64,000 bases of DNA, taken from positions 1-64,000 of the forward strand of contig JAKSIX010000003.1 of assembly GCA_024398595.1 (NCBI GenBank). Reading direction: 5' to 3'. The notes beneath the pieces were generated by a model. The model saw only the letters and a program-made list of their open reading frames with translations, was not told where the DNA came from and did no database searches. Below are positions 1 to 64,000 of this stretch, piece after piece; the stretch's first letter is position 1; each line of letters begins with the position of its first letter. This DNA comes from Bacteroidaceae bacterium (lineage in GTDB: Bacteria; Bacteroidota; Bacteroidia; Bacteroidales; Bacteroidaceae). A program made the translations under genes and the position numbers.

Positions 1-543
1 GGTATGCTTACCAATTTCCCGACAATCCGCAAGGCTGTGAAGAAGATGGCTACCATCGATAAGCTGACAAGCGACGGTACGTATGCGAATCTGTCAAAGC
101 GTGAGACCCTTCAGATATCACGTCAGAGAGCGAAACTTGAGAAGAACCTCGGTTCAATCGCTGACCTGTCACGTCTGCCGGCAGCTCTTTTCGTAATTGA
201 TGTACTCAAGGAGAACATCGCTGTACGTGAGGCTAACCGTCTGGGTATTCCGGTATTCGGTATCGTTGATACAAACTCGGATCCTTCTGAGATTGACTAT
301 GTGATTCCGGCAAATGATGATGCTACGAAGTCTGTTGAGGCTATCCTTGGTGCCTGCTGCGCCGCTATAGCAGAGGGGCTGGAGGAGCGCAAGGCAGAGA
401 AGGTTGACGAGGCTGCCGCTGAAGAACAGGAAGACAAACCGGAGCGTCCGCGTCGTGAGCGTATCCGCAAGGTACAGAAACCGGCTGAGGATATAGAGGA
501 GACTCCTGCAGAGGAGGCTAAGGCTGATGAGGCAGAGGCTTGA
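1..543 (+). CDS. rpsB: 30S ribosomal protein S2 (5' partial)
   Basis: C-terminal part of ribosomal protein S2 of the small subunit; the start lies before the window and the reading frame is open from base 1. The visible start GMLTNFPTIRKAVKKM and the later block ALFVIDVLKENIAVREANRL with GIPVFGIVDTNSDPSEIDYV are typical S2. After about residue 125 the protein carries an acidic, Glu/Ala/Lys-rich tail of about 55 residues, which resembles the extended tails of Bacteroidota S2. It is followed after 28 bases by tsf, the usual rpsB-tsf pair. Identity is certain; only the length is unknown. Confidence 0.97.
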   Translation, partial: GMLTNFPTIRKAVKKMATIDKLTSDGTYANLSKRETLQISRQRAKLEKNLGSIADLSRLPAALFVIDVLKENIAVREANRLGIPVFGIVDTNSDPSEIDYVIPANDDATKSVEAILGACCAAIAEGLEERKAEKVDEAAAEEQEDKPERPRRERIRKVQKPAEDIEETPAEEAKADEAEA

Positions 544-571
544 TGTTCATTAACCGATAAATTTTAAAGAA

Positions 572-1399
572 ATGGCTATAACCGTTACTGATATTAACAA
601 ACTGCGCACCAAGACAGGTGCCGGTATGGTTGATTGCAAGAAGGCTCTCACCGAGGCTGAGGGCGATTTTGAGAAGGCAGTTGAGATTATCCGCAAGAAG
701 GGTCTTGCAGTTGCTGCAAAGCGTTCTGACCGTGAGGCTTCTGAGGGTTGCGTGCTCGTAAAGGTTGACGGCAACTTCGGTGCTATCATAGCTCTCAAGT
801 GCGAGACCGACTTCGTTGCAAACAACGCTGATTTCGTTAAGCTGACACGCGACATTCTGGATGCTGCCGTAGCGGCACGCTGCAAGTCTCTTGATGAGGT
901 AAAGGCTCTGAAGTTTGGTGATACCACAGTGGAGAAGGCTGTTGTAGAGCGTACCGGCATTGTAGGTGAGAAGATGGAACTCGATGGTTACAACTGGATT
1001 GAGGCTCCTGAGATTGCATCATACAACCATCAGGGTAAGAACTTCCTTTGCGTGCTGGTAGCATTCAACAAGGAGGTAGCTGATAAGGATTATGTTCATG
1101 AGGTAGCTCTGCAGGTTGCAGCCCAGAACCCAATCGCCGTATGTCCGGAGGAAGTTCCTGCTGATGTCATTGCACGTGAGAAGGAAATCGCTGCCGACAA
1201 GGCACGTCAGGAGGGCAAACCGGAGAATATGATTGAGCGTATTGCCGAGGGTCGTATGAAGAAGTTCTATGATGAGAGCTGTCTGCTCAACCAGAAGTAT
1301 ATCTGCGATGAGAAGCAGAGTGTTGCCGATTATCTGAAGGCTCTTGACAAGGAGCTGACAGTAAAGGCATTCCGCCGCTTTACACTCAAGTCAGAGTAA
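572..1399 (+). CDS. tsf: Translation elongation factor Ts
   Basis: Guanine-nucleotide exchange factor that regenerates EF-Tu-GTP in the cytoplasm. The 275-residue protein starts with the EF-Ts N-terminal UBA-like module (MAITVTDINKLRTKTGAGM, then DCKKALTEAEGDFEKAVEII), followed by the TDFVAN motif near residue 75 that contacts EF-Tu. Length fits the family. It lies 28 bases after rpsB and is followed by a hairpin terminator, so the two are very likely one transcript. The ATG at 572 directly opens the conserved N-terminus. Confidence 0.97.
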   Translation: MAITVTDINKLRTKTGAGMVDCKKALTEAEGDFEKAVEIIRKKGLAVAAKRSDREASEGCVLVKVDGNFGAIIALKCETDFVANNADFVKLTRDILDAAVAARCKSLDEVKALKFGDTTVEKAVVERTGIVGEKMELDGYNWIEAPEIASYNHQGKNFLCVLVAFNKEVADKDYVHEVALQVAAQNPIAVCPEEVPADVIAREKEIAADKARQEGKPENMIERIAEGRMKKFYDESCLLNQKYICDEKQSVADYLKALDKELTVKAFRRFTLKSE

Positions 1400-1418
1400 T
1401 TCTGTAACAACAATAATG

Positions 1419-1452
1419 AGGGTCAGAGTCCTGAAGGGTTCTGACCCTTTTA
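1419..1452 (+). terminator. Rho-independent terminator after tsf
   Basis: A 9-bp stem (1419-1427 AGGGTCAGA with 1440-1448 TCTGACCCT) is followed by a T-rich run. It ends the rpsB-tsf transcript and lies against the 3' end of the convergent SUI1-family gene. Confidence 0.8.
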
Positions 1453-1794
1453 TTTTGTGTCTTTGTATCCGCTGTCTCTGAGACGGTTGATGATTTTCTC
1501 CTTAAGGTCACCCTGTATGAGTATTTCTCCGTCCTTGACGGCACCGCCTGTCCCGCAGAAAGTCTTGAGTGAGCGTGCCAGTTCTTTAATGTCCTCGTCA
1601 GATCCCGAGAATCCGTGTACTATTGTCACTGTCTTGCCACCGTGGCCGTGCTTCTCTACCGATACACGCAGCTTTTGCCTTTCAGCCGGCAGTGTATCCT
1701 CCCCGGTAGCATCGTCTGTCTCGTATTTGAAATCGGGATTGGTGGAATAGACCATTCCCAGCCGTTCTTTCCAGTCATTGTCTCTCTTTCCCAT
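1450..1794 (-). CDS. SUI1/eIF1-family translation factor (YciH-like)
   Basis: 114-residue protein. The C-terminal half, roughly residues 38-112 (KLRVSVEKHGHGGKTVTIVH, GFSGSDEDIKELARSLKTFC, GTGGAVKDGEILIQGD), is a clear SUI1 domain with the GxGGxVKDGEIxIQGD signature. In bacteria these YciH-type proteins resemble eukaryotic initiation factor eIF1 and probably act at initiation or in stress; the exact role is not settled. It is monocistronic, convergent with tsf, and its -7 box lies only 7 bases before the ATG, giving a very short or no leader. Confidence 0.9.
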   Translation of the reverse strand: MGKRDNDWKERLGMVYSTNPDFKYETDDATGEDTLPAERQKLRVSVEKHGHGGKTVTIVHGFSGSDEDIKELARSLKTFCGTGGAVKDGEILIQGDLKEKIINRLRDSGYKDTK

Positions 1795-1801
1795 AGTGAG
1801 C

Positions 1802-1809
1802 CAAAGTTA
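1802..1809 (-). promoter_or_regulatory. -7 box of the SUI1-family gene
   Basis: Reads TAACTTTG on the minus strand, a full match to the Bacteroides TAnnTTTG -7 element. The neighbouring repeat supplies a TTG 20 bases upstream. The box ends 7 bases before the ATG at 1794, so transcription should start at or very near the start codon. Confidence 0.65.
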
Positions 1810-1817
1810 GTTCAAAT

Positions 1818-1878
1818 ATTCAAGCTTCGCAAGTTACTGATAACTGTCATTCAGGATCTTCCTAGGCGAAACTTGAAT
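1818..1878. repeat. AACTTG-family inverted repeat
   Basis: Minus-strand AACTTGCGAAGCTTGAAT (1818-1835) faces a plus-strand partner GCGAAACTTGAAT (1866-1878), forming a 13-bp inverted repeat with one mismatch. A near copy, AACTTGCGATACTTGAAT on the minus strand, lies at 20639-20656. Both copies sit just upstream of a minus-strand TAACTTTG box, so the repeat may provide the -33 part of two promoters. Origin unknown; it looks like a small dispersed intergenic element. Confidence 0.6.
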
Positions 1879-1905
1879 AATATCCTTATATGACCCCACC
1901 TACAT

Positions 1906-1972
1906 CCTCCCCTCAGGGGAGGACCCAGCCGAGAACGGCTGGAACTCAAGTTGCACATGTGCAACTTGAGTT
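1906..1972. repeat. Array of three abutting perfect hairpins
   Basis: Three palindromes lie end to end: 1906-1922 (CCTCCCC, loop TCA, GGGGAGG), 1925-1942 (CCAGCCG, loop AGAA, CGGCTGG) and 1943-1972, a perfect 30-bp palindrome centred on CACATGTG. The core of the last, CAAGTTGCACATGTGCAA with its symmetric end, recurs with one mismatched pair at 20651-20672. None is followed by a T run, so they are not ordinary terminators. They lie just before the FAH-family gene. Confidence 0.8.
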
Positions 1973-2015
1973 AAATCTTTTTGTATTTTCGCATAGCGGA
2001 AAAAATGTAGCGGAC

Positions 2016-2636
2016 ATGAAGATTATATGTGTGGGCTGGAACTATGCCAGACACAATAAAGAACTTGGATATACGTTAAAGGAGGGTGAGGCACCTGTCT
2101 TTTTTTTCAAACCGGACTCGGCCTATCAGAGGAACAGAAAACCGTTTTTTCTGCCCGATTTTTCTGACAGGGTGGAGTATGAGGCGGAACTTGTCTTTAG
2201 AATAGGACGGCTGGGCAAGAGCATAGGTGAGAGATTCGCTGACAGGTATATTGATGCGGTGACGGTCGGCATAGACTTTACGGCACGGGATATGCAGAAC
2301 GAGGCACGTGAGAAAGGGCAACCCTGGGCTCTGAGCAAGGGATTCGATGCATCGGCTGTTACCGGCGATATGAAGCCTGTGGAGTATTATGGAAAGGATA
2401 TGGATAATCTCAGATTCAGACTTGACATTGATGGAGAGACTGTTCAGGAAGGTTATTCAGGGGATATGGTTTTCCCTGTCAGAAAACTGGTTGGATATGT
2501 GAGCAGATTCTGTACTCTGAAGACGGGCGACCTGATTTTTACCGGTACTCCCAAAGGTGTTGGACCGGTCAGTGTGGGTCAGCATCTGCAAGGGTATCTG
2601 GAGGGTGAGAAGGTGTTGGATTTTCATATAAGATAG
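2016..2636 (+). CDS. Fumarylacetoacetate hydrolase (FAH) family protein
   Basis: 206-residue FAH-fold protein. The start at 2016 opens directly with the conserved MKIICVGWNYARHNKEL; an upstream in-frame extension would run through the hairpin array and is unlikely. The metal site is visible as VEYEAELVFRIG near residue 50, and FDASAVTG, TGTPKGVGPV and GDLIFTG fit the family. Members include hydratases, isomerases, acylpyruvases and oxaloacetate decarboxylases, so the substrate is not predictable. The stop is separated by one base from the porU start, which suggests cotranscription with porU-porV. A weak TATTTTCG box lies at 1984-1991. Confidence 0.9.
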   Translation: MKIICVGWNYARHNKELGYTLKEGEAPVFFFKPDSAYQRNRKPFFLPDFSDRVEYEAELVFRIGRLGKSIGERFADRYIDAVTVGIDFTARDMQNEAREKGQPWALSKGFDASAVTGDMKPVEYYGKDMDNLRFRLDIDGETVQEGYSGDMVFPVRKLVGYVSRFCTLKTGDLIFTGTPKGVGPVSVGQHLQGYLEGEKVLDFHIR

Positions 2637-2637
2637 T

Positions 2638-5600
2638 GTGTCAGTAAGGCTGCTGTTGTTTGTCGCGTGTCTTGTGGCTTTGCCTGTTCCGGCTTTGGCC
2701 CAGGATTTCATTGATGTAGACTGGACGACGATGGACAGTGATACTCTGTTGCCGTATTTTGAACGTCAGTTGGTTCTTGACGATGATTTCAAGCGATGCA
2801 GATATGATGCCGGAATTGAATATCCGGAATTTGTTCCAGTCAGTGTGCATGAAATGTCTCTTTGGAGACTGGACCGGTATGTATCAGAAATAGGCTCGTG
2901 GCCTGAGATATCTGCAGAGGTCGGTTCAAGCCGTGGAACAGGTCTGCTTGATGTGTCATTTATCCCGTTGGTATTGCGGAATGGGGTCTGGTACAAGATA
3001 AATTCCTTTAAACTTGTCGTAAAGAAAACGCCTCAGCCTTCCAGGCTGACTGCTGCGGCGCAGGAGTCGGTTGCGAGGTATAAGGGTGAGTCTGTGCTGA
3101 ATAGCGGAAAATGGTACAAGATCAGGGTGACGGATTCCGGAGTTTATAGAATGACGGCGGATTTCCTGTCAAGGACAGGGTTCTCAGATCCGTCAAAAGT
3201 ACGGTTGTACGGATATGGAGGCGCGTTATTACCGGAACAGGGCATAGAGAATCTGACTGATGATCTGGAGGAAGTCCCATTATGGCGCGAAAATGGTTCG
3301 CTGCTGTTCTATGCTCAGGGACCATTGTCCTGGTCCTGTTCTTCAGGTACTTATGCGCATCAGTGGAACACATATTCGCGATACGGTTACTATTTCATAA
3401 CGGAAAGTAGCGATGCGGCACCTGCGGAAGTACCGGAGATGCCTGTGTATGAAGGCAGTGCGGAAATTATATCTACTACGCCTGATTATGCCCTGTACGA
3501 GAAGGATGCCTTCAGCTGGTATCATTCAGGACGCACTTTCTTTGACGATTATGATTATGTGAACGGTGCAGTCCAGTCTTACAGGTTCAGATTGGATGAC
3601 CTGATTGCCGGCACAGTACGTATGGACTTGTCTTTTTCTGCAAATGGGGCTGCGGCAAGCTCTGTTGAGGTGAAAGTCAATAACGTTATGGCCGGTACTA
3701 TGAATATCCGGGGATTGGTTTCAAACAATGTGGCGGAACAGGCGAAATCGACATTTCATTGTCCGAGTCAGTTCGTTCAGGACAATACTGTCCAATTATA
3801 TCATAAAAGACAGGACGGCGTGTCTGGAAGATTGGATTATATACGTCTGAACTATACCAGAAATCTTGTAATGCATGGCTCTTCCATGAGATTCAGGACT
3901 GCTTCCAGAATAAATGCCAGTTTCAGAATATCTGTACAGGGTGATGTGGTGGTGTGGAATATAGGCAGCAATGGAAGTATAAGTGTGGTGCCTTCTGTGG
4001 TATCAGACGGCTATTGCCTGACATCGGCGGTAAGCTGTATGGCCGGCAGTGAATTCGTGGCTGTTGATACAGATGCGGAATTTCCGGAGCCTGAGAGAGT
4101 CGGTGTAGTTGGGAATCAGAATCTGCACGGTATGGAATCAGTTGATATGGTGATTATAGTCCCTTCCAGTGGCAGGCTGACTGCACAGGCTGAGCGTCTT
4201 GCCGATGCGCACAGAAAGCTTGACAATATGTCCGTGGTGGTTGTGCCTGCGGATAAGATATACAATGAATTTTCCTCAGGTACTCCTGACGCTACGGCGT
4301 ACAGACGTTTCCTGAAGATGATATATGACCATGGAACGGGTGATGACAGATTGCGCTATCTTCTGCTTTTCGGCGATGGAGCGTGGGATAACCGTATGCA
4401 GACTTTGGCATGGCGCAATATGTCTCCGGACGATTATCTGCTCTGCTATGAATCGGAGAACAGTTTAAGTGAAACGGAATCGTACGTTGCGGAGGATTAT
4501 TACGGGTTGCTAGAGGACGGAAAGGGCGGTAAACTGTTGTCGGAGAAGGTCGATATAGGTGTCGGCAGGTTCCCTGTATGGAATGTGACAGATGCCACCG
4601 TGATGGTGGATAAGACAATCTCGTATATGAAAGGTGAATATGCGGGTGACTGGCAGAACAACATTGTAGTATTGGGTGATGACGGAGACAATAACCTGCA
4701 TATGTCCCAGGCAGACCGTCTGGCGGAGATGGTATTGGACGGGAATCCGTCGCTGAACGTGAAGAAAATATATTGGGATGCCTATAAAATGGAATCCTCT
4801 GCTGCAGGAAACACGTATCCTACAGTCCGTAACGAAATTTTCCGTCAGCTTGAATATGGTGCACTGCTGGTCAATTATACAGGTCATGGGAGCCAGAGTA
4901 TCCTGTCTCATGAAATGGTATTCGGTATGAGCGATTTTGCGTCATTGACATCACCGAGACTTCCGCTCTGGGTGACCGCTTCGTGCGATATTACACCGTT
5001 TGACAATACCGGGGAGATGAACGGTAAAATGGCATTGCTGAATAGGAAGGGCGGTGCCATGGCAATGCTTACGACTACCCGTACAGTGTATTCCAACCGT
5101 AATGAGAAAATCAATAATCTGTTTGACTCATACGTGTTGAAAAGTGAGAACGGTATAGGTGATGCTCTCCGACTGACAAAGGTACAATTGGCATCGGCAG
5201 GAGGAGATCTTACTGCGAATAAGCTGCACTATGTGTTGTTGGGAGATCCTGCGATGCATCTTGCAGTACCGGAATACCGTATCATTGTCGATTCGGTATC
5301 AACAGGTAAAATGAAAGATTCGAAGCCTATAGCTCAGGCTGGAGGAAAGATGCACGTGGCCGGACATATTGAGAACCTTGACGGCAGCAGGTTCAACGGT
5401 CTGATATATCCAAGACTTTATGACAGCCGTGATAAGGTCGTAACGAGAAATAATCAGAGAGCGGATACGGCATTTTGCTATTATGATTATGCCAGACTGC
5501 TGTTCAGCGGTTCCGATTCTGTGCGCGACGGGCGATTCTCGTTAGAGATGCCTGTGCCTAAGGATATAAGTTATTCCGGTGAGGCCGGGCATCTGCTACT

Positions 5601-6342
5601 GTACGCCAGATCCGGTGACGGACATACGGCAAACGGTCATTTCAATGATTTTCTTGTTGGTGGAACTGCCTCTTCGGAACAGTCGGATACGACAGGACCG
5701 AAGATTACGTTGTATCTGAATTATCCTGAATTCCCATATTGGGGACAGGTGAATACGACTCCTTGTTTCATTGCCGAGCTTGAGGACGAGTCCGGCATCA
5801 ATTTCTCCGGTACCGGGGTCGGTCATGACCTGATACTTCAGATAGACAATGATACCAGATACTCATACGTACTGAACGGGTATTACACTGCATCGGAAGG
5901 TGATTACAGACGCGGAAGGGTTGTCTATCAGATACCGCAGCTCCCGATAGGAAAACATACTCTGGCGTTCCGTGCATGGGATATTATGAACAACTCATCG
6001 ACGGACAGACTCGGATTTGAGGTCGCAGAAGGGGTAAGTCCCAAGGTAAGAAGCGTAAGCCTGACAGAGAATCCTGCCAGGAGCAGGACTTCGTTTGTGA
6101 TAAATCACGACCGGCCTGGCAGTCTTGCCACGGCTATGGTGGAGGTTATTGACGCAAACGGACGTGTGTTGTGGAATACTCTCGTCAATGACAATGCCCG
6201 TTCTGGGGTATGCATCATAGATTGGAAAGTGTGCAGCAGTTCAGGACAGCCTCTGAATCCAGGTATGTACATATATAAAGTGACATTGGTTGATACCGAT
6301 GGCGCTTCATTGCAGGAGTGTGGCAAGTTAGTCGTGATATAA
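2638..6342 (+). CDS. porU: T9SS sortase PorU (C25-family peptidase)
   Basis: 1234-residue outer-surface protease-like sortase of the type IX secretion system. In Porphyromonas PorU removes the C-terminal signal of cargo proteins and links them to lipopolysaccharide. A signal peptide (residues 1-21, ending ALA) starts at a GTG codon one base after the FAH gene. The gingipain-type C25 catalytic pair is intact: His750 in NYTGHGSQS and Cys783 in VTASCDITPFDN. The last 90 or so residues form a type A T9SS sorting domain (NPARSRTSFVINHD ... MYIYKVTLVD). Length is close to known PorU. porV follows, the classic partner that anchors PorU at the outer membrane. Confidence 0.93.
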   Translation: MSVRLLLFVACLVALPVPALAQDFIDVDWTTMDSDTLLPYFERQLVLDDDFKRCRYDAGIEYPEFVPVSVHEMSLWRLDRYVSEIGSWPEISAEVGSSRGTGLLDVSFIPLVLRNGVWYKINSFKLVVKKTPQPSRLTAAAQESVARYKGESVLNSGKWYKIRVTDSGVYRMTADFLSRTGFSDPSKVRLYGYGGALLPEQGIENLTDDLEEVPLWRENGSLLFYAQGPLSWSCSSGTYAHQWNTYSRYGYYFITESSDAAPAEVPEMPVYEGSAEIISTTPDYALYEKDAFSWYHSGRTFFDDYDYVNGAVQSYRFRLDDLIAGTVRMDLSFSANGAAASSVEVKVNNVMAGTMNIRGLVSNNVAEQAKSTFHCPSQFVQDNTVQLYHKRQDGVSGRLDYIRLNYTRNLVMHGSSMRFRTASRINASFRISVQGDVVVWNIGSNGSISVVPSVVSDGYCLTSAVSCMAGSEFVAVDTDAEFPEPERVGVVGNQNLHGMESVDMVIIVPSSGRLTAQAERLADAHRKLDNMSVVVVPADKIYNEFSSGTPDATAYRRFLKMIYDHGTGDDRLRYLLLFGDGAWDNRMQTLAWRNMSPDDYLLCYESENSLSETESYVAEDYYGLLEDGKGGKLLSEKVDIGVGRFPVWNVTDATVMVDKTISYMKGEYAGDWQNNIVVLGDDGDNNLHMSQADRLAEMVLDGNPSLNVKKIYWDAYKMESSAAGNTYPTVRNEIFRQLEYGALLVNYTGHGSQSILSHEMVFGMSDFASLTSPRLPLWVTASCDITPFDNTGEMNGKMALLNRKGGAMAMLTTTRTVYSNRNEKINNLFDSYVLKSENGIGDALRLTKVQLASAGGDLTANKLHYVLLGDPAMHLAVPEYRIIVDSVSTGKMKDSKPIAQAGGKMHVAGHIENLDGSRFNGLIYPRLYDSRDKVVTRNNQRADTAFCYYDYARLLFSGSDSVRDGRFSLEMPVPKDISYSGEAGHLLLYARSGDGHTANGHFNDFLVGGTASSEQSDTTGPKITLYLNYPEFPYWGQVNTTPCFIAELEDESGINFSGTGVGHDLILQIDNDTRYSYVLNGYYTASEGDYRRGRVVYQIPQLPIGKHTLAFRAWDIMNNSSTDRLGFEVAEGVSPKVRSVSLTENPARSRTSFVINHDRPGSLATAMVEVIDANGRVLWNTLVNDNARSGVCIIDWKVCSSSGQPLNPGMYIYKVTLVDTDGASLQECGKLVVI

Positions 6343-6398
6343 TGTTAAAAACGGGCAACAAGGACAATAAAAGGCGGTATTATTTGTTTTATATCCGG

Positions 6399-7598
6399 AT
6401 GAAGAGGACGGTATTTGCGATATATGTGCTTCTGACGGTGACTGCGTTGCCGGCTTTGGCCCAGAAGGATATGTTCAATCCCGTATATACGGGTGTGACA
6501 TCGTTGTCCATAGCACCTGACCCACGGGCCGGATCAATGGGTGATGTAGGCTGCGCTACCGATCCGTATTATGATACGAATAACCAGTTTTGGAATGCAG
6601 CCAAGTTCCCTTATACCAAGAGTCCGGCAGGACTGTCCCTCTCATACACACCATGGTTGAGAAAACTCGTCAGTGATATAGATTTGGCCTATCTGACCGG
6701 TTATGGCAAACTTGACAATTATTCTGCGCTGAGCGGATCTCTGACTTATTTTTCACTTGGTGATGTGATAGCTAACGGCTATACCATACGTCCGTATGAA
6801 TTTTCTGTGGATCTGGCATATTCCAGAATGCTTTCCGAAACATTCTCTTTGGCTGTTGCGCTGCGCTTCATATATTCCGACCTGCAATACAGTTATAGTG
6901 ACGATGTTACGCCCGGCAAGTCTTTTGCCGCAGACATTTCCTGGTATCATAACCGGTATGTGGGCATAGGAAGGCGTGACTGCATGTTCGGACTGGGAAT
7001 GAACATCTCCAATATCGGTACCAAAATTTCGTATAACGGGGGGCAGACAAACGAGTTCATTCCTACGAATCTGAGGTTCGGTGCCTCATTGCTCATACCG
7101 ATTGACGGGTATAACTCAATATCAATCAATGCAGACTTGAATAAGTTGCTGGTGCCTACGAAACCGACATACGCGCAGTTTATGGAGGAAAAGCATCCAG
7201 GGGAAACTGATGACCAATACCGATACGCGGCTGAATATGCCACTTGGGTGGAATCAACAGGTTATAACGACATATCTCCGATTGCCGGTATATTCAAGTC
7301 GTTTGCCGATGCTCCGGGTGGCTTTGCTGAAGAAATGCGCGAAATCTATTTCGGCGTGGGACTGGAGTATATATATAACGACCAGTTCTTTGTGCGGGCC
7401 GGTTATCATTATGAGGATAAGTACAAGGGGAATCGTAAATACTTCACGGTGGGTGCTGGATTCAGGATGAGCGTGTTCTCTTTGGATGCGGCTTATCTGG
7501 TATCGACAGCCCAGAACAACCCATTGGACCAGACATTGCGTTTCTCAATAGCATTCGATTTGGATGGAATAAGAGGACTTGTAGGAAGAGGAAAATGA
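6399..7598 (+). CDS. porV: T9SS outer-membrane protein PorV (LptO)
   Basis: 399-residue beta-barrel protein of the FadL-like PorV family; in the T9SS it receives cargo from the SprA/Sov translocon and delivers it to PorU. The start at 6399 gives a clean signal peptide (MKRTVFAIYVLLTVTALPALA); the frame is open further upstream into porU but without signal-peptide logic. The mature N-terminus PVYTGVTSLSIAPDPRAGSM with GDVGCATDPYYDTNNQFWNA is the hallmark of PorV. The rest is alternating strands ending in an aromatic-rich region. It overlaps ispF by 4 bases (ATGA). Confidence 0.93.
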   Translation: MKRTVFAIYVLLTVTALPALAQKDMFNPVYTGVTSLSIAPDPRAGSMGDVGCATDPYYDTNNQFWNAAKFPYTKSPAGLSLSYTPWLRKLVSDIDLAYLTGYGKLDNYSALSGSLTYFSLGDVIANGYTIRPYEFSVDLAYSRMLSETFSLAVALRFIYSDLQYSYSDDVTPGKSFAADISWYHNRYVGIGRRDCMFGLGMNISNIGTKISYNGGQTNEFIPTNLRFGASLLIPIDGYNSISINADLNKLLVPTKPTYAQFMEEKHPGETDDQYRYAAEYATWVESTGYNDISPIAGIFKSFADAPGGFAEEMREIYFGVGLEYIYNDQFFVRAGYHYEDKYKGNRKYFTVGAGFRMSVFSLDAAYLVSTAQNNPLDQTLRFSIAFDLDGIRGLVGRGK

Positions 7599-8068
7599 TA
7601 AGGGTAGGATTCGGATACGATGTGCATCAGTTCGCGGAGGGACGCTTGCTATGGCTTGGCGGTGTGAATATTCCATACGAAAAGGGCTTGTTGGGACATT
7701 CCGATGCAGATGTGCTGATTCACGCCGTATGCGATGCGTTGCTTGGTGCTGCAAATATGAGGGATATAGGCTATCATTTCCCCGATAAGGATCCGAAGTA
7801 CAAAGGCATAGACAGTAAGATACTGCTGAGGGAATGTGTGTCCCTCATCTCTCAGAAGGGCTTTCGTGTTGGAAATATCGACGTGACCGTCTGTGCGGAG
7901 GAACCGAAACTGAATCCGTATGTTCCGCAGATGTGCGCTGTGATGGCTTCCTGTATGGGAGTGGAAATTGACTCGGTATCAATCAAAGCCACAACGACCG
8001 AGAAACTTGGATTTACCGGACGGAAGGAAGGAATATCAGCCTACGCCGTCTGTCTGATAGAGTCCTGA
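7595..8068 (+). CDS. ispF: 2-C-methyl-D-erythritol 2,4-cyclodiphosphate synthase
   Basis: 157-residue enzyme of the non-mevalonate isoprenoid pathway; it cyclises CDP-methylerythritol 2-phosphate, releasing CMP. Zinc ligands are visible in GYDVHQF (residues 7-13) and GHSDADVLIHAVCDALLGA (about 34-52), and the substrate loop in KATTTEKLGFTGRKEGI near the C-terminus. Length is standard. The start overlaps the porV stop (ATGA), which points to translational coupling. dxr of the same pathway is in a separate operon at 14259. Confidence 0.96.
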   Translation: MIRVGFGYDVHQFAEGRLLWLGGVNIPYEKGLLGHSDADVLIHAVCDALLGAANMRDIGYHFPDKDPKYKGIDSKILLRECVSLISQKGFRVGNIDVTVCAEEPKLNPYVPQMCAVMASCMGVEIDSVSIKATTTEKLGFTGRKEGISAYAVCLIES

Positions 8069-8114
8069 CTGATGTCTGATTAAAGAATGTTGACAGATAC
8101 AGGTAATATTTGGT

Positions 8115-8690
8115 TCAGAACATCTGATGAGTCAGCAGTGGAATTACGGTATCCGGTACAAGTCCTTCCAGCGGTTCACCAGAGGTGATTCTTCTGCGAA
8201 TTTCGGTCGAGCTAATGTTATGGAGAGGACAATCGAGTAGGGTGACATTACTCCTGTTGATTGTTGGAAGTGAGTAACCTTCGCGCGGATAGACTATTAT
8301 CGGATAATTTTTGATGATGTATTCGTGGTCGTACCAGTTGTCGAATTTCGCCCAATTGTCGGCTCCGATGACCAGTATGAACTGCCTGTCTGGGAATGCG
8401 ATGTCCAGTGCTCTGAGCGTATTGGCTGTGTAGGATGGCTTTGGCAGCGAAAACTCGAAATCGGAGGCGAGGATGCCGGCCATGTTTTCGGTGGCTTTGC
8501 GGGTCAATTCCAAACGGTAGCTGTCATCGGTCAGCTGCAGATTCATTTTCCATGGGTTTTGGGGTGTGACCATCAGCCACAACTCGTCCGTCAGGTCTGC
8601 CTCGAGGACAGCTGAAGCTATGGCCAGATGTCCGTTGTGAATGGGGTTGAACGTGCCTCCGAATATGGCAGTCCTTATCAGCTCACTCAT
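8115..8690 (-). CDS. nadD: Nicotinate-nucleotide adenylyltransferase
   Basis: 191-residue NadD, which transfers AMP to nicotinate mononucleotide in NAD synthesis. The N-terminal nucleotidyltransferase signature FGGTFNPIHNGHLAIA (residues 10-25) is complete, and the C-terminal ISSTEIRRRI is present. Length is typical. Its start overlaps the end of gmk by 8 bases, making it the third gene of a leftward yicC-gmk-nadD operon. Confidence 0.95.
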   Translation of the reverse strand: MSELIRTAIFGGTFNPIHNGHLAIASAVLEADLTDELWLMVTPQNPWKMNLQLTDDSYRLELTRKATENMAGILASDFEFSLPKPSYTANTLRALDIAFPDRQFILVIGADNWAKFDNWYDHEYIIKNYPIIVYPREGYSLPTINRSNVTLLDCPLHNISSTEIRRRITSGEPLEGLVPDTVIPLLTHQMF

Positions 8691-9255
8691 TTTTGAGGAA
8701 ATTGGTTATTGTGGAGTACGCTTTCTGGCAGGCCAGCTGCATATCATCGTTTATAATCGTAATATCGAACCGGGGGGCGTATTCAATTTCATAATTGGCT
8801 TTCGCCACTCGTTTTTCAATCATTTCGACCGAATCTGTACCGCGTTTTATGAGCCGTCTGCGCAATTCCTCAACTGAGGGCGGCATGATGAATACAGACA
8901 AAGCCCTGTCTGCAAAAAAATTTTTGATATTGCATCCCCCTTCCACGTCAACATCGAAAACCACGTTGAATCCGGCGGCAAGACGGCTCTCCACCTGCTC
9001 CTTCAGCGTGCCGTAGAAACATCCTTGATACACCTCTTCATATTCCAGAAACTCGCCGGCGGCTATGCGGCGGCGAAATTCGTCCTCAGTTATGAAGATG
9101 TATTCCACTCCGTCGCGTTCCGTGCCGCGCGGTTGTCTGCTGGTGGCTGATACGGAGAATGTGAGCTTAAGCTCCGGGTGGGACAGCAGTGAATTGACGA
9201 TAGTTGACTTGCCTGAGCCTGACGGGGCTGAGAATATGAGACATTTTCCTGCCAT
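8683..9255 (-). CDS. gmk: Guanylate kinase
   Basis: 190-residue kinase converting GMP to GDP. The P-loop APSGSGKST lies near residues 10-18, followed by TSRQPRGTERDGVEYIFI (GMP-binding) and EVYQGCFYGT. The ending has the usual lid and DFDITIINDD region. It lies 10 bases downstream of yicC and overlaps nadD, a frequent Bacteroidota arrangement. Confidence 0.96.
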   Translation of the reverse strand: MAGKCLIFSAPSGSGKSTIVNSLLSHPELKLTFSVSATSRQPRGTERDGVEYIFITEDEFRRRIAAGEFLEYEEVYQGCFYGTLKEQVESRLAAGFNVVFDVDVEGGCNIKNFFADRALSVFIMPPSVEELRRRLIKRGTDSVEMIEKRVAKANYEIEYAPRFDITIINDDMQLACQKAYSTITNFLKNE

Positions 9256-9265
9256 GGACTTTTGA

Positions 9266-10141
9266 TTACATTACGTTGAGTACCTGTTCCTTGATTTGCT
9301 CCAGTTCGTCTTTCATGCGGACTACGATTATCTGCATTTCGGCCTGATTGCTCTTGCTGCCGAGAGTATTGATTTCACGCCCCATTTCCTGTGCTATGAA
9401 ACCCAGTTTCTTGCCCTGTCCGTGTCCGCTCTCAAGTGTTTCTATGAAGTAGTCCAGGTGATTGGTAAGACGCTGTTTCTCCTCACTTATGTCCAGCTTC
9501 TCTATGTAGTAGATAAGTTCCTGTTCAAAACGGTTCTTGTCGTAGTCCTGACCGACCGTCTTCTGCAGATTCTCACGCATACGCTCCTTTATCTTCTCAA
9601 CACGTTCCTTCTCAAACGGCTCTACTGAGTCGAGCAGGTGGCGGATATTGTCTGTTTTCTCGCGGAACTTGACTTCCAGTGCCTTGCCTTCCTGCGTGCG
9701 GAAATCCATCAGCTGGTTTATGGCCTGATCTGTGGCATTGCTTGCGGCTTCCCACAGGTTGTCAGAAAACATATCCTGACTTTCCTGCGAAATGACATCC
9801 GGCAGTCTGAGAAGCGTCTGAAACCAGTCTGATGGAAGTGCTATTCCCTGTTTGTCGGATATTCCGCGTATCTGACTGACATAGCATTCAAGGGCTTCGG
9901 TGTTGATGCGTCCGGATGTGTTTCCGCCGTGATTCTCCAGTGACAATGAAAAATCGCACTTGCCGCGTTCCAGTGTAAGGGAAATTCTGGAACGTATGTC
10001 AAGGTCTTTTTCCCTGAACACCGGGGCAATTCTGGTGGAAATGTCCATAGATTTGCTGTTGAGCGATTTTATCTCCGCAGTAATGCTGAAAGTTCCTGTC
10101 TCTACTGTGCATTTGCCGTAGCCTGTCATTGATTGTATCAT
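9266..10141 (-). CDS. yicC: YicC-family endoribonuclease
   Basis: 291-residue protein with the YicC N-terminal domain (MIQSMTGYGKCTVETGTFSI, then EIKSLNSKSMDISTRIAP) and the C-terminal DUF1732 domain (LGSKSNQAEMQIIVVRMKDE). YicC proteins have been described as RNA-cleaving proteins in E. coli; the role here is inferred from family. First gene of yicC-gmk-nadD, with a TACTTTTG box 28 bases before the start. Confidence 0.93.
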   Translation of the reverse strand: MIQSMTGYGKCTVETGTFSITAEIKSLNSKSMDISTRIAPVFREKDLDIRSRISLTLERGKCDFSLSLENHGGNTSGRINTEALECYVSQIRGISDKQGIALPSDWFQTLLRLPDVISQESQDMFSDNLWEAASNATDQAINQLMDFRTQEGKALEVKFREKTDNIRHLLDSVEPFEKERVEKIKERMRENLQKTVGQDYDKNRFEQELIYYIEKLDISEEKQRLTNHLDYFIETLESGHGQGKKLGFIAQEMGREINTLGSKSNQAEMQIIVVRMKDELEQIKEQVLNVM

Positions 10142-10168
10142 CTTTCCGAAGATTCTTATATGCTGTCA

Positions 10169-10176
10169 CAAAAGTA
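10169..10176 (-). promoter_or_regulatory. -7 box of the yicC-gmk-nadD operon
   Basis: Minus-strand TACTTTTG matches the TAnnTTTG consensus. It is divergent from the tsaB box 23 bases away. No TTTG at the ideal -33 distance is evident. Confidence 0.6.
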
Positions 10177-10198
10177 CGTTTTTTCGGGAATATTTCTG

Positions 10199-10206
10199 TA
10201 TTTTTG
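10199..10206 (+). promoter_or_regulatory. -7 box of the tsaB-rseP operon
   Basis: Plus-strand TATTTTTG matches TAnnTTTG, 26 bases before the tsaB start codon. It probably drives the seven-gene operon up to rseP. Confidence 0.6.
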
Positions 10207-10232
10207 CTGTGGTATGACGGATTGCGGAAATA

Positions 10233-10922
10233 ATGGGTTGTATTTTGCATATAGAGTCGGCGACTGACGGTTGTTCGGTTGCAGTGAGTGAGGAAGGCCA
10301 GTTGCTTTTCCATAAGGAAGACCATACTGAGCATAACAATGCCGTTACGCTTGGGGTTTTTGTGGATGAGGCACTGTCTCTCATAGACAGCCGTGGGCTT
10401 GAAATGACGGCCGTGGCAGTAAGCGAGGGCCCCGGCTCCTACACCGGTCTGCGTATAGGTGTCTCAATGGCTAAGGGTATTTGCTACTCCAGAAATGCCG
10501 GACTGATAGCGGTTCCTACGCTGAAGCTGTTGTGTGTGCCTTTGCTGCTGAATGAAGAGTTGCCGGACGATGCACTGCTATGCCCTATGATAGACGCGCG
10601 CCGGATGGAGGTCTATTCCGCCATATATGACCGTGGGCTTGCTGTTGTACGCGAAACCAGAGCTGATATTGTAGATGAGAACACATACAGACTGTACCTC
10701 GATTCCCATGTGGTCTATTTCCTCGGCAATGGCTCAGGCAAGTGCAGACAAAGCATAGCTCATCCCAATGCGCGTTTTGTGGAGGATTGCAGGCCTTTGG
10801 CCAGATGGATGTTCCCGTTGGCAGAGCGGTCGGTTTCGGATGGCGTATATGCCGATGTGGCCTATTTTGAACCGTTTTATCTGAAAGACTTTATAGCAGT
10901 AAAACCTAAAAGACTCATTTGA
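10233..10922 (+). CDS. tsaB: tRNA threonylcarbamoyladenosine synthesis protein TsaB
   Basis: 229-residue ASKHA-fold protein that, with TsaD and TsaE, places threonylcarbamoyl on A37 of ANN-reading tRNAs. Typical blocks are ILHIESATDGCSVAVSE at the N-terminus, ITAVAVSEGPGSYTGLRIG-like sequence (AVAVSEGPGSYTGLRIGVSM) near residue 60, and PMIDARRMEVYSAIYD. Length fits. First gene of a packed operon; its stop overlaps the next start (TGATG). Confidence 0.95.
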   Translation: MGCILHIESATDGCSVAVSEEGQLLFHKEDHTEHNNAVTLGVFVDEALSLIDSRGLEMTAVAVSEGPGSYTGLRIGVSMAKGICYSRNAGLIAVPTLKLLCVPLLLNEELPDDALLCPMIDARRMEVYSAIYDRGLAVVRETRADIVDENTYRLYLDSHVVYFLGNGSGKCRQSIAHPNARFVEDCRPLARWMFPLAERSVSDGVYADVAYFEPFYLKDFIAVKPKRLI

Positions 10923-11536
10923 TGGAATATAATACGCAACGCGAGCATTTGCCCATGCCGGAATATGGCAGGTCTGTGCAGGAAATGGTGAATCATGCGC
11001 TTGATATAGAAGACAGGTCTGAGAGACAGCGTTGTGCTGAGACTATAATCAGCATTATGCAGGGCATGTTCCCGACGTTGAAGGATGTGGATGATTTCCA
11101 GGCAAAGCTGTGGGATCATCTGGCATATATGTCAGACTATCGTCTTGATGTGGATTATCCTTATCCTGTGACGAAAATCGATGTGGATAAGCAGAAACCG
11201 GATGGAATAGGATATTCCAAGGGAGAGGTCAGATACCGTCATTACGGTCGCATAATTCCTGAATTGATAGAGAAGGCCGTGTCGATGGAGAATGGGCCTG
11301 AACGCAGTCTGTTGGTCAAGCTGATTGTGATGCAGATGAGAAAGGACCTTGTTATCTGGAATAAGGAAATGAATACCGATGACAGAATCCGTGAGGATTT
11401 GAACTGTCTTTCAAAAGGGGTGTTACAGGCGGATGATGAGGCATTGAATGCCGATTTGTCCAGAAATATGGCATTGCAGGGTCCGCAAAGGTTGCAGAGA
11501 CAGTTCCAGAGGAAAAAAAACCGCAAAAGGTACTGA
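10922..11536 (+). CDS. DUF4290 family protein
   Basis: 204-residue protein of unknown function. It opens with MEYNTQREHLPMPEYGRSVQ and contains DVDYPYPVTKI, both recognisable from the Bacteroidota-specific DUF4290 family. It is acidic in the first half and ends with a strongly basic tail (QRLQRQFQRKKNRKRY), which could bind nucleic acid; that is inference. The ATG at 10922 overlaps the tsaB stop; murA follows after 3 bases. No signal peptide or membrane segment. Confidence 0.85.
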   Translation: MEYNTQREHLPMPEYGRSVQEMVNHALDIEDRSERQRCAETIISIMQGMFPTLKDVDDFQAKLWDHLAYMSDYRLDVDYPYPVTKIDVDKQKPDGIGYSKGEVRYRHYGRIIPELIEKAVSMENGPERSLLVKLIVMQMRKDLVIWNKEMNTDDRIREDLNCLSKGVLQADDEALNADLSRNMALQGPQRLQRQFQRKKNRKRY

Positions 11537-11539
11537 TAA

Positions 11540-12850
11540 ATGTCATCATTCATCATTGAGGGCGGACATCGGCTGAAGGGTGAGATTGTCCCGCAGGGTG
11601 CCAAGAATGAGGTCCTGCAGATTCTCTGTGCGGTGTTGCTTACCGATGAGGAGGTTATCGTACGCAACGTGCCGGATATATTGGATGTGCGCAACCTGCT
11701 TGACCTGTTGGTATCGCTCGGCGTGACGGTGCGTGCCTGTGCTCCAGGTGAATGGAGTCTCAAGGCGGAAAAGATTGATATGGATTTTGCACTGAGCGGT
11801 GAGATGGTAAGAAAGAGCGCAGCCCTGAGGGGTTCGGTGATGCTGCTCGGACCGTTGCTTGGCAGAACGGGGCGTACTGTAGTGAGCAAACCGGGTGGCG
11901 ATAGGATAGGCAGACGCCGTATTGACACGCATATCAATGGCCTGAAGGCTCTCGGAGCGTCTTTTGTGCCCAATGAGGAGAAGGAATGCTATGAACTGTA
12001 TGCCGATAAGTTGAGGGGATGCTATATGCTGCTTGACGAGGCATCGGTTACGGGGACGGCAAACATTGTCATGGCATCTGTGCTGGCAGAGGGAGAAACG
12101 ACCATTTACAATGCTGCGTGTGAGCCGTACGTGCAGCAGCTCTGCCGTATGCTTGACAGTATGGGGGCGCAGATTAGCGGTATTGGAAGCAACCTGCTGA
12201 AAATCACTGGTGTGAATCATCTTCACGGCACTACGCACACTATATTGCCGGATATGATAGAGGTCGGCAGTTTCATAGGGATGGCGGCTATGACCTCAAG
12301 CGAACTTACGATAAAGGGTGTCTCGTATGATAATCTTGGAATTATTCCTGACAGTTTCCGTCGTCTTGGCATAAGCCTTGAGAGGAAGGGCGATGATATA
12401 TTTGTGCCTGCACAGGAACATTACCAGATTGAATCTTTCATTGACGGGTCCATAATGACATTGGCCGATGCACCATGGCCGGGACTGACTCCGGACTTGC
12501 TCAGTGTGCTGCTTGTCACCGCAACTCAGGCAAAGGGCAGTGTACTGATTCATCAGAAGATGTTCGAGAGTCGTCTGTTCTTTGTGGATAATCTGATTGA
12601 TATGGGTGCTCAGGTCATCCTGTGTGATCCGCACAGGGTCGTTGTAATCGGACATGACAAGGGTATTATGTTGCGGGGACGTAAGATGTCATCGCCGGAT
12701 ATCCGTGCCGGTATCGCCATGCTGATTGCCGCAATGAGTGCGGAGGGTATCAGCAGGATAGACAATATTGACCAGATTGACAGGGGATACCAGAATATTG
12801 ACCTGCGTCTCAATGCTTTGGGAGCCAATATCATTCGTGAAAGCAAATGA
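11540..12850 (+). CDS. murA: UDP-N-acetylglucosamine 1-carboxyvinyltransferase
   Basis: 436-residue MurA, first committed step of peptidoglycan synthesis: enolpyruvyl transfer from PEP to UDP-GlcNAc. The family blocks GAKNEVLQILCAVLLTDE (about 20-37), RGSVMLLGPLLGR and PDLLSVLLVTATQAKGS are present. The loop that carries the fosfomycin-reactive Cys in E. coli (PGGC) reads PGGDRIG here, with Asp121 at the Cys position. Asp at this site is known to keep activity and confer fosfomycin insensitivity in other bacteria. Third in the tsaB operon; overlaps rimM by 4 bases. Confidence 0.96.
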   Translation: MSSFIIEGGHRLKGEIVPQGAKNEVLQILCAVLLTDEEVIVRNVPDILDVRNLLDLLVSLGVTVRACAPGEWSLKAEKIDMDFALSGEMVRKSAALRGSVMLLGPLLGRTGRTVVSKPGGDRIGRRRIDTHINGLKALGASFVPNEEKECYELYADKLRGCYMLLDEASVTGTANIVMASVLAEGETTIYNAACEPYVQQLCRMLDSMGAQISGIGSNLLKITGVNHLHGTTHTILPDMIEVGSFIGMAAMTSSELTIKGVSYDNLGIIPDSFRRLGISLERKGDDIFVPAQEHYQIESFIDGSIMTLADAPWPGLTPDLLSVLLVTATQAKGSVLIHQKMFESRLFFVDNLIDMGAQVILCDPHRVVVIGHDKGIMLRGRKMSSPDIRAGIAMLIAAMSAEGISRIDNIDQIDRGYQNIDLRLNALGANIIRESK

Positions 12851-13371
12851 TAAGTTTTGATGAAGTCTCAAAATGCGGTACGGTACTCCACTCACATGGT
12901 ACTGAGGGAGAACTGGTGATTCCTGTATCGCATGATATGATAAAGGACAGCGGTATGCGGTTCATTGTAGTGGAGATGGACGGAATACTCGTTCCTTTCC
13001 ATATTACCGGGGTGCGGACGCGCGGGGCATCATCGTCAATAGTCAGGCTGGAGGGAATTGATACGATGGAGAAGGCTGATATGCTCAGGGGCAGGAAGGT
13101 GTGGCTGCTGAAAGAATATCTCCGGAATCTGGAGGATTCAGGAAAGGTTCCTTTTGATATGTTTGTCGGAATGTATGCGGTGGATAGGAAAAAGGGAAGG
13201 CTGGGAGAGATAACCGACATTGATGACTCGACTCCGAATGTGCTTATGAAAGTGTCTGCTGCAGACGGACGGGAAATGATTCTGCCGGCTTGTGATGAGT
13301 TTATAAGGAATGTGAGTGTCCGTAGGGGTATTGTCAGTCTTGACTTGCCTGACGGACTTACTGAGATATAG
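12847..13371 (+). CDS. rimM: Ribosome maturation factor RimM
   Basis: 174-residue 30S assembly factor that binds S19 and assists 16S rRNA processing. The N-terminal beta-barrel begins EVSKCGTVLHSHGTEGELVI, the family's GxxxxxHGxxGEL pattern, and the PRC-barrel-like C-terminal half includes DMFVGMYAVD and EMILPACDEFIRNV. Length is standard. Start overlaps the murA stop (ATGA). Confidence 0.94.
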   Translation: MISFDEVSKCGTVLHSHGTEGELVIPVSHDMIKDSGMRFIVVEMDGILVPFHITGVRTRGASSSIVRLEGIDTMEKADMLRGRKVWLLKEYLRNLEDSGKVPFDMFVGMYAVDRKKGRLGEITDIDDSTPNVLMKVSAADGREMILPACDEFIRNVSVRRGIVSLDLPDGLTEI

Positions 13372-13377
13372 TACGTT

Positions 13378-14259
13378 ATGGATAGTCTGAATCGCAAAAG
13401 AAAGAAGGTCGCCAAGCAGAGTTCCAAGCAGAAGCGGGCTCACAGGTTCCGTATGCAGGTAACAGATGAGGATGAGCTGAGGGAACTTGGTTCTGTCAGA
13501 TTCTCCAAGCCCGTTTTCACACTGTCTGTCATCCTGCTTGTGTTCGTGCTTGTGATAGCGGTATCATCGGTGTTACTGTATCGTCAGCTGCCGTTCTATA
13601 GGTACGATGTTGAGAAAGATTATCTTGTACGTCAGCGGATGGTGGATGATATGTTGCGTTTGGATTCTCTGGACGATGTGCTTTCCATACAGCAGGCGTA
13701 TGTCAGGAATATGCAGGATGTATTCCTTGGCAGGAAGAGCGTTGATTCCGTTCCTTCTCTGGACACCCTGATGACATTCGGAAGCCGTAGTCTGGAAGAA
13801 CGTTCCGATGTGGAGGATGCATTTGTGGCAGAGTTTGAGGAGCAGGAAAAATATAACGTCACATCGGCTACAATGGTAAGTATATTGCAGAGCCGGAATC
13901 TGTTCCGCCCTACGACAGGTATGGTGTCCGAACCGTACAATACGCAGAAAAGACATTACGGCGTGGATATTGTTGCAAATCCGAATGAGAGTGTGGTGGC
14001 TGTGACTGACGGGACTGTATTGATGAGCAACTATACAGCTGAGGACGGATATATGATATGTGTGTATCATGCGGGGGATATGATATCTGTATATAAACAA
14101 TGCAGTTCGCTGTTGAAGAAAGTTGGCGACAAGGTAAGGGCCGGTGACGTTATTGCACTGGTGGGTACTGTCAACAGCACGTATTCCAACCCGCATCTGC
14201 ATTTTGAATTATGGTATGAGGGTCAGTCTCTGGATCCGCAAAAATATATAGTGTTCTAG
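13378..14259 (+). CDS. Membrane-anchored M23-family peptidase homologue
   Basis: 293-residue protein with a basic cytoplasmic N-terminus (residues 1-40, rich in Lys/Arg), one membrane segment at about 42-65 (FTLSVILLVFVLVIAVSSVL), a linker and a C-terminal M23 (LytM-like) domain from about residue 200. The zinc-ligand motifs HYGVD and HLHFELW are intact. The mid-domain catalytic His, usually in a VYKH or YAH context, is replaced: the sequence reads VYKQCSS with Gln241. It may therefore be inactive and act as a regulator of cell-wall hydrolases, as degenerate LytM proteins do; that is inference. Part of the tsaB-rseP operon; dxr overlaps by one base. Confidence 0.88.
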   Translation: MDSLNRKRKKVAKQSSKQKRAHRFRMQVTDEDELRELGSVRFSKPVFTLSVILLVFVLVIAVSSVLLYRQLPFYRYDVEKDYLVRQRMVDDMLRLDSLDDVLSIQQAYVRNMQDVFLGRKSVDSVPSLDTLMTFGSRSLEERSDVEDAFVAEFEEQEKYNVTSATMVSILQSRNLFRPTTGMVSEPYNTQKRHYGVDIVANPNESVVAVTDGTVLMSNYTAEDGYMICVYHAGDMISVYKQCSSLLKKVGDKVRAGDVIALVGTVNSTYSNPHLHFELWYEGQSLDPQKYIVF

Positions 14260-15407
14260 TGAAGAGAGAGATAGCGATAATGGGCTCTACGGGCTCAATA
14301 GGAAGTCAGGCTCTTGATATTGTGGAGGCACATCCTGACTTGTACGGGGTGTATGCACTGACGGCGAACAATAATGTTGGAAAATTAGTATCGCAGGCCC
14401 GTAAATTCAGGCCGGAGGTTGTGGTCATAGCTAATGAGGCTCATTATGACGAAGTCCGGACGGAGCTTGCGGATTTGCCGGTTAAGGTTTATGCCGGTGC
14501 CGATTCCATCTGTCAGGTGGTAACGGCTTCTCCGATTGATGTGGTCTTGTCATCGTTGGTAGGATTTGCCGGGCTGAAGCCGACGATTGAAGCAATAAAA
14601 GCCGGCAAGGCGGTGGCTTTGGCCAACAAAGAGACACTGGTCGTGGCCGGTGAGCTTGTGACATCGCTTGCCAATCAGTACAAAGTGCCGATAGTGCCTG
14701 TCGATTCAGAGCATTCCGCTATATTCCAGTGTCTGCAGGGAGAGCTGATGAATCCCGTAGAGAAAATTATCCTCACAGCTTCGGGAGGACCGTTCCGCAA
14801 ACTCTCCATGGAACAGCTTGCATCTGTAACCAAGAATCAGGCTCTGAAGCATCCGAACTGGGATATGGGGGCAAAGGTCACGATTGACTCCGCTTCGATG
14901 ATGAACAAGGGCTTTGAAGTCATTGAGGCAAAATGGCTTTTCGGTGTGTCGTATGACAGGATTGAGGTGGTGGTTCATCCGCAGTCTGTGGTTCATTCCA
15001 TGGTACAGTATGCGGACGGTTCGGTCAAGGCCCAGCTTGGTGCACCTGATATGCATCTGCCCATACAGTATGCGTTGGCATACCCGAACCGTTTGAAATC
15101 GGATTTCCCCCGTGTGGATTTCACAGAACTGGGGACTTTGACATTCGAGAAGCCGGATACATCCAGATTCCGTAATCTGGCTCTGGCATATAAGGCCATC
15201 AGTGCCGGCGGCAGTATGCCTTGTGTACTGAATGCTGCAAATGAGGTCTGCGTGTCGGCCTTCCTTCACGACAGGGTTCCGTTCCTCAGAATGAGCGATA
15301 TCATAGAACGTACTATGGATACGATACCTTTTGAGAAATCACCGTCGTTTGACGATTATGTAAGAATAGATTCAGAGGCGCGTCGTCTGGCCACCTCATT
15401 ACTGTAA
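14259..15407 (+). CDS. dxr: 1-deoxy-D-xylulose 5-phosphate reductoisomerase
   Basis: 382-residue DXR, which makes 2-C-methylerythritol 4-phosphate, the committed step of the non-mevalonate pathway. NADPH-binding GSTGSIGSQALDIV is at residues 8-21; the metal/substrate motif VDSEHSAIFQCL is near 150; ASGGPFR and KVTIDSASMMNKGFEVIEA follow. The start is GTG, overlapping the stop of the M23 gene by one base. rseP follows after 14 bases, a widespread dxr-rseP pairing. Confidence 0.96.
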   Translation: MKREIAIMGSTGSIGSQALDIVEAHPDLYGVYALTANNNVGKLVSQARKFRPEVVVIANEAHYDEVRTELADLPVKVYAGADSICQVVTASPIDVVLSSLVGFAGLKPTIEAIKAGKAVALANKETLVVAGELVTSLANQYKVPIVPVDSEHSAIFQCLQGELMNPVEKIILTASGGPFRKLSMEQLASVTKNQALKHPNWDMGAKVTIDSASMMNKGFEVIEAKWLFGVSYDRIEVVVHPQSVVHSMVQYADGSVKAQLGAPDMHLPIQYALAYPNRLKSDFPRVDFTELGTLTFEKPDTSRFRNLALAYKAISAGGSMPCVLNAANEVCVSAFLHDRVPFLRMSDIIERTMDTIPFEKSPSFDDYVRIDSEARRLATSLL

Positions 15408-15421
15408 ATAAAACGATAGCT

Positions 15422-16903
15422 ATGTCACCTTTTTGGATACGTCTTATTCAGCTTATATTGTCACTCACAATTCTTGTGGTGTTCCACGAGTTCGGCCATT
15501 TCCTGTTTTCCAGAATATTCAAGGTCCGTGTAGAGAAGTTCTATGCGTTCTTCAATCCGCAGTTCTCCCTGCTGCGGATAAAGAAAGTAAACGGCAAGAT
15601 ACGCTGCCGGTTCTTTGCTCCGAATGTTCCGGACAGTTATGAGGCGGAGAAACGCTACAATTTTGAAGGTAAGGAGGAAATTGTATATAAGCCGGTTGAC
15701 ATAGATTCATTGCCGGAGGATGACTGGCGCCGGAATCCTGAGAATACGGAGTTCGGTGTGGGCTGGGTGCCATTCGGCGGTTACTGTAAGATTGCCGGAA
15801 TGATTGACGAATCAATGGATGTCGCCTCGATGCAGCAGGAACCCAAGCCGTGGGAATTCCGTACCAAGCCTGCGTGGCAGCGACTGCTGATTATGGTCGG
15901 CGGAGTCCTGTTCAATCTGATAATGGCGTTCTTCATTTATTCGATGGTGCTTCTGAAGTGGGGTGACTCCTATATTCCGGTAGAAGCTCCTGTATATGGA
16001 TATGAGTTCAATGAATATGCACAGTCCATCGGATTCCGCAATGGCGACATAATAGTTGCGACTGATGGCCGTAAGGCTGTATCGTTCGATGCGGATCTCT
16101 ATCGTGACATAGCCAAGGCCAGTACTGTCACCGTTCTGCGTGACGGCAACAGTGTGGTGATAAATATTCCGGAGGAATTGTCTCTGTTTGACTTCACACG
16201 TGACTATCCTTTCATATCGGTATATAGCCCCATGGTGGTGGACAGCGTAGCGGCGGGGGGCGGTGCCGCTCTGGCAGGTATGCAGCCTGGGGACAGTATC
16301 GTTACAATCAACGGAAAGAATGCCTCCACATGGACTTCATTGCAGGTGACACTTGCGGAGATAGCCGCAGATGGATTCAGTTCCCACGACCTGAGCGTCG
16401 TTGTATGCAGGGAGGGGAGACCGGATACCCTTACTGTCACCTCGAATGAGAATTATCAGCTTGGAATAGTACATTTTGCAGATGAGTATTCGTACAGGGA
16501 ACTCGAATACGGTTTCTTCCAGTCAATACCTGCCGGCATTAAATATGGTTGCAAGACATTGAAGAGCTATGTTGGAGATTTCCGCTATGTGTTCACGAAG
16601 GAGGGAGCCAAATCGTTGGGCGGTTTCGGAACAATAGGAAGCATATTCCCGGCCAAATGGAACTGGCATGCGTTCTGGATTATGACGGCATTCCTGTCAA
16701 TAATTCTGGCGTTTATGAATATACTGCCGATTCCCGCACTTGATGGCGGCTATGTGCTGTTCCTGATTGTGGAGGTGGTGACGGGGCATAAGCCCGGAGA
16801 CAAGTTCCTGGAGCGTGCCAATACGGTCGGTATGATTATACTGCTTGCCCTGCTGGTTGTCGCCAATCTGAACGATGTCCTCAGGCTGTTCAATATAATG
16901 TAG
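15422..16903 (+). CDS. rseP: Site-2 intramembrane metalloprotease RseP
   Basis: 493-residue S2P-type zinc protease of the inner membrane, which cleaves membrane-bound regulators or signal peptides. Zinc motif HEFGH at residues 22-26 lies in the first membrane segment; the central region holds PDZ domains (for example around DSVAAGGGAALAGMQPGDSI), and the C-terminal membrane part has LPIPALDGGYVLF, the second active-site motif. The insert between motif and PDZ (cytoplasmic-loop side) is longer than in E. coli, usual for Bacteroidota. It overlaps the 3' end of cca by 14 bases in convergent orientation. Confidence 0.95.
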   Translation: MSPFWIRLIQLILSLTILVVFHEFGHFLFSRIFKVRVEKFYAFFNPQFSLLRIKKVNGKIRCRFFAPNVPDSYEAEKRYNFEGKEEIVYKPVDIDSLPEDDWRRNPENTEFGVGWVPFGGYCKIAGMIDESMDVASMQQEPKPWEFRTKPAWQRLLIMVGGVLFNLIMAFFIYSMVLLKWGDSYIPVEAPVYGYEFNEYAQSIGFRNGDIIVATDGRKAVSFDADLYRDIAKASTVTVLRDGNSVVINIPEELSLFDFTRDYPFISVYSPMVVDSVAAGGGAALAGMQPGDSIVTINGKNASTWTSLQVTLAEIAADGFSSHDLSVVVCREGRPDTLTVTSNENYQLGIVHFADEYSYRELEYGFFQSIPAGIKYGCKTLKSYVGDFRYVFTKEGAKSLGGFGTIGSIFPAKWNWHAFWIMTAFLSIILAFMNILPIPALDGGYVLFLIVEVVTGHKPGDKFLERANTVGMIILLALLVVANLNDVLRLFNIM

Positions 16904-18338
16904 AGTCCTTGGGAGTGAGGCCGTGCCTGTCAGCGGCTTCTTTCAGAAGAAAAGCGTAGGCGGCATCGTGCTCATTCGGGATTATCCCGTCAAGTATGGC
17001 ATCCTTTATGGCACTCTTCAGTTCTCCCACTATTGCTGTCGGCCCCAATCCGAATACTGTCATAATTTCATTCCCGTCAACAGGCGGCTGGAAATTCAGT
17101 ATGCGGTCACGTTCTTCAAGATCTTTAAGCTTTTGCCTGACAATCTGAAAATTGTCTATAAGACGCTGTTTCTTATGCTCGTTGCGTGATGTTATGTCCG
17201 ATTCGCAGAGAAGCATCAGGTCTTCTATGTCATCTCCGGCATCAAACAGAAGCCTGCGTACAGCAGAGTCGGTAACGATGTCATCGACAATGTTTATCGG
17301 GCGCATATGCAGGTCAACCATTTTCTGGACATATTTCATCTTGTCATTCTGTGGAAACTTCATGTTCCTGAAAATGACAGGAATCATCTTGCTTCCTATG
17401 AAGTTGTGATTGCGGAATGTCCATCCGTGTACGGGATCCCATCTCTTTGTGCGCGGTTTCCCTATATCGTGCAGCAGTGCCGCCCACCTCAGCCACAGAC
17501 TGTCACTTTGCCGGGCGACATTGTCCAGAACTGTAAGACTGTGCAGGAACACGTCCTTGTGGCCTTTGCCGTTGATTGTCTCAACACCTTCAAGAGCTGC
17601 CAATTCCGGGAATATCAGTTGGAGCAGGCCACTGCGGTCCAGGTCAATGAAGCCTTTTGAGGGTATGGGAGACAGTATGATTTTGTTAAGTTCATCCGCT
17701 ATGCGCTCCTTTGAGATTATTCCGATGCGTTCCCTGTTGCGCTCAAGTGAAGCGAATGTATCATCGTCAATGTAAAAGTTCAGCTGTGTGGCGAATCTGA
17801 TACAGCGCATCATACGCAGCGGATCATCGCTGAAGGTTATATCCGGGTCAAGCGGAGTGCGGATAATGCGGTCCTCCAGATCGTATATTCCGTCAAAGGG
17901 ATCGGTCAATTCTCCGAAACGGTCTCCGTTGAGGCAGATGGCCATAGCATTGATTGTAAAATCCCGTCTGTTCTGATCATCCTGGAGTGTACCGTTCTCA
18001 ACGATAGGCTTGCGTGAGTCACGTCTGTATGATTCCTTGCGTGCGCCTACGAACTCCACCTCAAGGTCACCTTTGCGGACTTGGGCTGTACCGAAATTCT
18101 TGAACAGCGACACGTGGGCATCGCGCCCCAATGCCTTGCCGTATGCCTTGGCCATTTCAAGTCCGCTTCCGACTACAACGACGTCTATGTCCTGATTGGG
18201 CCGTTCAAGAAACAGGTCGCGTACATATCCTCCGACAACATAGCACTCCATCTGCAGACTGTCGGCAGTCGCGGACAATAGCCTGAATTCAGGTCTATCC
18301 AGTATCCGGGCAAGTTCCTTGTCGCTGTATAGCGTCAT
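16890..18338 (-). CDS. cca: CCA tRNA nucleotidyltransferase (polyA polymerase family, HD domain)
   Basis: 482-residue enzyme that builds or repairs the tRNA 3' CCA end. The nucleotidyltransferase head has YVVGGYVRDLFL and QDIDVVVVG, then the RRDFTINAMAI and RCIRFATQL motifs; an HD domain follows (LLHDIGKPRTKR). The frame is open to 18362, but a TAACTTTG -7 box covers 18360-18367, so the ATG at 18338 (MTLYSDKEL) is the likely start. CCA is not encoded in the tRNA gene at 51492, in keeping with need for this enzyme. Confidence 0.93.
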   Translation of the reverse strand: MTLYSDKELARILDRPEFRLLSATADSLQMECYVVGGYVRDLFLERPNQDIDVVVVGSGLEMAKAYGKALGRDAHVSLFKNFGTAQVRKGDLEVEFVGARKESYRRDSRKPIVENGTLQDDQNRRDFTINAMAICLNGDRFGELTDPFDGIYDLEDRIIRTPLDPDITFSDDPLRMMRCIRFATQLNFYIDDDTFASLERNRERIGIISKERIADELNKIILSPIPSKGFIDLDRSGLLQLIFPELAALEGVETINGKGHKDVFLHSLTVLDNVARQSDSLWLRWAALLHDIGKPRTKRWDPVHGWTFRNHNFIGSKMIPVIFRNMKFPQNDKMKYVQKMVDLHMRPINIVDDIVTDSAVRRLLFDAGDDIEDLMLLCESDITSRNEHKKQRLIDNFQIVRQKLKDLEERDRILNFQPPVDGNEIMTVFGLGPTAIVGELKSAIKDAILDGIIPNEHDAAYAFLLKEAADRHGLTPKDSTLY

Positions 18339-18359
18339 ATCTGAATCGGTTTCGCATGG

Positions 18360-18367
18360 CAAAGTTA
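18360..18367 (-). promoter_or_regulatory. -7 box of cca
   Basis: Minus-strand TAACTTTG, a full TAnnTTTG match, 21 bases before the ATG at 18338. It decides against the longer open frame starting at 18362. Confidence 0.6.
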
Positions 18368-18399
18368 CTCTTTAACGCGCCAAAAGGGAAAAAAAAGAG

Positions 18400-18407
18400 T
18401 AATTTTG
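18400..18407 (+). promoter_or_regulatory. -7 box of the lipoprotein gene at 18430
   Basis: Plus-strand TAATTTTG, divergent from the cca box, 22 bases before the start codon. Confidence 0.55.
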
Positions 18408-18429
18408 ATGCGTATTTTATATATGTGAC

Positions 18430-19263
18430 ATGCGTAAATGTGTTATTGCTGCCCTGACAGCCCTGATATTGTCTGCGTGCAGACAGAGTGACGATGTTTC
18501 TGCCAGACGATTTATAGAAGCCGCCCGTGCAAGTATGGAAATCAGTGATTTTGCCGGTGCCAAGATTCTGATAGACAGTGTGAGAATTGTATATCCCAAG
18601 GCTTTTGAGGCAAGGAAGGAGGGCATACGCCTGCTTCAGGAGGTTGAGATTGCCGAGGCAGACAGGACGCTGGAGTTTCAGGACAGCGTCATTCAGCTTT
18701 TGAGGGAACGTCTTGAGGGCGTGAAGAATGATTTCGTATATGAGAAGGATGCGGAATATCAGGATGTAGGAATATATTCCGTGGCATCGCAGGCTGTAGG
18801 GAAGAATTATTCACGGAATTACATACGGGCTCAGGTTGATGAGACGGGCAGGCTGACCCTGGTATCAAATTACAACGGCTCATCGTACATTCATCACCGT
18901 TCAATAAAACTTGTCTCCGGGGACAATTATGTGGAGTCTGCGGTTTCCGACAATTTCTATGAATTCAAGGATTTGGGAGTGTGTTATGAGAAGTGCAACT
19001 TTGCCGGTGACGATAACGGGAATCTGGCTTCATTCATCGCTGTAAATTCAGAGAATCCTGTGGAGGTGACGCTGAACGGAGACCGTACTGTCAGATATAG
19101 GGTGAACACCGCAGATAAAAAGGCGGTGAAGGATGTCTATTCATTTTCCTTATTGCTGTCATCCATAGAGGAGGCTGTAGCAATACGTGATGAGGCTCTG
19201 CGCAAGAAGCGTTTTGTGTTGGAAAATATGGCAAGGGCAGACTCTTCCGTTGTGTCAGAATAA
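18430..19263 (+). CDS. Predicted lipoprotein of unknown function
   Basis: 277 residues. A lipoprotein signal peptide ends with the lipobox LSAC (Cys17). Residues 25-60 (ARRFIEAARASMEISDFAGA) look like a helical tetratricopeptide-like pair, followed by a coiled-coil stretch near 75-100 and a beta-rich C-terminal half (RLTLVSNYNGSSYIHHRSIK and following). I do not recognise a named family. Own promoter; convergent with, and overlapping by 9 bases, the transporter gene. It probably sits in the periplasmic or outer membrane. Confidence 0.8.
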   Translation: MRKCVIAALTALILSACRQSDDVSARRFIEAARASMEISDFAGAKILIDSVRIVYPKAFEARKEGIRLLQEVEIAEADRTLEFQDSVIQLLRERLEGVKNDFVYEKDAEYQDVGIYSVASQAVGKNYSRNYIRAQVDETGRLTLVSNYNGSSYIHHRSIKLVSGDNYVESAVSDNFYEFKDLGVCYEKCNFAGDDNGNLASFIAVNSENPVEVTLNGDRTVRYRVNTADKKAVKDVYSFSLLLSSIEEAVAIRDEALRKKRFVLENMARADSSVVSE

Positions 19264-20619
19264 CAGCCAGTATGTAAATATTGCAGTTACCCCCAGTGGA
19301 GCTACATATTTGATAAGTATGTAGACAGTGCTCAGTATCCACATCGGTGTAGTGGCTTTTCCGTGATTTGACAGTTCGTCAATAATATCTTCCTTCTTAA
19401 GTATCCATCCTGCGAATATAAGCAGAAACAGGCTGGCTAATGTCATGAACACGTTGGCTGACAGCATATCCAGCAGGTCAAATATATTCAATCCTAAAAT
19501 GCGGACATCGGACATGACACCTTGCGAGAGGGAACAGAACGTTGCCGGAATCAGGCAGATGAGGTAGCAGATGTATACGGCCTTATCCCGGCTTTTTTCT
19601 GTCACATCTATGATGAATGCTGTGATGGATTCAAAAATTGACATTGCCGATGTCAATGCGGCAAGGGCAAGCGAGAAGAAAAAAAGTATTGCCACTATAT
19701 CCCCGAAAGGCATTGATGCAAATACGGAAGGTAATGTCACGAAGACCAGTTGGGGACCTGCATCAAGCGTCGGTGTGCTTCCATTTGCGTATGAAATGGC
19801 GAAAATGGCCGGTATTATGGCTATTCCTGCGACAATGGCGAAAAACAGATCAAGTGCAGCGGTGGAGATACTGGAATTGGTTATATTCTCATCACTCTTT
19901 GTATAAGAACCGTAAATCAGTATTGTCCCGGCACCGAGACCCAGGGTGAAGAATCCCTGACCGAGCGCATTCTGTATCGTGTCAATGCTGACTTTTGAAA
20001 AATCCGGAACCAAAAGATATTTCAGACCCTCGTATGCTCCGGGCAGGGTAATAGCGCGTATGGCAATCAGTACCGTTGCGATGAACAGTGTCGGTGTTAT
20101 TATCTTGGAGGCTTTCTCAATACCTTTCTTTACGCCTTTGAATGATATGAATGCAATCAGTCCTGTAAATATGAATGTGTGTATCAATGGCATATAGGGG
20201 GACGAGATGTATTCGGAGAACTGTCCGGCATAGTCAGCAGTGTCGGAACCGAACTGCAACATAATGGAAGAGGTCAGATATTTGATCGTCCATCCGCCAA
20301 CTACATTGTAGAATCCCATAATGCAAATGGCACTGATTATGGCGAATATTCCGATGAACTTCATTTTCGGATGGCCCAGACGGTTCGGGGTTAAAATTAT
20401 GCTTGTCCTGCTACGGCGTCCGATAAGGTACTCCGTAATCATTGTAGGTATGCTTACCAGCAGTAGTAGAACAATGTAGATAAGGATGAATGCCGCACCT
20501 CCGTTCTGGGCTGTAAGATATGGGAAACGCCACAGGTTACCCAGACCTATGGCCGAACCTGCCAGAGCCATCAGGACTCCGAACCTGCTTCCGAACAATT
20601 CTCTGCTGAATGGTTTCAT
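19255..20619 (-). CDS. Sodium-dependent transporter, NSS (SNF) family
   Basis: 454-residue inner-membrane transporter with about 12 hydrophobic segments. The NSS signature in TM1, GSRFGVLMALAGSAIGLGNL followed by WRFPYLTAQNGG, starts around residue 10; TM6-like GAGTILIYGSYT and TM8-like SAMSIFESITAF are present. The family couples Na+ to uptake of amino acids or similar solutes; the substrate cannot be told. The -7 box ends 6 bases before the ATG, so the mRNA may be leaderless. Confidence 0.93.
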   Translation of the reverse strand: MKPFSRELFGSRFGVLMALAGSAIGLGNLWRFPYLTAQNGGAAFILIYIVLLLLVSIPTMITEYLIGRRSRTSIILTPNRLGHPKMKFIGIFAIISAICIMGFYNVVGGWTIKYLTSSIMLQFGSDTADYAGQFSEYISSPYMPLIHTFIFTGLIAFISFKGVKKGIEKASKIITPTLFIATVLIAIRAITLPGAYEGLKYLLVPDFSKVSIDTIQNALGQGFFTLGLGAGTILIYGSYTKSDENITNSSISTAALDLFFAIVAGIAIIPAIFAISYANGSTPTLDAGPQLVFVTLPSVFASMPFGDIVAILFFFSLALAALTSAMSIFESITAFIIDVTEKSRDKAVYICYLICLIPATFCSLSQGVMSDVRILGLNIFDLLDMLSANVFMTLASLFLLIFAGWILKKEDIIDELSNHGKATTPMWILSTVYILIKYVAPLGVTAIFTYWLLF

Positions 20620-20624
20620 AGGTG

Positions 20625-20632
20625 CAAAGTTA
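20625..20632 (-). promoter_or_regulatory. -7 box of the NSS transporter gene
   Basis: Minus-strand TAACTTTG. The AACTTG-family repeat upstream provides a TTG 18 bases away. The box ends 6 bases from the start codon. Confidence 0.6.
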
Positions 20633-20638
20633 AGAATT

Positions 20639-20672
20639 ATTCAAGTATCGCAAGTTCCACATGTGAAACTTG
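20639..20672. repeat. AACTTG-family palindromic repeat, second copy
   Basis: Minus-strand AACTTGCGATACTTGAAT (20639-20656) overlaps a near palindrome at 20651-20672 (CAAGTT, CACATGTG core, AACTTG, one mismatched pair). It matches elements at 1818-1835 and 1947-1968. It fills most of the gap between the sprA 3' end and the NSS promoter. Confidence 0.65.
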
Positions 20673-20681
20673 AGTTGAAAA

Positions 20682-23600
20682 TTATCTGGTCAGGGAGAAC
20701 TTTATTGTGAATCCGCAATCGTGCGTGGATGTGGGGAATGACGATGTGGAGACTAACGGGAAGTTGCTCTGGAAATTATAATAGAAATTCAGCGTGAGGA
20801 ATTTGCTGTATGTATAATCGGCGGAGAGTGCTACCTTGACGGCTTTGTTGCCGCTTGTGGCCTGTGTGGATGTATTCGCGATGTTACGGCAGATGGCACT
20901 CTGGTTCCTGTATGAAATGTCACAGTTCATATTGAGGTCATTGCTTACCTTGTTCTTTCCGCTGCCCGGATGTGCGCCGAGCATCTTCAGGTTCACAATC
21001 TTGTATCCTGCTCCTACTACAATATCGTCCGATGTCGTTTCGGACATCTGTATTGCGGCCATACTGAGATTCATGACACGTGTCTTGCGTATCTCTACCT
21101 TGGCGGTTACACCGTTATTCATCGTCATGTTGACTCCGACAAGCGGAGAGAATGACTCGTTGATGGATACGGAACTGATGTCGTACATACTGCTTGGTAT
21201 TGGATTGCCTGTGGAAATGTCCTGTATGAATCCGATGCCGTCCATATATTCCATATAGGTGGAGTAGGTATTGTATGTTCCTGTCGAATAGACACTCTTA
21301 TAGGCGTGGGTCAGGTTGAAGCTCTTGAAATTATTCTTGAAGAAATCTATTTTTGCCAGACCATTGTAAGTTACACTCCAGTTGGGCAGTATTGAGAATA
21401 TCGACGGGAACAGGTCGAGGCTTGATGTGGATGCGTCTTTTCCGGAATAGGTGGCCAGAAATGCCGGAACCATGACTTCTGTCGAGTATTTGCCTACACC
21501 TCCGTTAGCCGGATCATACGGCTGTCCCGGACGTGTACTCTGCTGAGGGTAACGGCTGTCTCTGTAACGCTGCTCAAGTCTGCTCTGAACTATATCCAGA
21601 TTGTTGCGGAAACGTTCAAAGGTGGCCGAATAATATTCGTCCGATGCATTTCTTGATTCAAACGCGCTGCCTATTGATATGGTAGTCATATTGAATGTAC
21701 CTGTCCTTGTCTGTGGCATTCCGGCGTACATATACTGGATTCTTTTTGCATCGCTCATTGTCCAGCTGGCATTGAGGTCAATCTTAAGTCCGCTGACGGG
21801 CTCAAGAGTCATTTTTATCTGTATATCGCGGGCACTGTTGGTAGTGGCGTTATAAGCTACGCTGTCATTGTCCAGCAGCCATCCTCTGTCGTGTGCTTTC
21901 TGCAGATAGCTGTCATCTATGAATCCGAAAGCGAAATCAAGTCCCGGAGCCATGCCTGCGGCCAGATTCTGCTGACCGAATACCTTGCCGATTCCGGGCA
22001 TGAAACCGGGTAATGACATTGAATAATCGTTTTTATATGTGACGGATATATTGCGCAACAGCATCAGAAAACGTACAGAGAATTCCCCGACATCCTTTAT
22101 TGTGGCTTTTTCCGTATTATTACTTCTTTTAGGATTGTGTCTTACGGTCATTCTAAGTGCGACTGAGTCAGTTGTGTTGATTGTTATTGTATTGGCATCC
22201 TTGACCTTGTATTTCAATTTGTAGGGTGTACCGTCCTGAGTGACTGTGGTAATCAGCGGAGTCAGGGTGTTCAGATTGTGGGTAACTTCAATCGTTTCTC
22301 CCGGCAGCAGCGTAACCTCCCGGTCATATTTCTTTTTCAGGTCGGATTCCCGCTTTGCGCTCTCGTATCGGCTGGCCTTGCCGGAATACCGCTGGTTAAT
22401 ATCGCTGAGGTATTTGCTCTTGTTGTACAGGGATTCAAAGTTCAGTTTCCCGTTGATGTTGAAGACACGCCGGTCTGCGATTATGTTTCCGAAGGTAGAG
22501 CCGTCCGCGTATGTTGTTCCACGGTTCCAACTGTACTGCGCGGAGTATGTCGCGCTGAGGTTGGTCCAATCAAACAGCGGAATCTTGTCTATAGGGACCT
22601 GATATGTGGCTGTGAAATCCTGTTGATAGTCCAGTGGCTTGCCCAAACGTGCCAGGCTTGCCTTCACGGAGTCTTTCCATAATTCGTACTGGTCAGGGTA
22701 GAGATCTTTATTGACTGCGCCGTAAGGCTCTTCAATCTCTGCCTGTGTCCTTGTGGTTATTGACAGTTTCAGACTCTTGAATATGTCCCATCTGAGATTC
22801 AGACTGCGGTTCCAGTAGAATTGCTGGGAGAATGTCACCGGTACGGAATTGCCACCCGACAGATTGCTCAGATCCCGTTCCTGATATTCGTGATAGTTGC
22901 GCGACAGATCTGTGTTGAATGTTATGCTTTGCGGCAGAGGTGCTATGGACAGGTCACGGATTATGTCATACCACTCCGATTTGTGCTTCTCCAGCTTGAA
23001 TGGCCTGATGTCCTCGATGGGGGAGTTGTAGCTGTAGTTCAGAGAACCTTTCCACTTGAGGTCTTTCTCGTATTCTGTAGTGCCGCCTTGGCTGTTCTGG
23101 GTGGCCCTTGAATAGCTTACCGAGAAGTTGGACGGGTCGTATGGCATTGACTTCTTGGAACTTATATTGACTTTAGCCCCGGATATGCTGAGATTGTTCT
23201 GAGTATGAACCTCTTGTGTGATGTTCTTTATAGAGTCACGGCTGTGATCATCCGGGTAAGAGTCAATGACATCGTCCAGCTCAAGATCGGTATCGAACGG
23301 ACTGTATCGTGGCGATGTCTTCTCGCGTGTGTATGAATAATAGAAAGGTATTGATATTTTCGCCTTCTCAGGAAGGAAACGGCCTGCATTGAAATTAGTG
23401 GTGATGGAATACTTGTAGTTGTTGTCCATCCTGCGTTCTGCGACTCCCTGCTCCAGGCCTCCGAACCCGGCTGTGCTGTAGTTTCCGTTAACATTGAGAG
23501 TCGCCAGGTCAGACACCTGTACGTTAAGGTCTCCCTGTGCGGCTGAACCTCCATGACTTTCATAGCCGACAAGCCTGAACTCATTGACCCAGACTTCGGC

Positions 23601-26600
23601 AGAACGGGTTCCCAGTGCGTTGTTGCGGACACCAATCATTATGGCCCTGACGTTACCGATGGACGGGTTTCCTATGATGCTGATTCTGTTCTCCGGATGT
23701 TCCGGGTCATAGTCGGAGTATATTTGTCCGATGCTTGTCCCTGACCCGTATGTGTTGGCTTCTCTGTTGCGCTTGTTCTTTACGGCTGTGAATACGCCGA
23801 AAGGAACATCCAACATGTTCTCATCGGGCCATACTTTCCTGCGCTCGCTGTCGCTGGCCCCATCATAGTATCCGGGTGGCGTTACTTTCAGAGGAATCTC
23901 ATATTCATAATAATTGCTGGTGTAGTCGGTACCTATTCTTATGAACATTGACATTTCTCCATTTTCAATGCCTTGGATGTCCGCTTCCAAAGCTTCTGCG
24001 TGGGCGAACATCTGCATACGCTCGTATTTGCGCAGGTCAAGGGCGGATTTCCTGTATATGCCGCGTGCATCACCTGCATGCAGTTCCATTACCTTAAGGC
24101 TCATTGACTGCTCATTATCCTGTATGAGCTGTGTCTGGCTCGGGTCAAGCACTCTTGTTATGCCTGGCGGTACTACATAGTTGACAGGATGCCGGTCTCC
24201 GTTTTCCTCTATGTTGACAGATGCCGCTGTCATTGTTCCGGACAGCGATGCCACTTTCGTGGATGGATTGCTGATAGGGGACTCGTAGTTGCGCCACTGG
24301 CTTGTCATAAGTTCCAGTGTTCCGAAACGCAGATGTACTTCTTCATTGAATCCGGTCAGGTACATTCTCATGAAGCGGATTGAACTGAAATCACTGATAC
24401 CGCCTACGGCTTTGTCGTGCTGGTCAATGGGCACGCGGAAGCAATACCAGGTAACGGTCTCTGTCTTGTCGTTGCGTAGCTTGACCTGCACTTCGCGCTT
24501 GTCGGCGATGAAATTTGAACCTACGTTCATATCTTTCGGACGCAGGGAGATATGATAGGGGAAATATCTCTCATATTCATCCATCGTATAGTCATTGTTG
24601 ATGTCCTCTACATCCGGAGTCGTTCTGGCAGATGTGTTGTACTGCTGGTTGGTGTCATCAGCGTTTGGGGAATTGCCTTCTGTTCCGTTATACAGTTTGT
24701 AGCGTTGCAGGATAGGCATACGTGCCTCATCGTAATCGTCTCCCCGGAAATAATGGTAGTTGTCGGCGGCCGGGTCGTCATAGAATGTTTTGTATATTTC
24801 GTCGGGAAGCCATTCCAGTGATTTCAGATATATAGAGTAGGTGGGGAATTCACGCTCCTCTTCGCTGGACAGTCCGTTCAGTCCTACATCCTGTTTGCTG
24901 CGGTTGGCGGCATCGTTGTTGTCGAATGCGTATATGAGGCTTGTCGTGTTGGGAACACGTCCCCATTCCGTGGTCACGTATTTTGTGCTGTCTCCATTGA
25001 CCGGCAGTCCGTTCTCAAAGAATTTCCTGCCATCTTTCAATATATCCTCAGATACCTCACCGAGATTGATGTAGAAGTCCCCTCCTGATGAATTCGGATT
25101 ATATATGAACGGATCCAGAAGCCAGAACTCAATGTATTCTACATTGGCCGTTTCAAAATCCGTGACGGAAAGGCTACGCATAATGCCACCCCAATTGTCT
25201 TTTGTATTCTTCAACTTTCCTTCGCTGTTGATTTCAGGATTCAGGTTATATGGACCGCGTTCATCGGGATAGTATGCCAGATTGAGAATCTGAAGTGTGG
25301 ATGACTCACCTGATACGGTTTCCTTGTTCGGATAGAGCTCACGTTCATAAACCTCTCTGACGTAATGGTTTGACAGCTGCTCAAGGTCGTTCTTGATGTG
25401 TGACGGTGTCAGAGGCGAGTTGCGTCTCGTGAACAGTGGGTCAATAGTGAACCAGTTCAGCAGGGCGCGGTTGTAACCACTCCCGATTCCTGTAGCCTGA
25501 CCTGTTATGGTGGGAGGACGTGATGACAGCGACCATGATCTTGGATTACTGATGTCTATTCCGCTCTCGGCAGCTTCGAAATCGTCTATGTACGATGCGC
25601 TTCCCTGAACCTCGTCCGATACGTCAGAGAAAAGTCTGGCGTATTCTGCATTGAATGTAATCATGGACGGTTCTGTCGCATTGACGAATGGCAGCAGGTC
25701 AAACAGGTTCGTCAGTGCCTGACTTTCTTTCCGCCAGTTGATGTTGAAACCTAACATGGTGTTCACAAGCGGCTCATCGCCCATCGTGACTTTGCTTGTA
25801 AGTGGCTTCTCATTGAGATGCATTACCGTACCGCCTATCTGGAGATTCTTGTTGAAATCGTATTTCCAGTTCATCCCAAGCATCGTCTTGCGCTGCATAC
25901 TGTAATTCGTGTTGCTCTCAAGCGATACGCTGACATTGGTTCCTGCATCGATAATGTTCTGGTTGATTATCGTCACGGTACCAAGGCTGTAGTCTACGAT
26001 ATAATCAACATTCTCAACCAGTGTCTCGCCTCCTGCCGATACTGTGACAGAACCTCGTGGTATGTTGTATGAACCCAGTTCTATCAGGTTGCCTGATGAT
26101 CCGGAGTACTGGCCCTGAAGGAAGAACTTATCCTTGTCGGCAATCCTTTTTGCCGCCGTCATGGTCGTGTCGTACAGCTCCTGAAACACGTACTTATCCG
26201 CTATGTCCTTGTCCTTTATGACTGACCTCAAATGGCTTCCGAAAGGCTCTGCCACAGGGAATATTATGCGTCCGGACGATGATATGACTGTATATCCCTC
26301 AACATAGTCGAACTGACCGTTGGAGTGTGGGGATAACTTGTCGTCAAGACGGTCCAGATTCATTATCTGCAACAGTGTCTGTTGCTTGAGCGATTCTTCA
26401 GGGAGGTAGGTTATACGGCTTCCGACACTGTCTGACGCATAGATAATCTTCATTTTGAAATTCTTCTGCGTGATGTTGCCTCCGCCTACGTAGTATATGT
26501 TCTTCATCATGAGATCCCAAGTGCCGGATGACGGTGTGTTGGAACTTGATTTCAGCAGTTTCAGGTATAATGACTGTCTGGAGTCCGGGATATCGGACGA

Positions 26601-28022
26601 GAACTCTCCAACCTGATATGTCCTGCTGCCGTACGTGAATTCGTATGCCACGGCCAGTACTTCATCAGGCCTCAGTGTGGTTTTCAGTGAAATATAGCCT
26701 AATGTCCGGTTCAGAATGTATTCTGAGGGATCAAGCATCCTTGCATTGGAGATCTTCTCATATTCGATACCGCCCTTCATAATCGGGCTGAGCACTATCT
26801 CCGCAGAGTCCGCATAGCGTGCAGGCCGGTATTGCTCCACTATGGTTCTGTATAGGGTGTTGGAATTGTTGTCCGGTTCCGGTTCGCCGTATTTGAACCA
26901 TTGTCTGTTCGTGAGATGCTCTGCCTCGGCGATGTCTGTGAAGGCCAGTATGTTTCTCGGACTGTCATAACTGCTCTTCTTGTTTGTCACCCATACCTCA
27001 ATTCTGGTAATGTTGACGCCGGATACGACAGAAGGCAGCATTGACATGTTCCTGTCGTAGTTGTCCCTGAAGTAATGCGCCAGAAAGAAGTGCCTGTTCT
27101 CATCGTACGAGCTGGCGTCAATCTCGAAATCAGTCAGCTGTTCCCCGCCTTGCGAGCTGACGGTAGTCGAAGAGGAGTTTTTCTGTGAGACTACTGTCTG
27201 CAGGGAGAGCTTTCCGAACTGGAAGTCGGCGCGGATACCGAACAATGATGTTGCGCCGCTTATGAGCGATGAGTTGCTTGGAAAACTGATGTTTCCCGCC
27301 TCGAACAGTTTGATTATCTCGTCTTCCTTACCTTCGTAGCGCAGACGTATGTTTTTGGTGTCAAAATTGAACGTGGCCTCGGTATTGTAATTCAGGTCCA
27401 TATTGATTTTGTCTCCGACGGTGGCATTTACATTGATGTTAATCTGCTCATCAAAGTCAAAGCCGAAGGTCTTGCGGTTCTGTACAGACAGTGATGGATT
27501 GTCAATGATATTGCCGTCGAATCCTATCTTTACTGAGGCAGCACCGTTAGTCCTGATGCGTACTCCGCCAGGACCGAAAATCTTTTCTGCCGGTCCGAGG
27601 TCGAAATGCATATCCGTGAAGTCAAACTTGTCCTTGCCGGCAGACTGGTATTCAGTCTCGTTCTTCTGACGGAAATATGACTGCATGGACTTGTTCATAC
27701 TCCATTTGTTGTATTCCTCAGGTGTCATCAGCATCGGCACGTCAAGATAACTGTCACCCAGCTTGGTCCCGATTCTGTATGTGTTGCTGCTTTCCTCGTA
27801 TTCGGCCTGCTGTGTCAGGTTTTCCGGATTGCGGAGATCTGCCGTACTGTTGCGGTTCAGGTCTTCACTGTCCTGTGCCGATGTCCTGCTTACGCGATAC
27901 CGTGCTGCACGGAGAGTGTCGTTTGCAGTCTGGGCATAAAGCGGATTATGGCTCCAGAATACACTGGAGCCAATGATGGTTGCAATTGTCAATATGCGGA
28001 GACTTTTCCTCATTCCCGGCAT
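20682..28022 (-). CDS. sprA: T9SS translocon protein SprA (Sov)
   Basis: 2446-residue outer-membrane protein; SprA/Sov forms the very large beta-barrel channel of the type IX secretion system. A signal peptide is present at the N-terminus (ending near PLYAQ). Recognisable SprA blocks include SYLDVPMLMTPEEYNKWSMN near residue 95, RNSPLTPSHIKNDLEQLSNH and SNHYVREVYERELYPNKET in the first part, and DFEAAESGIDISNPRSWSLS. The remainder is a long series of amphipathic strands rich in Tyr, Asn and Ser, ending in FTIKFSLTR. Length matches the 2,300-2,500 residues of the family. It lies 12 bases downstream of ruvA, an adjacency common in Bacteroidota. Intact. Confidence 0.95.
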   Translation of the reverse strand: MPGMRKSLRILTIATIIGSSVFWSHNPLYAQTANDTLRAARYRVSRTSAQDSEDLNRNSTADLRNPENLTQQAEYEESSNTYRIGTKLGDSYLDVPMLMTPEEYNKWSMNKSMQSYFRQKNETEYQSAGKDKFDFTDMHFDLGPAEKIFGPGGVRIRTNGAASVKIGFDGNIIDNPSLSVQNRKTFGFDFDEQININVNATVGDKINMDLNYNTEATFNFDTKNIRLRYEGKEDEIIKLFEAGNISFPSNSSLISGATSLFGIRADFQFGKLSLQTVVSQKNSSSTTVSSQGGEQLTDFEIDASSYDENRHFFLAHYFRDNYDRNMSMLPSVVSGVNITRIEVWVTNKKSSYDSPRNILAFTDIAEAEHLTNRQWFKYGEPEPDNNSNTLYRTIVEQYRPARYADSAEIVLSPIMKGGIEYEKISNARMLDPSEYILNRTLGYISLKTTLRPDEVLAVAYEFTYGSRTYQVGEFSSDIPDSRQSLYLKLLKSSSNTPSSGTWDLMMKNIYYVGGGNITQKNFKMKIIYASDSVGSRITYLPEESLKQQTLLQIMNLDRLDDKLSPHSNGQFDYVEGYTVISSSGRIIFPVAEPFGSHLRSVIKDKDIADKYVFQELYDTTMTAAKRIADKDKFFLQGQYSGSSGNLIELGSYNIPRGSVTVSAGGETLVENVDYIVDYSLGTVTIINQNIIDAGTNVSVSLESNTNYSMQRKTMLGMNWKYDFNKNLQIGGTVMHLNEKPLTSKVTMGDEPLVNTMLGFNINWRKESQALTNLFDLLPFVNATEPSMITFNAEYARLFSDVSDEVQGSASYIDDFEAAESGIDISNPRSWSLSSRPPTITGQATGIGSGYNRALLNWFTIDPLFTRRNSPLTPSHIKNDLEQLSNHYVREVYERELYPNKETVSGESSTLQILNLAYYPDERGPYNLNPEINSEGKLKNTKDNWGGIMRSLSVTDFETANVEYIEFWLLDPFIYNPNSSGGDFYINLGEVSEDILKDGRKFFENGLPVNGDSTKYVTTEWGRVPNTTSLIYAFDNNDAANRSKQDVGLNGLSSEEEREFPTYSIYLKSLEWLPDEIYKTFYDDPAADNYHYFRGDDYDEARMPILQRYKLYNGTEGNSPNADDTNQQYNTSARTTPDVEDINNDYTMDEYERYFPYHISLRPKDMNVGSNFIADKREVQVKLRNDKTETVTWYCFRVPIDQHDKAVGGISDFSSIRFMRMYLTGFNEEVHLRFGTLELMTSQWRNYESPISNPSTKVASLSGTMTAASVNIEENGDRHPVNYVVPPGITRVLDPSQTQLIQDNEQSMSLKVMELHAGDARGIYRKSALDLRKYERMQMFAHAEALEADIQGIENGEMSMFIRIGTDYTSNYYEYEIPLKVTPPGYYDGASDSERRKVWPDENMLDVPFGVFTAVKNKRNREANTYGSGTSIGQIYSDYDPEHPENRISIIGNPSIGNVRAIMIGVRNNALGTRSAEVWVNEFRLVGYESHGGSAAQGDLNVQVSDLATLNVNGNYSTAGFGGLEQGVAERRMDNNYKYSITTNFNAGRFLPEKAKISIPFYYSYTREKTSPRYSPFDTDLELDDVIDSYPDDHSRDSIKNITQEVHTQNNLSISGAKVNISSKKSMPYDPSNFSVSYSRATQNSQGGTTEYEKDLKWKGSLNYSYNSPIEDIRPFKLEKHKSEWYDIIRDLSIAPLPQSITFNTDLSRNYHEYQERDLSNLSGGNSVPVTFSQQFYWNRSLNLRWDIFKSLKLSITTRTQAEIEEPYGAVNKDLYPDQYELWKDSVKASLARLGKPLDYQQDFTATYQVPIDKIPLFDWTNLSATYSAQYSWNRGTTYADGSTFGNIIADRRVFNINGKLNFESLYNKSKYLSDINQRYSGKASRYESAKRESDLKKKYDREVTLLPGETIEVTHNLNTLTPLITTVTQDGTPYKLKYKVKDANTITINTTDSVALRMTVRHNPKRSNNTEKATIKDVGEFSVRFLMLLRNISVTYKNDYSMSLPGFMPGIGKVFGQQNLAAGMAPGLDFAFGFIDDSYLQKAHDRGWLLDNDSVAYNATTNSARDIQIKMTLEPVSGLKIDLNASWTMSDAKRIQYMYAGMPQTRTGTFNMTTISIGSAFESRNASDEYYSATFERFRNNLDIVQSRLEQRYRDSRYPQQSTRPGQPYDPANGGVGKYSTEVMVPAFLATYSGKDASTSSLDLFPSIFSILPNWSVTYNGLAKIDFFKNNFKSFNLTHAYKSVYSTGTYNTYSTYMEYMDGIGFIQDISTGNPIPSSMYDISSVSINESFSPLVGVNMTMNNGVTAKVEIRKTRVMNLSMAAIQMSETTSDDIVVGAGYKIVNLKMLGAHPGSGKNKVSNDLNMNCDISYRNQSAICRNIANTSTQATSGNKAVKVALSADYTYSKFLTLNFYYNFQSNFPLVSTSSFPTSTHDCGFTIKFSLTR

Positions 28023-28034
28023 CAGGAATCCTTT

Positions 28035-28628
28035 TCAGATTCTTCTCAAAGCTTCCTTTATTACAGCTTCAACACTCATTGAGGGATTCTCCTTGAAAAT
28101 CGCGGATACGACCTTTGCCGAGGCGGTCTGCTGGAAGCCAAGCATTGTAAGTGCCGCTATGGCACTTTCCGCATCCTCACTGACGGATACTTTTGTGCCG
28201 GGCGGAGAACTTTGTGTAATGCCGCTGATATTTATCTTGTCGTGCAGATCCACTATGATACGTTGGGCAGTCTTAAGTCCTATGCCCTTGACCTGCTTTA
28301 GCAGTTTCTCGTCACCGGTGCTGATGATGTTCTCCAGTTCTGACGGCGAGAATGCCGACAATATCATTCTCGCTGATGCCCCGCCTATACCGGGAACCGA
28401 AATCAGCATAAGAAACAGTTCTCTTTCCCGGCGGTCGGAGAATCCGTACAGGACGTATGCATCCTCGCGTATTGCTTCATATACGTACAGCTTTGCCTCG
28501 TTTTTTCCCTGTATGGACGAATATGTGTTCAGGGATATGTTCAACATATATCCTACACCGCCGGCTGTCTCTATGACGGCCCAGGCAGGCTCCAGTTCCT
28601 CAATCTTACCTTGTATGAACTCTATCAT
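28035..28628 (-). CDS. ruvA: Holliday junction branch-migration protein RuvA
   Basis: 197-residue RuvA, which tetramerises on Holliday junctions and loads RuvB. OB-fold N-terminus ([20 protein letters not shown]), tandem helix-hairpin-helix motifs ([16 protein letters not shown] and [16 protein letters not shown]) and the C-terminal RuvB-binding domain ([19 protein letters not shown]) are all seen. Length is standard. It leads a ruvA-sprA transcript. Confidence 0.96.
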
Positions 28629-28712
28629 ATATATATCTCTCTGTTTTCCATAAAAACGGGCATCATGCTCTTTTATTGTGTGTGTGCGCGTGTGCGTATC
28701 GGATGAAATGAC

Positions 28713-28720
28713 TACTTTTG
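28713..28720 (+). promoter_or_regulatory. -7 box of ddh
   Basis: Plus-strand TACTTTTG, 17 bases before the ATG at 28738. It argues against the longer frame that opens with GTG at 28678. Confidence 0.6.
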
Positions 28721-28737
28721 TGGCAAACAGTATTGGT

Positions 28738-29637
28738 ATGGGTAAGATAAAAGCTGCCGTAGTAGGTTATGGCAATATAGGGAAATATGTTCTGGAAGCT
28801 CTCCAGACAGCACCGGATTTTGAGGTCGCCGGCATTGTAAGGCGTGACTGCACAGGTATTATGCCACCCGAACTTACGGGATATAGGGTAGTAAGCGATA
28901 TAGCAGAGCTGGACAAGCCGGACGTGGCAATACTTGCAGTTCCCAGCAGGAAAACAGAGGAATATGCCTGCAATATACTCCGGCTGGGAATTGACACTGT
29001 TGACAGCTTTGACATACATACCCTGATTCCTGAGACGCGGCAGCGTATCGGGGACGTGGCGCGTGAAGCCGGCAGAGTCTCTGTAATATCTGCCGGATGG
29101 GATCCCGGCAGCGATTCCATTATTCGTGCCCTGATGCAGGCTATGACTCCCAATGGGATAACATATACCAATTTCGGTCCCGGAATGTCAATGGGACACA
29201 CCGTTGCAGTGAAAGCCATCGAGGGGGTGAAGGCCGCTCTGTCAATGACAATACCTGTCGGCACAGGCATACATCGCCGGATGGTGTATGTTGAATTGAA
29301 AGATGGTTACAAACTGGCTGAAGTAGCCGATAAAATCAAGAAAGATCCTTACTTCGTACATGATGAGACGCACGTCATGCAGGTGGAGTCGGTGGAGGCT
29401 CTAAAGGATATGGGACATGGCGTAAATCTGGTGCGTAAGGGAGTCAGCGGCAAGACCCAGAACCAGCTTCTTGAATATGATATGAAAATCAACAATCCGG
29501 CTCTCACCGGTCAGATTCTGGTGTGTGCGGCGCGTGCTGCGGTAAGGCAGGCGCCGGGTTGCTATACGATGATAGAGATTCCTGTGATAGACCTGCTCCC
29601 AGGTGACCGGGATATGCTTGTGGCCAGTTTGGTATAA
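28738..29637 (+). CDS. ddh: meso-diaminopimelate dehydrogenase
   Basis: 299-residue NADPH-dependent enzyme that makes meso-diaminopimelate from tetrahydrodipicolinate in one step, for lysine and peptidoglycan. Rossmann start [20 protein letters not shown], then [25 protein letters not shown], and the signature [19 protein letters not shown]. The start at 28738 is fixed by a -7 box just upstream and by alignment to the family N-terminus. asd of the same pathway is at 57758. The carbamoyltransferase fusion gene follows after 19 bases. Confidence 0.95.
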
Positions 29638-29656
29638 CGTTTTAATTGAGTATGAT

Positions 29657-30850
29657 ATGGCAGACGATGGGTTGAAATGCGTGTTTAAGGGACAGACGTT
29701 TGAAGCGGAGATAGTCCGCTCAAGACTTGAGGATTCCGGCATACCGGCCATGATTCAGAACAACTCCCTGAGTGCGGTATTCTCGTCATACACATATACG
29801 GCAGGCGATGTCACCGTAATGGTGAACGCCTCCGACGAGACAGCCGCCAGAGCACTTCTGGCAGACAGGAGCGACACCCGTCCGAATGTTATGAGAACCT
29901 TCACGAAGGTGCAGGATTTGGGTGATATGGATTTGGCATTAAGTGAAGCCTTCGAAATAAAAAAGGAAAGATTCAAGTTTTCTGAATTAGGAAAAAACAG
30001 GACACTTCTGATGGTGTTCTTCAACTCCAGTCTCAGAACAAGACTGAGTACCCAGAAGGCTGCGATGAATCTTGGTATGAACGTTATTGTACTTGATGTG
30101 AATCAGGGAGCCTGGAAGTTGGAGACAGAACGTGGGGTTGTGATGGATGGTGATAAGTCCGAGCATCTGCTGGAAGCAATACCTGTGATGGGCTGTTATT
30201 GCGATGTGATAGGCGTACGCTCATTCGCGCATCTGACGGACAAGGCAGAGGATTACGAGGAACGTATTCTGAACCAGTTCATCAAATATTCGGGAAAACC
30301 TGTGTTTTCAATGGAAGCCGCTACAGGCCATCCTCTTCAGAGTTTTGCCGACTGGATTACGATAGAGGAGCACAAGACCGTGAAACGTCCGAAGGTTGTG
30401 ATGAGTTGGGCTCCGCATCCCAAATCATTGCCGCAGGCTGTGCCTAACTCATTCGCGCAGTGGATGACATACGTAGGGTACGATGTCGTCATAACCCACC
30501 CGGAAGGCTATGAACTGGAGCCGGAATTCACGAAGGGAGCAAGGATAGAGTACGATCAGATGAAGGCTTTCGAAGGCGCGGATTTCGTGTATGCCAAGAA
30601 CTGGTCTGCCGCATCTGCAGAACATTATGGCCAGATTCTGTCTATAGACCGTTCGTGGACGGTCGGCGAGAGGCAGATGTCGGTTACCGATAATGCGTAC
30701 TTCATGCATTGCCTCCCAGTGCGCCGTAATATGATTGTTACGGATGACGTTATAGAGGGACCGCGTTCTTTGGTCATCCCGGAGGCTGCCAACAGAGAAA
30801 TATCGGCTACTGTTGTACTGAAGAGAATACTTGAAGGTCTTTCCGACTGA
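29657..30850 (+). CDS. argF': DUF2007 domain fused to N-succinyl-L-ornithine carbamoyltransferase
   Basis: 397 residues. Residues 1-72 form a DUF2007 (putative signal-transducing) domain: VFKGQTFEAEIVRSRLEDSG and VTVMVNASDETAARALLAD. After a short linker, Met79 (base 29891) opens a complete carbamoyltransferase of the Bacteroides SOTCase type, with the carbamoyl-phosphate loop SSLRTRLST, the HPLQSFAD motif and HCLPVRRNM. SOTCase makes N-succinylcitrulline in the succinyl route to arginine. In DGDKSEHLLEA the residue known to set succinyl against acetyl preference is Ser rather than Glu, which supports succinyl use. Either a real fusion from the ATG at 29657, or internal initiation at 29891; no stop separates the parts. 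Confidence 0.88.
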   Translation: MADDGLKCVFKGQTFEAEIVRSRLEDSGIPAMIQNNSLSAVFSSYTYTAGDVTVMVNASDETAARALLADRSDTRPNVMRTFTKVQDLGDMDLALSEAFEIKKERFKFSELGKNRTLLMVFFNSSLRTRLSTQKAAMNLGMNVIVLDVNQGAWKLETERGVVMDGDKSEHLLEAIPVMGCYCDVIGVRSFAHLTDKAEDYEERILNQFIKYSGKPVFSMEAATGHPLQSFADWITIEEHKTVKRPKVVMSWAPHPKSLPQAVPNSFAQWMTYVGYDVVITHPEGYELEPEFTKGARIEYDQMKAFEGADFVYAKNWSAASAEHYGQILSIDRSWTVGERQMSVTDNAYFMHCLPVRRNMIVTDDVIEGPRSLVIPEAANREISATVVLKRILEGLSD

Positions 30851-30852
30851 CT

Positions 30853-32001
30853 TTATGACTGCATAGCCTTCAGGTGATTCATCAGGGGGTTGGCATACAT
30901 TTCCAGGAACTTTGTCCTCAGGAAGTCCATATCCGGATTCCTGAGAGTTATCTTTGACAACTGCTTCTCCATATAGTTTTCGAAGATAGTCCGGTCTTCC
31001 TCTGTATAGTATCCGGCTTGTGCGGTGTCATTCTGGAGCATGTCCATAGCTATGCGGTTGCAGGGATAAATCCGATAACAGCTATGTATCCCTCTGTCAA
31101 TGTTTCCCGCTATAGTGTCCAGCAGTATGTTGCGTGGCAGTGATCTGTCAAGTCCGTCAATCAGGCTGTCTATGCAGGCCGCTGTCTGGAAATGGACTCT
31201 TCCTTTATGGCCGGATATGCCTGTTCTCATATTGAGCAGGTCATTATCGCGGGTTTTCACATAGTCAGGGTTATCGCGTTTCATCTGGAACTCCATGGTC
31301 TTGAGCCAGTCGCAGGGATCATATTCATAACTGATGGCCAAGGGTGTTATGTGCAATGCTTTCAGTGATTGCACGACATCATTCCCGCCACTCATGGACA
31401 ACATCTTGAGCAGGCTGCGCTGTGTCAGGTCATTTGAGTCTTTGGCTCTTCCTTCACGCTGTGCTATCCAGACCTGGTGCGAGCCGGACGATATTATATC
31501 GTGAATATGTGCAGACAGCAGTCGGGAGAAATCCATGAACTCAGACTGTGAGGCAATGGAGCGTTTCACAATGAAGCTCCTGTTCAGCCTGACCAGATTT
31601 TCTATCCACGGATGAATCAGCAGATTGTCCCCGATGGCTATTCCCATTCCCTTACCGCCGTTTGTAATCAACAGATATGCCAGTAATGTCGGGTCAAGTA
31701 CAATATCCCTATGATTGCTGATAAAGACACACTGCCCGGTAATGGATGGCATACTGCTGAAATCCGCAGTCAGAGTGCAGCCCTGTTTCTTGAGGGCTTT
31801 GCCTACTATAGGTACAACTGCTTTTTCCTGCAGTTCTTCCACATTGGAGCATCGGCCGGCTGTGTGTAATATAATCCTGCGCTGCAGCCATCCGATGAAT
31901 GAATCCATTGCTCTGATGAAATCCCTGTCATCAAGCAATTCCCTCAGTTTTTGCGGAAACTCCTCTTCGCGGTATGCCCTTATTGAGTCAAATTCTGACA
32001 T
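30853..32001 (-). CDS. 1-acyl-sn-glycerol-3-phosphate acyltransferase family protein
   Basis: 382-residue PlsC-like acyltransferase. The catalytic block is ISNHRDIVLDPTLLAYLL near residues 92-109, a variant of the usual NHxxxxD; the second block SFIVKRS and WIAQREGRAKDSND correspond to motifs II and III (FxxR and EGTRS-like). It is longer than classical PlsC, with an added C-terminal region. It probably acylates a lipid or lysophospholipid at the inner membrane; the substrate is unknown. Last gene of the leftward PASTA-rluD-ddl group, 15 bases after ddl; ends 2 bases from the convergent carbamoyltransferase. Confidence 0.83.
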   Translation of the reverse strand: MSEFDSIRAYREEEFPQKLRELLDDRDFIRAMDSFIGWLQRRIILHTAGRCSNVEELQEKAVVPIVGKALKKQGCTLTADFSSMPSITGQCVFISNHRDIVLDPTLLAYLLITNGGKGMGIAIGDNLLIHPWIENLVRLNRSFIVKRSIASQSEFMDFSRLLSAHIHDIISSGSHQVWIAQREGRAKDSNDLTQRSLLKMLSMSGGNDVVQSLKALHITPLAISYEYDPCDWLKTMEFQMKRDNPDYVKTRDNDLLNMRTGISGHKGRVHFQTAACIDSLIDGLDRSLPRNILLDTIAGNIDRGIHSCYRIYPCNRIAMDMLQNDTAQAGYYTEEDRTIFENYMEKQLSKITLRNPDMDFLRTKFLEMYANPLMNHLKAMQS

Positions 32002-32016
32002 ATTCCCAGCAATGTG

Positions 32017-33006
32017 TCAATTGAAACTGTCCTCGATAATTTCTGTCAGGACATCGGTAAGATTCATCCCTGCCGCCCTGACCTGTTGCGGGATAAAACT
32101 GGTAGGGGTCATTCCCGGGGTCGTGTTTATCTCCAGGAGATTGATCTGTCCGCCAGCCGTAATGATGTAGTCATTGCGTATTATTCCACGGCATCCCACA
32201 AGGTCGTATATCTCCGATGTCATCTTCTGAATCCGGTCGCGCAGAGTGTCCGGTATGCGTGCAGGGGTGATTTCAGAGACGAAACCGTTGTATTTTGCAT
32301 CGTAATCAAAGAACTCTGTCTGGGGTACAACCTCGGTAACAGGCAGTGTCACTTCGCGCCTGGAGGTCTTGTAACATCCGCACGTCACTTCCGTGCCGTC
32401 CAGGAAAGACTCAATGACAATCTCGTCGTTCTCCAGAAATGCGTCTGCGATTGCTTTCTCTACCTGCCCGGCCGATGTCACTTTCGTGGTGCCGAAGCTC
32501 GAACCTCCTGCCGACGGCTTGATGAAACAGGGCAGACCGACTTCTTCCTTCACCTTGTCCGGGCTGATTGTCATTCCTTTCTTCAGCAGTATTGCCTTGG
32601 CTACATTAATTCCCAAGCTTTCCAGATAGCGGTTCAACTTGTACTTGTCGAATGTGAGTGCGGATTCCAGTACATCGCAGGTGGAGAATGGAATGCCCAT
32701 CAGCTGCAGATAGCCCTCGAAAATGCCGTTCTCGCCCGGAGTACCGTGGATTATCACGTATGCGTAATCGAATACGGTCTTTGTTCCGTCAGCCGTGTAG
32801 CTGAAATCATTCTTGTCAATAGGGAAATGCCGTCCGTCCTCTGTCTGTGCCTCCCAATTCCTGCCGTGAATATCCACAATACAGGGAGAATAGAGATTCT
32901 TATCCAGATATTCCAATATCGTGGCTGCACTTCTGTGCGATACTTCCCTTTCCGAGGAGTCTCCTCCGGCTAGTATTGCAATATTTCTTTTCACAGTTGT
33001 TCCCAT
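32017..33006 (-). CDS. ddl: D-alanine--D-alanine ligase
   Basis: 329-residue ATP-grasp ligase that makes the D-Ala-D-Ala end of the peptidoglycan stem. N-terminal AILAGGDSSEREVSHRSA, catalytic HGTPGENGIFEGYLQLMGIP, ATP-grasp CFIKPSAGGSSFGTTKV and the metal site IIRNDYI with LLEINTTPGMTPTSFIP are all present. The start at 33006 lies 2 bases after the rluD stop; the frame is open upstream inside rluD but has no family match there. Confidence 0.96.
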   Translation of the reverse strand: MGTTVKRNIAILAGGDSSEREVSHRSAATILEYLDKNLYSPCIVDIHGRNWEAQTEDGRHFPIDKNDFSYTADGTKTVFDYAYVIIHGTPGENGIFEGYLQLMGIPFSTCDVLESALTFDKYKLNRYLESLGINVAKAILLKKGMTISPDKVKEEVGLPCFIKPSAGGSSFGTTKVTSAGQVEKAIADAFLENDEIVIESFLDGTEVTCGCYKTSRREVTLPVTEVVPQTEFFDYDAKYNGFVSEITPARIPDTLRDRIQKMTSEIYDLVGCRGIIRNDYIITAGGQINLLEINTTPGMTPTSFIPQQVRAAGMNLTDVLTEIIEDSFN

Positions 33007-33008
33007 CT

Positions 33009-34073
33009 CTACTTTATATTTAAATAGGTGTAGTCTCTCCATTTTTTCAGAAGACTGCTCATATCACCTGGAAGTTCGGAAGTGAAGAACATCTCCTTTC
33101 CGGTTCCAGGATGTACGAATCCCAGTGTTTTGGCGTGAAGGGCCTGTCTTGGACAAGTCCTGAAGCATTCTTCCACGAAATGTCTGTATGGCGCGAATGT
33201 GGTTCCTCTCAGCACGACGTTCCCTCCATATCTCTCGTCGCTGAACAGCGGATGCCCTGAATGGCTCAGATGGACGCGTATCTGGTGTGTCCGTCCTGTC
33301 TCAAGCCTGCATTCCACGAGTGTGGTGTATCCGAAGCGCTCCAGTGTACTGTAGTGGGTGACAGCGTGCTTGCCCTGCGTGGGGTCAAACGATACGGCCA
33401 TACGGAGCCTGTCCTTGGGGTCGCGGGTTATCTGACTTTCTATAGTCCCTTCGGAAGGGTCAGGCTGTCCCCATACGAGAGCCTGGTATGCGCGTTTTGT
33501 CGTCTTGTCGAAGAACTGTTTGCCAAGACAGGTCTTAGCATCGGGTTTCTTGGCTATGACCAGCAGACCCGATGTGTCCTTGTCAATGCGGTGTACAAGA
33601 CCGACCTGCGGACTGTTAGGATCATATTCCGGATTGTCGCGCAGATGCCAGGCCAGCGCATTGACCAGTGTCCCGTCATAATTGCCGCATCCGGGGTGCA
33701 CCACAAGCCCCGCAGGCTTATTGACCACAATCAGGCAGTCATCCTCATACACGATGTCCAACGGAATATCCTGGGGTGTGATTTCTGTGCTGTAGCGCGG
33801 ACGGTCCATCATAACCGTCACCACGTCCATGGGTTTTACCTTGTAACTGCTTTTTACGGGTTTGCCGCCTACCATTACCATCCCGGCATCGGCAGCTTTC
33901 TGGATGCGGTTTCTGGATGCGTGTTCCAGATGGTCGAAAAGGAATTTGTCAACCCGTATGAGCGACTGGCCGGGGTCTGCAACTACCCGGAAATGCTCAT
34001 ACAGTCCGATTGACCCGTTTTCAGGCTCGATGTCATCGAATGATTCCTCAAGCTCATCCTCTATGGCACGCAT
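33009..34073 (-). CDS. rluD: 23S rRNA pseudouridine synthase, RluD family
   Basis: 354 residues. An S4 RNA-binding domain (RVDKFLFDHLEHASRNRIQK) is followed by the RluA/RluD catalytic domain with GLVHRIDKDTSGLLVIAKKP, which carries the catalytic Asp in HRIDKDTSG, and GRTHQIRVHLSHSGHPLFSD. Family members isomerise uridines in helix 69 of 23S rRNA (RluD) or others; the exact sites are not certain. The ATG at 34073 sits 1 base past the PASTA gene stop, so translation is probably coupled. Confidence 0.92.
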   Translation of the reverse strand: MRAIEDELEESFDDIEPENGSIGLYEHFRVVADPGQSLIRVDKFLFDHLEHASRNRIQKAADAGMVMVGGKPVKSSYKVKPMDVVTVMMDRPRYSTEITPQDIPLDIVYEDDCLIVVNKPAGLVVHPGCGNYDGTLVNALAWHLRDNPEYDPNSPQVGLVHRIDKDTSGLLVIAKKPDAKTCLGKQFFDKTTKRAYQALVWGQPDPSEGTIESQITRDPKDRLRMAVSFDPTQGKHAVTHYSTLERFGYTTLVECRLETGRTHQIRVHLSHSGHPLFSDERYGGNVVLRGTTFAPYRHFVEECFRTCPRQALHAKTLGFVHPGTGKEMFFTSELPGDMSSLLKKWRDYTYLNIK

Positions 34074-34074
34074 C

Positions 34075-34692
34075 CTATTCGTTAAAGAAGTCCATATCCA
34101 TACCTGCCTCGGCAAGAGAGTCCGGGAGTTCTTCCACAGCCTCTTCTCCATTACCGGCCACGATAGTCAGCGTGGCTCCTTCCGGAATATAATCCCCGGC
34201 GGCTATTGTATCGCCGTTATATATCACTTTATATACCCAGTCCTTTTCTCCCGGTATATATTCCGGCTCGGTCAGCACGAATCCTGCTCCTGTCAGTTTT
34301 GACTCCGCAGCCCGTAGGGAACTGTTGTCCGCGACATCGGGGAGAGCTACGGTCGGAATCCTGCCGGAATTCAGGGTAAGATAAACAATACGCCCCTCTT
34401 TTACTCCGGAACCGGCTTTTGGTATCTGTTCGATTACGGCACCTTCCGCCAATCCTGCATTGTATCGGTATTCGCTGATTTCATACCTCAGTCCGCAGCC
34501 TGTCAGATTCTGCGAAGCCATATCTATGCTGAGTCCTGACACATCAGGCACGGTGATATATTGTCCGTGTCTGGTGTAGCCGTCCATCCATTTCAGCAGC
34601 ACCACTATCAGAATGGCGATTATTGCTGCCATAATTCCAAGGTTGATTAGAAGTCGTACCCACCATGGATTCCTACTGTTATTCTCTTTCAT
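34075..34692 (-). CDS. PASTA-domain membrane protein
   Basis: 205 residues. A short N-terminus, one membrane segment at about 14-37 (LLINLGIMAAIIAILIVVLL), then tandem PASTA repeats (QYITVPDVSGLSIDMASQNL, AVIEQIPKAGSGVKEGRIVY, TVALPDVADNSSLRAAESKL). PASTA domains bind peptidoglycan fragments or beta-lactams in other proteins; no kinase or penicillin-binding domain is attached here. The ending is acidic. The -7 box TACTTTTG at 34713-34720 fixes the start at 34692 instead of the upstream in-frame ATG. First gene of PASTA-rluD-ddl-acyltransferase. Confidence 0.9.
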   Translation of the reverse strand: MKENNSRNPWWVRLLINLGIMAAIIAILIVVLLKWMDGYTRHGQYITVPDVSGLSIDMASQNLTGCGLRYEISEYRYNAGLAEGAVIEQIPKAGSGVKEGRIVYLTLNSGRIPTVALPDVADNSSLRAAESKLTGAGFVLTEPEYIPGEKDWVYKVIYNGDTIAAGDYIPEGATLTIVAGNGEEAVEELPDSLAEAGMDMDFFNE

Positions 34693-34712
34693 CGCGATTG
34701 TCGTTGTGAAGG

Positions 34713-34720
34713 CAAAAGTA
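34713..34720 (-). promoter_or_regulatory. -7 box of the PASTA-rluD-ddl operon
   Basis: Minus-strand TACTTTTG, full TAnnTTTG match, 20 bases before the start at 34692. Confidence 0.6.
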
Positions 34721-34754
34721 GAAAAATATCGCAATCAACAGGCATGGCTAATAT

Positions 34755-34792
34755 ATAAAAAACGGTGCGGAATATGATTTACCGCACCGTTT
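34755..34792 (-). terminator. Terminator of the left SusC/SusD locus
   Basis: On the minus strand an 11-bp perfect stem (34782-34792 with 34760-34770, AAACGGTGCGG) is followed by TTTTTTATA. It ends the leftward susC-susD transcript 20 bases after the SusD stop. Confidence 0.85.
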
Positions 34793-34813
34793 CCGTTATT
34801 GTAATATCAAGTA

Positions 34814-36361
34814 TTAACGGCTTCCGCCTGCCCACCAGACATTTTCGGTATATACGTAATACCCGTCACCGAATGCTTTCTGAACGTATGGATTAGATGA
34901 AGTATCATCAGTACCATAACCAGCTCTCAGAGGGAATTTACCGGCATTTAGGAATGAGTAAACGTCATTATCCTGAGACTTCAGACGACGTACGTCGTTA
35001 TAAGTCTCGGTTGATTCACCATTTGCACCCCACATGGCAATATACTTCTGAATCAGAACAATTGAATACTTGTCATTATCATCAGCCGCTGCGTATTTAC
35101 CGGCAATACTTGCTGAGTAAGCTTCAATTTCTGAATCAGGTACAATGCCTGTATCTTCAATGCCTCCGTAGATTAGCACTGACGGTGCGTTGTTTGCGGC
35201 AACGACATTTTCATTGAAGTTGTAAAGGCCTGCTTCGATACCTTCTTTCAGTGCGTCTGTAGCATCCTGACCTAATGCAACCTGGGCTTCAGCCTTGATG
35301 AACATTAACTCATGGTAACTGAGCAGATTGACATCAGCAAGCTCTGAGAAGAAGAAGACATCGTAAGGATAGAATGCCTGACACTGATCAGTTGTACCGT
35401 TAGTAACGATTCTTTCTCCTGCTTCCTCAGCACTCATAGCATACCAATCGGAACCATCCTCATATGCATGGTTGATGCGCGGGTCATTGAGTTCCTTCAA
35501 TTTGTTATACATGCTCTTACTTGAACAGATACCATCGCGGCTCCACTGGAAGTCAAACAGAGGGTTGCAGTTGCTTGCATCGTAAACATTCAGACTTGCT
35601 TCCTCATCTGCGCTTTCAAATGAATTGTCAGCGAACTCAATAATCTTTGCGTAATCAGCGTCCTTGTCTGCTGAACGATTTATAAGTCGCATTGTGTAAC
35701 GTGCCTTCAGGCCGAACGCAAACTTCATCCATGATTCTGCATCTCCATTGTAAATGAAGTCGCTTGCACCAACTGTGTTGGTCGGGTCCTCTGCAAGAAG
35801 TTCAATAGCGTTATCCAGCAGACCGAAAATATCTTTGTAGATGTTTTCCTGTGTGTCCAGGTCGGGATTAGGAAAATTCAAATAGTCGCCTACCTGTGAA
35901 AACGGGGTGTTTCCGAAAACATCTGTTACAACAGCTGCGTTGTAGGCTAGCATAATCTCACCTATGGCAAGAGCCAAGTCGTCGCCGTCTTCGGAACCAC
36001 CTTGCGAGCACTTGTTTACAATGATTTTTGCATTCCTGATGTTCTCGTAAATCGTTGACCAGTTGTTATTGTATGTAGATGCTGCAATAATCTGGTTGCC
36101 TCTGTGCTCAGCATTGTGAAGCTGGTTGTGACAACCTTCCCAATGCTCGACATAAGCACCGAAGTACGTGTTGAGGTCTCCACCTACAACATCCTGAGCG
36201 GTACGCAGCTCAAGATCCGGAATGATGAATTTCGCGTTGGCATCAGTCGAGTGATTGTAATCACGGTTGATGTCATCCATATACTTTTCAGAACAAGCTG
36301 CAAAAGAGAGAGCTGCTATTGCCAATAAAGCACTTTTTGCGAAAATATTATTTGTTTTCAT
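34814..36361 (-). CDS. SusD/RagB-like outer-membrane lipoprotein (left locus)
   Basis: 515-residue surface lipoprotein that forms the lid of a SusC channel and binds the nutrient. Lipobox SFAAC (Cys23). The N-terminus (CSEKYMDDINRDYNHSTDAN, with AKFIIPDLELRTAQDVVGGD) and the helical WSTIYENIRNAKIIVNKC fit SusD-like proteins of the SusD_2 type. The C-terminus has the usual helix with KYIAMWGANGESTETYNDVR. It follows the left susC by 12 bases. No glycosidase lies near, so the substrate is unknown; peptides or small molecules are as likely as glycans. It is not an obvious close relative of the right-locus SusD. Confidence 0.92.
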   Translation of the reverse strand: MKTNNIFAKSALLAIAALSFAACSEKYMDDINRDYNHSTDANAKFIIPDLELRTAQDVVGGDLNTYFGAYVEHWEGCHNQLHNAEHRGNQIIAASTYNNNWSTIYENIRNAKIIVNKCSQGGSEDGDDLALAIGEIMLAYNAAVVTDVFGNTPFSQVGDYLNFPNPDLDTQENIYKDIFGLLDNAIELLAEDPTNTVGASDFIYNGDAESWMKFAFGLKARYTMRLINRSADKDADYAKIIEFADNSFESADEEASLNVYDASNCNPLFDFQWSRDGICSSKSMYNKLKELNDPRINHAYEDGSDWYAMSAEEAGERIVTNGTTDQCQAFYPYDVFFFSELADVNLLSYHELMFIKAEAQVALGQDATDALKEGIEAGLYNFNENVVAANNAPSVLIYGGIEDTGIVPDSEIEAYSASIAGKYAAADDNDKYSIVLIQKYIAMWGANGESTETYNDVRRLKSQDNDVYSFLNAGKFPLRAGYGTDDTSSNPYVQKAFGDGYYVYTENVWWAGGSR

Positions 36362-36373
36362 ATTATTCCCTCC

Positions 36374-39300
36374 TTAGAAATTAAATGTTAAACCTGCACC
36401 GAAACTTGTAGTACTCGGAAGAGAAAATCTCTCGAAACCACCGGACATGTTGTTGTTGCCCTGGGTTGATTCAGGATCGTATCCCTTTGTTCCGGAATAG
36501 AGGAGAATGTTACGTGCGAATACGTTAGCTGTCAGACCAAACTTTGCCTTGTTGATAATGTTGTAGCTGAGAGCTATTTCACGCAACTTAAAGTATGATG
36601 CATCTGTAACGGCAGCTTCACTGATATCACTGATAGCGCTGAGATAAGCCTGTGCATCTGCACCGGTGAATTCAATGTCGTTCTCGGCATAGCCTATTAC
36701 ATTACCTTCTTCATCAAATACCTGTTTTACAGACTCACCGCGATCGAAGATGAAGCTGTCAGCTTCTCTCAGATCGGCTGAATACTGGGTAACACCGTAA
36801 TAGTCAAGTGTTGTGGATGTCCCGAAGTATGAGTAACCGCCCTTCTTCCAGTCAAACACTACATTCAGATTCAGCTTTTTCCATCTTAGAGCTGTATTGA
36901 AGCCCATCTGGAAGTCTGGAGAAACCTGACCCAGAACCTTGTCTGAACCTGCCATCGGCAGACCTTTTTCGTCAACGATGATCTTGCCTTCATCGTTGCG
37001 AGCGTATGAAGTACCATAGATGACAGGGTACTTGTCACCGATGCCTGCACGTACCTGAGGATCTACGAATCCGCCCAGCATAATGCTCTCAACACCGTCA
37101 GCAAGCTCGTCAACGTAGTTGTCAATCTTAGTGAAGTTAGCTCCGATGCTCCATTCCCAGTCCTTTGTCTGAACAGGAATAAACTCGATGCTTGCTTCAT
37201 GAGCGTTTGTATGCATCCTGCCACCGTTTGTAACCTTCTGAGCGTAACCGGTTGAAGAAGGCATTGGAATAGCGAAAATCTGATCCTTGATGTTTTGACG
37301 TGAGTAGGTGTAGTTGAATGTGATTCTCCCTTCGAAGAATGCCAGATCAAGACCGAACTCATAGGACTTGGTGTTCTGTGGTTTCAGGTTAGGATCGTAG
37401 ATTGTTGAACTTGGAGTATATGAGCTGACAGTTCCAATCGGGAACATTACAGGTGTACCGCTTGAAAAACCTCCGCCATAACTGGGAGTGGTGTAATAGG
37501 AGGCACGGTATGTACCGGCCTGTCCGACCTCTGCGTAAGAAGCTCTTACCTTTCCGAAAGTAAGAACTTTGTTCTGCAGCGGTTCAAGTTCTGTAAACAC
37601 AAAGCCTGCAGAGACTGACGGGTAAATGAATGTTCTGTTGCCGTTCGGCATGGAAGAAACTCTGTCAATTCGACTGCTGGCATTCAGGAAGAGCATGTTC
37701 TTGTAGTCTGCCGAAATGTTCAGGAAGTTACCGAAAGTCAGGTTCTTTCCTATGCCAGATCCGCCAAGGTATGTTGTAACATTACTGAGGCTGTTGAATC
37801 CACCATAGTTGAAATTTGCACCGTAACTTTCTACAGCCTTATAGTTTGAATAAACGATTTCGTTTCCGTACAGAGCTCCGAAATTCCAGTTGTCATTAAT
37901 CTTCCATGTGTAGTTCGCTGTGAGCAGAGAGTTCACTTCATTGCTTGTGTATGTATTTTCATCTATCTCACCAGTGCCGTTGGAATGACCATATCCCCAG
38001 ATGTCTGTGTAAATAGTAGAGTATGCATCCTCTCCCAACTGATATTTGACAACCAGATTGTGTTTGCCTGCAGTACCGAAGTTTGTATGGAAGTCTATGT
38101 AGGCATTACCGAAGAAACGTTGTGACTTTTCCTTGTGCTCATTGTTGGCCGCCGACCATAGAGCTGCATCGAAACCGGAGGTGCTACGATATGTATTCTG
38201 AGTGTAAGGGTCTCCGGCAACGTGATAAGGAATACCCACAAAGTCGTATGATGGAGGACAGCCGTAAACAGTTGCTATTACACCATCGTTGGCACCTGTA
38301 GCTTTCTTCAGTTCGGACATAACGAAGTTTGCGGAGAAACCCATGTTGAAATGCTTTGAAAGCTCGGTGTCGGCAGCCATTCTTGCGTTGTAGCGGTCGA
38401 GACCGGTCTCAGGAACAATACCTTTAGATGTGGAGTTACCCATAGAGAATATGAAACTTCCTTTGTCATTGTTCTTTGCAACGCTCAGAGAGTTGTTCCA
38501 TGTGCTACCTGTGTTGAAATAGTTACCTGCATTGTCGTAAGCAGTCGGGTATGCCCATGGGTCGATTCCTGCGAGCTCTCTCTGTCTCACATAGTACATA
38601 CCCTCATGTTTGCCGTATGCCTGAGTGTACGCATTATCGATATTGCCGCCATAGGAAGGATCATTTGCAAGCTCAGCAATCTTCGGACCCCATGAAGTGG
38701 ATGCTGTAGGATTGAATCTGCCGGATGAACCCTGCGCGTATGTCTTCTGGAAATCAGGAGTGACTGACACCTTATCGAATGACAGGTTTGTTGTGAATGT
38801 CACTCTCGGTGCACCTTTCTGAACTGATGAGCCCTTCTTCGTGGTGATGATGATGACACCGTTGGAAGCACGCATACCGTAGAGTGCGGAAGCAGCCTGA
38901 CCTTTCAGAATGTTGATGCTCTCAATGTCGTTTGGATCAATATCGAGAGCACGGCTTGCATAGTCAGAACCTGTTACGGAGTTACCGGTATCCATATCGG
39001 CTGTAGAGGCGATTGGCATACCGTCAACAACGTATAGCGGGGTGTTGTTCCCGTCGAATGAACGGGAACCGCGGATAGTTATCTTGGCGGATGCACCCGG
39101 CATACCTGATGACGGATTGATGTCAACACCAGTAACTTTACCCTGAAGGGCAGAGCTGAAACTTGAAGCTGCGGCTTGTGTCAATTCGTCAGCCTTGATG
39201 TCCTGAACTGCATAACCGAGGGCTTTCTTCTCCCTGGATATACCCATTGCAGTGATAACTACATCATCGACCTGGATGGATCCAGGAGTCAGAGTAACAT

Positions 39301-39568
39301 TAATGACCTTTCTCCCTTCAACAGGTACTGTGATAGTCTCGTATCCCATGAAGGAAAAAACAAGTAATCCATTTGATGGTGCGGAGATTGAGTAGGCACC
39401 ATCAATGTCGGTAATAGTACCGCCATTAGTTCCCTGAACAGCTACTGCCACACCGATCATCGGACTGTTATCGTCCGCTGCGGTTGCAATACCTGTGACT
39501 TGCACGTTCTGAGCCGAGACAAATCCCGCGCACAAAACAGCAATCAAAGAAAATACAATCTTTCTCAT
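36374..39568 (-). CDS. SusC/RagA-like TonB-dependent transporter (left locus)
   Basis: 1064-residue outer-membrane channel. Signal peptide 1-19 (ending VSAQ), carboxypeptidase-regulatory-like domain about 22-100, TonB box region VDDVVITAMG near 102-111, plug domain with the SusC signature GKVTGVDINPSSGMPGASAK, SFDGNNTPLYVVDGMPIAST and SINILKGQAASALYG, then a 22-strand barrel ending FGAGLTFNF. The first 44 residues are identical to those of the right-locus SusC at 41036, and 170 bp across the leader and start are identical in DNA, forming an inverted repeat. The only good nearby -7 box faces this gene, so it is probably the one switched on in this assembly. Confidence 0.95.
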   Translation of the reverse strand: MRKIVFSLIAVLCAGFVSAQNVQVTGIATAADDNSPMIGVAVAVQGTNGGTITDIDGAYSISAPSNGLLVFSFMGYETITVPVEGRKVINVTLTPGSIQVDDVVITAMGISREKKALGYAVQDIKADELTQAAASSFSSALQGKVTGVDINPSSGMPGASAKITIRGSRSFDGNNTPLYVVDGMPIASTADMDTGNSVTGSDYASRALDIDPNDIESINILKGQAASALYGMRASNGVIIITTKKGSSVQKGAPRVTFTTNLSFDKVSVTPDFQKTYAQGSSGRFNPTASTSWGPKIAELANDPSYGGNIDNAYTQAYGKHEGMYYVRQRELAGIDPWAYPTAYDNAGNYFNTGSTWNNSLSVAKNNDKGSFIFSMGNSTSKGIVPETGLDRYNARMAADTELSKHFNMGFSANFVMSELKKATGANDGVIATVYGCPPSYDFVGIPYHVAGDPYTQNTYRSTSGFDAALWSAANNEHKEKSQRFFGNAYIDFHTNFGTAGKHNLVVKYQLGEDAYSTIYTDIWGYGHSNGTGEIDENTYTSNEVNSLLTANYTWKINDNWNFGALYGNEIVYSNYKAVESYGANFNYGGFNSLSNVTTYLGGSGIGKNLTFGNFLNISADYKNMLFLNASSRIDRVSSMPNGNRTFIYPSVSAGFVFTELEPLQNKVLTFGKVRASYAEVGQAGTYRASYYTTPSYGGGFSSGTPVMFPIGTVSSYTPSSTIYDPNLKPQNTKSYEFGLDLAFFEGRITFNYTYSRQNIKDQIFAIPMPSSTGYAQKVTNGGRMHTNAHEASIEFIPVQTKDWEWSIGANFTKIDNYVDELADGVESIMLGGFVDPQVRAGIGDKYPVIYGTSYARNDEGKIIVDEKGLPMAGSDKVLGQVSPDFQMGFNTALRWKKLNLNVVFDWKKGGYSYFGTSTTLDYYGVTQYSADLREADSFIFDRGESVKQVFDEEGNVIGYAENDIEFTGADAQAYLSAISDISEAAVTDASYFKLREIALSYNIINKAKFGLTANVFARNILLYSGTKGYDPESTQGNNNMSGGFERFSLPSTTSFGAGLTFNF

Positions 39569-39649
39569 AAAAAAACTGTTTGGTTAATTAATATAGTTTC
39601 ATCACGTTTAATTCCAATCTGTTTTGAAAGTTGGGGCGCAACTTTCAAA
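39480..39649 (-). repeat. Left arm of a 170-bp perfect inverted repeat
   Basis: Exact reverse complement of 40955-41124. It covers the first 89 bases of the left susC, the whole 54-base leader and a 27-bp palindromic site at its outer end (39623-39649). The first mismatch towards the gene is at 39479; similarity continues with scattered differences for roughly 200 bp of coding sequence. Confidence 0.95.
39623..39649. other. Left putative recombinase core site
   Basis: A 27-bp near-symmetric site with 11-bp arms (TTTGAAAGTTG and its complement) around an asymmetric 5-bp centre (CGCCC on the minus strand). Identical to 40955-40981. Two inverted arms around a short core is how tyrosine recombinases bind. 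No T run follows on either strand, which disfavours a terminator. Confidence 0.7.
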
Positions 39650-40954
39650 TGACACGTCTTACTGCATCCCCTCATACATTATACGGCGTATCATTCGGCA
39701 AAATTACAAAAAAAGTTAAACAATATTGCCGTTACGTGTAAAAATGGTGCGAAAACCTAAAAAAATATATCAAAATGAATCTTATTGCAACGAATTTTTG
39801 TAAAAATGACCCCTTGCGCTTTATTCAGTTCAGTTTGAAAGCCAGTAAAATCAACAAGTACGGATGTACGTCAATTCAGGTAGAGGCGAAACTGAATCAC
39901 AGAGTAAAACATTATTCAACCCATATAGTTGTATCCCCGGAACAATGGGATTCCAGAAAGCGAATCATCATAGATCATCCACACGCAGCAGAACTTAACG
40001 TTCGATTGAAGGAATGCATTGCATTGTTTGAAACATCTCAGATAGAATTATGGAAGCAGGGACTACCGATATCTATGGAATCAATGGAACAGTATCTGAA
40101 TGGTGGTATGGATTTCATTGAGTATATGGATATGTCAATCAGATCCGGGAATGGCAAAGACAGTACAAAATCAAATCGTCTGACTACGGTAAAGTTACTT
40201 AAACGCTACACTGACAGTTTGGGGATGCACTGTATTACATCCGAATGGCTGCTTGGTTTTCGGCAATGGCTGATTCGACAGCAGATGCATACAAATACAG
40301 TGGCAAAGCACCTGTCTCACATACGTATTTATGTCAACATGGCAATATCGGACGGACTTATGAACGATTGTGGAAATCCGTTCGTTGGATTCAGAATCAG
40401 ATCTGTTCCTTCGTCACATACATACCTTCAGTCTGAGGAACTTATGAAATTGGAACATTACGCCGCAAGCATCAGAGATACCTTTTCCATACAGAGCCAC
40501 TGTCTGGACGCTTTTCTTTTCTGCTGTTATACCGGATTGAGATATTCTGATTTCATCAGTTTGAGTCCCGCAAAATATCATATAGAAGATGGAATATGTT
40601 GGCTCTCATTCATCACAAAGAAGACTGGGACATCCGTAAGAATACCTGTCAGTCTAATGTTTAATGGCAAGGCACTACTTCTTGTCAGTAAATATGAACT
40701 GTACGGCATAAACTTTTATAAAATATCGTCGAATCAGCTTACAGACTTCTACTTGAGGCATATTGCCCATAATGCCGGACTAACAACTTCTATCTCATTT
40801 CATACGGCAAGGCATACAAATGCCACCTTATTAATAAATAAAGGCGTCAGCATAACAACAGTGCAGAGTTTATTGGGCCATACAAGTCTGAGAATGACGG
40901 AAAAATACTGTAAGTTGTTGGAAAGCACCATCATAAGAGAACTGAAACAAGCTT
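39650..40954. mobile_element. Predicted invertible segment carrying its recombinase
   Basis: 1305 bp of unique DNA between the two inverted-repeat arms. It contains 125 bp of AT-rich noncoding DNA at the left and one gene, a tyrosine recombinase, filling the rest; the recombinase stop codon falls in the right core site. Inversion would leave the recombinase whole and swap which SusC gene faces the noncoding end. Structure is seen directly; inversion is inferred. Confidence 0.75.
39699..39706 (-). promoter_or_regulatory. Candidate switching promoter -7 box
   Basis: Minus-strand TAATTTTG, a full TAnnTTTG match, inside the predicted invertible segment and facing the left susC. A TTG lies 14 bases upstream, nearer than the usual 19-21, so the -33 part is weak. 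No comparable box is seen facing right in the segment or inside the repeat arms. Confidence 0.5.
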
Positions 40955-40959
40955 TTTGA
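39775..40959 (+). CDS. Tyrosine site-specific recombinase (predicted DNA invertase)
   Basis: 394-residue phage-integrase-family recombinase of the Bacteroidales type: an N-terminal Arm-type domain (about 15-100), a SAM-like core-binding domain (about 110-205) and a catalytic domain with all expected residues: Arg256 in CYTGLRYSD, Lys282/283 in TKKT, His343 and Arg346 in HTARHT, His369 in LLGH and Tyr378 as nucleophile in EKYCKL. It lies alone between the inverted repeats of two divergent susC genes; the stop codon (40957-40959) is inside the right core site. Codons are more AT-rich than in the neighbours. Context says local DNA inversion rather than integration of a mobile element; there are no transfer, excision or cargo genes. 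Confidence 0.93.
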   Translation: MNLIATNFCKNDPLRFIQFSLKASKINKYGCTSIQVEAKLNHRVKHYSTHIVVSPEQWDSRKRIIIDHPHAAELNVRLKECIALFETSQIELWKQGLPISMESMEQYLNGGMDFIEYMDMSIRSGNGKDSTKSNRLTTVKLLKRYTDSLGMHCITSEWLLGFRQWLIRQQMHTNTVAKHLSHIRIYVNMAISDGLMNDCGNPFVGFRIRSVPSSHTYLQSEELMKLEHYAASIRDTFSIQSHCLDAFLFCCYTGLRYSDFISLSPAKYHIEDGICWLSFITKKTGTSVRIPVSLMFNGKALLLVSKYELYGINFYKISSNQLTDFYLRHIAHNAGLTTSISFHTARHTNATLLINKGVSITTVQSLLGHTSLRMTEKYCKLLESTIIRELKQAF

Positions 40960-40981
40960 AAGTTGCGCCCCAACTTTCAAA
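40955..40981. other. Right putative recombinase core site
   Basis: Same 27-bp site as 39623-39649 in opposite orientation: 11-bp arms TTTGAAAGTTG / CAACTTTCAAA with centre CGCCC. It begins exactly at the edge of the 170-bp repeat and holds the recombinase stop codon. Confidence 0.7.
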
Positions 40982-41124
40982 ACAGATTGGAATTAAACGT
41001 GATGAAACTATATTAATTAACCAAACAGTTTTTTTATGAGAAAGATTGTATTTTCTTTGATTGCTGTTTTGTGCGCGGGATTTGTCTCGGCTCAGAACGT
41101 GCAAGTCACAGGTATTGCAACCGC
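40955..41124 (+). repeat. Right arm of a 170-bp perfect inverted repeat
   Basis: Exact reverse complement of 39480-39649. It covers the core site, the 54-base leader and the first 89 bases of the right susC. Beyond 41124 the two genes differ by two substitutions in the next 10 bases or so, then diverge further. Confidence 0.95.
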
Positions 41125-44100
41125 TGCGGACGACAACAGTCCGATGATCGGTGTGGCAGTAGCCGTGGAGGGGACAGCTGGCGGTACCATTACCGATATT
41201 GACGGTGCGTACTCGATTTCAGCCCCTTCAAACGGGACACTGGTGTTTTCTTTTATGGGTTATGAGACTCTTACTGTTCCTGTAGAAGGCAGAAAGGTCA
41301 TCAATGTAACCTTGACCCCGGGATCTATCGTGGTGGATGATGTGGTTATTACAGCCACTGGTCTGAAGCGTTCAGAAAAAGCTCTGGGTTATGCATCATC
41401 AACAATCAAGTCGGATGAGATTGTCCGTGCACACGCTGCTGATGCTCTTTCAGGTATGGCAGGAAAGGTTGCCGGTCTGCAGATTTCATCTTCCGGCGGT
41501 ACTGGAACTTCCCAGAAAGTTGTTATCCGTGGTTATTCTTCATTGACAGGAAGCAACCAGCCGTTATATGTAATAGACGGTGTTCCAATGTCAAATAGCA
41601 TCCATGGTACTCAGGATCTGAACAACTCAATTGACTTCGGTAACTCGGCAGCTGATATCAACCCGGAGGATATCGAGTCAATCACTGTTTTGAAAGGTGC
41701 TTCTGCTACAGCTCTTTACGGATCACGTGCCGGAAATGGTGCAATCCTTATAACAACCAAGCGCGGACAGCAGAACGAGAAGGTGTCTGTCACTTACGAC
41801 GGTACTTTCCAGGCCAGTACGGTACTGCGTATCCCGCAGCTTCAGAACAAGTTCGGTCAGGGTTGGTATTATTCCGATTATGGATATCTGTTTGAGAACT
41901 ATGCAATGGCTGAGAATGGTTCATGGGGTAACCTGCTTGACGGTCGTACTGTCGAGTGGCGTCCGGGTGCAAACTGGTATGCAGGCGCCGAGCCATCATA
42001 CACAGATTTCTCATATAAGGAGAATTCTCTGAGCAATTTCTACTCAACAGGTTTTGAGGCCAACAACAATATCACGATTTCCGGTGGTTCCAAGAACAGC
42101 GGATTTGTGGCAACATACGGAAATATCTCATCGAACGGTATCCTGCCGGGTACCAACGATTACTACAAGCGTAACAACTTCTCGTTCCGTGGCAATACAA
42201 AGCTGTTCAAGGAGAGAGGCTGGATCAACTATAGTCTTACCTATGTAAACAAGAAGGTACGTAACGGAATGACCGGTCAGGGTGGTAGCGGTTCTGTCAT
42301 ATATCAGGACATTCTCCAGTACCCGGTCAATCTTGATTATGCGGATATGAAGGATTATAACAGCATTTACAACAATGCGGATAACTTCTATACCCCATAC
42401 GCTCAGAACCCGTGGTGGATTCTTGATCACAACTATGCTACCTACGAGGATGACCGCGTATATGGTAACGCAGAGTTTGGAATAGACATTATCAAGGGTC
42501 TGCAGTTCATTACACGTGGAGGTCTTGATGTCACCAACTATCGTGAGTCATACTATAACGATTTGTGGACATTCTCTCCCGGTTCATGGACTGAGGATAT
42601 GGGCGGCTCTCCTGAGAACGGCTCATTCGATGAAGTAAGTGGAGTGTCGAAGCAGTATGATGTGAATTTCCTGCTGAATGCCGATTATAAGCTTGGCAAG
42701 GATTTCTCCCTTCACGGTGGGGCCGGTTTCAATATGTATGAGCGTAACGGATATGCACTTTCCGGTACTCTTTCCGGTCTTGCAGTAGGCAATTGGGCTA
42801 GTTTCAGCAATACAAGCGGTGCAGTTCCGGAAGCAGGTTCTTCTCTGTCAAAGAGACGTCTGGTAGGTCTCTATGCACAGGCTGACCTCGGTTTCCGTGA
42901 TGCTGCCTATCTGACATTCTCTGCCCGTAATGACTGGTCGTCAACTCTTCCAAAGAATGACAACTCATTCTTCTATTGGGGTGTGAACGGTTCAGTAATT
43001 CTGACAGATCTTATCCCTAATATGCAGAACAATGTCCTGAACTTCCTTAAGATTCGCGGAGGCTACGGAAAGACAGGTAATGATGCAGGTACATATCTGA
43101 CTTCGTCATATTATTATCTGGCAAGCGCCAGCGGCGGTTTCGGAAACCTTACATTCCCTCTGAACGGCTTTGCAGGACTTCGCAAGAGTTCACGCATACC
43201 TGCCACTGAGCTGAAACCGGAGATTTCAACTGAGGCTGAGGTAGGTATTGATGCACGTTTCTTTGACAGCCGTCTTACTATAGATCTGGCTTATTACAGC
43301 AAGGAGACCACCAATCAGATTATGACTGCCACGTTGCCTTACGAGTCGGGCTATACATCTGCTGTCCGCAATGTAGGTAGTATCAAGAACAAGGGTATTG
43401 AGCTTACCGTAGGTGTGGTTCCTGTACGTACCAGGAATTTTGAGTGGAATATGCTCTACACATTTACCAAGAACAATAATACTGTCGGTGCTCTTTGGGA
43501 TGATGTTACAGAATATAACATCTATGGTCTTTCAAAAGGTCCGCAGCTTGTCGCTGAGGTAGGTGAGCCTATGGGTGTATGGAAGGATTACAAGATATGC
43601 AAGGTTGAGGATGAGTCAAGTCCGTACAACGGAATGACTATCGTCAATGCTCAGACCGGTTTCCCGACATACGATGCAACCCAGACAGAAATCCTTGGTA
43701 AGGCTGACGCTGACTTCACTATGGGTCTTACAAACAACTTCCGTTACAAGGACTTCTCACTGTCATTCGGCTTGGACTGGCGTCATGGCGGTCTGATGTA
43801 CTCAGCTACAAGTTCAATTGTATATTTCAACGGAAATGCTGAGGCTACAATGTACAATCTGCGTGATCCGTGGGTTGAGCCGAACGCAGTCTATATGGGT
43901 GCTGACGGTCAGTATCACGAGAACAATATTCCGGTCAACAACTATCCTGGATATAACATGAACGGTGAGTGGTATGACAATTACAATTATGTCCGCTATC
44001 GTGACTGTCTTATTGACAAGAGTTATCTGAAACTGCGTGAACTCAGCCTTACATACAATATTCCGAGCAAGGTGATGTCCAAGATCAAATGGCTTCAGGC

Positions 44101-44269
44101 TGCCCAGATATCGTTTGTTGGAAGAAACCTGCTGATGTGGACTCCTAATCAGGGTATAATTGATCCTGATATGACCAACTACGGTAACGACCTTGATTCT
44201 CAGTACGGTGAGTATTATTCATCCCCATCCACACGTACTATGGGTGGAAACATCAAGCTTGTCTTCTAA
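41036..44269 (+). CDS. SusC/RagA-like TonB-dependent transporter (right locus)
   Basis: 1077-residue channel of the same family. Signal peptide 1-19, regulatory-like domain to about 100, VDDVVITATG TonB-box region, plug with GKVAGLQISSSGGTGTSQKV, SLTGSNQPLYVIDGVPMSNS and SITVLKGASATALYGSRAGN, then the barrel, ending TMGGNIKLVF. Residues 1-44 equal the left SusC; from the plug on the two are clearly different proteins. No Bacteroides-type promoter is seen between the recombinase and this gene, so in this orientation it may be silent or read only from the recombinase. Followed after 6 bases by its SusD and then a lipid-binding-like lipoprotein. Confidence 0.95.
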   Translation: MRKIVFSLIAVLCAGFVSAQNVQVTGIATAADDNSPMIGVAVAVEGTAGGTITDIDGAYSISAPSNGTLVFSFMGYETLTVPVEGRKVINVTLTPGSIVVDDVVITATGLKRSEKALGYASSTIKSDEIVRAHAADALSGMAGKVAGLQISSSGGTGTSQKVVIRGYSSLTGSNQPLYVIDGVPMSNSIHGTQDLNNSIDFGNSAADINPEDIESITVLKGASATALYGSRAGNGAILITTKRGQQNEKVSVTYDGTFQASTVLRIPQLQNKFGQGWYYSDYGYLFENYAMAENGSWGNLLDGRTVEWRPGANWYAGAEPSYTDFSYKENSLSNFYSTGFEANNNITISGGSKNSGFVATYGNISSNGILPGTNDYYKRNNFSFRGNTKLFKERGWINYSLTYVNKKVRNGMTGQGGSGSVIYQDILQYPVNLDYADMKDYNSIYNNADNFYTPYAQNPWWILDHNYATYEDDRVYGNAEFGIDIIKGLQFITRGGLDVTNYRESYYNDLWTFSPGSWTEDMGGSPENGSFDEVSGVSKQYDVNFLLNADYKLGKDFSLHGGAGFNMYERNGYALSGTLSGLAVGNWASFSNTSGAVPEAGSSLSKRRLVGLYAQADLGFRDAAYLTFSARNDWSSTLPKNDNSFFYWGVNGSVILTDLIPNMQNNVLNFLKIRGGYGKTGNDAGTYLTSSYYYLASASGGFGNLTFPLNGFAGLRKSSRIPATELKPEISTEAEVGIDARFFDSRLTIDLAYYSKETTNQIMTATLPYESGYTSAVRNVGSIKNKGIELTVGVVPVRTRNFEWNMLYTFTKNNNTVGALWDDVTEYNIYGLSKGPQLVAEVGEPMGVWKDYKICKVEDESSPYNGMTIVNAQTGFPTYDATQTEILGKADADFTMGLTNNFRYKDFSLSFGLDWRHGGLMYSATSSIVYFNGNAEATMYNLRDPWVEPNAVYMGADGQYHENNIPVNNYPGYNMNGEWYDNYNYVRYRDCLIDKSYLKLRELSLTYNIPSKVMSKIKWLQAAQISFVGRNLLMWTPNQGIIDPDMTNYGNDLDSQYGEYYSSPSTRTMGGNIKLVF

Positions 44270-44275
44270 TCAATA

Positions 44276-45682
44276 ATGAACAGAATTATGAAAAAGTCTT
44301 TATTTATAGCTTTGGCAGCATCACTGGTACTTACTACCGGCTGCCAGAATTGGTTAGATGTAAACGATAACCCTAACTATGTAAGTGATGCTGATGTATC
44401 ACTCCTTATGCCGTCTGCAGAGCTTGCTGTAGCTCACGAGATGGGATTTAATGTTTCATTGTACGGTCATTTCTGGGCACAGTATGTCAATCAGAACAAG
44501 AATACGAACCAGTATTATACCAATATGACATACGATGTCACCAACTCATCATTTACCAGACCATGGCAGAACTTCTATTCTTTTGCACTGCCGACTCTGA
44601 AAGAGGTCATTGAAAAATCTCAGGATGAGAGTCACCAGAATTATCTTCTGCAGGCTCGTACTATGACAGCATATACATATTACGTACTTACCAGTCTTTT
44701 TGAGGATGTGGCATATACTGAGGGATTCCTGACGGAGACCACTACTCCTCATTTTGATAATGGCAGGGAATTTCAGAATAGTCTTGTATCCATGCTTGAG
44801 GAGATTCGTTCAATGGATCCTGAGGCTATTGAGAGTGCTGAGCTGGTAAATAATTCAGCCAAGGGTGATATGATTTTCGGAGGAGACAATGAAGCTTGGA
44901 TGCAGTTTGCCAATACCATTTATCTGAAGGTCCTTATGCGCGAGTTCGATAAGAACAGGGAGCCTATCAAGGAGCTTCTCGCGGAGGATAATTTCCTGGA
45001 AATTGATGCAGCGTTCGACAATTTCGAGGATAAGGCCGACAAGTCCAATCCATTTTACGAGAATGACCGTCGTCAGTTGAATACACAGTTGAATATACGT
45101 GCTTGCACAGATATCTTGAATGTACTCGACGCTGATGATCCACGCCTTGAATATTATTATGAAGGTGGATGCGAAGGTACGGAATATGGAATTACTCCAG
45201 ATCCCAGTGAGTCATCAAGATTGCAGTTGGGTGCAACTGATCCGGTATATTTCTCAACAGTTGATGAGGTTGAATTCCTGAAGGCTGAGGCATACGCCCG
45301 TCTGAACGATGCAGGGGCTGCTCAGGAGGCTTATGAAAATGCCCTGACTGCTGCTTTTGACCGTACTGTAGGCGGAGGCGCTGAAGATTTCATTGGTGAA
45401 GGTGGCGCTTATGAGTTCGTGGAGGGAACGCCGGAACAGATGATTGAGCAGATCATCAATCAGAAGTGGGCTTCAAATGTCCGCGCAATGGCTATTGAGT
45501 CCTGGTTTGATATGAACCGTACAGGTTATCCTGAGCGTGGTAAGACCATTACCGATTACAGTGGCGTACTTGAGCCCGGTCATTATCCATACCGTTTTAT
45601 CTACGCTAAGAATTCTGCTGACTATAACCCGAATTCACCAAAACCAGTGGCAGTTGACGTCAAAATGTGGTGGCATAAGTAA
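44276..45682 (+). CDS. SusD/RagB-like outer-membrane lipoprotein (right locus)
   Basis: 468-residue partner of the right SusC. Lipobox TTGC (Cys23 from the ATG at 44276; Cys19 if translation begins at the ATG at 44288, which is equally plausible). CQNWLDVNDNPNYVSDADVS and LMPSAELAVAHEMGFNVSLY, the TPR-like helices (LLQARTMTAYTYYVLTSLFE) and the late EFLKAEAYARLNDAGAAQEA motif are typical of SusD_2-type proteins. Ligand unknown; no carbohydrate-active enzyme lies near. Confidence 0.92.
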   Translation: MNRIMKKSLFIALAASLVLTTGCQNWLDVNDNPNYVSDADVSLLMPSAELAVAHEMGFNVSLYGHFWAQYVNQNKNTNQYYTNMTYDVTNSSFTRPWQNFYSFALPTLKEVIEKSQDESHQNYLLQARTMTAYTYYVLTSLFEDVAYTEGFLTETTTPHFDNGREFQNSLVSMLEEIRSMDPEAIESAELVNNSAKGDMIFGGDNEAWMQFANTIYLKVLMREFDKNREPIKELLAEDNFLEIDAAFDNFEDKADKSNPFYENDRRQLNTQLNIRACTDILNVLDADDPRLEYYYEGGCEGTEYGITPDPSESSRLQLGATDPVYFSTVDEVEFLKAEAYARLNDAGAAQEAYENALTAAFDRTVGGGAEDFIGEGGAYEFVEGTPEQMIEQIINQKWASNVRAMAIESWFDMNRTGYPERGKTITDYSGVLEPGHYPYRFIYAKNSADYNPNSPKPVAVDVKMWWHK

Positions 45683-45718
45683 AAAGTCAACAAGAACATA
45701 ATTTAATAGTAAATCAAT

Positions 45719-46330
45719 ATGAAAAATATATTAAGAAATTTGTTGCTGGCCGTTACGGCGGTTACGCTTGCAGTCTCCTGCGAGACATACAAGGTTGATG
45801 AGCCAGGTATGACCGCTGTCAGTGATATTGACGGTAACTGGGTTTGCTTTGGCGTTGACGAGGCAGGTGATAGTACGGTATTCTATCTTGAGATTACCAA
45901 CACTACTTACAATGATCCCGGCAAGGTGTGGGTTACTGTTACAGATATGAACACTGCTACATATCCATATCTTGATGGTGTCCGTTTCCTGGCGAATGTT
46001 GATGGTTTGAACTTCAGCTGCAAGGATGCTGAGACACTTGCTCCGCAGTTTGTATGGAATCCGTATCAGGAGAGGAAATACTATTCATATGAGTGGTATT
46101 TGAGCAGACAGGCTAATTCTCACGTAGGTAAGGCTACAATCGATGGTGGCAAGGTAACACTCAACGCTGTACCTACCGGCGGTAATATGAAAGCCAGCGC
46201 TATTGAACTGACTTATACACGTAGTGATGATGGCGAAGAGTCTCAGACGTGGAAAATCTCAGGTATGAAGAATACCGGTTGGTATGAGGATCTGGCTGAG
46301 TACGCAGATTTTATGAATGAACATTTCTAA
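45719..46330 (+). CDS. Lipid-binding-like surface lipoprotein of the right Sus locus
   Basis: 203 residues. Lipoprotein signal ends AVSC (Cys21). The beta-rich mature part with IDGNWVCFGVDEAGDSTVFY, YSYEWYLSRQANSH and the final ISGMKNTGWYEDLAEYADFM resembles the Lipid_bd family of proteins coded next to SusC/SusD in Bacteroidales. Function is not established. It follows susD by 36 bases and is the last gene of the right locus; the left locus has no counterpart. Confidence 0.8.
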   Translation: MKNILRNLLLAVTAVTLAVSCETYKVDEPGMTAVSDIDGNWVCFGVDEAGDSTVFYLEITNTTYNDPGKVWVTVTDMNTATYPYLDGVRFLANVDGLNFSCKDAETLAPQFVWNPYQERKYYSYEWYLSRQANSHVGKATIDGGKVTLNAVPTGGNMKASAIELTYTRSDDGEESQTWKISGMKNTGWYEDLAEYADFMNEHF

Positions 46331-46345
46331 TAATCCGTCTTATGA

Positions 46346-46386
46346 ATCAAGCCCTGGAGAAAATTCTTCAGGGCTTGATTTTTTTT
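46346..46386 (+). terminator. Terminator of the right SusC/SusD locus
   Basis: An 11- to 12-bp stem (46346-46356 with 46369-46380, ATCAAGCCCTG) with a short loop is followed by eight Ts. It lies 16 bases after the lipoprotein stop. Confidence 0.88.
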
Positions 46387-46407
46387 AGACGGATTCCCCG
46401 GTTATTG

Positions 46408-46461
46408 TATATGACGGAAGTGGCCGGCAAGTTTATGTTTGCCGGCCACTTCCGTTATATA
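46408..46461. repeat. Long hairpin between the lipoprotein gene and rpmH
   Basis: A 23-bp stem (46408-46430 with 46439-46461, one G-T pair) and an 8-base loop. It has no T run on either strand, so it is not a standard terminator, though it could block read-through in both directions or stabilise the 3' end of the rpmH transcript. Confidence 0.75.
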
Positions 46462-46473
46462 ACGATGTGAAGT

Positions 46474-46635
46474 TTACTTCTTTGTTCCGCAGTACTCGTC
46501 TGATACTGTCAGCTTCTTGCGGCCATGGGCTCTGCGTGAAGCCAATACGCGGCGACCGTTGGCGGTTGCCATTCTCTCACGGAATCCGTGCTTGTTCTTT
46601 CTCTTCCGGTTTGACGGCTGGAATGTCCTTTTCAT
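46474..46635 (-). CDS. rpmH: 50S ribosomal protein L34
   Basis: 53-residue basic protein read directly on the minus strand: it starts [20 protein letters not shown], continues [20 protein letters not shown] and ends [14 protein letters not shown]. The first 45 residues are textbook L34; the short C-terminal extension after RRAHGRKKL is usual in Bacteroidota. It has a consensus promoter (46675-46705) divergent from efp. Short genes of this size are easily missed by annotation. Confidence 0.97.
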
Positions 46636-46674
46636 AATTCTATGTTTTTTCGATTATTATTCAGTATCGGACTG

Positions 46675-46705
46675 CAAAATTAGTTTTTTTTTCATCAATG
46701 GCAAA
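46675..46705 (-). promoter_or_regulatory. Promoter of rpmH
   Basis: Minus-strand TTTG (46705-46702), 19-base spacer and TAATTTTG (46682-46675): a full Bacteroides consensus, 40 bases before the start codon. Confidence 0.75.
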
Positions 46706-46732
46706 TAGCTCAGACAATTTTTGATGAAAGAT

Positions 46733-46763
46733 TTTGTCCGTTAGCTCTCAAATACTACTTTTG
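46733..46763 (+). promoter_or_regulatory. Promoter of efp
   Basis: TTTG (46733-46736), 19-base spacer, TACTTTTG (46756-46763). It shows that the in-frame codons before 46803 are not translated. Confidence 0.75.
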
Positions 46764-46802
46764 CGGTTAGGAACAGAATTTATTAATTTAACAGATAGAC
46801 TT

Positions 46803-47369
46803 ATGATTCTTTGTCAAGACATTAAGATCGGAACTTGTATCAATCTGGAGGGCCAGCTGTATTTCTGCATTGACTTCCTGCACGTGAAACCGGGTAAGGG
46901 CAACACTTTCGTACGCACCAAGCTGAAGAATGTTGTCAACGGCCGTGTGCTGGAACGCACATTCCAGATTGGTTTCAAGCTTGAGGATGTCCGCGTGGAG
47001 CGTCGTCCGTACCAGTATCTCTATTCAGACGATATGGGTTATATATTCATGAATCAGGAGGATTTTGAGCAGGTTACTCTGCTTAAGGATCTGATTACAG
47101 GTGTCGATTATCTGAAGGAAGGCGAGATTGTGGATGTGGTCACCAATGCTACTACCGGTGATATCCTTTTTGCAGAACTTCCTGTGAAGGTTACATTGAA
47201 GGTCGTATATACAGAGCCAGGCTTGAAGGGCGATACTGCTACAAACGCCACCAAACCTGCCAAGGTTGAGACCGGCTGCGAGGTCAGAGTGCCTTTGTTT
47301 ATCAACGAGGGCGAGCTGATAGAGGTCGATACCCGCGACGGCTCTTATCAGGGCAGGGTGAAGGCCTGA
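46803..47369 (+). CDS. efp: Elongation factor P
   Basis: 188-residue factor that helps ribosomes through polyproline. The conserved tip [17 protein letters not shown] includes the Lys expected at the P-site tRNA; the second and third OB domains follow ([34 protein letters not shown], then [20 protein letters not shown]). The ATG at 46803 matches the family N-terminus and lies 39 bases after a consensus promoter. Length normal. Confidence 0.96.
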
Positions 47370-47378
47370 AATTAGTTA

Positions 47379-48074
47379 ATGAATGAGCCATTAAAGCTGA
47401 ATCTGAGACAGTGGGCTCCTGAAGACAGACCCAGGGAAAAGATGATGCTTAAGGGTGCCAAGGCACTCACGAACGCCGAATTGCTGGCGATACTGATACA
47501 CACGGGAAACACTGAAGATTCGGTGGTGGCTTTGACTCAAAGAGTTCTGGCTTCTTGCCGCAACAGTCTTTCCGAATTGGGAAAACTCAGCGTCGAGGAG
47601 CTTTGCTCTTTCAAAGGGATAGGCAGGGCGAAGGCCGTCGCCATACTGGCGGCTTGTGAGCTCGGACGCAGAAGAAAAAATGAGGAGCCTGCAGAACGGA
47701 AGGTCATTCACAATTCGCAGGATGTGTATGATTATTATTATCCGTTGCTGGCAGACTTGCAGAATGAGGAATGTCACGTGCTGTTTGTCAATCAGGCTGC
47801 CGTGGTGATAGATAGTATGAAAGTATGTACCGGAGGAATAGCCGATGCTTCGGTCGATGTGAGGTGCGTGCTGCGCGAGGCTATCCTGAAGCGTGCTGTG
47901 GCCATGGCGATGTGTCATAACCACCCGTCAGGCAACAGACACCCGAGCCAGGCCGACAATGAACTGACCCGGAAATTACGCGGGGCTGCTTCCATGATGG
48001 ACATACGCTTGATTGATCACGTGATTTTTACAGACCGTGGCTATTACAGCTACGCTGATGAGGGAATACTTTAA
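47379..48074 (+). CDS. radC: RadC-family JAB-domain protein
   Basis: 231 residues: an N-terminal UPF0758 helical/HhH region (GAKALTNAELLAILIHTG; LCSFKGIGRAKAVAILAACE) and a C-terminal JAB/MPN metalloprotease-like domain with the metal motif AMCHNHPSGNRHPSQADNEL. The biological role of RadC is still unclear despite the old repair label. It starts 9 bases after efp. Confidence 0.93.
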   Translation: MNEPLKLNLRQWAPEDRPREKMMLKGAKALTNAELLAILIHTGNTEDSVVALTQRVLASCRNSLSELGKLSVEELCSFKGIGRAKAVAILAACELGRRRKNEEPAERKVIHNSQDVYDYYYPLLADLQNEECHVLFVNQAAVVIDSMKVCTGGIADASVDVRCVLREAILKRAVAMAMCHNHPSGNRHPSQADNELTRKLRGAASMMDIRLIDHVIFTDRGYYSYADEGIL

Positions 48075-48082
48075 GCTGGGAT

Positions 48083-48397
48083 ATGGCTGACAGATTTGAA
48101 ATTGAAGAAAGAATCGTGGAGGTACTCAAGACGGTATTTGATCCTGAGATACCGGTCAATATATACGATTTGGGACTGATATATTCAATAGAAGTGGATG
48201 ATGACTTGAATGCAGTCATTACGATGACACTTACAGCTCCCGGCTGTTCGCTGGCGGACTTTATAGTAGAGGATGTACGCCAGAGGGTGGAAGGAGTACC
48301 GGAAGTGAAATCGGCCGTAGTCAATCTGGTGTTTGAGCCGGAATGGAACAGGGATATGATGAGCGAGGAGGCAAAGCTTGAACTTGGATTTATATGA
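48083..48397 (+). CDS. DUF59 (MIP18/SufT-like) protein
   Basis: 104-residue protein with VFDPEIPVNIYDLGLIYSIE and the Cys motif LTAPGCSLADFI typical of DUF59 proteins, which act in Fe-S cluster assembly or delivery (SufT, PaaD, MIP18). Role here inferred. It starts 8 bases after radC and overlaps lpxH by 4 bases (ATGA), so it belongs to an efp-radC-DUF59-lpxH run. Confidence 0.9.
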   Translation: MADRFEIEERIVEVLKTVFDPEIPVNIYDLGLIYSIEVDDDLNAVITMTLTAPGCSLADFIVEDVRQRVEGVPEVKSAVVNLVFEPEWNRDMMSEEAKLELGFI

Positions 48398-49155
48398 AAA
48401 AGGTATATTTCATAAGTGACGCTCATCTGGGCTCTTGGGCCATGAAGCAGCGCAGAATGCAGGAACGCCGTCTGGTGCGTTTTCTTGATGAAGCGAAGAA
48501 AGACGCTGAGGCTGTGTATATGCTTGGCGATATGTTCGATTTCTGGTATGAGTACAAGTACGTCGTACCGAAAGGTTATACCCGCTTTTTAGGCAAATTG
48601 TCCGAACTGACGGACAGCGGTATTGAGGTGCATTATTTCATAGGCAATCACGATATCTGGGATTATGGCTATCTTGAAAGGGAGTGCGGTGTCATAATGC
48701 ACCGGGAACCGTTTACCACCGAGATTATGGGACAGGTCTTTTTCCTTTCACACGGTGATGGAATGGGGGATCCGTCACGTTCGTTCAGACTGTTGCGCCA
48801 CATCTTCCATAATCGGATATGCCAGTTCCTGTTTTCGCTGCTGCCTACCAGATGGAGTATGTATGTTGGAATGAAATGGGCAAAATCCAGTATGCAGAAA
48901 CATTTGCGTGAGGGGAATGATCCGTACCTCGGGGCAGACCGGGAATATACAGTTCTTTTCGCCAAGGAATACTACAAATCACATCCCGACATAAATGTCT
49001 TCATATTCGGGCATCGCCATATCGAGCAGGAACAGCCTATATCCGATACGTGTAAGGTTATGATAATCGGTGACTGGCTGCAGAAATTCACGTATGTGGT
49101 ATTTGACGGCTCAACCCTCAGAATGAGTGATTACATTGAGGGTGAGCCGGTATAG
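48394..49155 (+). CDS. lpxH: UDP-2,3-diacylglucosamine diphosphatase-like phosphoesterase
   Basis: 253-residue calcineurin-type phosphoesterase: YFISDAHLGSWAMKQRRMQE, YMLGDMFDFWYEYK, FIGNHDIWDYG, FLSHGDGM and FIFGHRH give the complete dimetal site. It most likely cleaves UDP-2,3-diacylglucosamine to lipid X in lipid A synthesis; the close relation within the LpxH group is judged by eye. Overlaps the DUF59 gene and is convergent with ackA, 5 bases apart. Confidence 0.87.
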   Translation: MKKVYFISDAHLGSWAMKQRRMQERRLVRFLDEAKKDAEAVYMLGDMFDFWYEYKYVVPKGYTRFLGKLSELTDSGIEVHYFIGNHDIWDYGYLERECGVIMHREPFTTEIMGQVFFLSHGDGMGDPSRSFRLLRHIFHNRICQFLFSLLPTRWSMYVGMKWAKSSMQKHLREGNDPYLGADREYTVLFAKEYYKSHPDINVFIFGHRHIEQEQPISDTCKVMIIGDWLQKFTYVVFDGSTLRMSDYIEGEPV

Positions 49156-49160
49156 GAAGG

Positions 49161-50360
49161 TTACTTCACAAGCTCCAGTGTGTCGGTGGCTATCATCAGT
49201 TCCTCATCGGTCGGCAGTACTACAACCTTTACTTTTGAGCCTGGAGTCGAGATTATGCCGTCTTTCCCGAATTTGATTTCCGCATTGGTTTTTGCATCGA
49301 ATTCCACACCGAGAAATTCCAATCCCTCGCAGACCGCCTGACGTATCTCGTCACGGTTCTCGCCGACACCACCGGTAAATACTATCACATCCACGCCTCC
49401 CATTGCGGCCGCGAATGCACCTATGTATTTTTTGATGCGGTATGCGTACATCTTCTTGGCAAGGATAGCGCGCCCATTACCGGATTCAGCTGCGGTGCTG
49501 ACCTCTCGCATATCTGACGATACACCGGAGATACCGAGCAATCCGGATTTCCTGTTCAGGAGATTGGACATGCCTGTGCCGTCAAGTCCTTCTTTTTCCA
49601 TAAGGAATGTAACTGCACCTCCGTCTATGTCTCCGCTTCTGGTGCCCATCATGATACCTTCCAGCGGGGTAAGTCCCATTGTCGTGTCAACGCTCCTGCC
49701 GTCCTTGACGGCCGTAATTGAGCCTCCGTTACCGATGTGGCAGGTTATGATGCGGGAACCTTCAGCCTTGATTCCAAGGTACTTGCATATTTCTCCGGAT
49801 ACAAAGCGGTGTGACGTTCCGTGGAATCCGTAGCGGCGTACTCCGTATTTCTGATAAAGTTCATATGGGATAGCGTACAGGTATGCATAATCCGGCATCG
49901 TCTGGTGGAATGCTGTATCAAATACTCCAACCTGCGGAATATCAGGAAGCAGTTCCCTGACAGCATTCACTCCTTTCAGATTGGCCGGGTTGTGTAATGG
50001 GGCCAGGTCATTGCAGGCTTCGAATGCCTTCAGTACTTCGGGCGTAAGCAGTACGCTCCTGTTGAACTTCTCGCCTCCGTGTACCATCCTGTGACCTACT
50101 GCGTCAATCTCTTTGAGAGAACCGATTACGCCGAAGTCCTTGCCGGTAAGTATCTCAAATATGAATTTCACGCCGCAGGTGTGTTCCGGGATGTCTCTCT
50201 CTATTATTTCCTTTCCGCCGTCGGCTTTTGTGGGTTTCAGGAATGAGCCTTTCATTCCGATTTTCTCAATTCCACCCTGAGCGATTACTTCGTTCTTGTC
50301 CATATCGAACAGCTTGTACTTGATAGACGAGCTGCCACAGTTCAGTACCAGTATCTTCAT
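49161..50360 (-). CDS. ackA: Acetate kinase
   Basis: 399 residues. ATP + acetate = acetyl phosphate + ADP. ASKHA-fold motifs: MKILVLNCGSSSIKYKLF at the start, GHRMVHGGEKF, FGFHGTSH-like YGFHGTSHRFVSGEI, and VFTGGVGENRDEIR. The start is the ATG at 50360, 5 bases after the pta stop. Together with pta it makes ATP from acetyl-CoA during fermentation. Confidence 0.96.
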   Translation of the reverse strand: MKILVLNCGSSSIKYKLFDMDKNEVIAQGGIEKIGMKGSFLKPTKADGGKEIIERDIPEHTCGVKFIFEILTGKDFGVIGSLKEIDAVGHRMVHGGEKFNRSVLLTPEVLKAFEACNDLAPLHNPANLKGVNAVRELLPDIPQVGVFDTAFHQTMPDYAYLYAIPYELYQKYGVRRYGFHGTSHRFVSGEICKYLGIKAEGSRIITCHIGNGGSITAVKDGRSVDTTMGLTPLEGIMMGTRSGDIDGGAVTFLMEKEGLDGTGMSNLLNRKSGLLGISGVSSDMREVSTAAESGNGRAILAKKMYAYRIKKYIGAFAAAMGGVDVIVFTGGVGENRDEIRQAVCEGLEFLGVEFDAKTNAEIKFGKDGIISTPGSKVKVVVLPTDEELMIATDTLELVK

Positions 50361-50365
50361 CTCTT

Positions 50366-51379
50366 TCAATTCTTTTTAGCTGCAATAGCCTGATTGGCTG
50401 TCACAGCAATCATTTTATATACATCATCGATTGAGCATCCGCGTGACAGGTCGTTCACCGGGCGTGCAATTCCCTGGAGTATGGGACCTATTGCATCGGC
50501 ACCGCCAAGTCTCTGTACCAGTTTGTATGCGATATTTCCTGCTTCGAGATTCGGGAAAACCAATACGTTGGCCTTTCCTGCAATATCTGAACCCGGAGCC
50601 TTTGACGCGCCTACGGATGGAACCAGTGCCGCGTCTGCCTGCAGCTCTCCGTCTATCTTGAGATCGGGTGCCATTTCCTTTGCTATCTGCAATGCGCTGG
50701 TGACCTTGTCAATGACCTCGTGCTTTGCCGAACCTTTCGTGGAGAAACTGAGCAGGGCCACCTTAGGGTTGTCAAATCCCGCAACTGCCTTGGCTGTACC
50801 TGCGGATGCAACGGCAATCTGTGCCAGCTGCCTGTCATCAGGCACTGGGGTGACGGCGCAGTCTGCAAATACGAGAATTCCGTCTTCTCCATATTGGGCG
50901 GCTTTCGTAAGCATTATGAATGCTCCTGACACGCAGCTGATTCCGGGTGCGGTCTTGATAATCTGCAGAGCCGGCCTCAGTACATTGCCTGTGGCGTTCA
51001 TGGCTCCTGCCAACTGTCCGTCTGCGTTGCCGGCCTTTATAATGAGACAACCCAGATACAACGGGTCGAGAACTTTCTCCATTGCCTCCTCCATTGTCAT
51101 TCCTTTTCCCTTGCGCAGGTTATACAGAAGGTCTGCGTAAAATTCCTTGTCCGGATTGGTGACCGGATCGATGATGGTGGCTCTCTTTATGTTGGATAGT
51201 CCCCATTTGTCCGAGAGTCTTTCGATTTCGGAACGGCTGCCTATCAGTATAATGTCTGCCATGTCATCGGCGATTGCTCTGTCCGCAGCCTTGAGTGTGC
51301 GTTCTTCCGTTCCTTCCGGTAATACAATACGCTGCTTGTTCTGCTTTGCGTGCTGTATGATCTGCTCCATCAGTTCCAT
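50366..51379 (-). CDS. pta: Phosphate acetyltransferase
   Basis: 337-residue short-form Pta converting acetyl-CoA and phosphate to acetyl phosphate. Conserved regions: [20 protein letters not shown], the [20 protein letters not shown]-like [33 protein letters not shown] (as [15 protein letters not shown]) and [20 protein letters not shown]. Leads pta-ackA; a near-consensus TAATTTCG box lies at 51405-51412 on the same strand. Confidence 0.96.
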
Positions 51380-51404
51380 ATTCTTCCTGTTTTTTTATAT
51401 TGTG

Positions 51405-51412
51405 CGAAATTA
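51405..51412 (-). promoter_or_regulatory. Possible -7 box of pta-ackA
   Basis: Minus-strand TAATTTCG, 7 of 8 positions of TAnnTTTG, 25 bases before the pta start. Confidence 0.4.
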
Positions 51413-51446
51413 CCTAAAACCCCGTTACCTAAAAAATAAATGAGGG

Positions 51447-51490
51447 CAAAAAAAGAACCGGCTCCGTATCAGAAGCCGATTCCGTTCTTT
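51447..51490 (-). terminator. Terminator after tRNA-Met
   Basis: On the minus strand, directly after the tRNA, AAAGAAC pairs with GTTCTTT around an inner CGGCTTC/GGAGCCG stem with a bulge, followed by a run of Ts. Confidence 0.6.
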
Positions 51491-51491
51491 G

Positions 51492-51565
51492 TAGCGGGAC
51501 TCAGGATTGAACTGAGGACCTCATGATTATGAATCATGCGCTCTAACCATCTGAGCTATCCCGCC
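51492..51565 (-). tRNA. tRNA-Met (CAT)
   Basis: 74-nt cloverleaf on the minus strand: acceptor GGCGGGA / TCCCGCT, D arm GCTC-GAGC, anticodon stem CATGA / TCATG with loop TTCATAA (anticodon CAT), T arm CTCAG-TTCAATC-CTGAG, discriminator A. CCA is not encoded. The first acceptor pair is G-U. It lacks initiator-type features, so elongator Met is favoured; an Ile tRNA with lysidine-modified CAT cannot be excluded by eye. Confidence 0.93.
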
Positions 51566-51592
51566 ATCGCCCTAAAGCGGCGCAAAGGTAAT

Positions 51593-51600
51593 ACTATGTT
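51593..51600 (-). promoter_or_regulatory. -7 box of tRNA-Met
   Basis: Minus-strand TACCTTTG, full TAnnTTTG match, 27 bases before the tRNA 5' end. Confidence 0.6.
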
Positions 51601-51732
51601 TTGAATTTTACAAGTGAATGGGAGATTAATTTCCAATACTATATATATAGGTTAAAACTTTCTGCGAATGTTTGGAGAAAAATTGTAGTTTTTATTATTT
51701 CGCGAATAGGGAATTGGGTAAATGTAACGTAT

Positions 51733-52134
51733 ATGGCAAATGACAAGATTTCAAATGCGATGAGCAAGGTTGTTCTGGAATACCAGCTCAACTCGACATC
51801 TGTTCCGATGATTTGGGATTCAATTGCGACTGCACCGGGATTGGCTGCCTGGTTTGCGGACAATGTCACTCAGAATGACAAAACCTTCACCTTCTTCTGG
51901 GGAAAGCATGAACGGAGGACTGCCGACCTTGTAAACTGCCGTCAGAATACGTACGTCCGGTTTCATTGGGAAGACGAAGTGCCGGGTTCCTATTTTGAAA
52001 TCAGAATCATCAGGAACGAACTTACCGGTACATTCCTTCTGGAAGTGACTGATTTCACTGAGCCTGGTGACGAAGAGGATATCAGGAGTCTATGGGATAC
52101 CTCCATTGAGAATCTGCACCGTTGCGGTCTTTAA
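51733..52134 (+). CDS. START-like domain (AHSA1-related) protein
   Basis: 133 residues from the ATG at 51733 (MANDKISNAMSKVVLEYQLN). The beta-helix-grip pattern with SVPMIWDSIATAPGLAAWFA, FFWGKHERRTADL and TFLLEVTDFTEPGDEEDIRS fits a small Bacteroidota-specific START-like family; ligand and role unknown. The frame is open upstream to 51601, but that part is AT-rich, low in complexity and not family-like. It probably stands alone; the permease gene 86 bases later has its own promoter. Confidence 0.83.
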   Translation: MANDKISNAMSKVVLEYQLNSTSVPMIWDSIATAPGLAAWFADNVTQNDKTFTFFWGKHERRTADLVNCRQNTYVRFHWEDEVPGSYFEIRIIRNELTGTFLLEVTDFTEPGDEEDIRSLWDTSIENLHRCGL

Positions 52135-52161
52135 GGACGGTGGATAAATCGTACTGCAATA

Positions 52162-52195
52162 TTTGTGCTGAATTGCACGGATTTCCATAAATTTG
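52162..52195 (+). promoter_or_regulatory. Promoter of the LptF/G permease gene
   Basis: TTTG at 52162-52165 and TAAATTTG at 52188-52195 (22-base spacer, slightly long), 25 bases before the ATG at 52221. Confidence 0.55.
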
Positions 52196-52220
52196 CCGTT
52201 TGGTACGACAGCGTAGTACT

Positions 52221-54122
52221 ATGCGGCTTAAGAAGATAGACATATTCATATTGAAGAGTTTCCTGTTGCTGTTTTCAGGAACATTCTTTCTGTGTCTGTT
52301 CCTTTTCCTGATGAACACATTGTGGAAGTATGTTGATGTGATGGTTGGCAAGGGCCTGGGGTTAGGCGTGCTGGCCGAGTTCTTCTTTCAGTCAGCACTT
52401 ACTCTGGTGCCGGTGTCTTTGCCTCTGGCTGTATTGCTGGCCGCTTTGATAACTTTCGGAAACTTCGGAGAACGTTACGAGCTTCTCTCCATGAAAACTT
52501 CTGGAATATCACTGCTGCGTGTGATGCGGCCGTTGACGGTACTATGTATTTGTCTGGCCCTGGTGTCTTTCTATTTCCAGAACGTAATCGGACCGGATGC
52601 TTCCAAAAGGCTGGGTGTTCTGGCATATTCCATGTATCAGAAATCTCCGGAACTGGAAATACCGGAGGGTACTTTCTATGATGCGATATCGGGATACGAT
52701 ATGTATGTGAAGCGTAAGGACAGCAGGACCGGAATGCTTTATGATGTGGTGATATATGACGTGAGCAGAGGATTTGAGGAAATAAGGGTGATCGCCTCGG
52801 ATTCAGGCCGTATGGAATCGACTGAAGATAAGAGATACCTGTATCTGCATCTGTACAGCGGCGAGCAGTTTGAGAATATGGAGGCTCAGAATATGAGCAG
52901 AAAGAATAATCCTTATAGGCGCGAGAGTTTCAGGGAAAAACACATTCTGATAGAATTTGATTCGGATTTCAATCTCATTGATGAGCAGTTTGTCAGCGGA
53001 AAAGCCACGAGCAAGGATATGAGAAAGATCATGCATGACATAGATTCACTGTCCGCACAGCAGGACAGCTTGGGAAAAGGCAATCTGTACGATTACAAGG
53101 CAGTTGCGCTTGCGAAGGGGTTCGTGCCATCGCAGCGTGATTCAGACAGGATTGCTGCAAGTCCCGTATCGGCAATAAACACTGACAGTGTGTTTCAGTC
53201 CGCGTCGCGTCAGGATCAGCTCAGATATATGGAGAATATGCAGAGCCGTATCCGTACCCAGCAGAGCGAACTGTCTTTCAAGAAATCCTCCATGTCTGTC
53301 GGGGATGAGAATATAAGGCGTCATTGGATAGAATGGATGAGAAAGATATCGCTGTGTACTTCTGTGCTGATTTTCTTTTTCATAGGTGCTCCATTGGGTG
53401 CTATAATAAGGAAAGGTGGTCTTGGCGTACCGGTAATCGTATCGGTGTTTACATTTATATTGTACTACATAACTTCGGTGTCTGGAGAGAAATTGTACAG
53501 GGAAGGAGAGTGGGGCATGGTAGGCTGCTGGTTGAGTACTATTGTCCTGTTGCCGTTGAGCGTTTTCTTTACTGTGTCTGCAAACAAGGATTCCACAGTT
53601 TTTGAGGTTGATGTGTATAAGACGTTTTTCCGTCATTGGTTTGGTGGTAAGGTGAACCGCAATCTGATTCTGAAGGATGTTGTCATAGAAGACCCTGATA
53701 TGGAAAGATGCGCAGCCTTGAATGGGAGAATCCTGGAATGCGGCAGTGAACTGGTCACCAGGCGCAGGCTGTTGCCGGATTATGTGAAACTGTTTTGGGG
53801 TGAAGGAACGGCCGTATCGGATATGCGCATGCTGTCAGATGATATTGAACGACTGGTGGAAGAACTGGCCAATACCAGGGATAAGGTCATTATAGAACTT
53901 CTGAATGCTTTCCCTGTGATGCCTGTATATGGAATAGAGCCGCCTTTCGGAAACAGGCCAGTTAATGCAATCATCGGTTATCTGCTGCCGGTGGGGCTGC
54001 TATTATGGGTGAGGGCTACGCTGTTTTCGGTAAAACTGAACAGGCAGGTGGAAACTGTCACGGGCATAGCATCCAATCTGAAAAGCTATATGGAGACGGG
54101 AAAATTGAATGATAATTATTAA
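52221..54122 (+). CDS. LptF/LptG family permease
   Basis: 633-residue inner-membrane protein of the lipopolysaccharide export ABC transporter. Membrane segments near residues 11-35, 55-80 and 95-118 (FILKSFLLLFSGTFFLCLFL; FFFQSALTLVPVSLPLAVLL), a large periplasmic jellyroll-like domain with a helical insert, then segments around 385-480 and a final one near 600. The family signature ALITFGNFGERYELLSMKTS is in place. Proteins of this length, with the long insert, are usual in Bacteroidota. LptF and LptG cannot be told apart here. An aminotransferase follows after 12 bases. Confidence 0.9.
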   Translation: MRLKKIDIFILKSFLLLFSGTFFLCLFLFLMNTLWKYVDVMVGKGLGLGVLAEFFFQSALTLVPVSLPLAVLLAALITFGNFGERYELLSMKTSGISLLRVMRPLTVLCICLALVSFYFQNVIGPDASKRLGVLAYSMYQKSPELEIPEGTFYDAISGYDMYVKRKDSRTGMLYDVVIYDVSRGFEEIRVIASDSGRMESTEDKRYLYLHLYSGEQFENMEAQNMSRKNNPYRRESFREKHILIEFDSDFNLIDEQFVSGKATSKDMRKIMHDIDSLSAQQDSLGKGNLYDYKAVALAKGFVPSQRDSDRIAASPVSAINTDSVFQSASRQDQLRYMENMQSRIRTQQSELSFKKSSMSVGDENIRRHWIEWMRKISLCTSVLIFFFIGAPLGAIIRKGGLGVPVIVSVFTFILYYITSVSGEKLYREGEWGMVGCWLSTIVLLPLSVFFTVSANKDSTVFEVDVYKTFFRHWFGGKVNRNLILKDVVIEDPDMERCAALNGRILECGSELVTRRRLLPDYVKLFWGEGTAVSDMRMLSDDIERLVEELANTRDKVIIELLNAFPVMPVYGIEPPFGNRPVNAIIGYLLPVGLLLWVRATLFSVKLNRQVETVTGIASNLKSYMETGKLNDNY

Positions 54123-54134
54123 TTACATATATAT

Positions 54135-55328
54135 ATGGGACAGATTTCTGATAGAGTTATGAGTCTTGCCACTTCTGCCACTTTTGCCATGTCTCAAAAG
54201 AGTGGGGAACTGGCGGCGCAGGGAGTGGATGTCATTAACATGAGTGTCGGTGAACCCGATTTCAATACTCCTGATTATGTTAAAAAAGCGGCAGTCCAGG
54301 CTATTGAAGAGAATTATTCCAAGTATTCTCCTGTACCTGGGTACATGTCTCTAAGAAAGGCTATATCAGCCAAACTTAGCCGGGAGAACGGCCTTGAGTA
54401 TGCGCCTGAGCAGATTCTTGTATCAACAGGAGCAAAGCAGGCCATCTGTAATGCCATCCTGGCGCTGGTGAATCCGGGCGCCGAGGTGATATTGCCGTCT
54501 CCGTGCTGGGTAAGCTATCCGGAAATGGTCAAGCTGGCGGGGGGCACTCCTGTTGTCGTAAAGGCCGGAATTGACCAGGATTTCAAGATATCTGCATCAC
54601 AGCTGGAAAATGCCATTACGCCCAGAACCAAGGTCGTGATGATATGCTCTCCGTCCAATCCTACCGGATCTGTCTATAGCCACGGGGAACTTGCAGCTCT
54701 GGCGCAGGTCCTGAAAAACCATACGGAAATTTATGTGATATCGGACGAGATATACGAACATATCAATTTTGTGGGCTCTCATTCCAGTCTGGCCGGCTTT
54801 AAGGAAGTGGCGGATCGGGTGGTTGTGATTAACGGAGTATCAAAGGCGTATGCGATGACAGGCTGGCGCATTGGATTCATGGCCGGGCCTTTATGGCTGG
54901 TCAAGGCTTGCAACAAGTTGCAGGGGCAATATACAAGCGGTACGTGCTCTGTTGCCCAGAAGGCTGCCGAAGCGGCTTTCAATGGGCCTCAGGATGATGT
55001 GGAGATGATGCGTAAGGTGTTCAACAAGCGCAGGGATCTGATTGTGTCTCTTGCAAAGGAAATTCCCGGATTCGATGTGAATATGCCGCAGGGTGCATTC
55101 TATCTGTTCCCCAAGTGTGATTCCTATTTCGGCAAACGCGACGGAGACCGTGTCATCAACTCGGCGGAGGATCTGGCTATGTATCTGTTGGAGGTAGGGC
55201 ATGTGGCGACTGTAGGAGGAACTGCATTCGGTGCGCCTGAATGCATAAGGTTCAGCTATGCAACCGGCGAAGACAAGATAACAGAGGCTTTCCGCAGGGT
55301 GAAGGAAACGCTTGCGCGTCTGAAATAA
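54135..55328 (+). CDS. Pyridoxal-phosphate aminotransferase, aspartate aminotransferase type
   Basis: 397-residue class I/II aminotransferase. The PLP-binding Lys is in NGVSKAYAMTGWRIGFMAG near residue 238; MSVGEPDFNTPDYVKKAA, YSPVPGYMSLRKAI, CSPSNPTGSVYS and SDEIYEHINF are the expected motifs, and the C-terminal Arg in CIRFSYATGEDKI binds the substrate carboxylate. Most likely aspartate/2-oxoglutarate transamination, as in Ib-type AspC; prephenate or other acceptors are possible. A strong hairpin follows. Confidence 0.92.
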   Translation: MGQISDRVMSLATSATFAMSQKSGELAAQGVDVINMSVGEPDFNTPDYVKKAAVQAIEENYSKYSPVPGYMSLRKAISAKLSRENGLEYAPEQILVSTGAKQAICNAILALVNPGAEVILPSPCWVSYPEMVKLAGGTPVVVKAGIDQDFKISASQLENAITPRTKVVMICSPSNPTGSVYSHGELAALAQVLKNHTEIYVISDEIYEHINFVGSHSSLAGFKEVADRVVVINGVSKAYAMTGWRIGFMAGPLWLVKACNKLQGQYTSGTCSVAQKAAEAAFNGPQDDVEMMRKVFNKRRDLIVSLAKEIPGFDVNMPQGAFYLFPKCDSYFGKRDGDRVINSAEDLAMYLLEVGHVATVGGTAFGAPECIRFSYATGEDKITEAFRRVKETLARLK

Positions 55329-55335
55329 ACAAAAA

Positions 55336-55364
55336 GGAAAAGGCATCAGCGCGATGCCTTTTCC
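55336..55364. terminator. Terminator between the aminotransferase and ferredoxin genes
   Basis: Perfect 12-bp stem (GGAAAAGGCATC, 55336-55347, with 55353-55364), loop AGCGC. Flanked by A and T stretches, it can serve both convergent genes. Confidence 0.75.
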
Positions 55365-55389
55365 CTTTCCTTACTTGAAGAGTGATATC

Positions 55390-55560
55390 TTATTCTCCCG
55401 GGTGAATGGCCTCAGACGGGCAAACGCTTGCGCATGTGCCGCAATCCACACACTTTTCAGGATCAATTGAATACTTCTCACCTTCTGAGATAGCCTCAGA
55501 CGGACACTCGTCAATGCATGTACCGCAAGCGATACAGTCATCACTAATTACATATGCCAT
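55390..55560 (-). CDS. 2x[4Fe-4S] ferredoxin
   Basis: 56-residue protein read directly on the minus strand: MAYVISDDCIACGTCIDECP, then SEAISEGEKYSIDPEKCVDC and GTCASVCPSEAIHPGE. Two CxxCxxCxxxCP motifs bind two [4Fe-4S] clusters, giving a low-potential electron carrier as used with pyruvate:ferredoxin oxidoreductase and Rnf in anaerobes. Single gene with its own TACTTTTG box 29 bases upstream. Confidence 0.96.
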   Translation of the reverse strand: MAYVISDDCIACGTCIDECPSEAISEGEKYSIDPEKCVDCGTCASVCPSEAIHPGE

Positions 55561-55589
55561 AGTTGTTATGTTTGTTGGTTATTGTTGCA

Positions 55590-55597
55590 CAAAAGTA
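55590..55597 (-). promoter_or_regulatory. -7 box of the ferredoxin gene
   Basis: Minus-strand TACTTTTG, full TAnnTTTG match, 29 bases before the start codon. Confidence 0.6.
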
Positions 55598-55738
55598 CGC
55601 CTTTTTCCCGTGAGCGTCTAATGTAACGGGAGGTTTTTTCTAATTTAGAATTATTCCAAACTGTTTCCGTGGCGTGCGACTTTTCAATTCAAATGTGTAT
55701 CATTGCAATATTGGTGTGTTTCTGACGTTATTTAACCG

Positions 55739-56476
55739 ATGAAATCAGGAAACGGCTTTTATGTTGCCCGGACGTTGTGTTTGACGGTGCTGCTGTCATT
55801 GCTGTCATTATGTGCTGTAGGGCAGGAAAGAAAGGTTATGAACCGGCCTTTCATTGATACCCGTGTGTGGCATTACGGGTTTCTGTTCGGCGTTCATTTT
55901 CAGGATCAGGATATTGCAAACAATGGTTTCGTGTATTCGTCGGACGGAAAGGAAGAGAGCTGGTATGCCGAGGTGCCGTCGTATTCTCCCGGATTTACCG
56001 TAGGAGTGTTGGGAGAGGTAAGAATCTGCGAGTATTTTTCAGCGAGACTTATCCCGACGATGTATTTCGGGGACAAGGTAGTCCATTATCATGATATAAG
56101 GTCCGGCAATGAGATCCGTCAGATTGTAAAGTCAACATACGTGGCTGTGCCTGTCGATTTTAAAATCAGTGCACCGCGTTTCAATAATTACAGACCGTAC
56201 ATAATGGCCGGGGTGATGCCGCTGGTGGATCTTACGGCCAAGGAGCAGCAGGAAATGCTCGTGAAGCGTGTTGATTGTATGCTGGAGGTCGGAATAGGTA
56301 TGGATTTGTATTTCCGTTACTTTAAGCTGATACCGGAGTTGAAGTTCTGCTTCGGGCTTACGGATATTCTGCGTAGAGACCGTACAGACATTACCGAACC
56401 GTCAATGCTGAAATACACGGAGTCTATGAACAGCGTACATAACAGAATGGTAGCGCTTACGTTTTATTTTGAGTGA
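55739..56476 (+). CDS. porT: T9SS outer-membrane protein PorT
   Basis: 245-residue beta-barrel protein. Signal peptide to about residue 29 (LLSLCAVGQ). The mature start MNRPFIDTRVWHYGFLFGVH followed by FQDQDI and the later YRPYIMAGVMPLVDLTAKEQ are typical of PorT, an outer-membrane component required for type IX secretion. It is separated from porU-porV and sprA by tens of kilobases but in the same window. No strong promoter seen; a TAATTTAG box lies at 55641-55648. Confidence 0.88.
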   Translation: MKSGNGFYVARTLCLTVLLSLLSLCAVGQERKVMNRPFIDTRVWHYGFLFGVHFQDQDIANNGFVYSSDGKEESWYAEVPSYSPGFTVGVLGEVRICEYFSARLIPTMYFGDKVVHYHDIRSGNEIRQIVKSTYVAVPVDFKISAPRFNNYRPYIMAGVMPLVDLTAKEQQEMLVKRVDCMLEVGIGMDLYFRYFKLIPELKFCFGLTDILRRDRTDITEPSMLKYTESMNSVHNRMVALTFYFE

Positions 56477-56511
56477 GTATGTCTCTGTGATACTGCTTTT
56501 TTGAGAAAGTC

Positions 56512-56542
56512 TTTGTTGTTTGGAAAACAAATAGTACCTTTG
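56512..56542 (+). promoter_or_regulatory. Promoter of rplS
   Basis: TTTG (56512-56515), 19-base spacer, TACCTTTG (56535-56542): full consensus, 80 bases before the start codon. Confidence 0.75.
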
Positions 56543-56622
56543 CGCCGCTCTGTCGCAATCGCTGTCACAGGAAGAGTAACTTGATATGTTGCGTTGGACG
56601 TAATTAATTTAAATTCAAGACA

Positions 56623-56982
56623 ATGGATTTTATTAAAATCGCAGAGGAGGCGTTTGCCACCGGTAATGAGGGCAAATTCCCAAAATTCAAGGCGGGAGAC
56701 ACAGTGACTGTGGCTTACCGTATCATTGAGGGTAACAAAGAGCGTATCCAGCTCTATCGTGGTGTAGTTATTAAAATATGTGGACACGGTGATAACCGCC
56801 GCTTCACGGTGCGCAAGATGTCAGGCACTGTAGGTGTTGAGCGTATATTCCCTATAAATTCTCCGGCTATCGACAATATCGAGGTCAATAAGATAGGTAA
56901 GGTACGTCGTGCCAAACTGTATTATCTGCGCGAGTTGACCGGTAAGAAGGCACGTATCCGCGAGAAGAGAGTCAACGCGTAA
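56623..56982 (+). CDS. rplS: 50S ribosomal protein L19
   Basis: 119-residue L19 located at the 30S-50S interface. [30 protein letters not shown] and [20 protein letters not shown] are conserved. Single gene with consensus promoter and its own terminator; the 80-base leader may hold autoregulation, which cannot be shown here. Confidence 0.97.
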
Positions 56983-57005
56983 TCAGACGCTTGATTTGCT
57001 TATAC

Positions 57006-57044
57006 AAGGAGATGGAACCTGGACGGGCTCCATCTCCTTTTTTT
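57006..57044 (+). terminator. Terminator of rplS
   Basis: An 11-bp stem (AAGGAGATGGA, 57006-57016, with 57029-57039) followed by a run of seven Ts. Confidence 0.9.
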
Positions 57045-57048
57045 GTTG

Positions 57049-57699
57049 TTATGAGATGGTGCCGTCTGATATCCGTATAGTCCTGTCCGTAAGTTTGGAA
57101 AGAGCCTCATCGTGAGTTATTATGACGAATGTCTGTCCGAATTTTTCCCTGAGTTCGAAAAACAGTTTGTGGAGCTCTTCCCTGTTGCGGCTGTCCAGAC
57201 TTCCTGACGGTTCGTCGGCAAGTATCACATCGGGCCTGTTGGCCAGTGCGCGGGCCACTGCAATCCTCTGACTCTCGCCTCCGGACAGTTCTGACGGCTT
57301 GTGGGAACTCCGGTCTGCCAGACCCAGTATGTCAAGCAGCTCATCGGCTCTTGATTTTGCGCCGGCTTTTGTCATTCCTGCGATAAGACAGGGTATCATG
57401 ATGTTTTCGGATGCCGTGAATTCGGCAAGCAGCTGATGAAATTGAAAAACGAAGCCGATGTGCCTGTTGCGGAATGCTGCAGCTTCCTTGTCTTTCATTC
57501 CTGACAGTTCCGTGCCATCGTATGTGACGCTTCCTGAATCGGGCTTGTCCAGCGAGCCCATGATTTGAAGCAGGGTAGTCTTGCCTGCGCCGCTGGGACC
57601 CGTAATGCTGACTATCTCTCCTCTCCCGATTTCCAGGTCAATGCCCTTCAGAACCTGAAGTGTACCATAGCTCTTGGTTATTCCCTCCAATTTTATCAT
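57049..57699 (-). CDS. ABC transporter ATP-binding protein, LolD/MacB type
   Basis: 216-residue ATPase with Walker [10 protein letters not shown] (about 36-44), Q-loop [13 protein letters not shown], signature [15 protein letters not shown], Walker [14 protein letters not shown] and the H-loop ITHDE. The sequence clusters by eye with LolD, the motor of lipoprotein release to the outer membrane, but no permease gene is adjacent, so MacB- or FtsE-like alternatives remain. Divergent from asd with overlapping promoter region. Confidence 0.87.
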
Positions 57700-57716
57700 A
57701 GACTCTGATTTGTTTA

Positions 57717-57724
57717 CAAAAATA
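57717..57724 (-). promoter_or_regulatory. -7 box of the LolD-like gene
   Basis: Minus-strand TATTTTTG, 17 bases before the start codon; it nearly abuts the asd box on the other strand. Confidence 0.55.
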
Positions 57725-57726
57725 AC

Positions 57727-57734
57727 TAATTTTG
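57727..57734 (+). promoter_or_regulatory. -7 box of asd
   Basis: Plus-strand TAATTTTG, 23 bases before the ATG at 57758. It excludes the longer open frame starting at 57674. Confidence 0.55.
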
Positions 57735-57757
57735 CAATGTTTTTAATGCAAAATGAT

Positions 57758-58783
57758 ATGAGAACAGCTATTGTTGGAGCAAGTGGCGCTGTCGGACAGG
57801 AGTTCCTGCGCGTGTTGGAGGAACGCGATTTCCCTGTCGGAGAATTGGTGCTTTTCGGGTCGTCGCGCAGTGCCGGCTCGTACTATACTTTTAAGGGACA
57901 GCAACTGCAGGTCAGACAGTTGCAGCATAACGACGATTTCAAGGATATAGATTTGGCTTTTGTGTCAGCGGGGGGCGGCACTTCAGAGGAATATGCCGGG
58001 ACAATCACAAAATACGGTACTGTGATGATTGACAACTCAAGTGCATTCAGAATGGATGAAAATGTTCCGCTTGTAGTTCCTGAAGTGAATCCTGCGGATG
58101 CATTGGACAGGCCCAAGGGAATAATTGCGAACCCTAACTGCTCTACGATAATGATGGTTGTTGCGCTGAAGGCACTCAATGATTTGTCCAAGGTGACGAA
58201 TGTACAGGTCGCTACATATCAGGCTGCCAGCGGAGCAGGCGCGGCGGCGATGGCGGAATTGGAACAGCAGTATCGCCAGGTGCTTGCCGGCGAGTCTGTC
58301 ACTGTTTCGAAATTCGCACATCAGCTGGCGTTCAATCTCATTCCGCATATCGACATTTTCAAACCAAGCGGATATACCAAGGAAGAGGAAAAGATGTTCT
58401 ATGAAACCCGGAAAATGTTTCATACCGAGGATATGAAGGTCAGTGCCACCTGCGTGCGTGTTCCTGCCCTCAGATGCCACTCGGAGGCGATATGGGCTGA
58501 AACGGAACGTCCGTTGTCTATAGAGGAAGTGTATGCCGCGTTTGGGAAAGCGGAGGGACTTGAGGTGTTGGATAATCCTGCTGAAAAGCAGTATCCTATG
58601 CCTTTGATGCTTTCCGGAACAGATTCTGTATATGTGGGCAGGGTGCGTAAGGATATTGCGAATCCGAATGTGACTGTATTCTGGGTAGTCGGAGACCAAA
58701 TCAGAAAAGGCGCTGCTCTCAATGCCGTGCAGATTGCGGAATATCTGCTTGCCCATGACCCGGTATTTGTAGGTAAATTGTAA
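57758..58783 (+). CDS. asd: Aspartate-semialdehyde dehydrogenase
   Basis: 341-residue enzyme reducing aspartyl phosphate to the semialdehyde for lysine, DAP, threonine and methionine. NADP site [20 protein letters not shown] at the start; catalytic Cys in [28 protein letters not shown] and the [20 protein letters not shown] region follow. The start at 57758 is chosen by family alignment and the -7 box; an ATG at 57746 is the alternative. ddh of the DAP pathway is at 28738. Confidence 0.95.
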
Positions 58784-58803
58784 AGATATTTATTAATCTG
58801 TCG

Positions 58804-58844
58804 TATGTCCTGGCTGCGGAACAATCGCGGCCAGGACATATTTT
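58804..58844 (+). terminator. Terminator of asd
   Basis: A 15-bp stem with one mismatch (58804-58818 with 58826-58840, TATGTCCTGGC outer part) followed by TTTT. Confidence 0.8.
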
Positions 58845-58869
58845 GTTTAAATTATTGTGCTTCATCCGC

Positions 58870-58899
58870 TTGCGGTTCAAAATAAAGTTCGTACCTTTG
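58870..58899 (+). promoter_or_regulatory. Promoter of the str-S10 ribosomal operon
   Basis: TTG (58870-58872), 19-base spacer, TACCTTTG (58892-58899), 54 bases before the rpsL start. Confidence 0.75.
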
Positions 58900-58953
58900 C
58901 AGGCCAAAAACTGACAAACTATTATATTATTATAATTATTAAAACAAAACAAC

Positions 58954-59337
58954 ATGCCAACAATTCAGCAGTTAGTGAGGAATGGCCGTCAGGTACTTGA
59001 GGATAAGAGCAAGTCGCCTGCATTGGATTCATGCCCACAGAGGAGAGGCGTTTGTGTGAGAGTTTACACAACTACGCCCAAGAAGCCTAATTCGGCTATG
59101 AGAAAAGTAGCACGTGTACGTCTGACGAACCAGAAGGAAGTCAACTCGTACATCCCGGGTGAGGGTCATAACCTTCAGGAACACTCAATCGTGCTTGTAC
59201 GCGGCGGTCGTGTAAAGGATCTGCCTGGTGTACGTTACCACATCGTTCGTGGAACTCTTGATACGGCAGGCGTCAGCGGCCGTCTCCAGAGAAGGTCCAA
59301 ATACGGAGCAAAGCGTCCGAAAGCAGCTAAAAAGTAA
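58954..59337 (+). CDS. rpsL: 30S ribosomal protein S12
   Basis: 127-residue decoding-centre protein. [40 protein letters not shown] and [19 protein letters not shown] are conserved. The Lys residues of TTTPKKPNS and the later [12 protein letters not shown], where streptomycin-resistance changes arise in other bacteria, have the wild-type form. First gene of the str operon. Confidence 0.98.
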
Positions 59338-59437
59338 TTGTCTAACAGTTTTGGTCTGATAGTCGTTGGTTGAGTAAACGTCCTGGCGAGGAAGTTGAAG
59401 AACAATAAAATCACAGCCCGAACAAAACTTTAATGAA

Positions 59438-59914
59438 ATGAGAAAAGCAAAACCAAAGAAACGTGTCATTCTTCCGGATCCTGTATTCGGCGACGTTTCA
59501 GTGACAAAGTTTGTCAATCATCTGATGTATGATGGCAAGAAGAACACTTCGTTCGAGATTTTCTACGAGAGTCTTGAAAAGGTCAAGGCAAAATTGCCGA
59601 ATGAGGAGATGTCCGCTCTGGAAATCTGGAAAAAGGCTTTGGATAATGTGACTCCTCAGGTTGAGGTTAAGTCACGCCGTATCGGTGGCGCCACATTCCA
59701 GGTCCCTACTGAAATCAGGGCTGACCGCAAGGAGTCCATTTCAATGAAGAATGTAATTTCCTTCGCACGCAAGCGCGGTGGCAAGTCAATGTCTGACAAG
59801 CTGTGTGCTGAGATTGTTGATGCGTTCAACAGCACTGGCGGCGCTTTCAAGCGTAAGGAGGATATGCACCGCATGGCTGAGGCCAACCGTGCATTTGCAC
59901 ACTTTAGATTCTAA
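59438..59914 (+). CDS. rpsG: 30S ribosomal protein S7
   Basis: 158-residue primary 16S-binding protein of the 30S head. [40 protein letters not shown] and [20 protein letters not shown] are typical. 100 bases separate it from rpsL; that gap holds no clear gene or terminator. Confidence 0.98.
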
Positions 59915-59935
59915 CCGCCTGTCATTTGAGAGAAT

Positions 59936-62053
59936 ATGTCTGACAAGAATCTTCACCTGACGCGCAACATCGGCATCATGGCTCACATTGATGCCGGTAA
60001 GACTACTACGTCGGAGAGGATTCTGTATTATACCGGTCTTACACATAAGCTCGGTGAAGTGCATGAGGGCTCTGCCACTATGGACTGGATGGTTCAGGAG
60101 CAGGAGCGTGGCATCACTATAACCTCGGCTGCGGTGACAACAAACTGGACTTGGAACAGTCAGACATACAGAATCAATCTGATAGATACTCCGGGGCACG
60201 TGGATTTCACCGCAGAAGTGGAACGCTCCCTGAGAGTACTGGATGGCGCTATTGCGGTTTTCTGTGCGGTGGGTGGTGTACAGCCACAGTCGGAGACCGT
60301 ATGGCATCAGGCCGACAAGTATGGTGTCCCTCGTGTCGCGTACATTAATAAAATGGATCGGACGGGCGCGGACTTCTATGGCGTGGTGGGTCAGATAGCT
60401 GACGTGCTGAAAGCCAATCCGTGTCCGATAGTTATTCCAATCGGAGTCGAGGATACTTTCAAGGGGGTTGTAAACCTTATTGATATGAAAGCCGTCATCT
60501 GGAAGGATGAGACTCTTGGCGCTGAATACGAGATCGGTGAAATTCCGGCTGATATGGCTGATGAGGCTGCCGGCTGGCGTGAGAAACTGATTGAGAATGC
60601 GGCAGAGTCCGATGACGCGATGATGGAAAAATATCTGGAAGATCCAGACACCATTACCCCGAATGAGATTCTTGCTGCTTTGAGGAAGGGCACATTGTCA
60701 CGCAGACTTGTTCCGGTACTCTGCGGCTCGTCATTCAAGAACAAGGGTGTCCAGACACTGCTTGATTCCGTATGCGCGTTCCTGCCTTCTCCGATAGACT
60801 GTAACGGAGTGGATGGAACAGTGCCTCAGACCGGAAAGGAAACACATCGTGATGCGTCCTCAGACGAGAAGACGACGGCGTTGGCTTTCAAGATAGCCAT
60901 TGACCCGTATGTGGGCAAACTGATATTTTTCAGGGTTTATTCGGGAGTCGTCAAGGCCGGTACTATGATTTTCAATTCCCGTTCGGGGAAGAAGGAACGT
61001 GTTACCCGACTTTTCCAGATGTATTCCAAAAAGCAGATTCAGGTTGATGAGGTGGCGGCCGGTGATATAGGTGCTGTTGTGGCACTGAAGGATATACGTA
61101 CCGGCGATACCCTTTGCGATGAGTCATCACCGATAGCTCTTGAAAGTATGGATTTTCCGGAGCCTGTGATAAGCGTAGCCGTAGAGCCCAAGACCGAACG
61201 CGATATGGCGAAGCTGAACGAAGGGCTTGAGCATCTTGCGGAAGAGGATCCGACATTTACTGTGACTGTCGATGAAGAAAGTGGTCAGACGGTGATTTCC
61301 GGTATGGGCGAGCTTCATATAGATATTATCATTGACCGTCTTCGCCGGGAATTCGGGGTAGAGTGCAATCAGGGACGTCCGCAGGTGACATACAAGGAAA
61401 TGATACGCCAGACGGTACGTGTGGACGAGGAGTACAAGAGACAGGTGGGAGGAAAAGGCCGTTTTGCCAGCATTTCGGTTGAGGCCGGTCCTGCCGATCC
61501 GGATTGGAAAGGCGGGCTTCAGTTTGTCAATGCAATAAAGGGCGATGTGCTTCTGAAAGAGTATATCACGGCTGTTGAGAAAGGTTTTGCGTCATGCCTC
61601 AAGACCGGTGTACTGACAGGTGCGCAGATGGAATCAATGAAGGTTACCCTGCTTGACGGTCAGTATCATCCGGTTGATTCTGATGCCCTTTGCTTTGAAG
61701 TTTGTGCTTCGTATGCATTCCGTAATGCTTGTCTGAAGGCCTCACCGATATTGATGGAACCTGTTATGACCCTTGAGGTGGTTACACCTGAGGAGAATAT
61801 GGGTGATGTTATCGCAGATCTGAACAGACGCCGTGGCCAGATAGACGGTATGGAGACGAGCCATTACGGCGCAAAAATCATTAAAGCTCACGTGCCTCTT
61901 GCGGAAATGTTCGGGTATGTGACTGCTTTGAGGACTATAACTTCGGGACGTGCCACATCCTCAATGACGTATGAGCGTCATGTGCCCATGACGGATCAGT
62001 TGGCGAGACAGGTAGTCGGGTCGCAGGGGGGTGACGCGTCTCTGATAAGATGA
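59936..62053 (+). CDS. fusA: Elongation factor G
   Basis: 705-residue translocation GTPase. G1 [19 protein letters not shown] (residues about 16-34), switch [10 protein letters not shown]3 DTPGHVDF, G4 NKMDR, then domains II-V ending with TERHVPM-like [20 protein letters not shown]. Located in the str operon, 21 bases after rpsG, so it is the canonical copy. No frame disruption. Confidence 0.98.
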
Positions 62054-62130
62054 TTTGATTAACGCGGTCGGAATAGCAAATGACTCTTATTCTGAGCGCA
62101 ATGTATAATGTATTATTAAAATAAGGTATT

Positions 62131-62436
62131 ATGAGTCAGAAAATCAGAATCAAACTGAAGTCTTACGACCACAATCTGGTTGATAAGTCAGCGGAGAAGA
62201 TTGTCAAGACTGTAAAGGCTACAGGTGCTGTTGTCAGTGGTCCTATTCCACTCCCTACGCACAAGAGTATCTTTACCGTTAACCGTTCAACGTTCGTTAA
62301 CAAGAAGTCGCGTGAGCAGTTCCAGCTGTCAGCATTCAAGAGACTGATAGACATTTACAGCTCAACTGCAAAGACTGTTGACGCTCTGATGAAGCTTGAG
62401 CTTCCGAGTGGTGTGGAGGTTGAGATTAAGGTTTGA
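62131..62436 (+). CDS. rpsJ: 30S ribosomal protein S10
   Basis: 101-residue S10, also the NusE antitermination partner in other bacteria. [40 protein letters not shown] and [20 protein letters not shown] are conserved. It follows fusA directly; the tuf gene often found there is absent, as is common in Bacteroidota. Confidence 0.98.
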
Positions 62437-62486
62437 TTGTTTTTTAGAGTTGGAAAATTTATTCAGTAACTTAATTTTTATTTGAA

Positions 62487-63104
62487 ATGCCAGGATTATT
62501 AGGAAAAAAGATCGGTATGACATCGGTCTTCGGTGCTGATGGGAAGAATGTTCCATGCACCGTTATCGAAGTTGGTCCTTGCGTGGTTACTCAGATCAAG
62601 AGTGTTGAGAAGGATGGTTATGAGGCTGTTCAGCTTGGCTTCGAGGATGCCAAGGAGAAGAACACTTCCGCACCTCTTATGGGACACTTCAAGAAAGCTG
62701 GTGTAACTCCGAAGAGACACTTGGCCGAGTTCAAGAATTTTGACAAAGCCCTCAATCTGGGCGATGTCCTGACTGTGGATTTCTTCAGCGATGTCAATTT
62801 CGTTGACGTGATTGCTGTATCAAAGGGCCATGGCTATCAGGGTGTTGTTAAAAGACACGGATTCGGTGGCGTAGGTCAGCAGACTCACGGTCAGCACAAC
62901 CGCGGCCGTAAGCCGGGTTCTATTGGTGCTTGCTCATACCCTGCACAGGTATTCAAGGGTATGCGTATGGCAGGTCATATGGGTAACGAGCAGGTGACTA
63001 CACAGAACCTGCAGATTTTGAAGGTTATTCCGGAGCATAACCTGCTTCTCATAAAGGGATCTATTCCGGGATATAAAGGTGCAATCGTTTCAATTCTGAA
63101 GTAA
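62487..63104 (+). CDS. rplC: 50S ribosomal protein L3
   Basis: 205-residue L3 near the peptidyl transferase centre. [57 protein letters not shown] and [15 protein letters not shown] are conserved. One-base overlap with rplD. Confidence 0.98.
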
Positions 63105-63745
63105 TGGAAGCTAGCGTATATAACATAAAAGGTGAGGATACCGGTAAGAAGGTAGTTCTCGACGATTCCGTTTTCGGTATTGAGCCGAACGATCACGTTA
63201 TCTATCTTGATGTAAAGCAGTACCTGGCAAACAGACGTCAGGGAACCCACAAGTCAAAGGAAAGAAGCGAGATTAGCGGTTCCACAAAGAAGCTTGGCCG
63301 TCAGAAAGGTGGTGGTGGCGCACGTCGTGGTGACATCAACTCTCCGGTTCTGGTAGGCGGTGGCCGTGTGTTCGGTCCGACCCCACGTGATTACAGCTTC
63401 AAACTGAACAAGAAAGTCAAGCAGCTTGCACGTCGTTCAGCTTTGTCATACAAGGCTCAGGAGAATGCGATTATTGTTCTTGAAGACTTCTCAATGGAAG
63501 CTCCAAAAACTAAAGAATTCATAAAAATCTTAAATAATCTTAATATTTCTGATAAAAAATCGCTCTTTGTCCTGCCCGAAAATGACAATTTTGTAATTTT
63601 GTCGGCTCGAAATCTGCAGAAGACTCAGGTGGTTAACGCCCCTTCAGTCAATACATACAGTATTTTGAACGCAGAGACTCTTGTCATGACGGAGAAGTCT
63701 TTAGGGATTATCAACAGCATGTTAACAAAAGTTGAGGAGGCATAA
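63104..63745 (+). CDS. rplD: 50S ribosomal protein L4
   Basis: 213-residue L4, with an exit-tunnel loop containing [20 protein letters not shown] and [20 protein letters not shown], and a globular end. The start overlaps the rplC stop by one base. The bases around 63500-63600 are more AT-rich than the rest of the operon. Confidence 0.98.
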
Positions 63746-63747
63746 AG

Positions 63748-64000
63748 ATGAGTTGTATAGTAAAACCGCTTGTAACGGAGAAGATGAACTCCATTACAGA
63801 GAAGTTCCCGAACAGGTTCGGGTTCATTGTACTTCCTGAGGCCAACAAGTTGGAGATAAAGAAGGAAATAGAGAATTTGTATAATGTGACTGTCGTGGAT
63901 GTCAACACAAGCGTGCGTTTGGGCAAGGACAAGTCACGTTACACCCGTAAGGGTTTTGCAAAAGGCCGTGCCAATTGGACGAAGAAGGCTATTGTAACTC
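63748..64000 (+). CDS. rplW: 50S ribosomal protein L23 (3' partial)
   Basis: First 84 codons of L23, cut by the window end: MSCIVKPLVTEKMNSITEKF, then PNRFGFIVLPEANKLEIKKE and the VTVVDVNTSVRLGKDKSRYT loop. L23 sits at the tunnel exit and docks signal recognition particle and trigger factor. Starts 2 bases after rplD. Confidence 0.96.
   Translation, partial: MSCIVKPLVTEKMNSITEKFPNRFGFIVLPEANKLEIKKEIENLYNVTVVDVNTSVRLGKDKSRYTRKGFAKGRANWTKKAIVT

Follow-up and report, generated by a model that had tools for sequence, protein, structure and literature searches.

A putative invertible promoter cassette between two complete, divergent SusC/SusD operons of a Bacteroidaceae bacterium

Genes and inverted repeats at the locus

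The window analyzed in the present study is a 64,000-nucleotide stretch at the start of one contig of the draft genome (2.2 Mb, 95 contigs) of a gut-type Bacteroidaceae bacterium. It contains two divergent SusC/SusD operons with one tyrosine recombinase gene between them (Table 1). Both susC_L and susC_R are complete SusC/RagA genes (TIGR04056), and each is followed by a susD gene. The region between the operons is bounded by two inverted repeats, the left copy of which is the exact reverse complement of the right copy (170/170 identity). At a lower identity of 88%, the repeat pair extends to 408 bp (39242-39649 and 40955-41362). The earlier note on this DNA described perfect 170-bp inverted repeats around a single recombinase ORF, each entering the start of a different outward-facing susC gene, and a unique segment in which the recombinase gene is accompanied only by 125 noncoding bp that carry a left-facing -7 box; all of these features were reproduced. 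The last 5 nt of the recombinase gene, including its TGA codon, lie within the right repeat. Since only two copies of the leader exist in the 2.2-Mb genome, we rejected the idea that the repeat is a general susC leader of this organism.

The two SusC proteins are 35% identical overall. However, their first 105 residues are 95% identical and their bodies only 30%. When each was compared with its relatives elsewhere, the first 105 residues and the bodies both showed 61-73% identity. The contrast between the N-terminal domain and the body indicates that, within this genome, the leader changes in concert with the N-terminal domain and separately from the bodies. The effect was weaker in two related loci of the same genus (G034 and G036, described below). 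The right-hand pair matched 5fq6 (susC_R against BT2264, E 3e-197; susD_R against BT2263, E 2e-34), a solved complex that was reportedly peptide-loaded.

Elsewhere in the window, a 2446-aa SprA-type secretion protein (20682-28022, minus strand) and a 1234-aa C25-family (gingipain-like) peptidase (2638-6342, plus strand) are encoded, which suggests that this organism has a type IX secretion system.

Table 1. Features of the locus in window coordinates
Feature	Position	Strand	Remarks
PASTA-domain gene	34075..34692	-	Left border of the hotspot
susD_L (SusD-like_2)	34814..36361	-	Similar to 3fdh
susC_L, 1064 aa	36374..39568	-	Putative ON side in the assembled orientation; 65% to the sole-occupant susC of G007/G026
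Left 170-bp perfect repeat copy	39480..39649		5'UTR and start of susC_L; 88% extension to 39242
Left putative crossover site, TTTTGAAAGTTGGGGCGCAACTTTCAAA	39622..39649		AGT-N9-ACT core; genome-unique except for its partner; homologous sites in relatives
Putative invertible segment, 1305 bp	39650..40954		Recombinase gene and 125 bp with one putative outward promoter; between the 170-bp repeats
Bacteroides-type -7 box, TAATTTTG (CAAAATTA)	39699..39706	-	Faces susC_L; sole outward box in the segment
Tyrosine recombinase, 394 aa	39775..40959	+	Catalytic RKHRHY; identified by Pfam and alignment
Right 170-bp perfect repeat copy	40955..41124		5'UTR and start of susC_R; 88% extension to 41362
Right putative crossover site	40955..40982		Inverted copy of the left site
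susC_R, 1077 aa	41036..44269	+	BT2264-like; 72% to the sole-occupant susC of G001
susD_R (SusD-like_2)	44276..45682	+	BT2263-like
Lipoprotein of the lipid-binding putative hydrolase family (PF12888)	45719..46330	+	Third gene of the right operon; also in G001
efp (elongation factor P)	46734..47369	+	Right border of the hotspot

Putative crossover sites and the recombinase family

Each repeat terminates inward together with a 28-bp near-palindrome whose core is asymmetric, a feature absent from the earlier note. Sequence identity thus stops exactly where a plausible recombinase site does, and the near-palindrome is likely to be the crossover site. Its AGT core starts 75 bp upstream of both susC start codons. 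Perfect matches to GAAAGTTG-N5-CAACTTTC were found in the 2.2-Mb genome only at the two ends of the segment. This layout far exceeds what chance would produce, because the leader is present only twice in the genome and the site pattern is perfect only at these two ends. No target in trans was detected genome-wide at one mismatch or fewer; the lone two-mismatch site elsewhere in the genome, at 37811, was not above the control. A scan of the viral collection with the crossover site gave no match. The Tsr0667 site of B. fragilis reportedly follows the consensus AGTYYYN4GDACT. The window site (AGTTGGGGCGCAACT) does not fit this consensus on either strand, and 14 of the 16 distinct coding-type (in-susC) sites of the relatives do. 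In the mRNA of either susC gene, the palindrome would also fold into an 11-bp hairpin within the 5'UTR, with a possible effect on mRNA stability or translation. Despite this hairpin, the overall folding of the leader RNA was no better than that of shuffled sequences (z -1.0).

The recombinase contains Arm-DNA-bind_5, Phage_int_SAM_5, and Phage_integrase domains (Pfam), and its catalytic RKHRHY set is intact: R256, K283, H343, R346, H369, and Y378 are invariant in 19 aligned proteins. Recombinases with approximately 40% identity (threshold E<=1e-50) were found in 44 of 301 sampled Bacteroidaceae genomes. A profile search of genome_contigs with the recombinase alignment, in which 80 named loci from Bacteroides, Phocaeicola, Mediterranea, and others were retained, was also performed; a single-protein query gave no match there. 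In 51 of 83 loci, the 5' side of the recombinase gene adjoins a full-length divergent susC gene, while the susC gene on the 3' side lacks approximately the first 50-70 residues. Several other loci among the 83 reached a contig edge or had no susC match. In those of the usual loci that yielded a matched pair of sites, the pair is AGT-N9-ACT; one site lies 206-218 bp into the frame of the 5'-side susC gene, and the other is at the equivalent point of the truncated 3'-side gene.

The window shares the general plan of this family, namely, the three-domain recombinase located between divergent susC genes, a full-length, presumably expressed susC gene next to its 5' side, and an inverted AGT-N9-ACT pair around it. 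Since the relatives are mostly located between divergent susC genes across Bacteroidaceae, a recombinase inside the unit is the norm of the family. The earlier note regarded this position as the trait that sets the locus apart, which does not hold because the same layout is usual in Bacteroidaceae and is also found in a published B. thetaiotaomicron case. Its statement that the locus differs from the known shufflons was correct, for another reason. The window combines a putative 5'UTR crossover with two complete genes, whereas in the usual loci the crossover is near codon 70 and the partner is truncated; the shufflon arrangement of a crossover within the susC frame and an N-terminally truncated silent partner was not found in the window.

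Placement in the 5'UTR was observed in four further loci (G034, G036, G015, and L099). G034 and G036 are of the same genus and have the locus at the same chromosomal place as the window, although the second gene of G036 is on another contig. The window recombinase is only approximately 40% identical to their enzymes. L099 (RUG13423) carries a recombinase of a different clade, and its right-hand susC gene may be damaged because it reads in two ORFs. The G015 locus (L037, G015:C41, reverse complement, approximately 1500-2950) belongs to the same genus and is at another chromosomal place. Its inverted repeat measures no more than 17 bp (GTTGTGCCGGAACTAAC), which suggests that a long repeat is not needed, and a remnant leader (ATGAGAAAGATTCTCTTGATGATG...) precedes an unrelated susC gene. 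The recombinase tree, in which the window enzyme is on a long branch of unsure placement, requires at least two changes to the 5'UTR type.

Some variants were noted. L113 (Bacteroidaceae HV4-6-C5C, 7600-9830) was rejected as a 5'UTR type because the site falls within the coding frame, at approximately codon 33. It has an intermediate form, with the site just past the signal peptide and the gene bearing the start codon on the 3' side of the recombinase gene, the reverse of the usual polarity. B. salyersiae (L101/L102, approximately 11 kb apart) and B. fragilis Q1F2 (L058/L061) each carry two identical recombinase copies in opposite orientations in one genome, which could permit larger inversions. 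Recombinases on IMG/VR contigs labelled as viral (L216-L243), found by an alignment scan, are only distant relatives (approximately 33-40% identity); these contigs may be bacterial sequences binned as virus.

Promoter asymmetry and the PASTA-efp hotspot

The locus occupies a hotspot between a PASTA-domain gene, beside rluD-like and ddl-like genes, and efp-radC. We surveyed this place in 37 genomes of the window's genus, three of which were left unresolved. The hotspot was empty in 11 genomes, with the border genes approximately 0.43-0.56 kb apart, and held a single susCD pair in 18 (15 with one operon, and three in which the contig breaks off after one susCD). One genome (G033) has two divergent operons without a recombinase, and three (the window, G034, and G036) have two operons and a recombinase. 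The hotspot of G025 (G025:C9:35671-60121, L203/L204) contains an insert of 24 kb in which neither susC nor susD was matched.

For every receptor encoded at the three loci with a recombinase, a closer relative is the sole occupant elsewhere. Besides the relatives of the window receptors listed in Table 1, the PASTA-side susC of G034 and the efp-side susC of G036 are 84-91% identical to those of G006/G014/G004, the efp-side susC of G034 is 77% identical to that of G029, and the PASTA-side susC of G036 is 88-89% identical to those of G018/G031/G009.

For hotspot susC genes that lack a recombinase and could be read, the -7 motif TAnnTTTG was present within 300 bp upstream in 19/19 (the masked region of G005 and the uncertain start of G011 were left out), and 0.2-0.6 occurrences per region are expected by chance. 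Among the 5'UTR-type loci, a -7 box was located on the 5' side of the recombinase gene in 5/5 and on its 3' side in 0/5; in the window, no such box was found in the 300 bp upstream of susC_R. A Fisher test on the -7 boxes (0/4 vs. 24/24) gave p = 5e-5. At the motif level, the segment has the arrangement of an inverton, with an outward -7 box and none for the other side. The two operons of G033 (L202, G033:C4, 8173-14822) each have their own -7 box, and this locus is a natural non-switching control.

No promoter for the recombinase gene was recognized, and no terminator-like site reading from the recombinase gene toward the 3'-side susC gene was found. With no terminator between them, recombinase transcripts may enter susC_R, and the OFF operon may leak.

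With the flanks as the reference, both the window and G034 have the 3' end of the recombinase gene directed toward efp, whereas it is directed toward the PASTA-domain gene in G036, the one other species on which this difference in orientation rests. It fits a natural inversion. However, the same allele class is on the 5' side of the recombinase gene in G034 and, across a contig break, presumably in G036; therefore, inversion of the whole locus is also possible. Two contigs of G036 terminate within its repeat, possibly because the population was mixed or because the repeat simply caused a break.

Proposed switch and comparison with known systems

We consider it probable, from the arrangement of the sequence, that the locus is an either/or switch in which the recombinase inverts its own gene together with a single promoter at two sites and thereby selects one SusC/D operon. 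The recombinase would act on the two inverted AGT-N9-ACT sites, and crossover would invert the 1.3-kb segment with its gene and the single outward promoter, presumably in a reversible manner. In the assembled orientation, the promoter would drive susC_L-susD_L through the shared 5'UTR; after inversion, it would drive susC_R-susD_R and the lipoprotein gene through the identical 5'UTR. The OFF operon would be left behind the 3' end of the recombinase gene without a promoter, such that only one operon is expressed. Such a switch would operate in the manner of the Tsr0667/BT2267-type SusC/D inversion loci of Bacteroidaceae, to which the locus is related. The crossover appears to have moved from approximately codon 70 to the 5'UTR, and a crossover in the 5'UTR would select whole genes rather than join bodies to one leader.

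This switch is supported by the intact recombinase, the paired sites, the one-sided promoter motif in five loci, and the opposite orientation of G036. It is also supported by the published homologous locus BT2263-2269, with the invertase BT2267 and reciprocal expression (PMC6080902). The inverting switch proposed in the earlier note is, thus, well supported by comparative anatomy, leaving aside the special status it gave to the internal recombinase. The departure of the site from the reported Tsr0667 consensus and the low identity to the G034 and G036 enzymes argue against the switch.

The single fixed susCD pairs in 18/37 genomes are compatible with a former switch that is now locked, with susC_L constitutive and susC_R a silent allele store. 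We regard this as unlikely because the recombinase retains all of its catalytic residues, the two sites are identical, both susC and susD genes are open, and the leader has been kept perfectly identical over 170 bp. General homologous recombination at the 170-bp repeats may instead cause the inversion, with the recombinase being incidental or acting elsewhere. A perfect identity of 170 bp is long enough for RecA-dependent exchange, and the leader and N-terminal domain evolve in concert, which demonstrates that homologous sequences are exchanged or converted at this place. However, the G015 locus, although built on the same design, has a shared repeat of only 17 bp; the repeat of the window stops precisely at the palindromic site; members of the recombinase family are consistently located between susC genes throughout Bacteroidaceae; and the genome has no other good site. 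These points make this route very improbable.

The G033 locus, in which two divergent operons occur at this hotspot with no need for a recombinase, and the draft state of the genome may be taken to indicate that there is no switch, and that a mobile-element or relic recombinase lies between independent divergent operons or the repeats are an assembly artefact. The -7 boxes of G033 are present in both operons, whereas those of the switch loci are on one side only, and the same layout with the same flanks was independently assembled in G034. We rejected a mobile element because the repeats run into susC instead of forming element ends and the position of this recombinase family between susC genes is conserved. 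We consider it highly implausible that the locus is not a switch.

An inverting unit that contains its recombinase is not new. The novelty is in the 5'UTR crossover with a predicted choice of whole operons, its repeated origin, and its place in an allele hotspot. We tentatively speculate that, in a few species, the cassette captured two alleles of the hotspot and turned a polymorphism between species into phase variation within the cell, that the leader and N-terminus serve as a conversion platform, and that this type arose at least twice from codon-70 shufflons. If so, the hotspot of this genus normally holds no SusC/D or a single one from several unrelated allele classes, and the leader, with the N-terminal domain, provides a constant platform for expression, while the receptor bodies downstream of it can be swapped. 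One family of SusC/D invertases may make two types of switch depending only on the position of the crossover site: near codon 70, bodies are joined to one leader; in the 5'UTR, whole receptor operons are chosen. Phase variation would then be tied to a hotspot of receptor-allele turnover, at which related alleles may be compared as fixed and switched forms across species. This makes the purpose of receptor switching, such as peptide uptake, phage evasion, or antigen variation, directly testable. Nutrient uptake is plausible and, from the likeness to BT2263/2264, peptides are plausibly likelier than glycans as the substrate of the right-hand pair; the function could equally be variation of an antigen or a phage receptor.

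The closest known system is that of B. thetaiotaomicron, in which BT2268/BT2269 are flanked by the reverse-oriented BT2264/BT2263 with the invertase homologue BT2267 (PMC6080902). The two pairs showed reciprocal changes in expression in vivo, promoter inversion was given as a possible cause, and the published mechanism is only a proposal (PMC6080902). As in the window, two SusC/D pairs face apart with a tyrosine invertase between them, and the right-hand pair of the window is homologous to BT2264/BT2263. In the Bacteroides loci that we examined, among which B. thetaiotaomicron is not included, the crossover is in susC with a truncated partner, in contrast to the 5'UTR crossover and complete genes of the window.

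Tsr0667 runs the SusC/D shufflons of B. fragilis (cited in PMC4747536) and reportedly also simple inversions at other loci. It reportedly performs multi-site shuffling and acts in trans at 12 regions, whereas the window has one site pair in cis. A tyrosine recombinase, SusC/D targets, and the AGT-N9-ACT frame are common to both systems. They differ in that the window site does not follow the consensus reported for Tsr0667 and has no other good counterpart in its genome.

Invertible promoters of the Mpi/Tsr19 type at capsule and surface loci of Bacteroides are promoter segments without an invertase that turn one operon ON or OFF. The Tsr19-type segments have been described in these terms (PMC4747536). 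An outward promoter flips in the 5' region in these systems, as proposed for the window; however, the window has the invertase inside the segment, and two operons would alternate. The Hin segment of Salmonella would work in a similar manner to the window switch because the invertase gene and an outward promoter are both inside the inverting segment. Hin is an unrelated serine recombinase, and the alternative flagellin is controlled via a repressor, whereas in the window a second operon would itself face the promoter.
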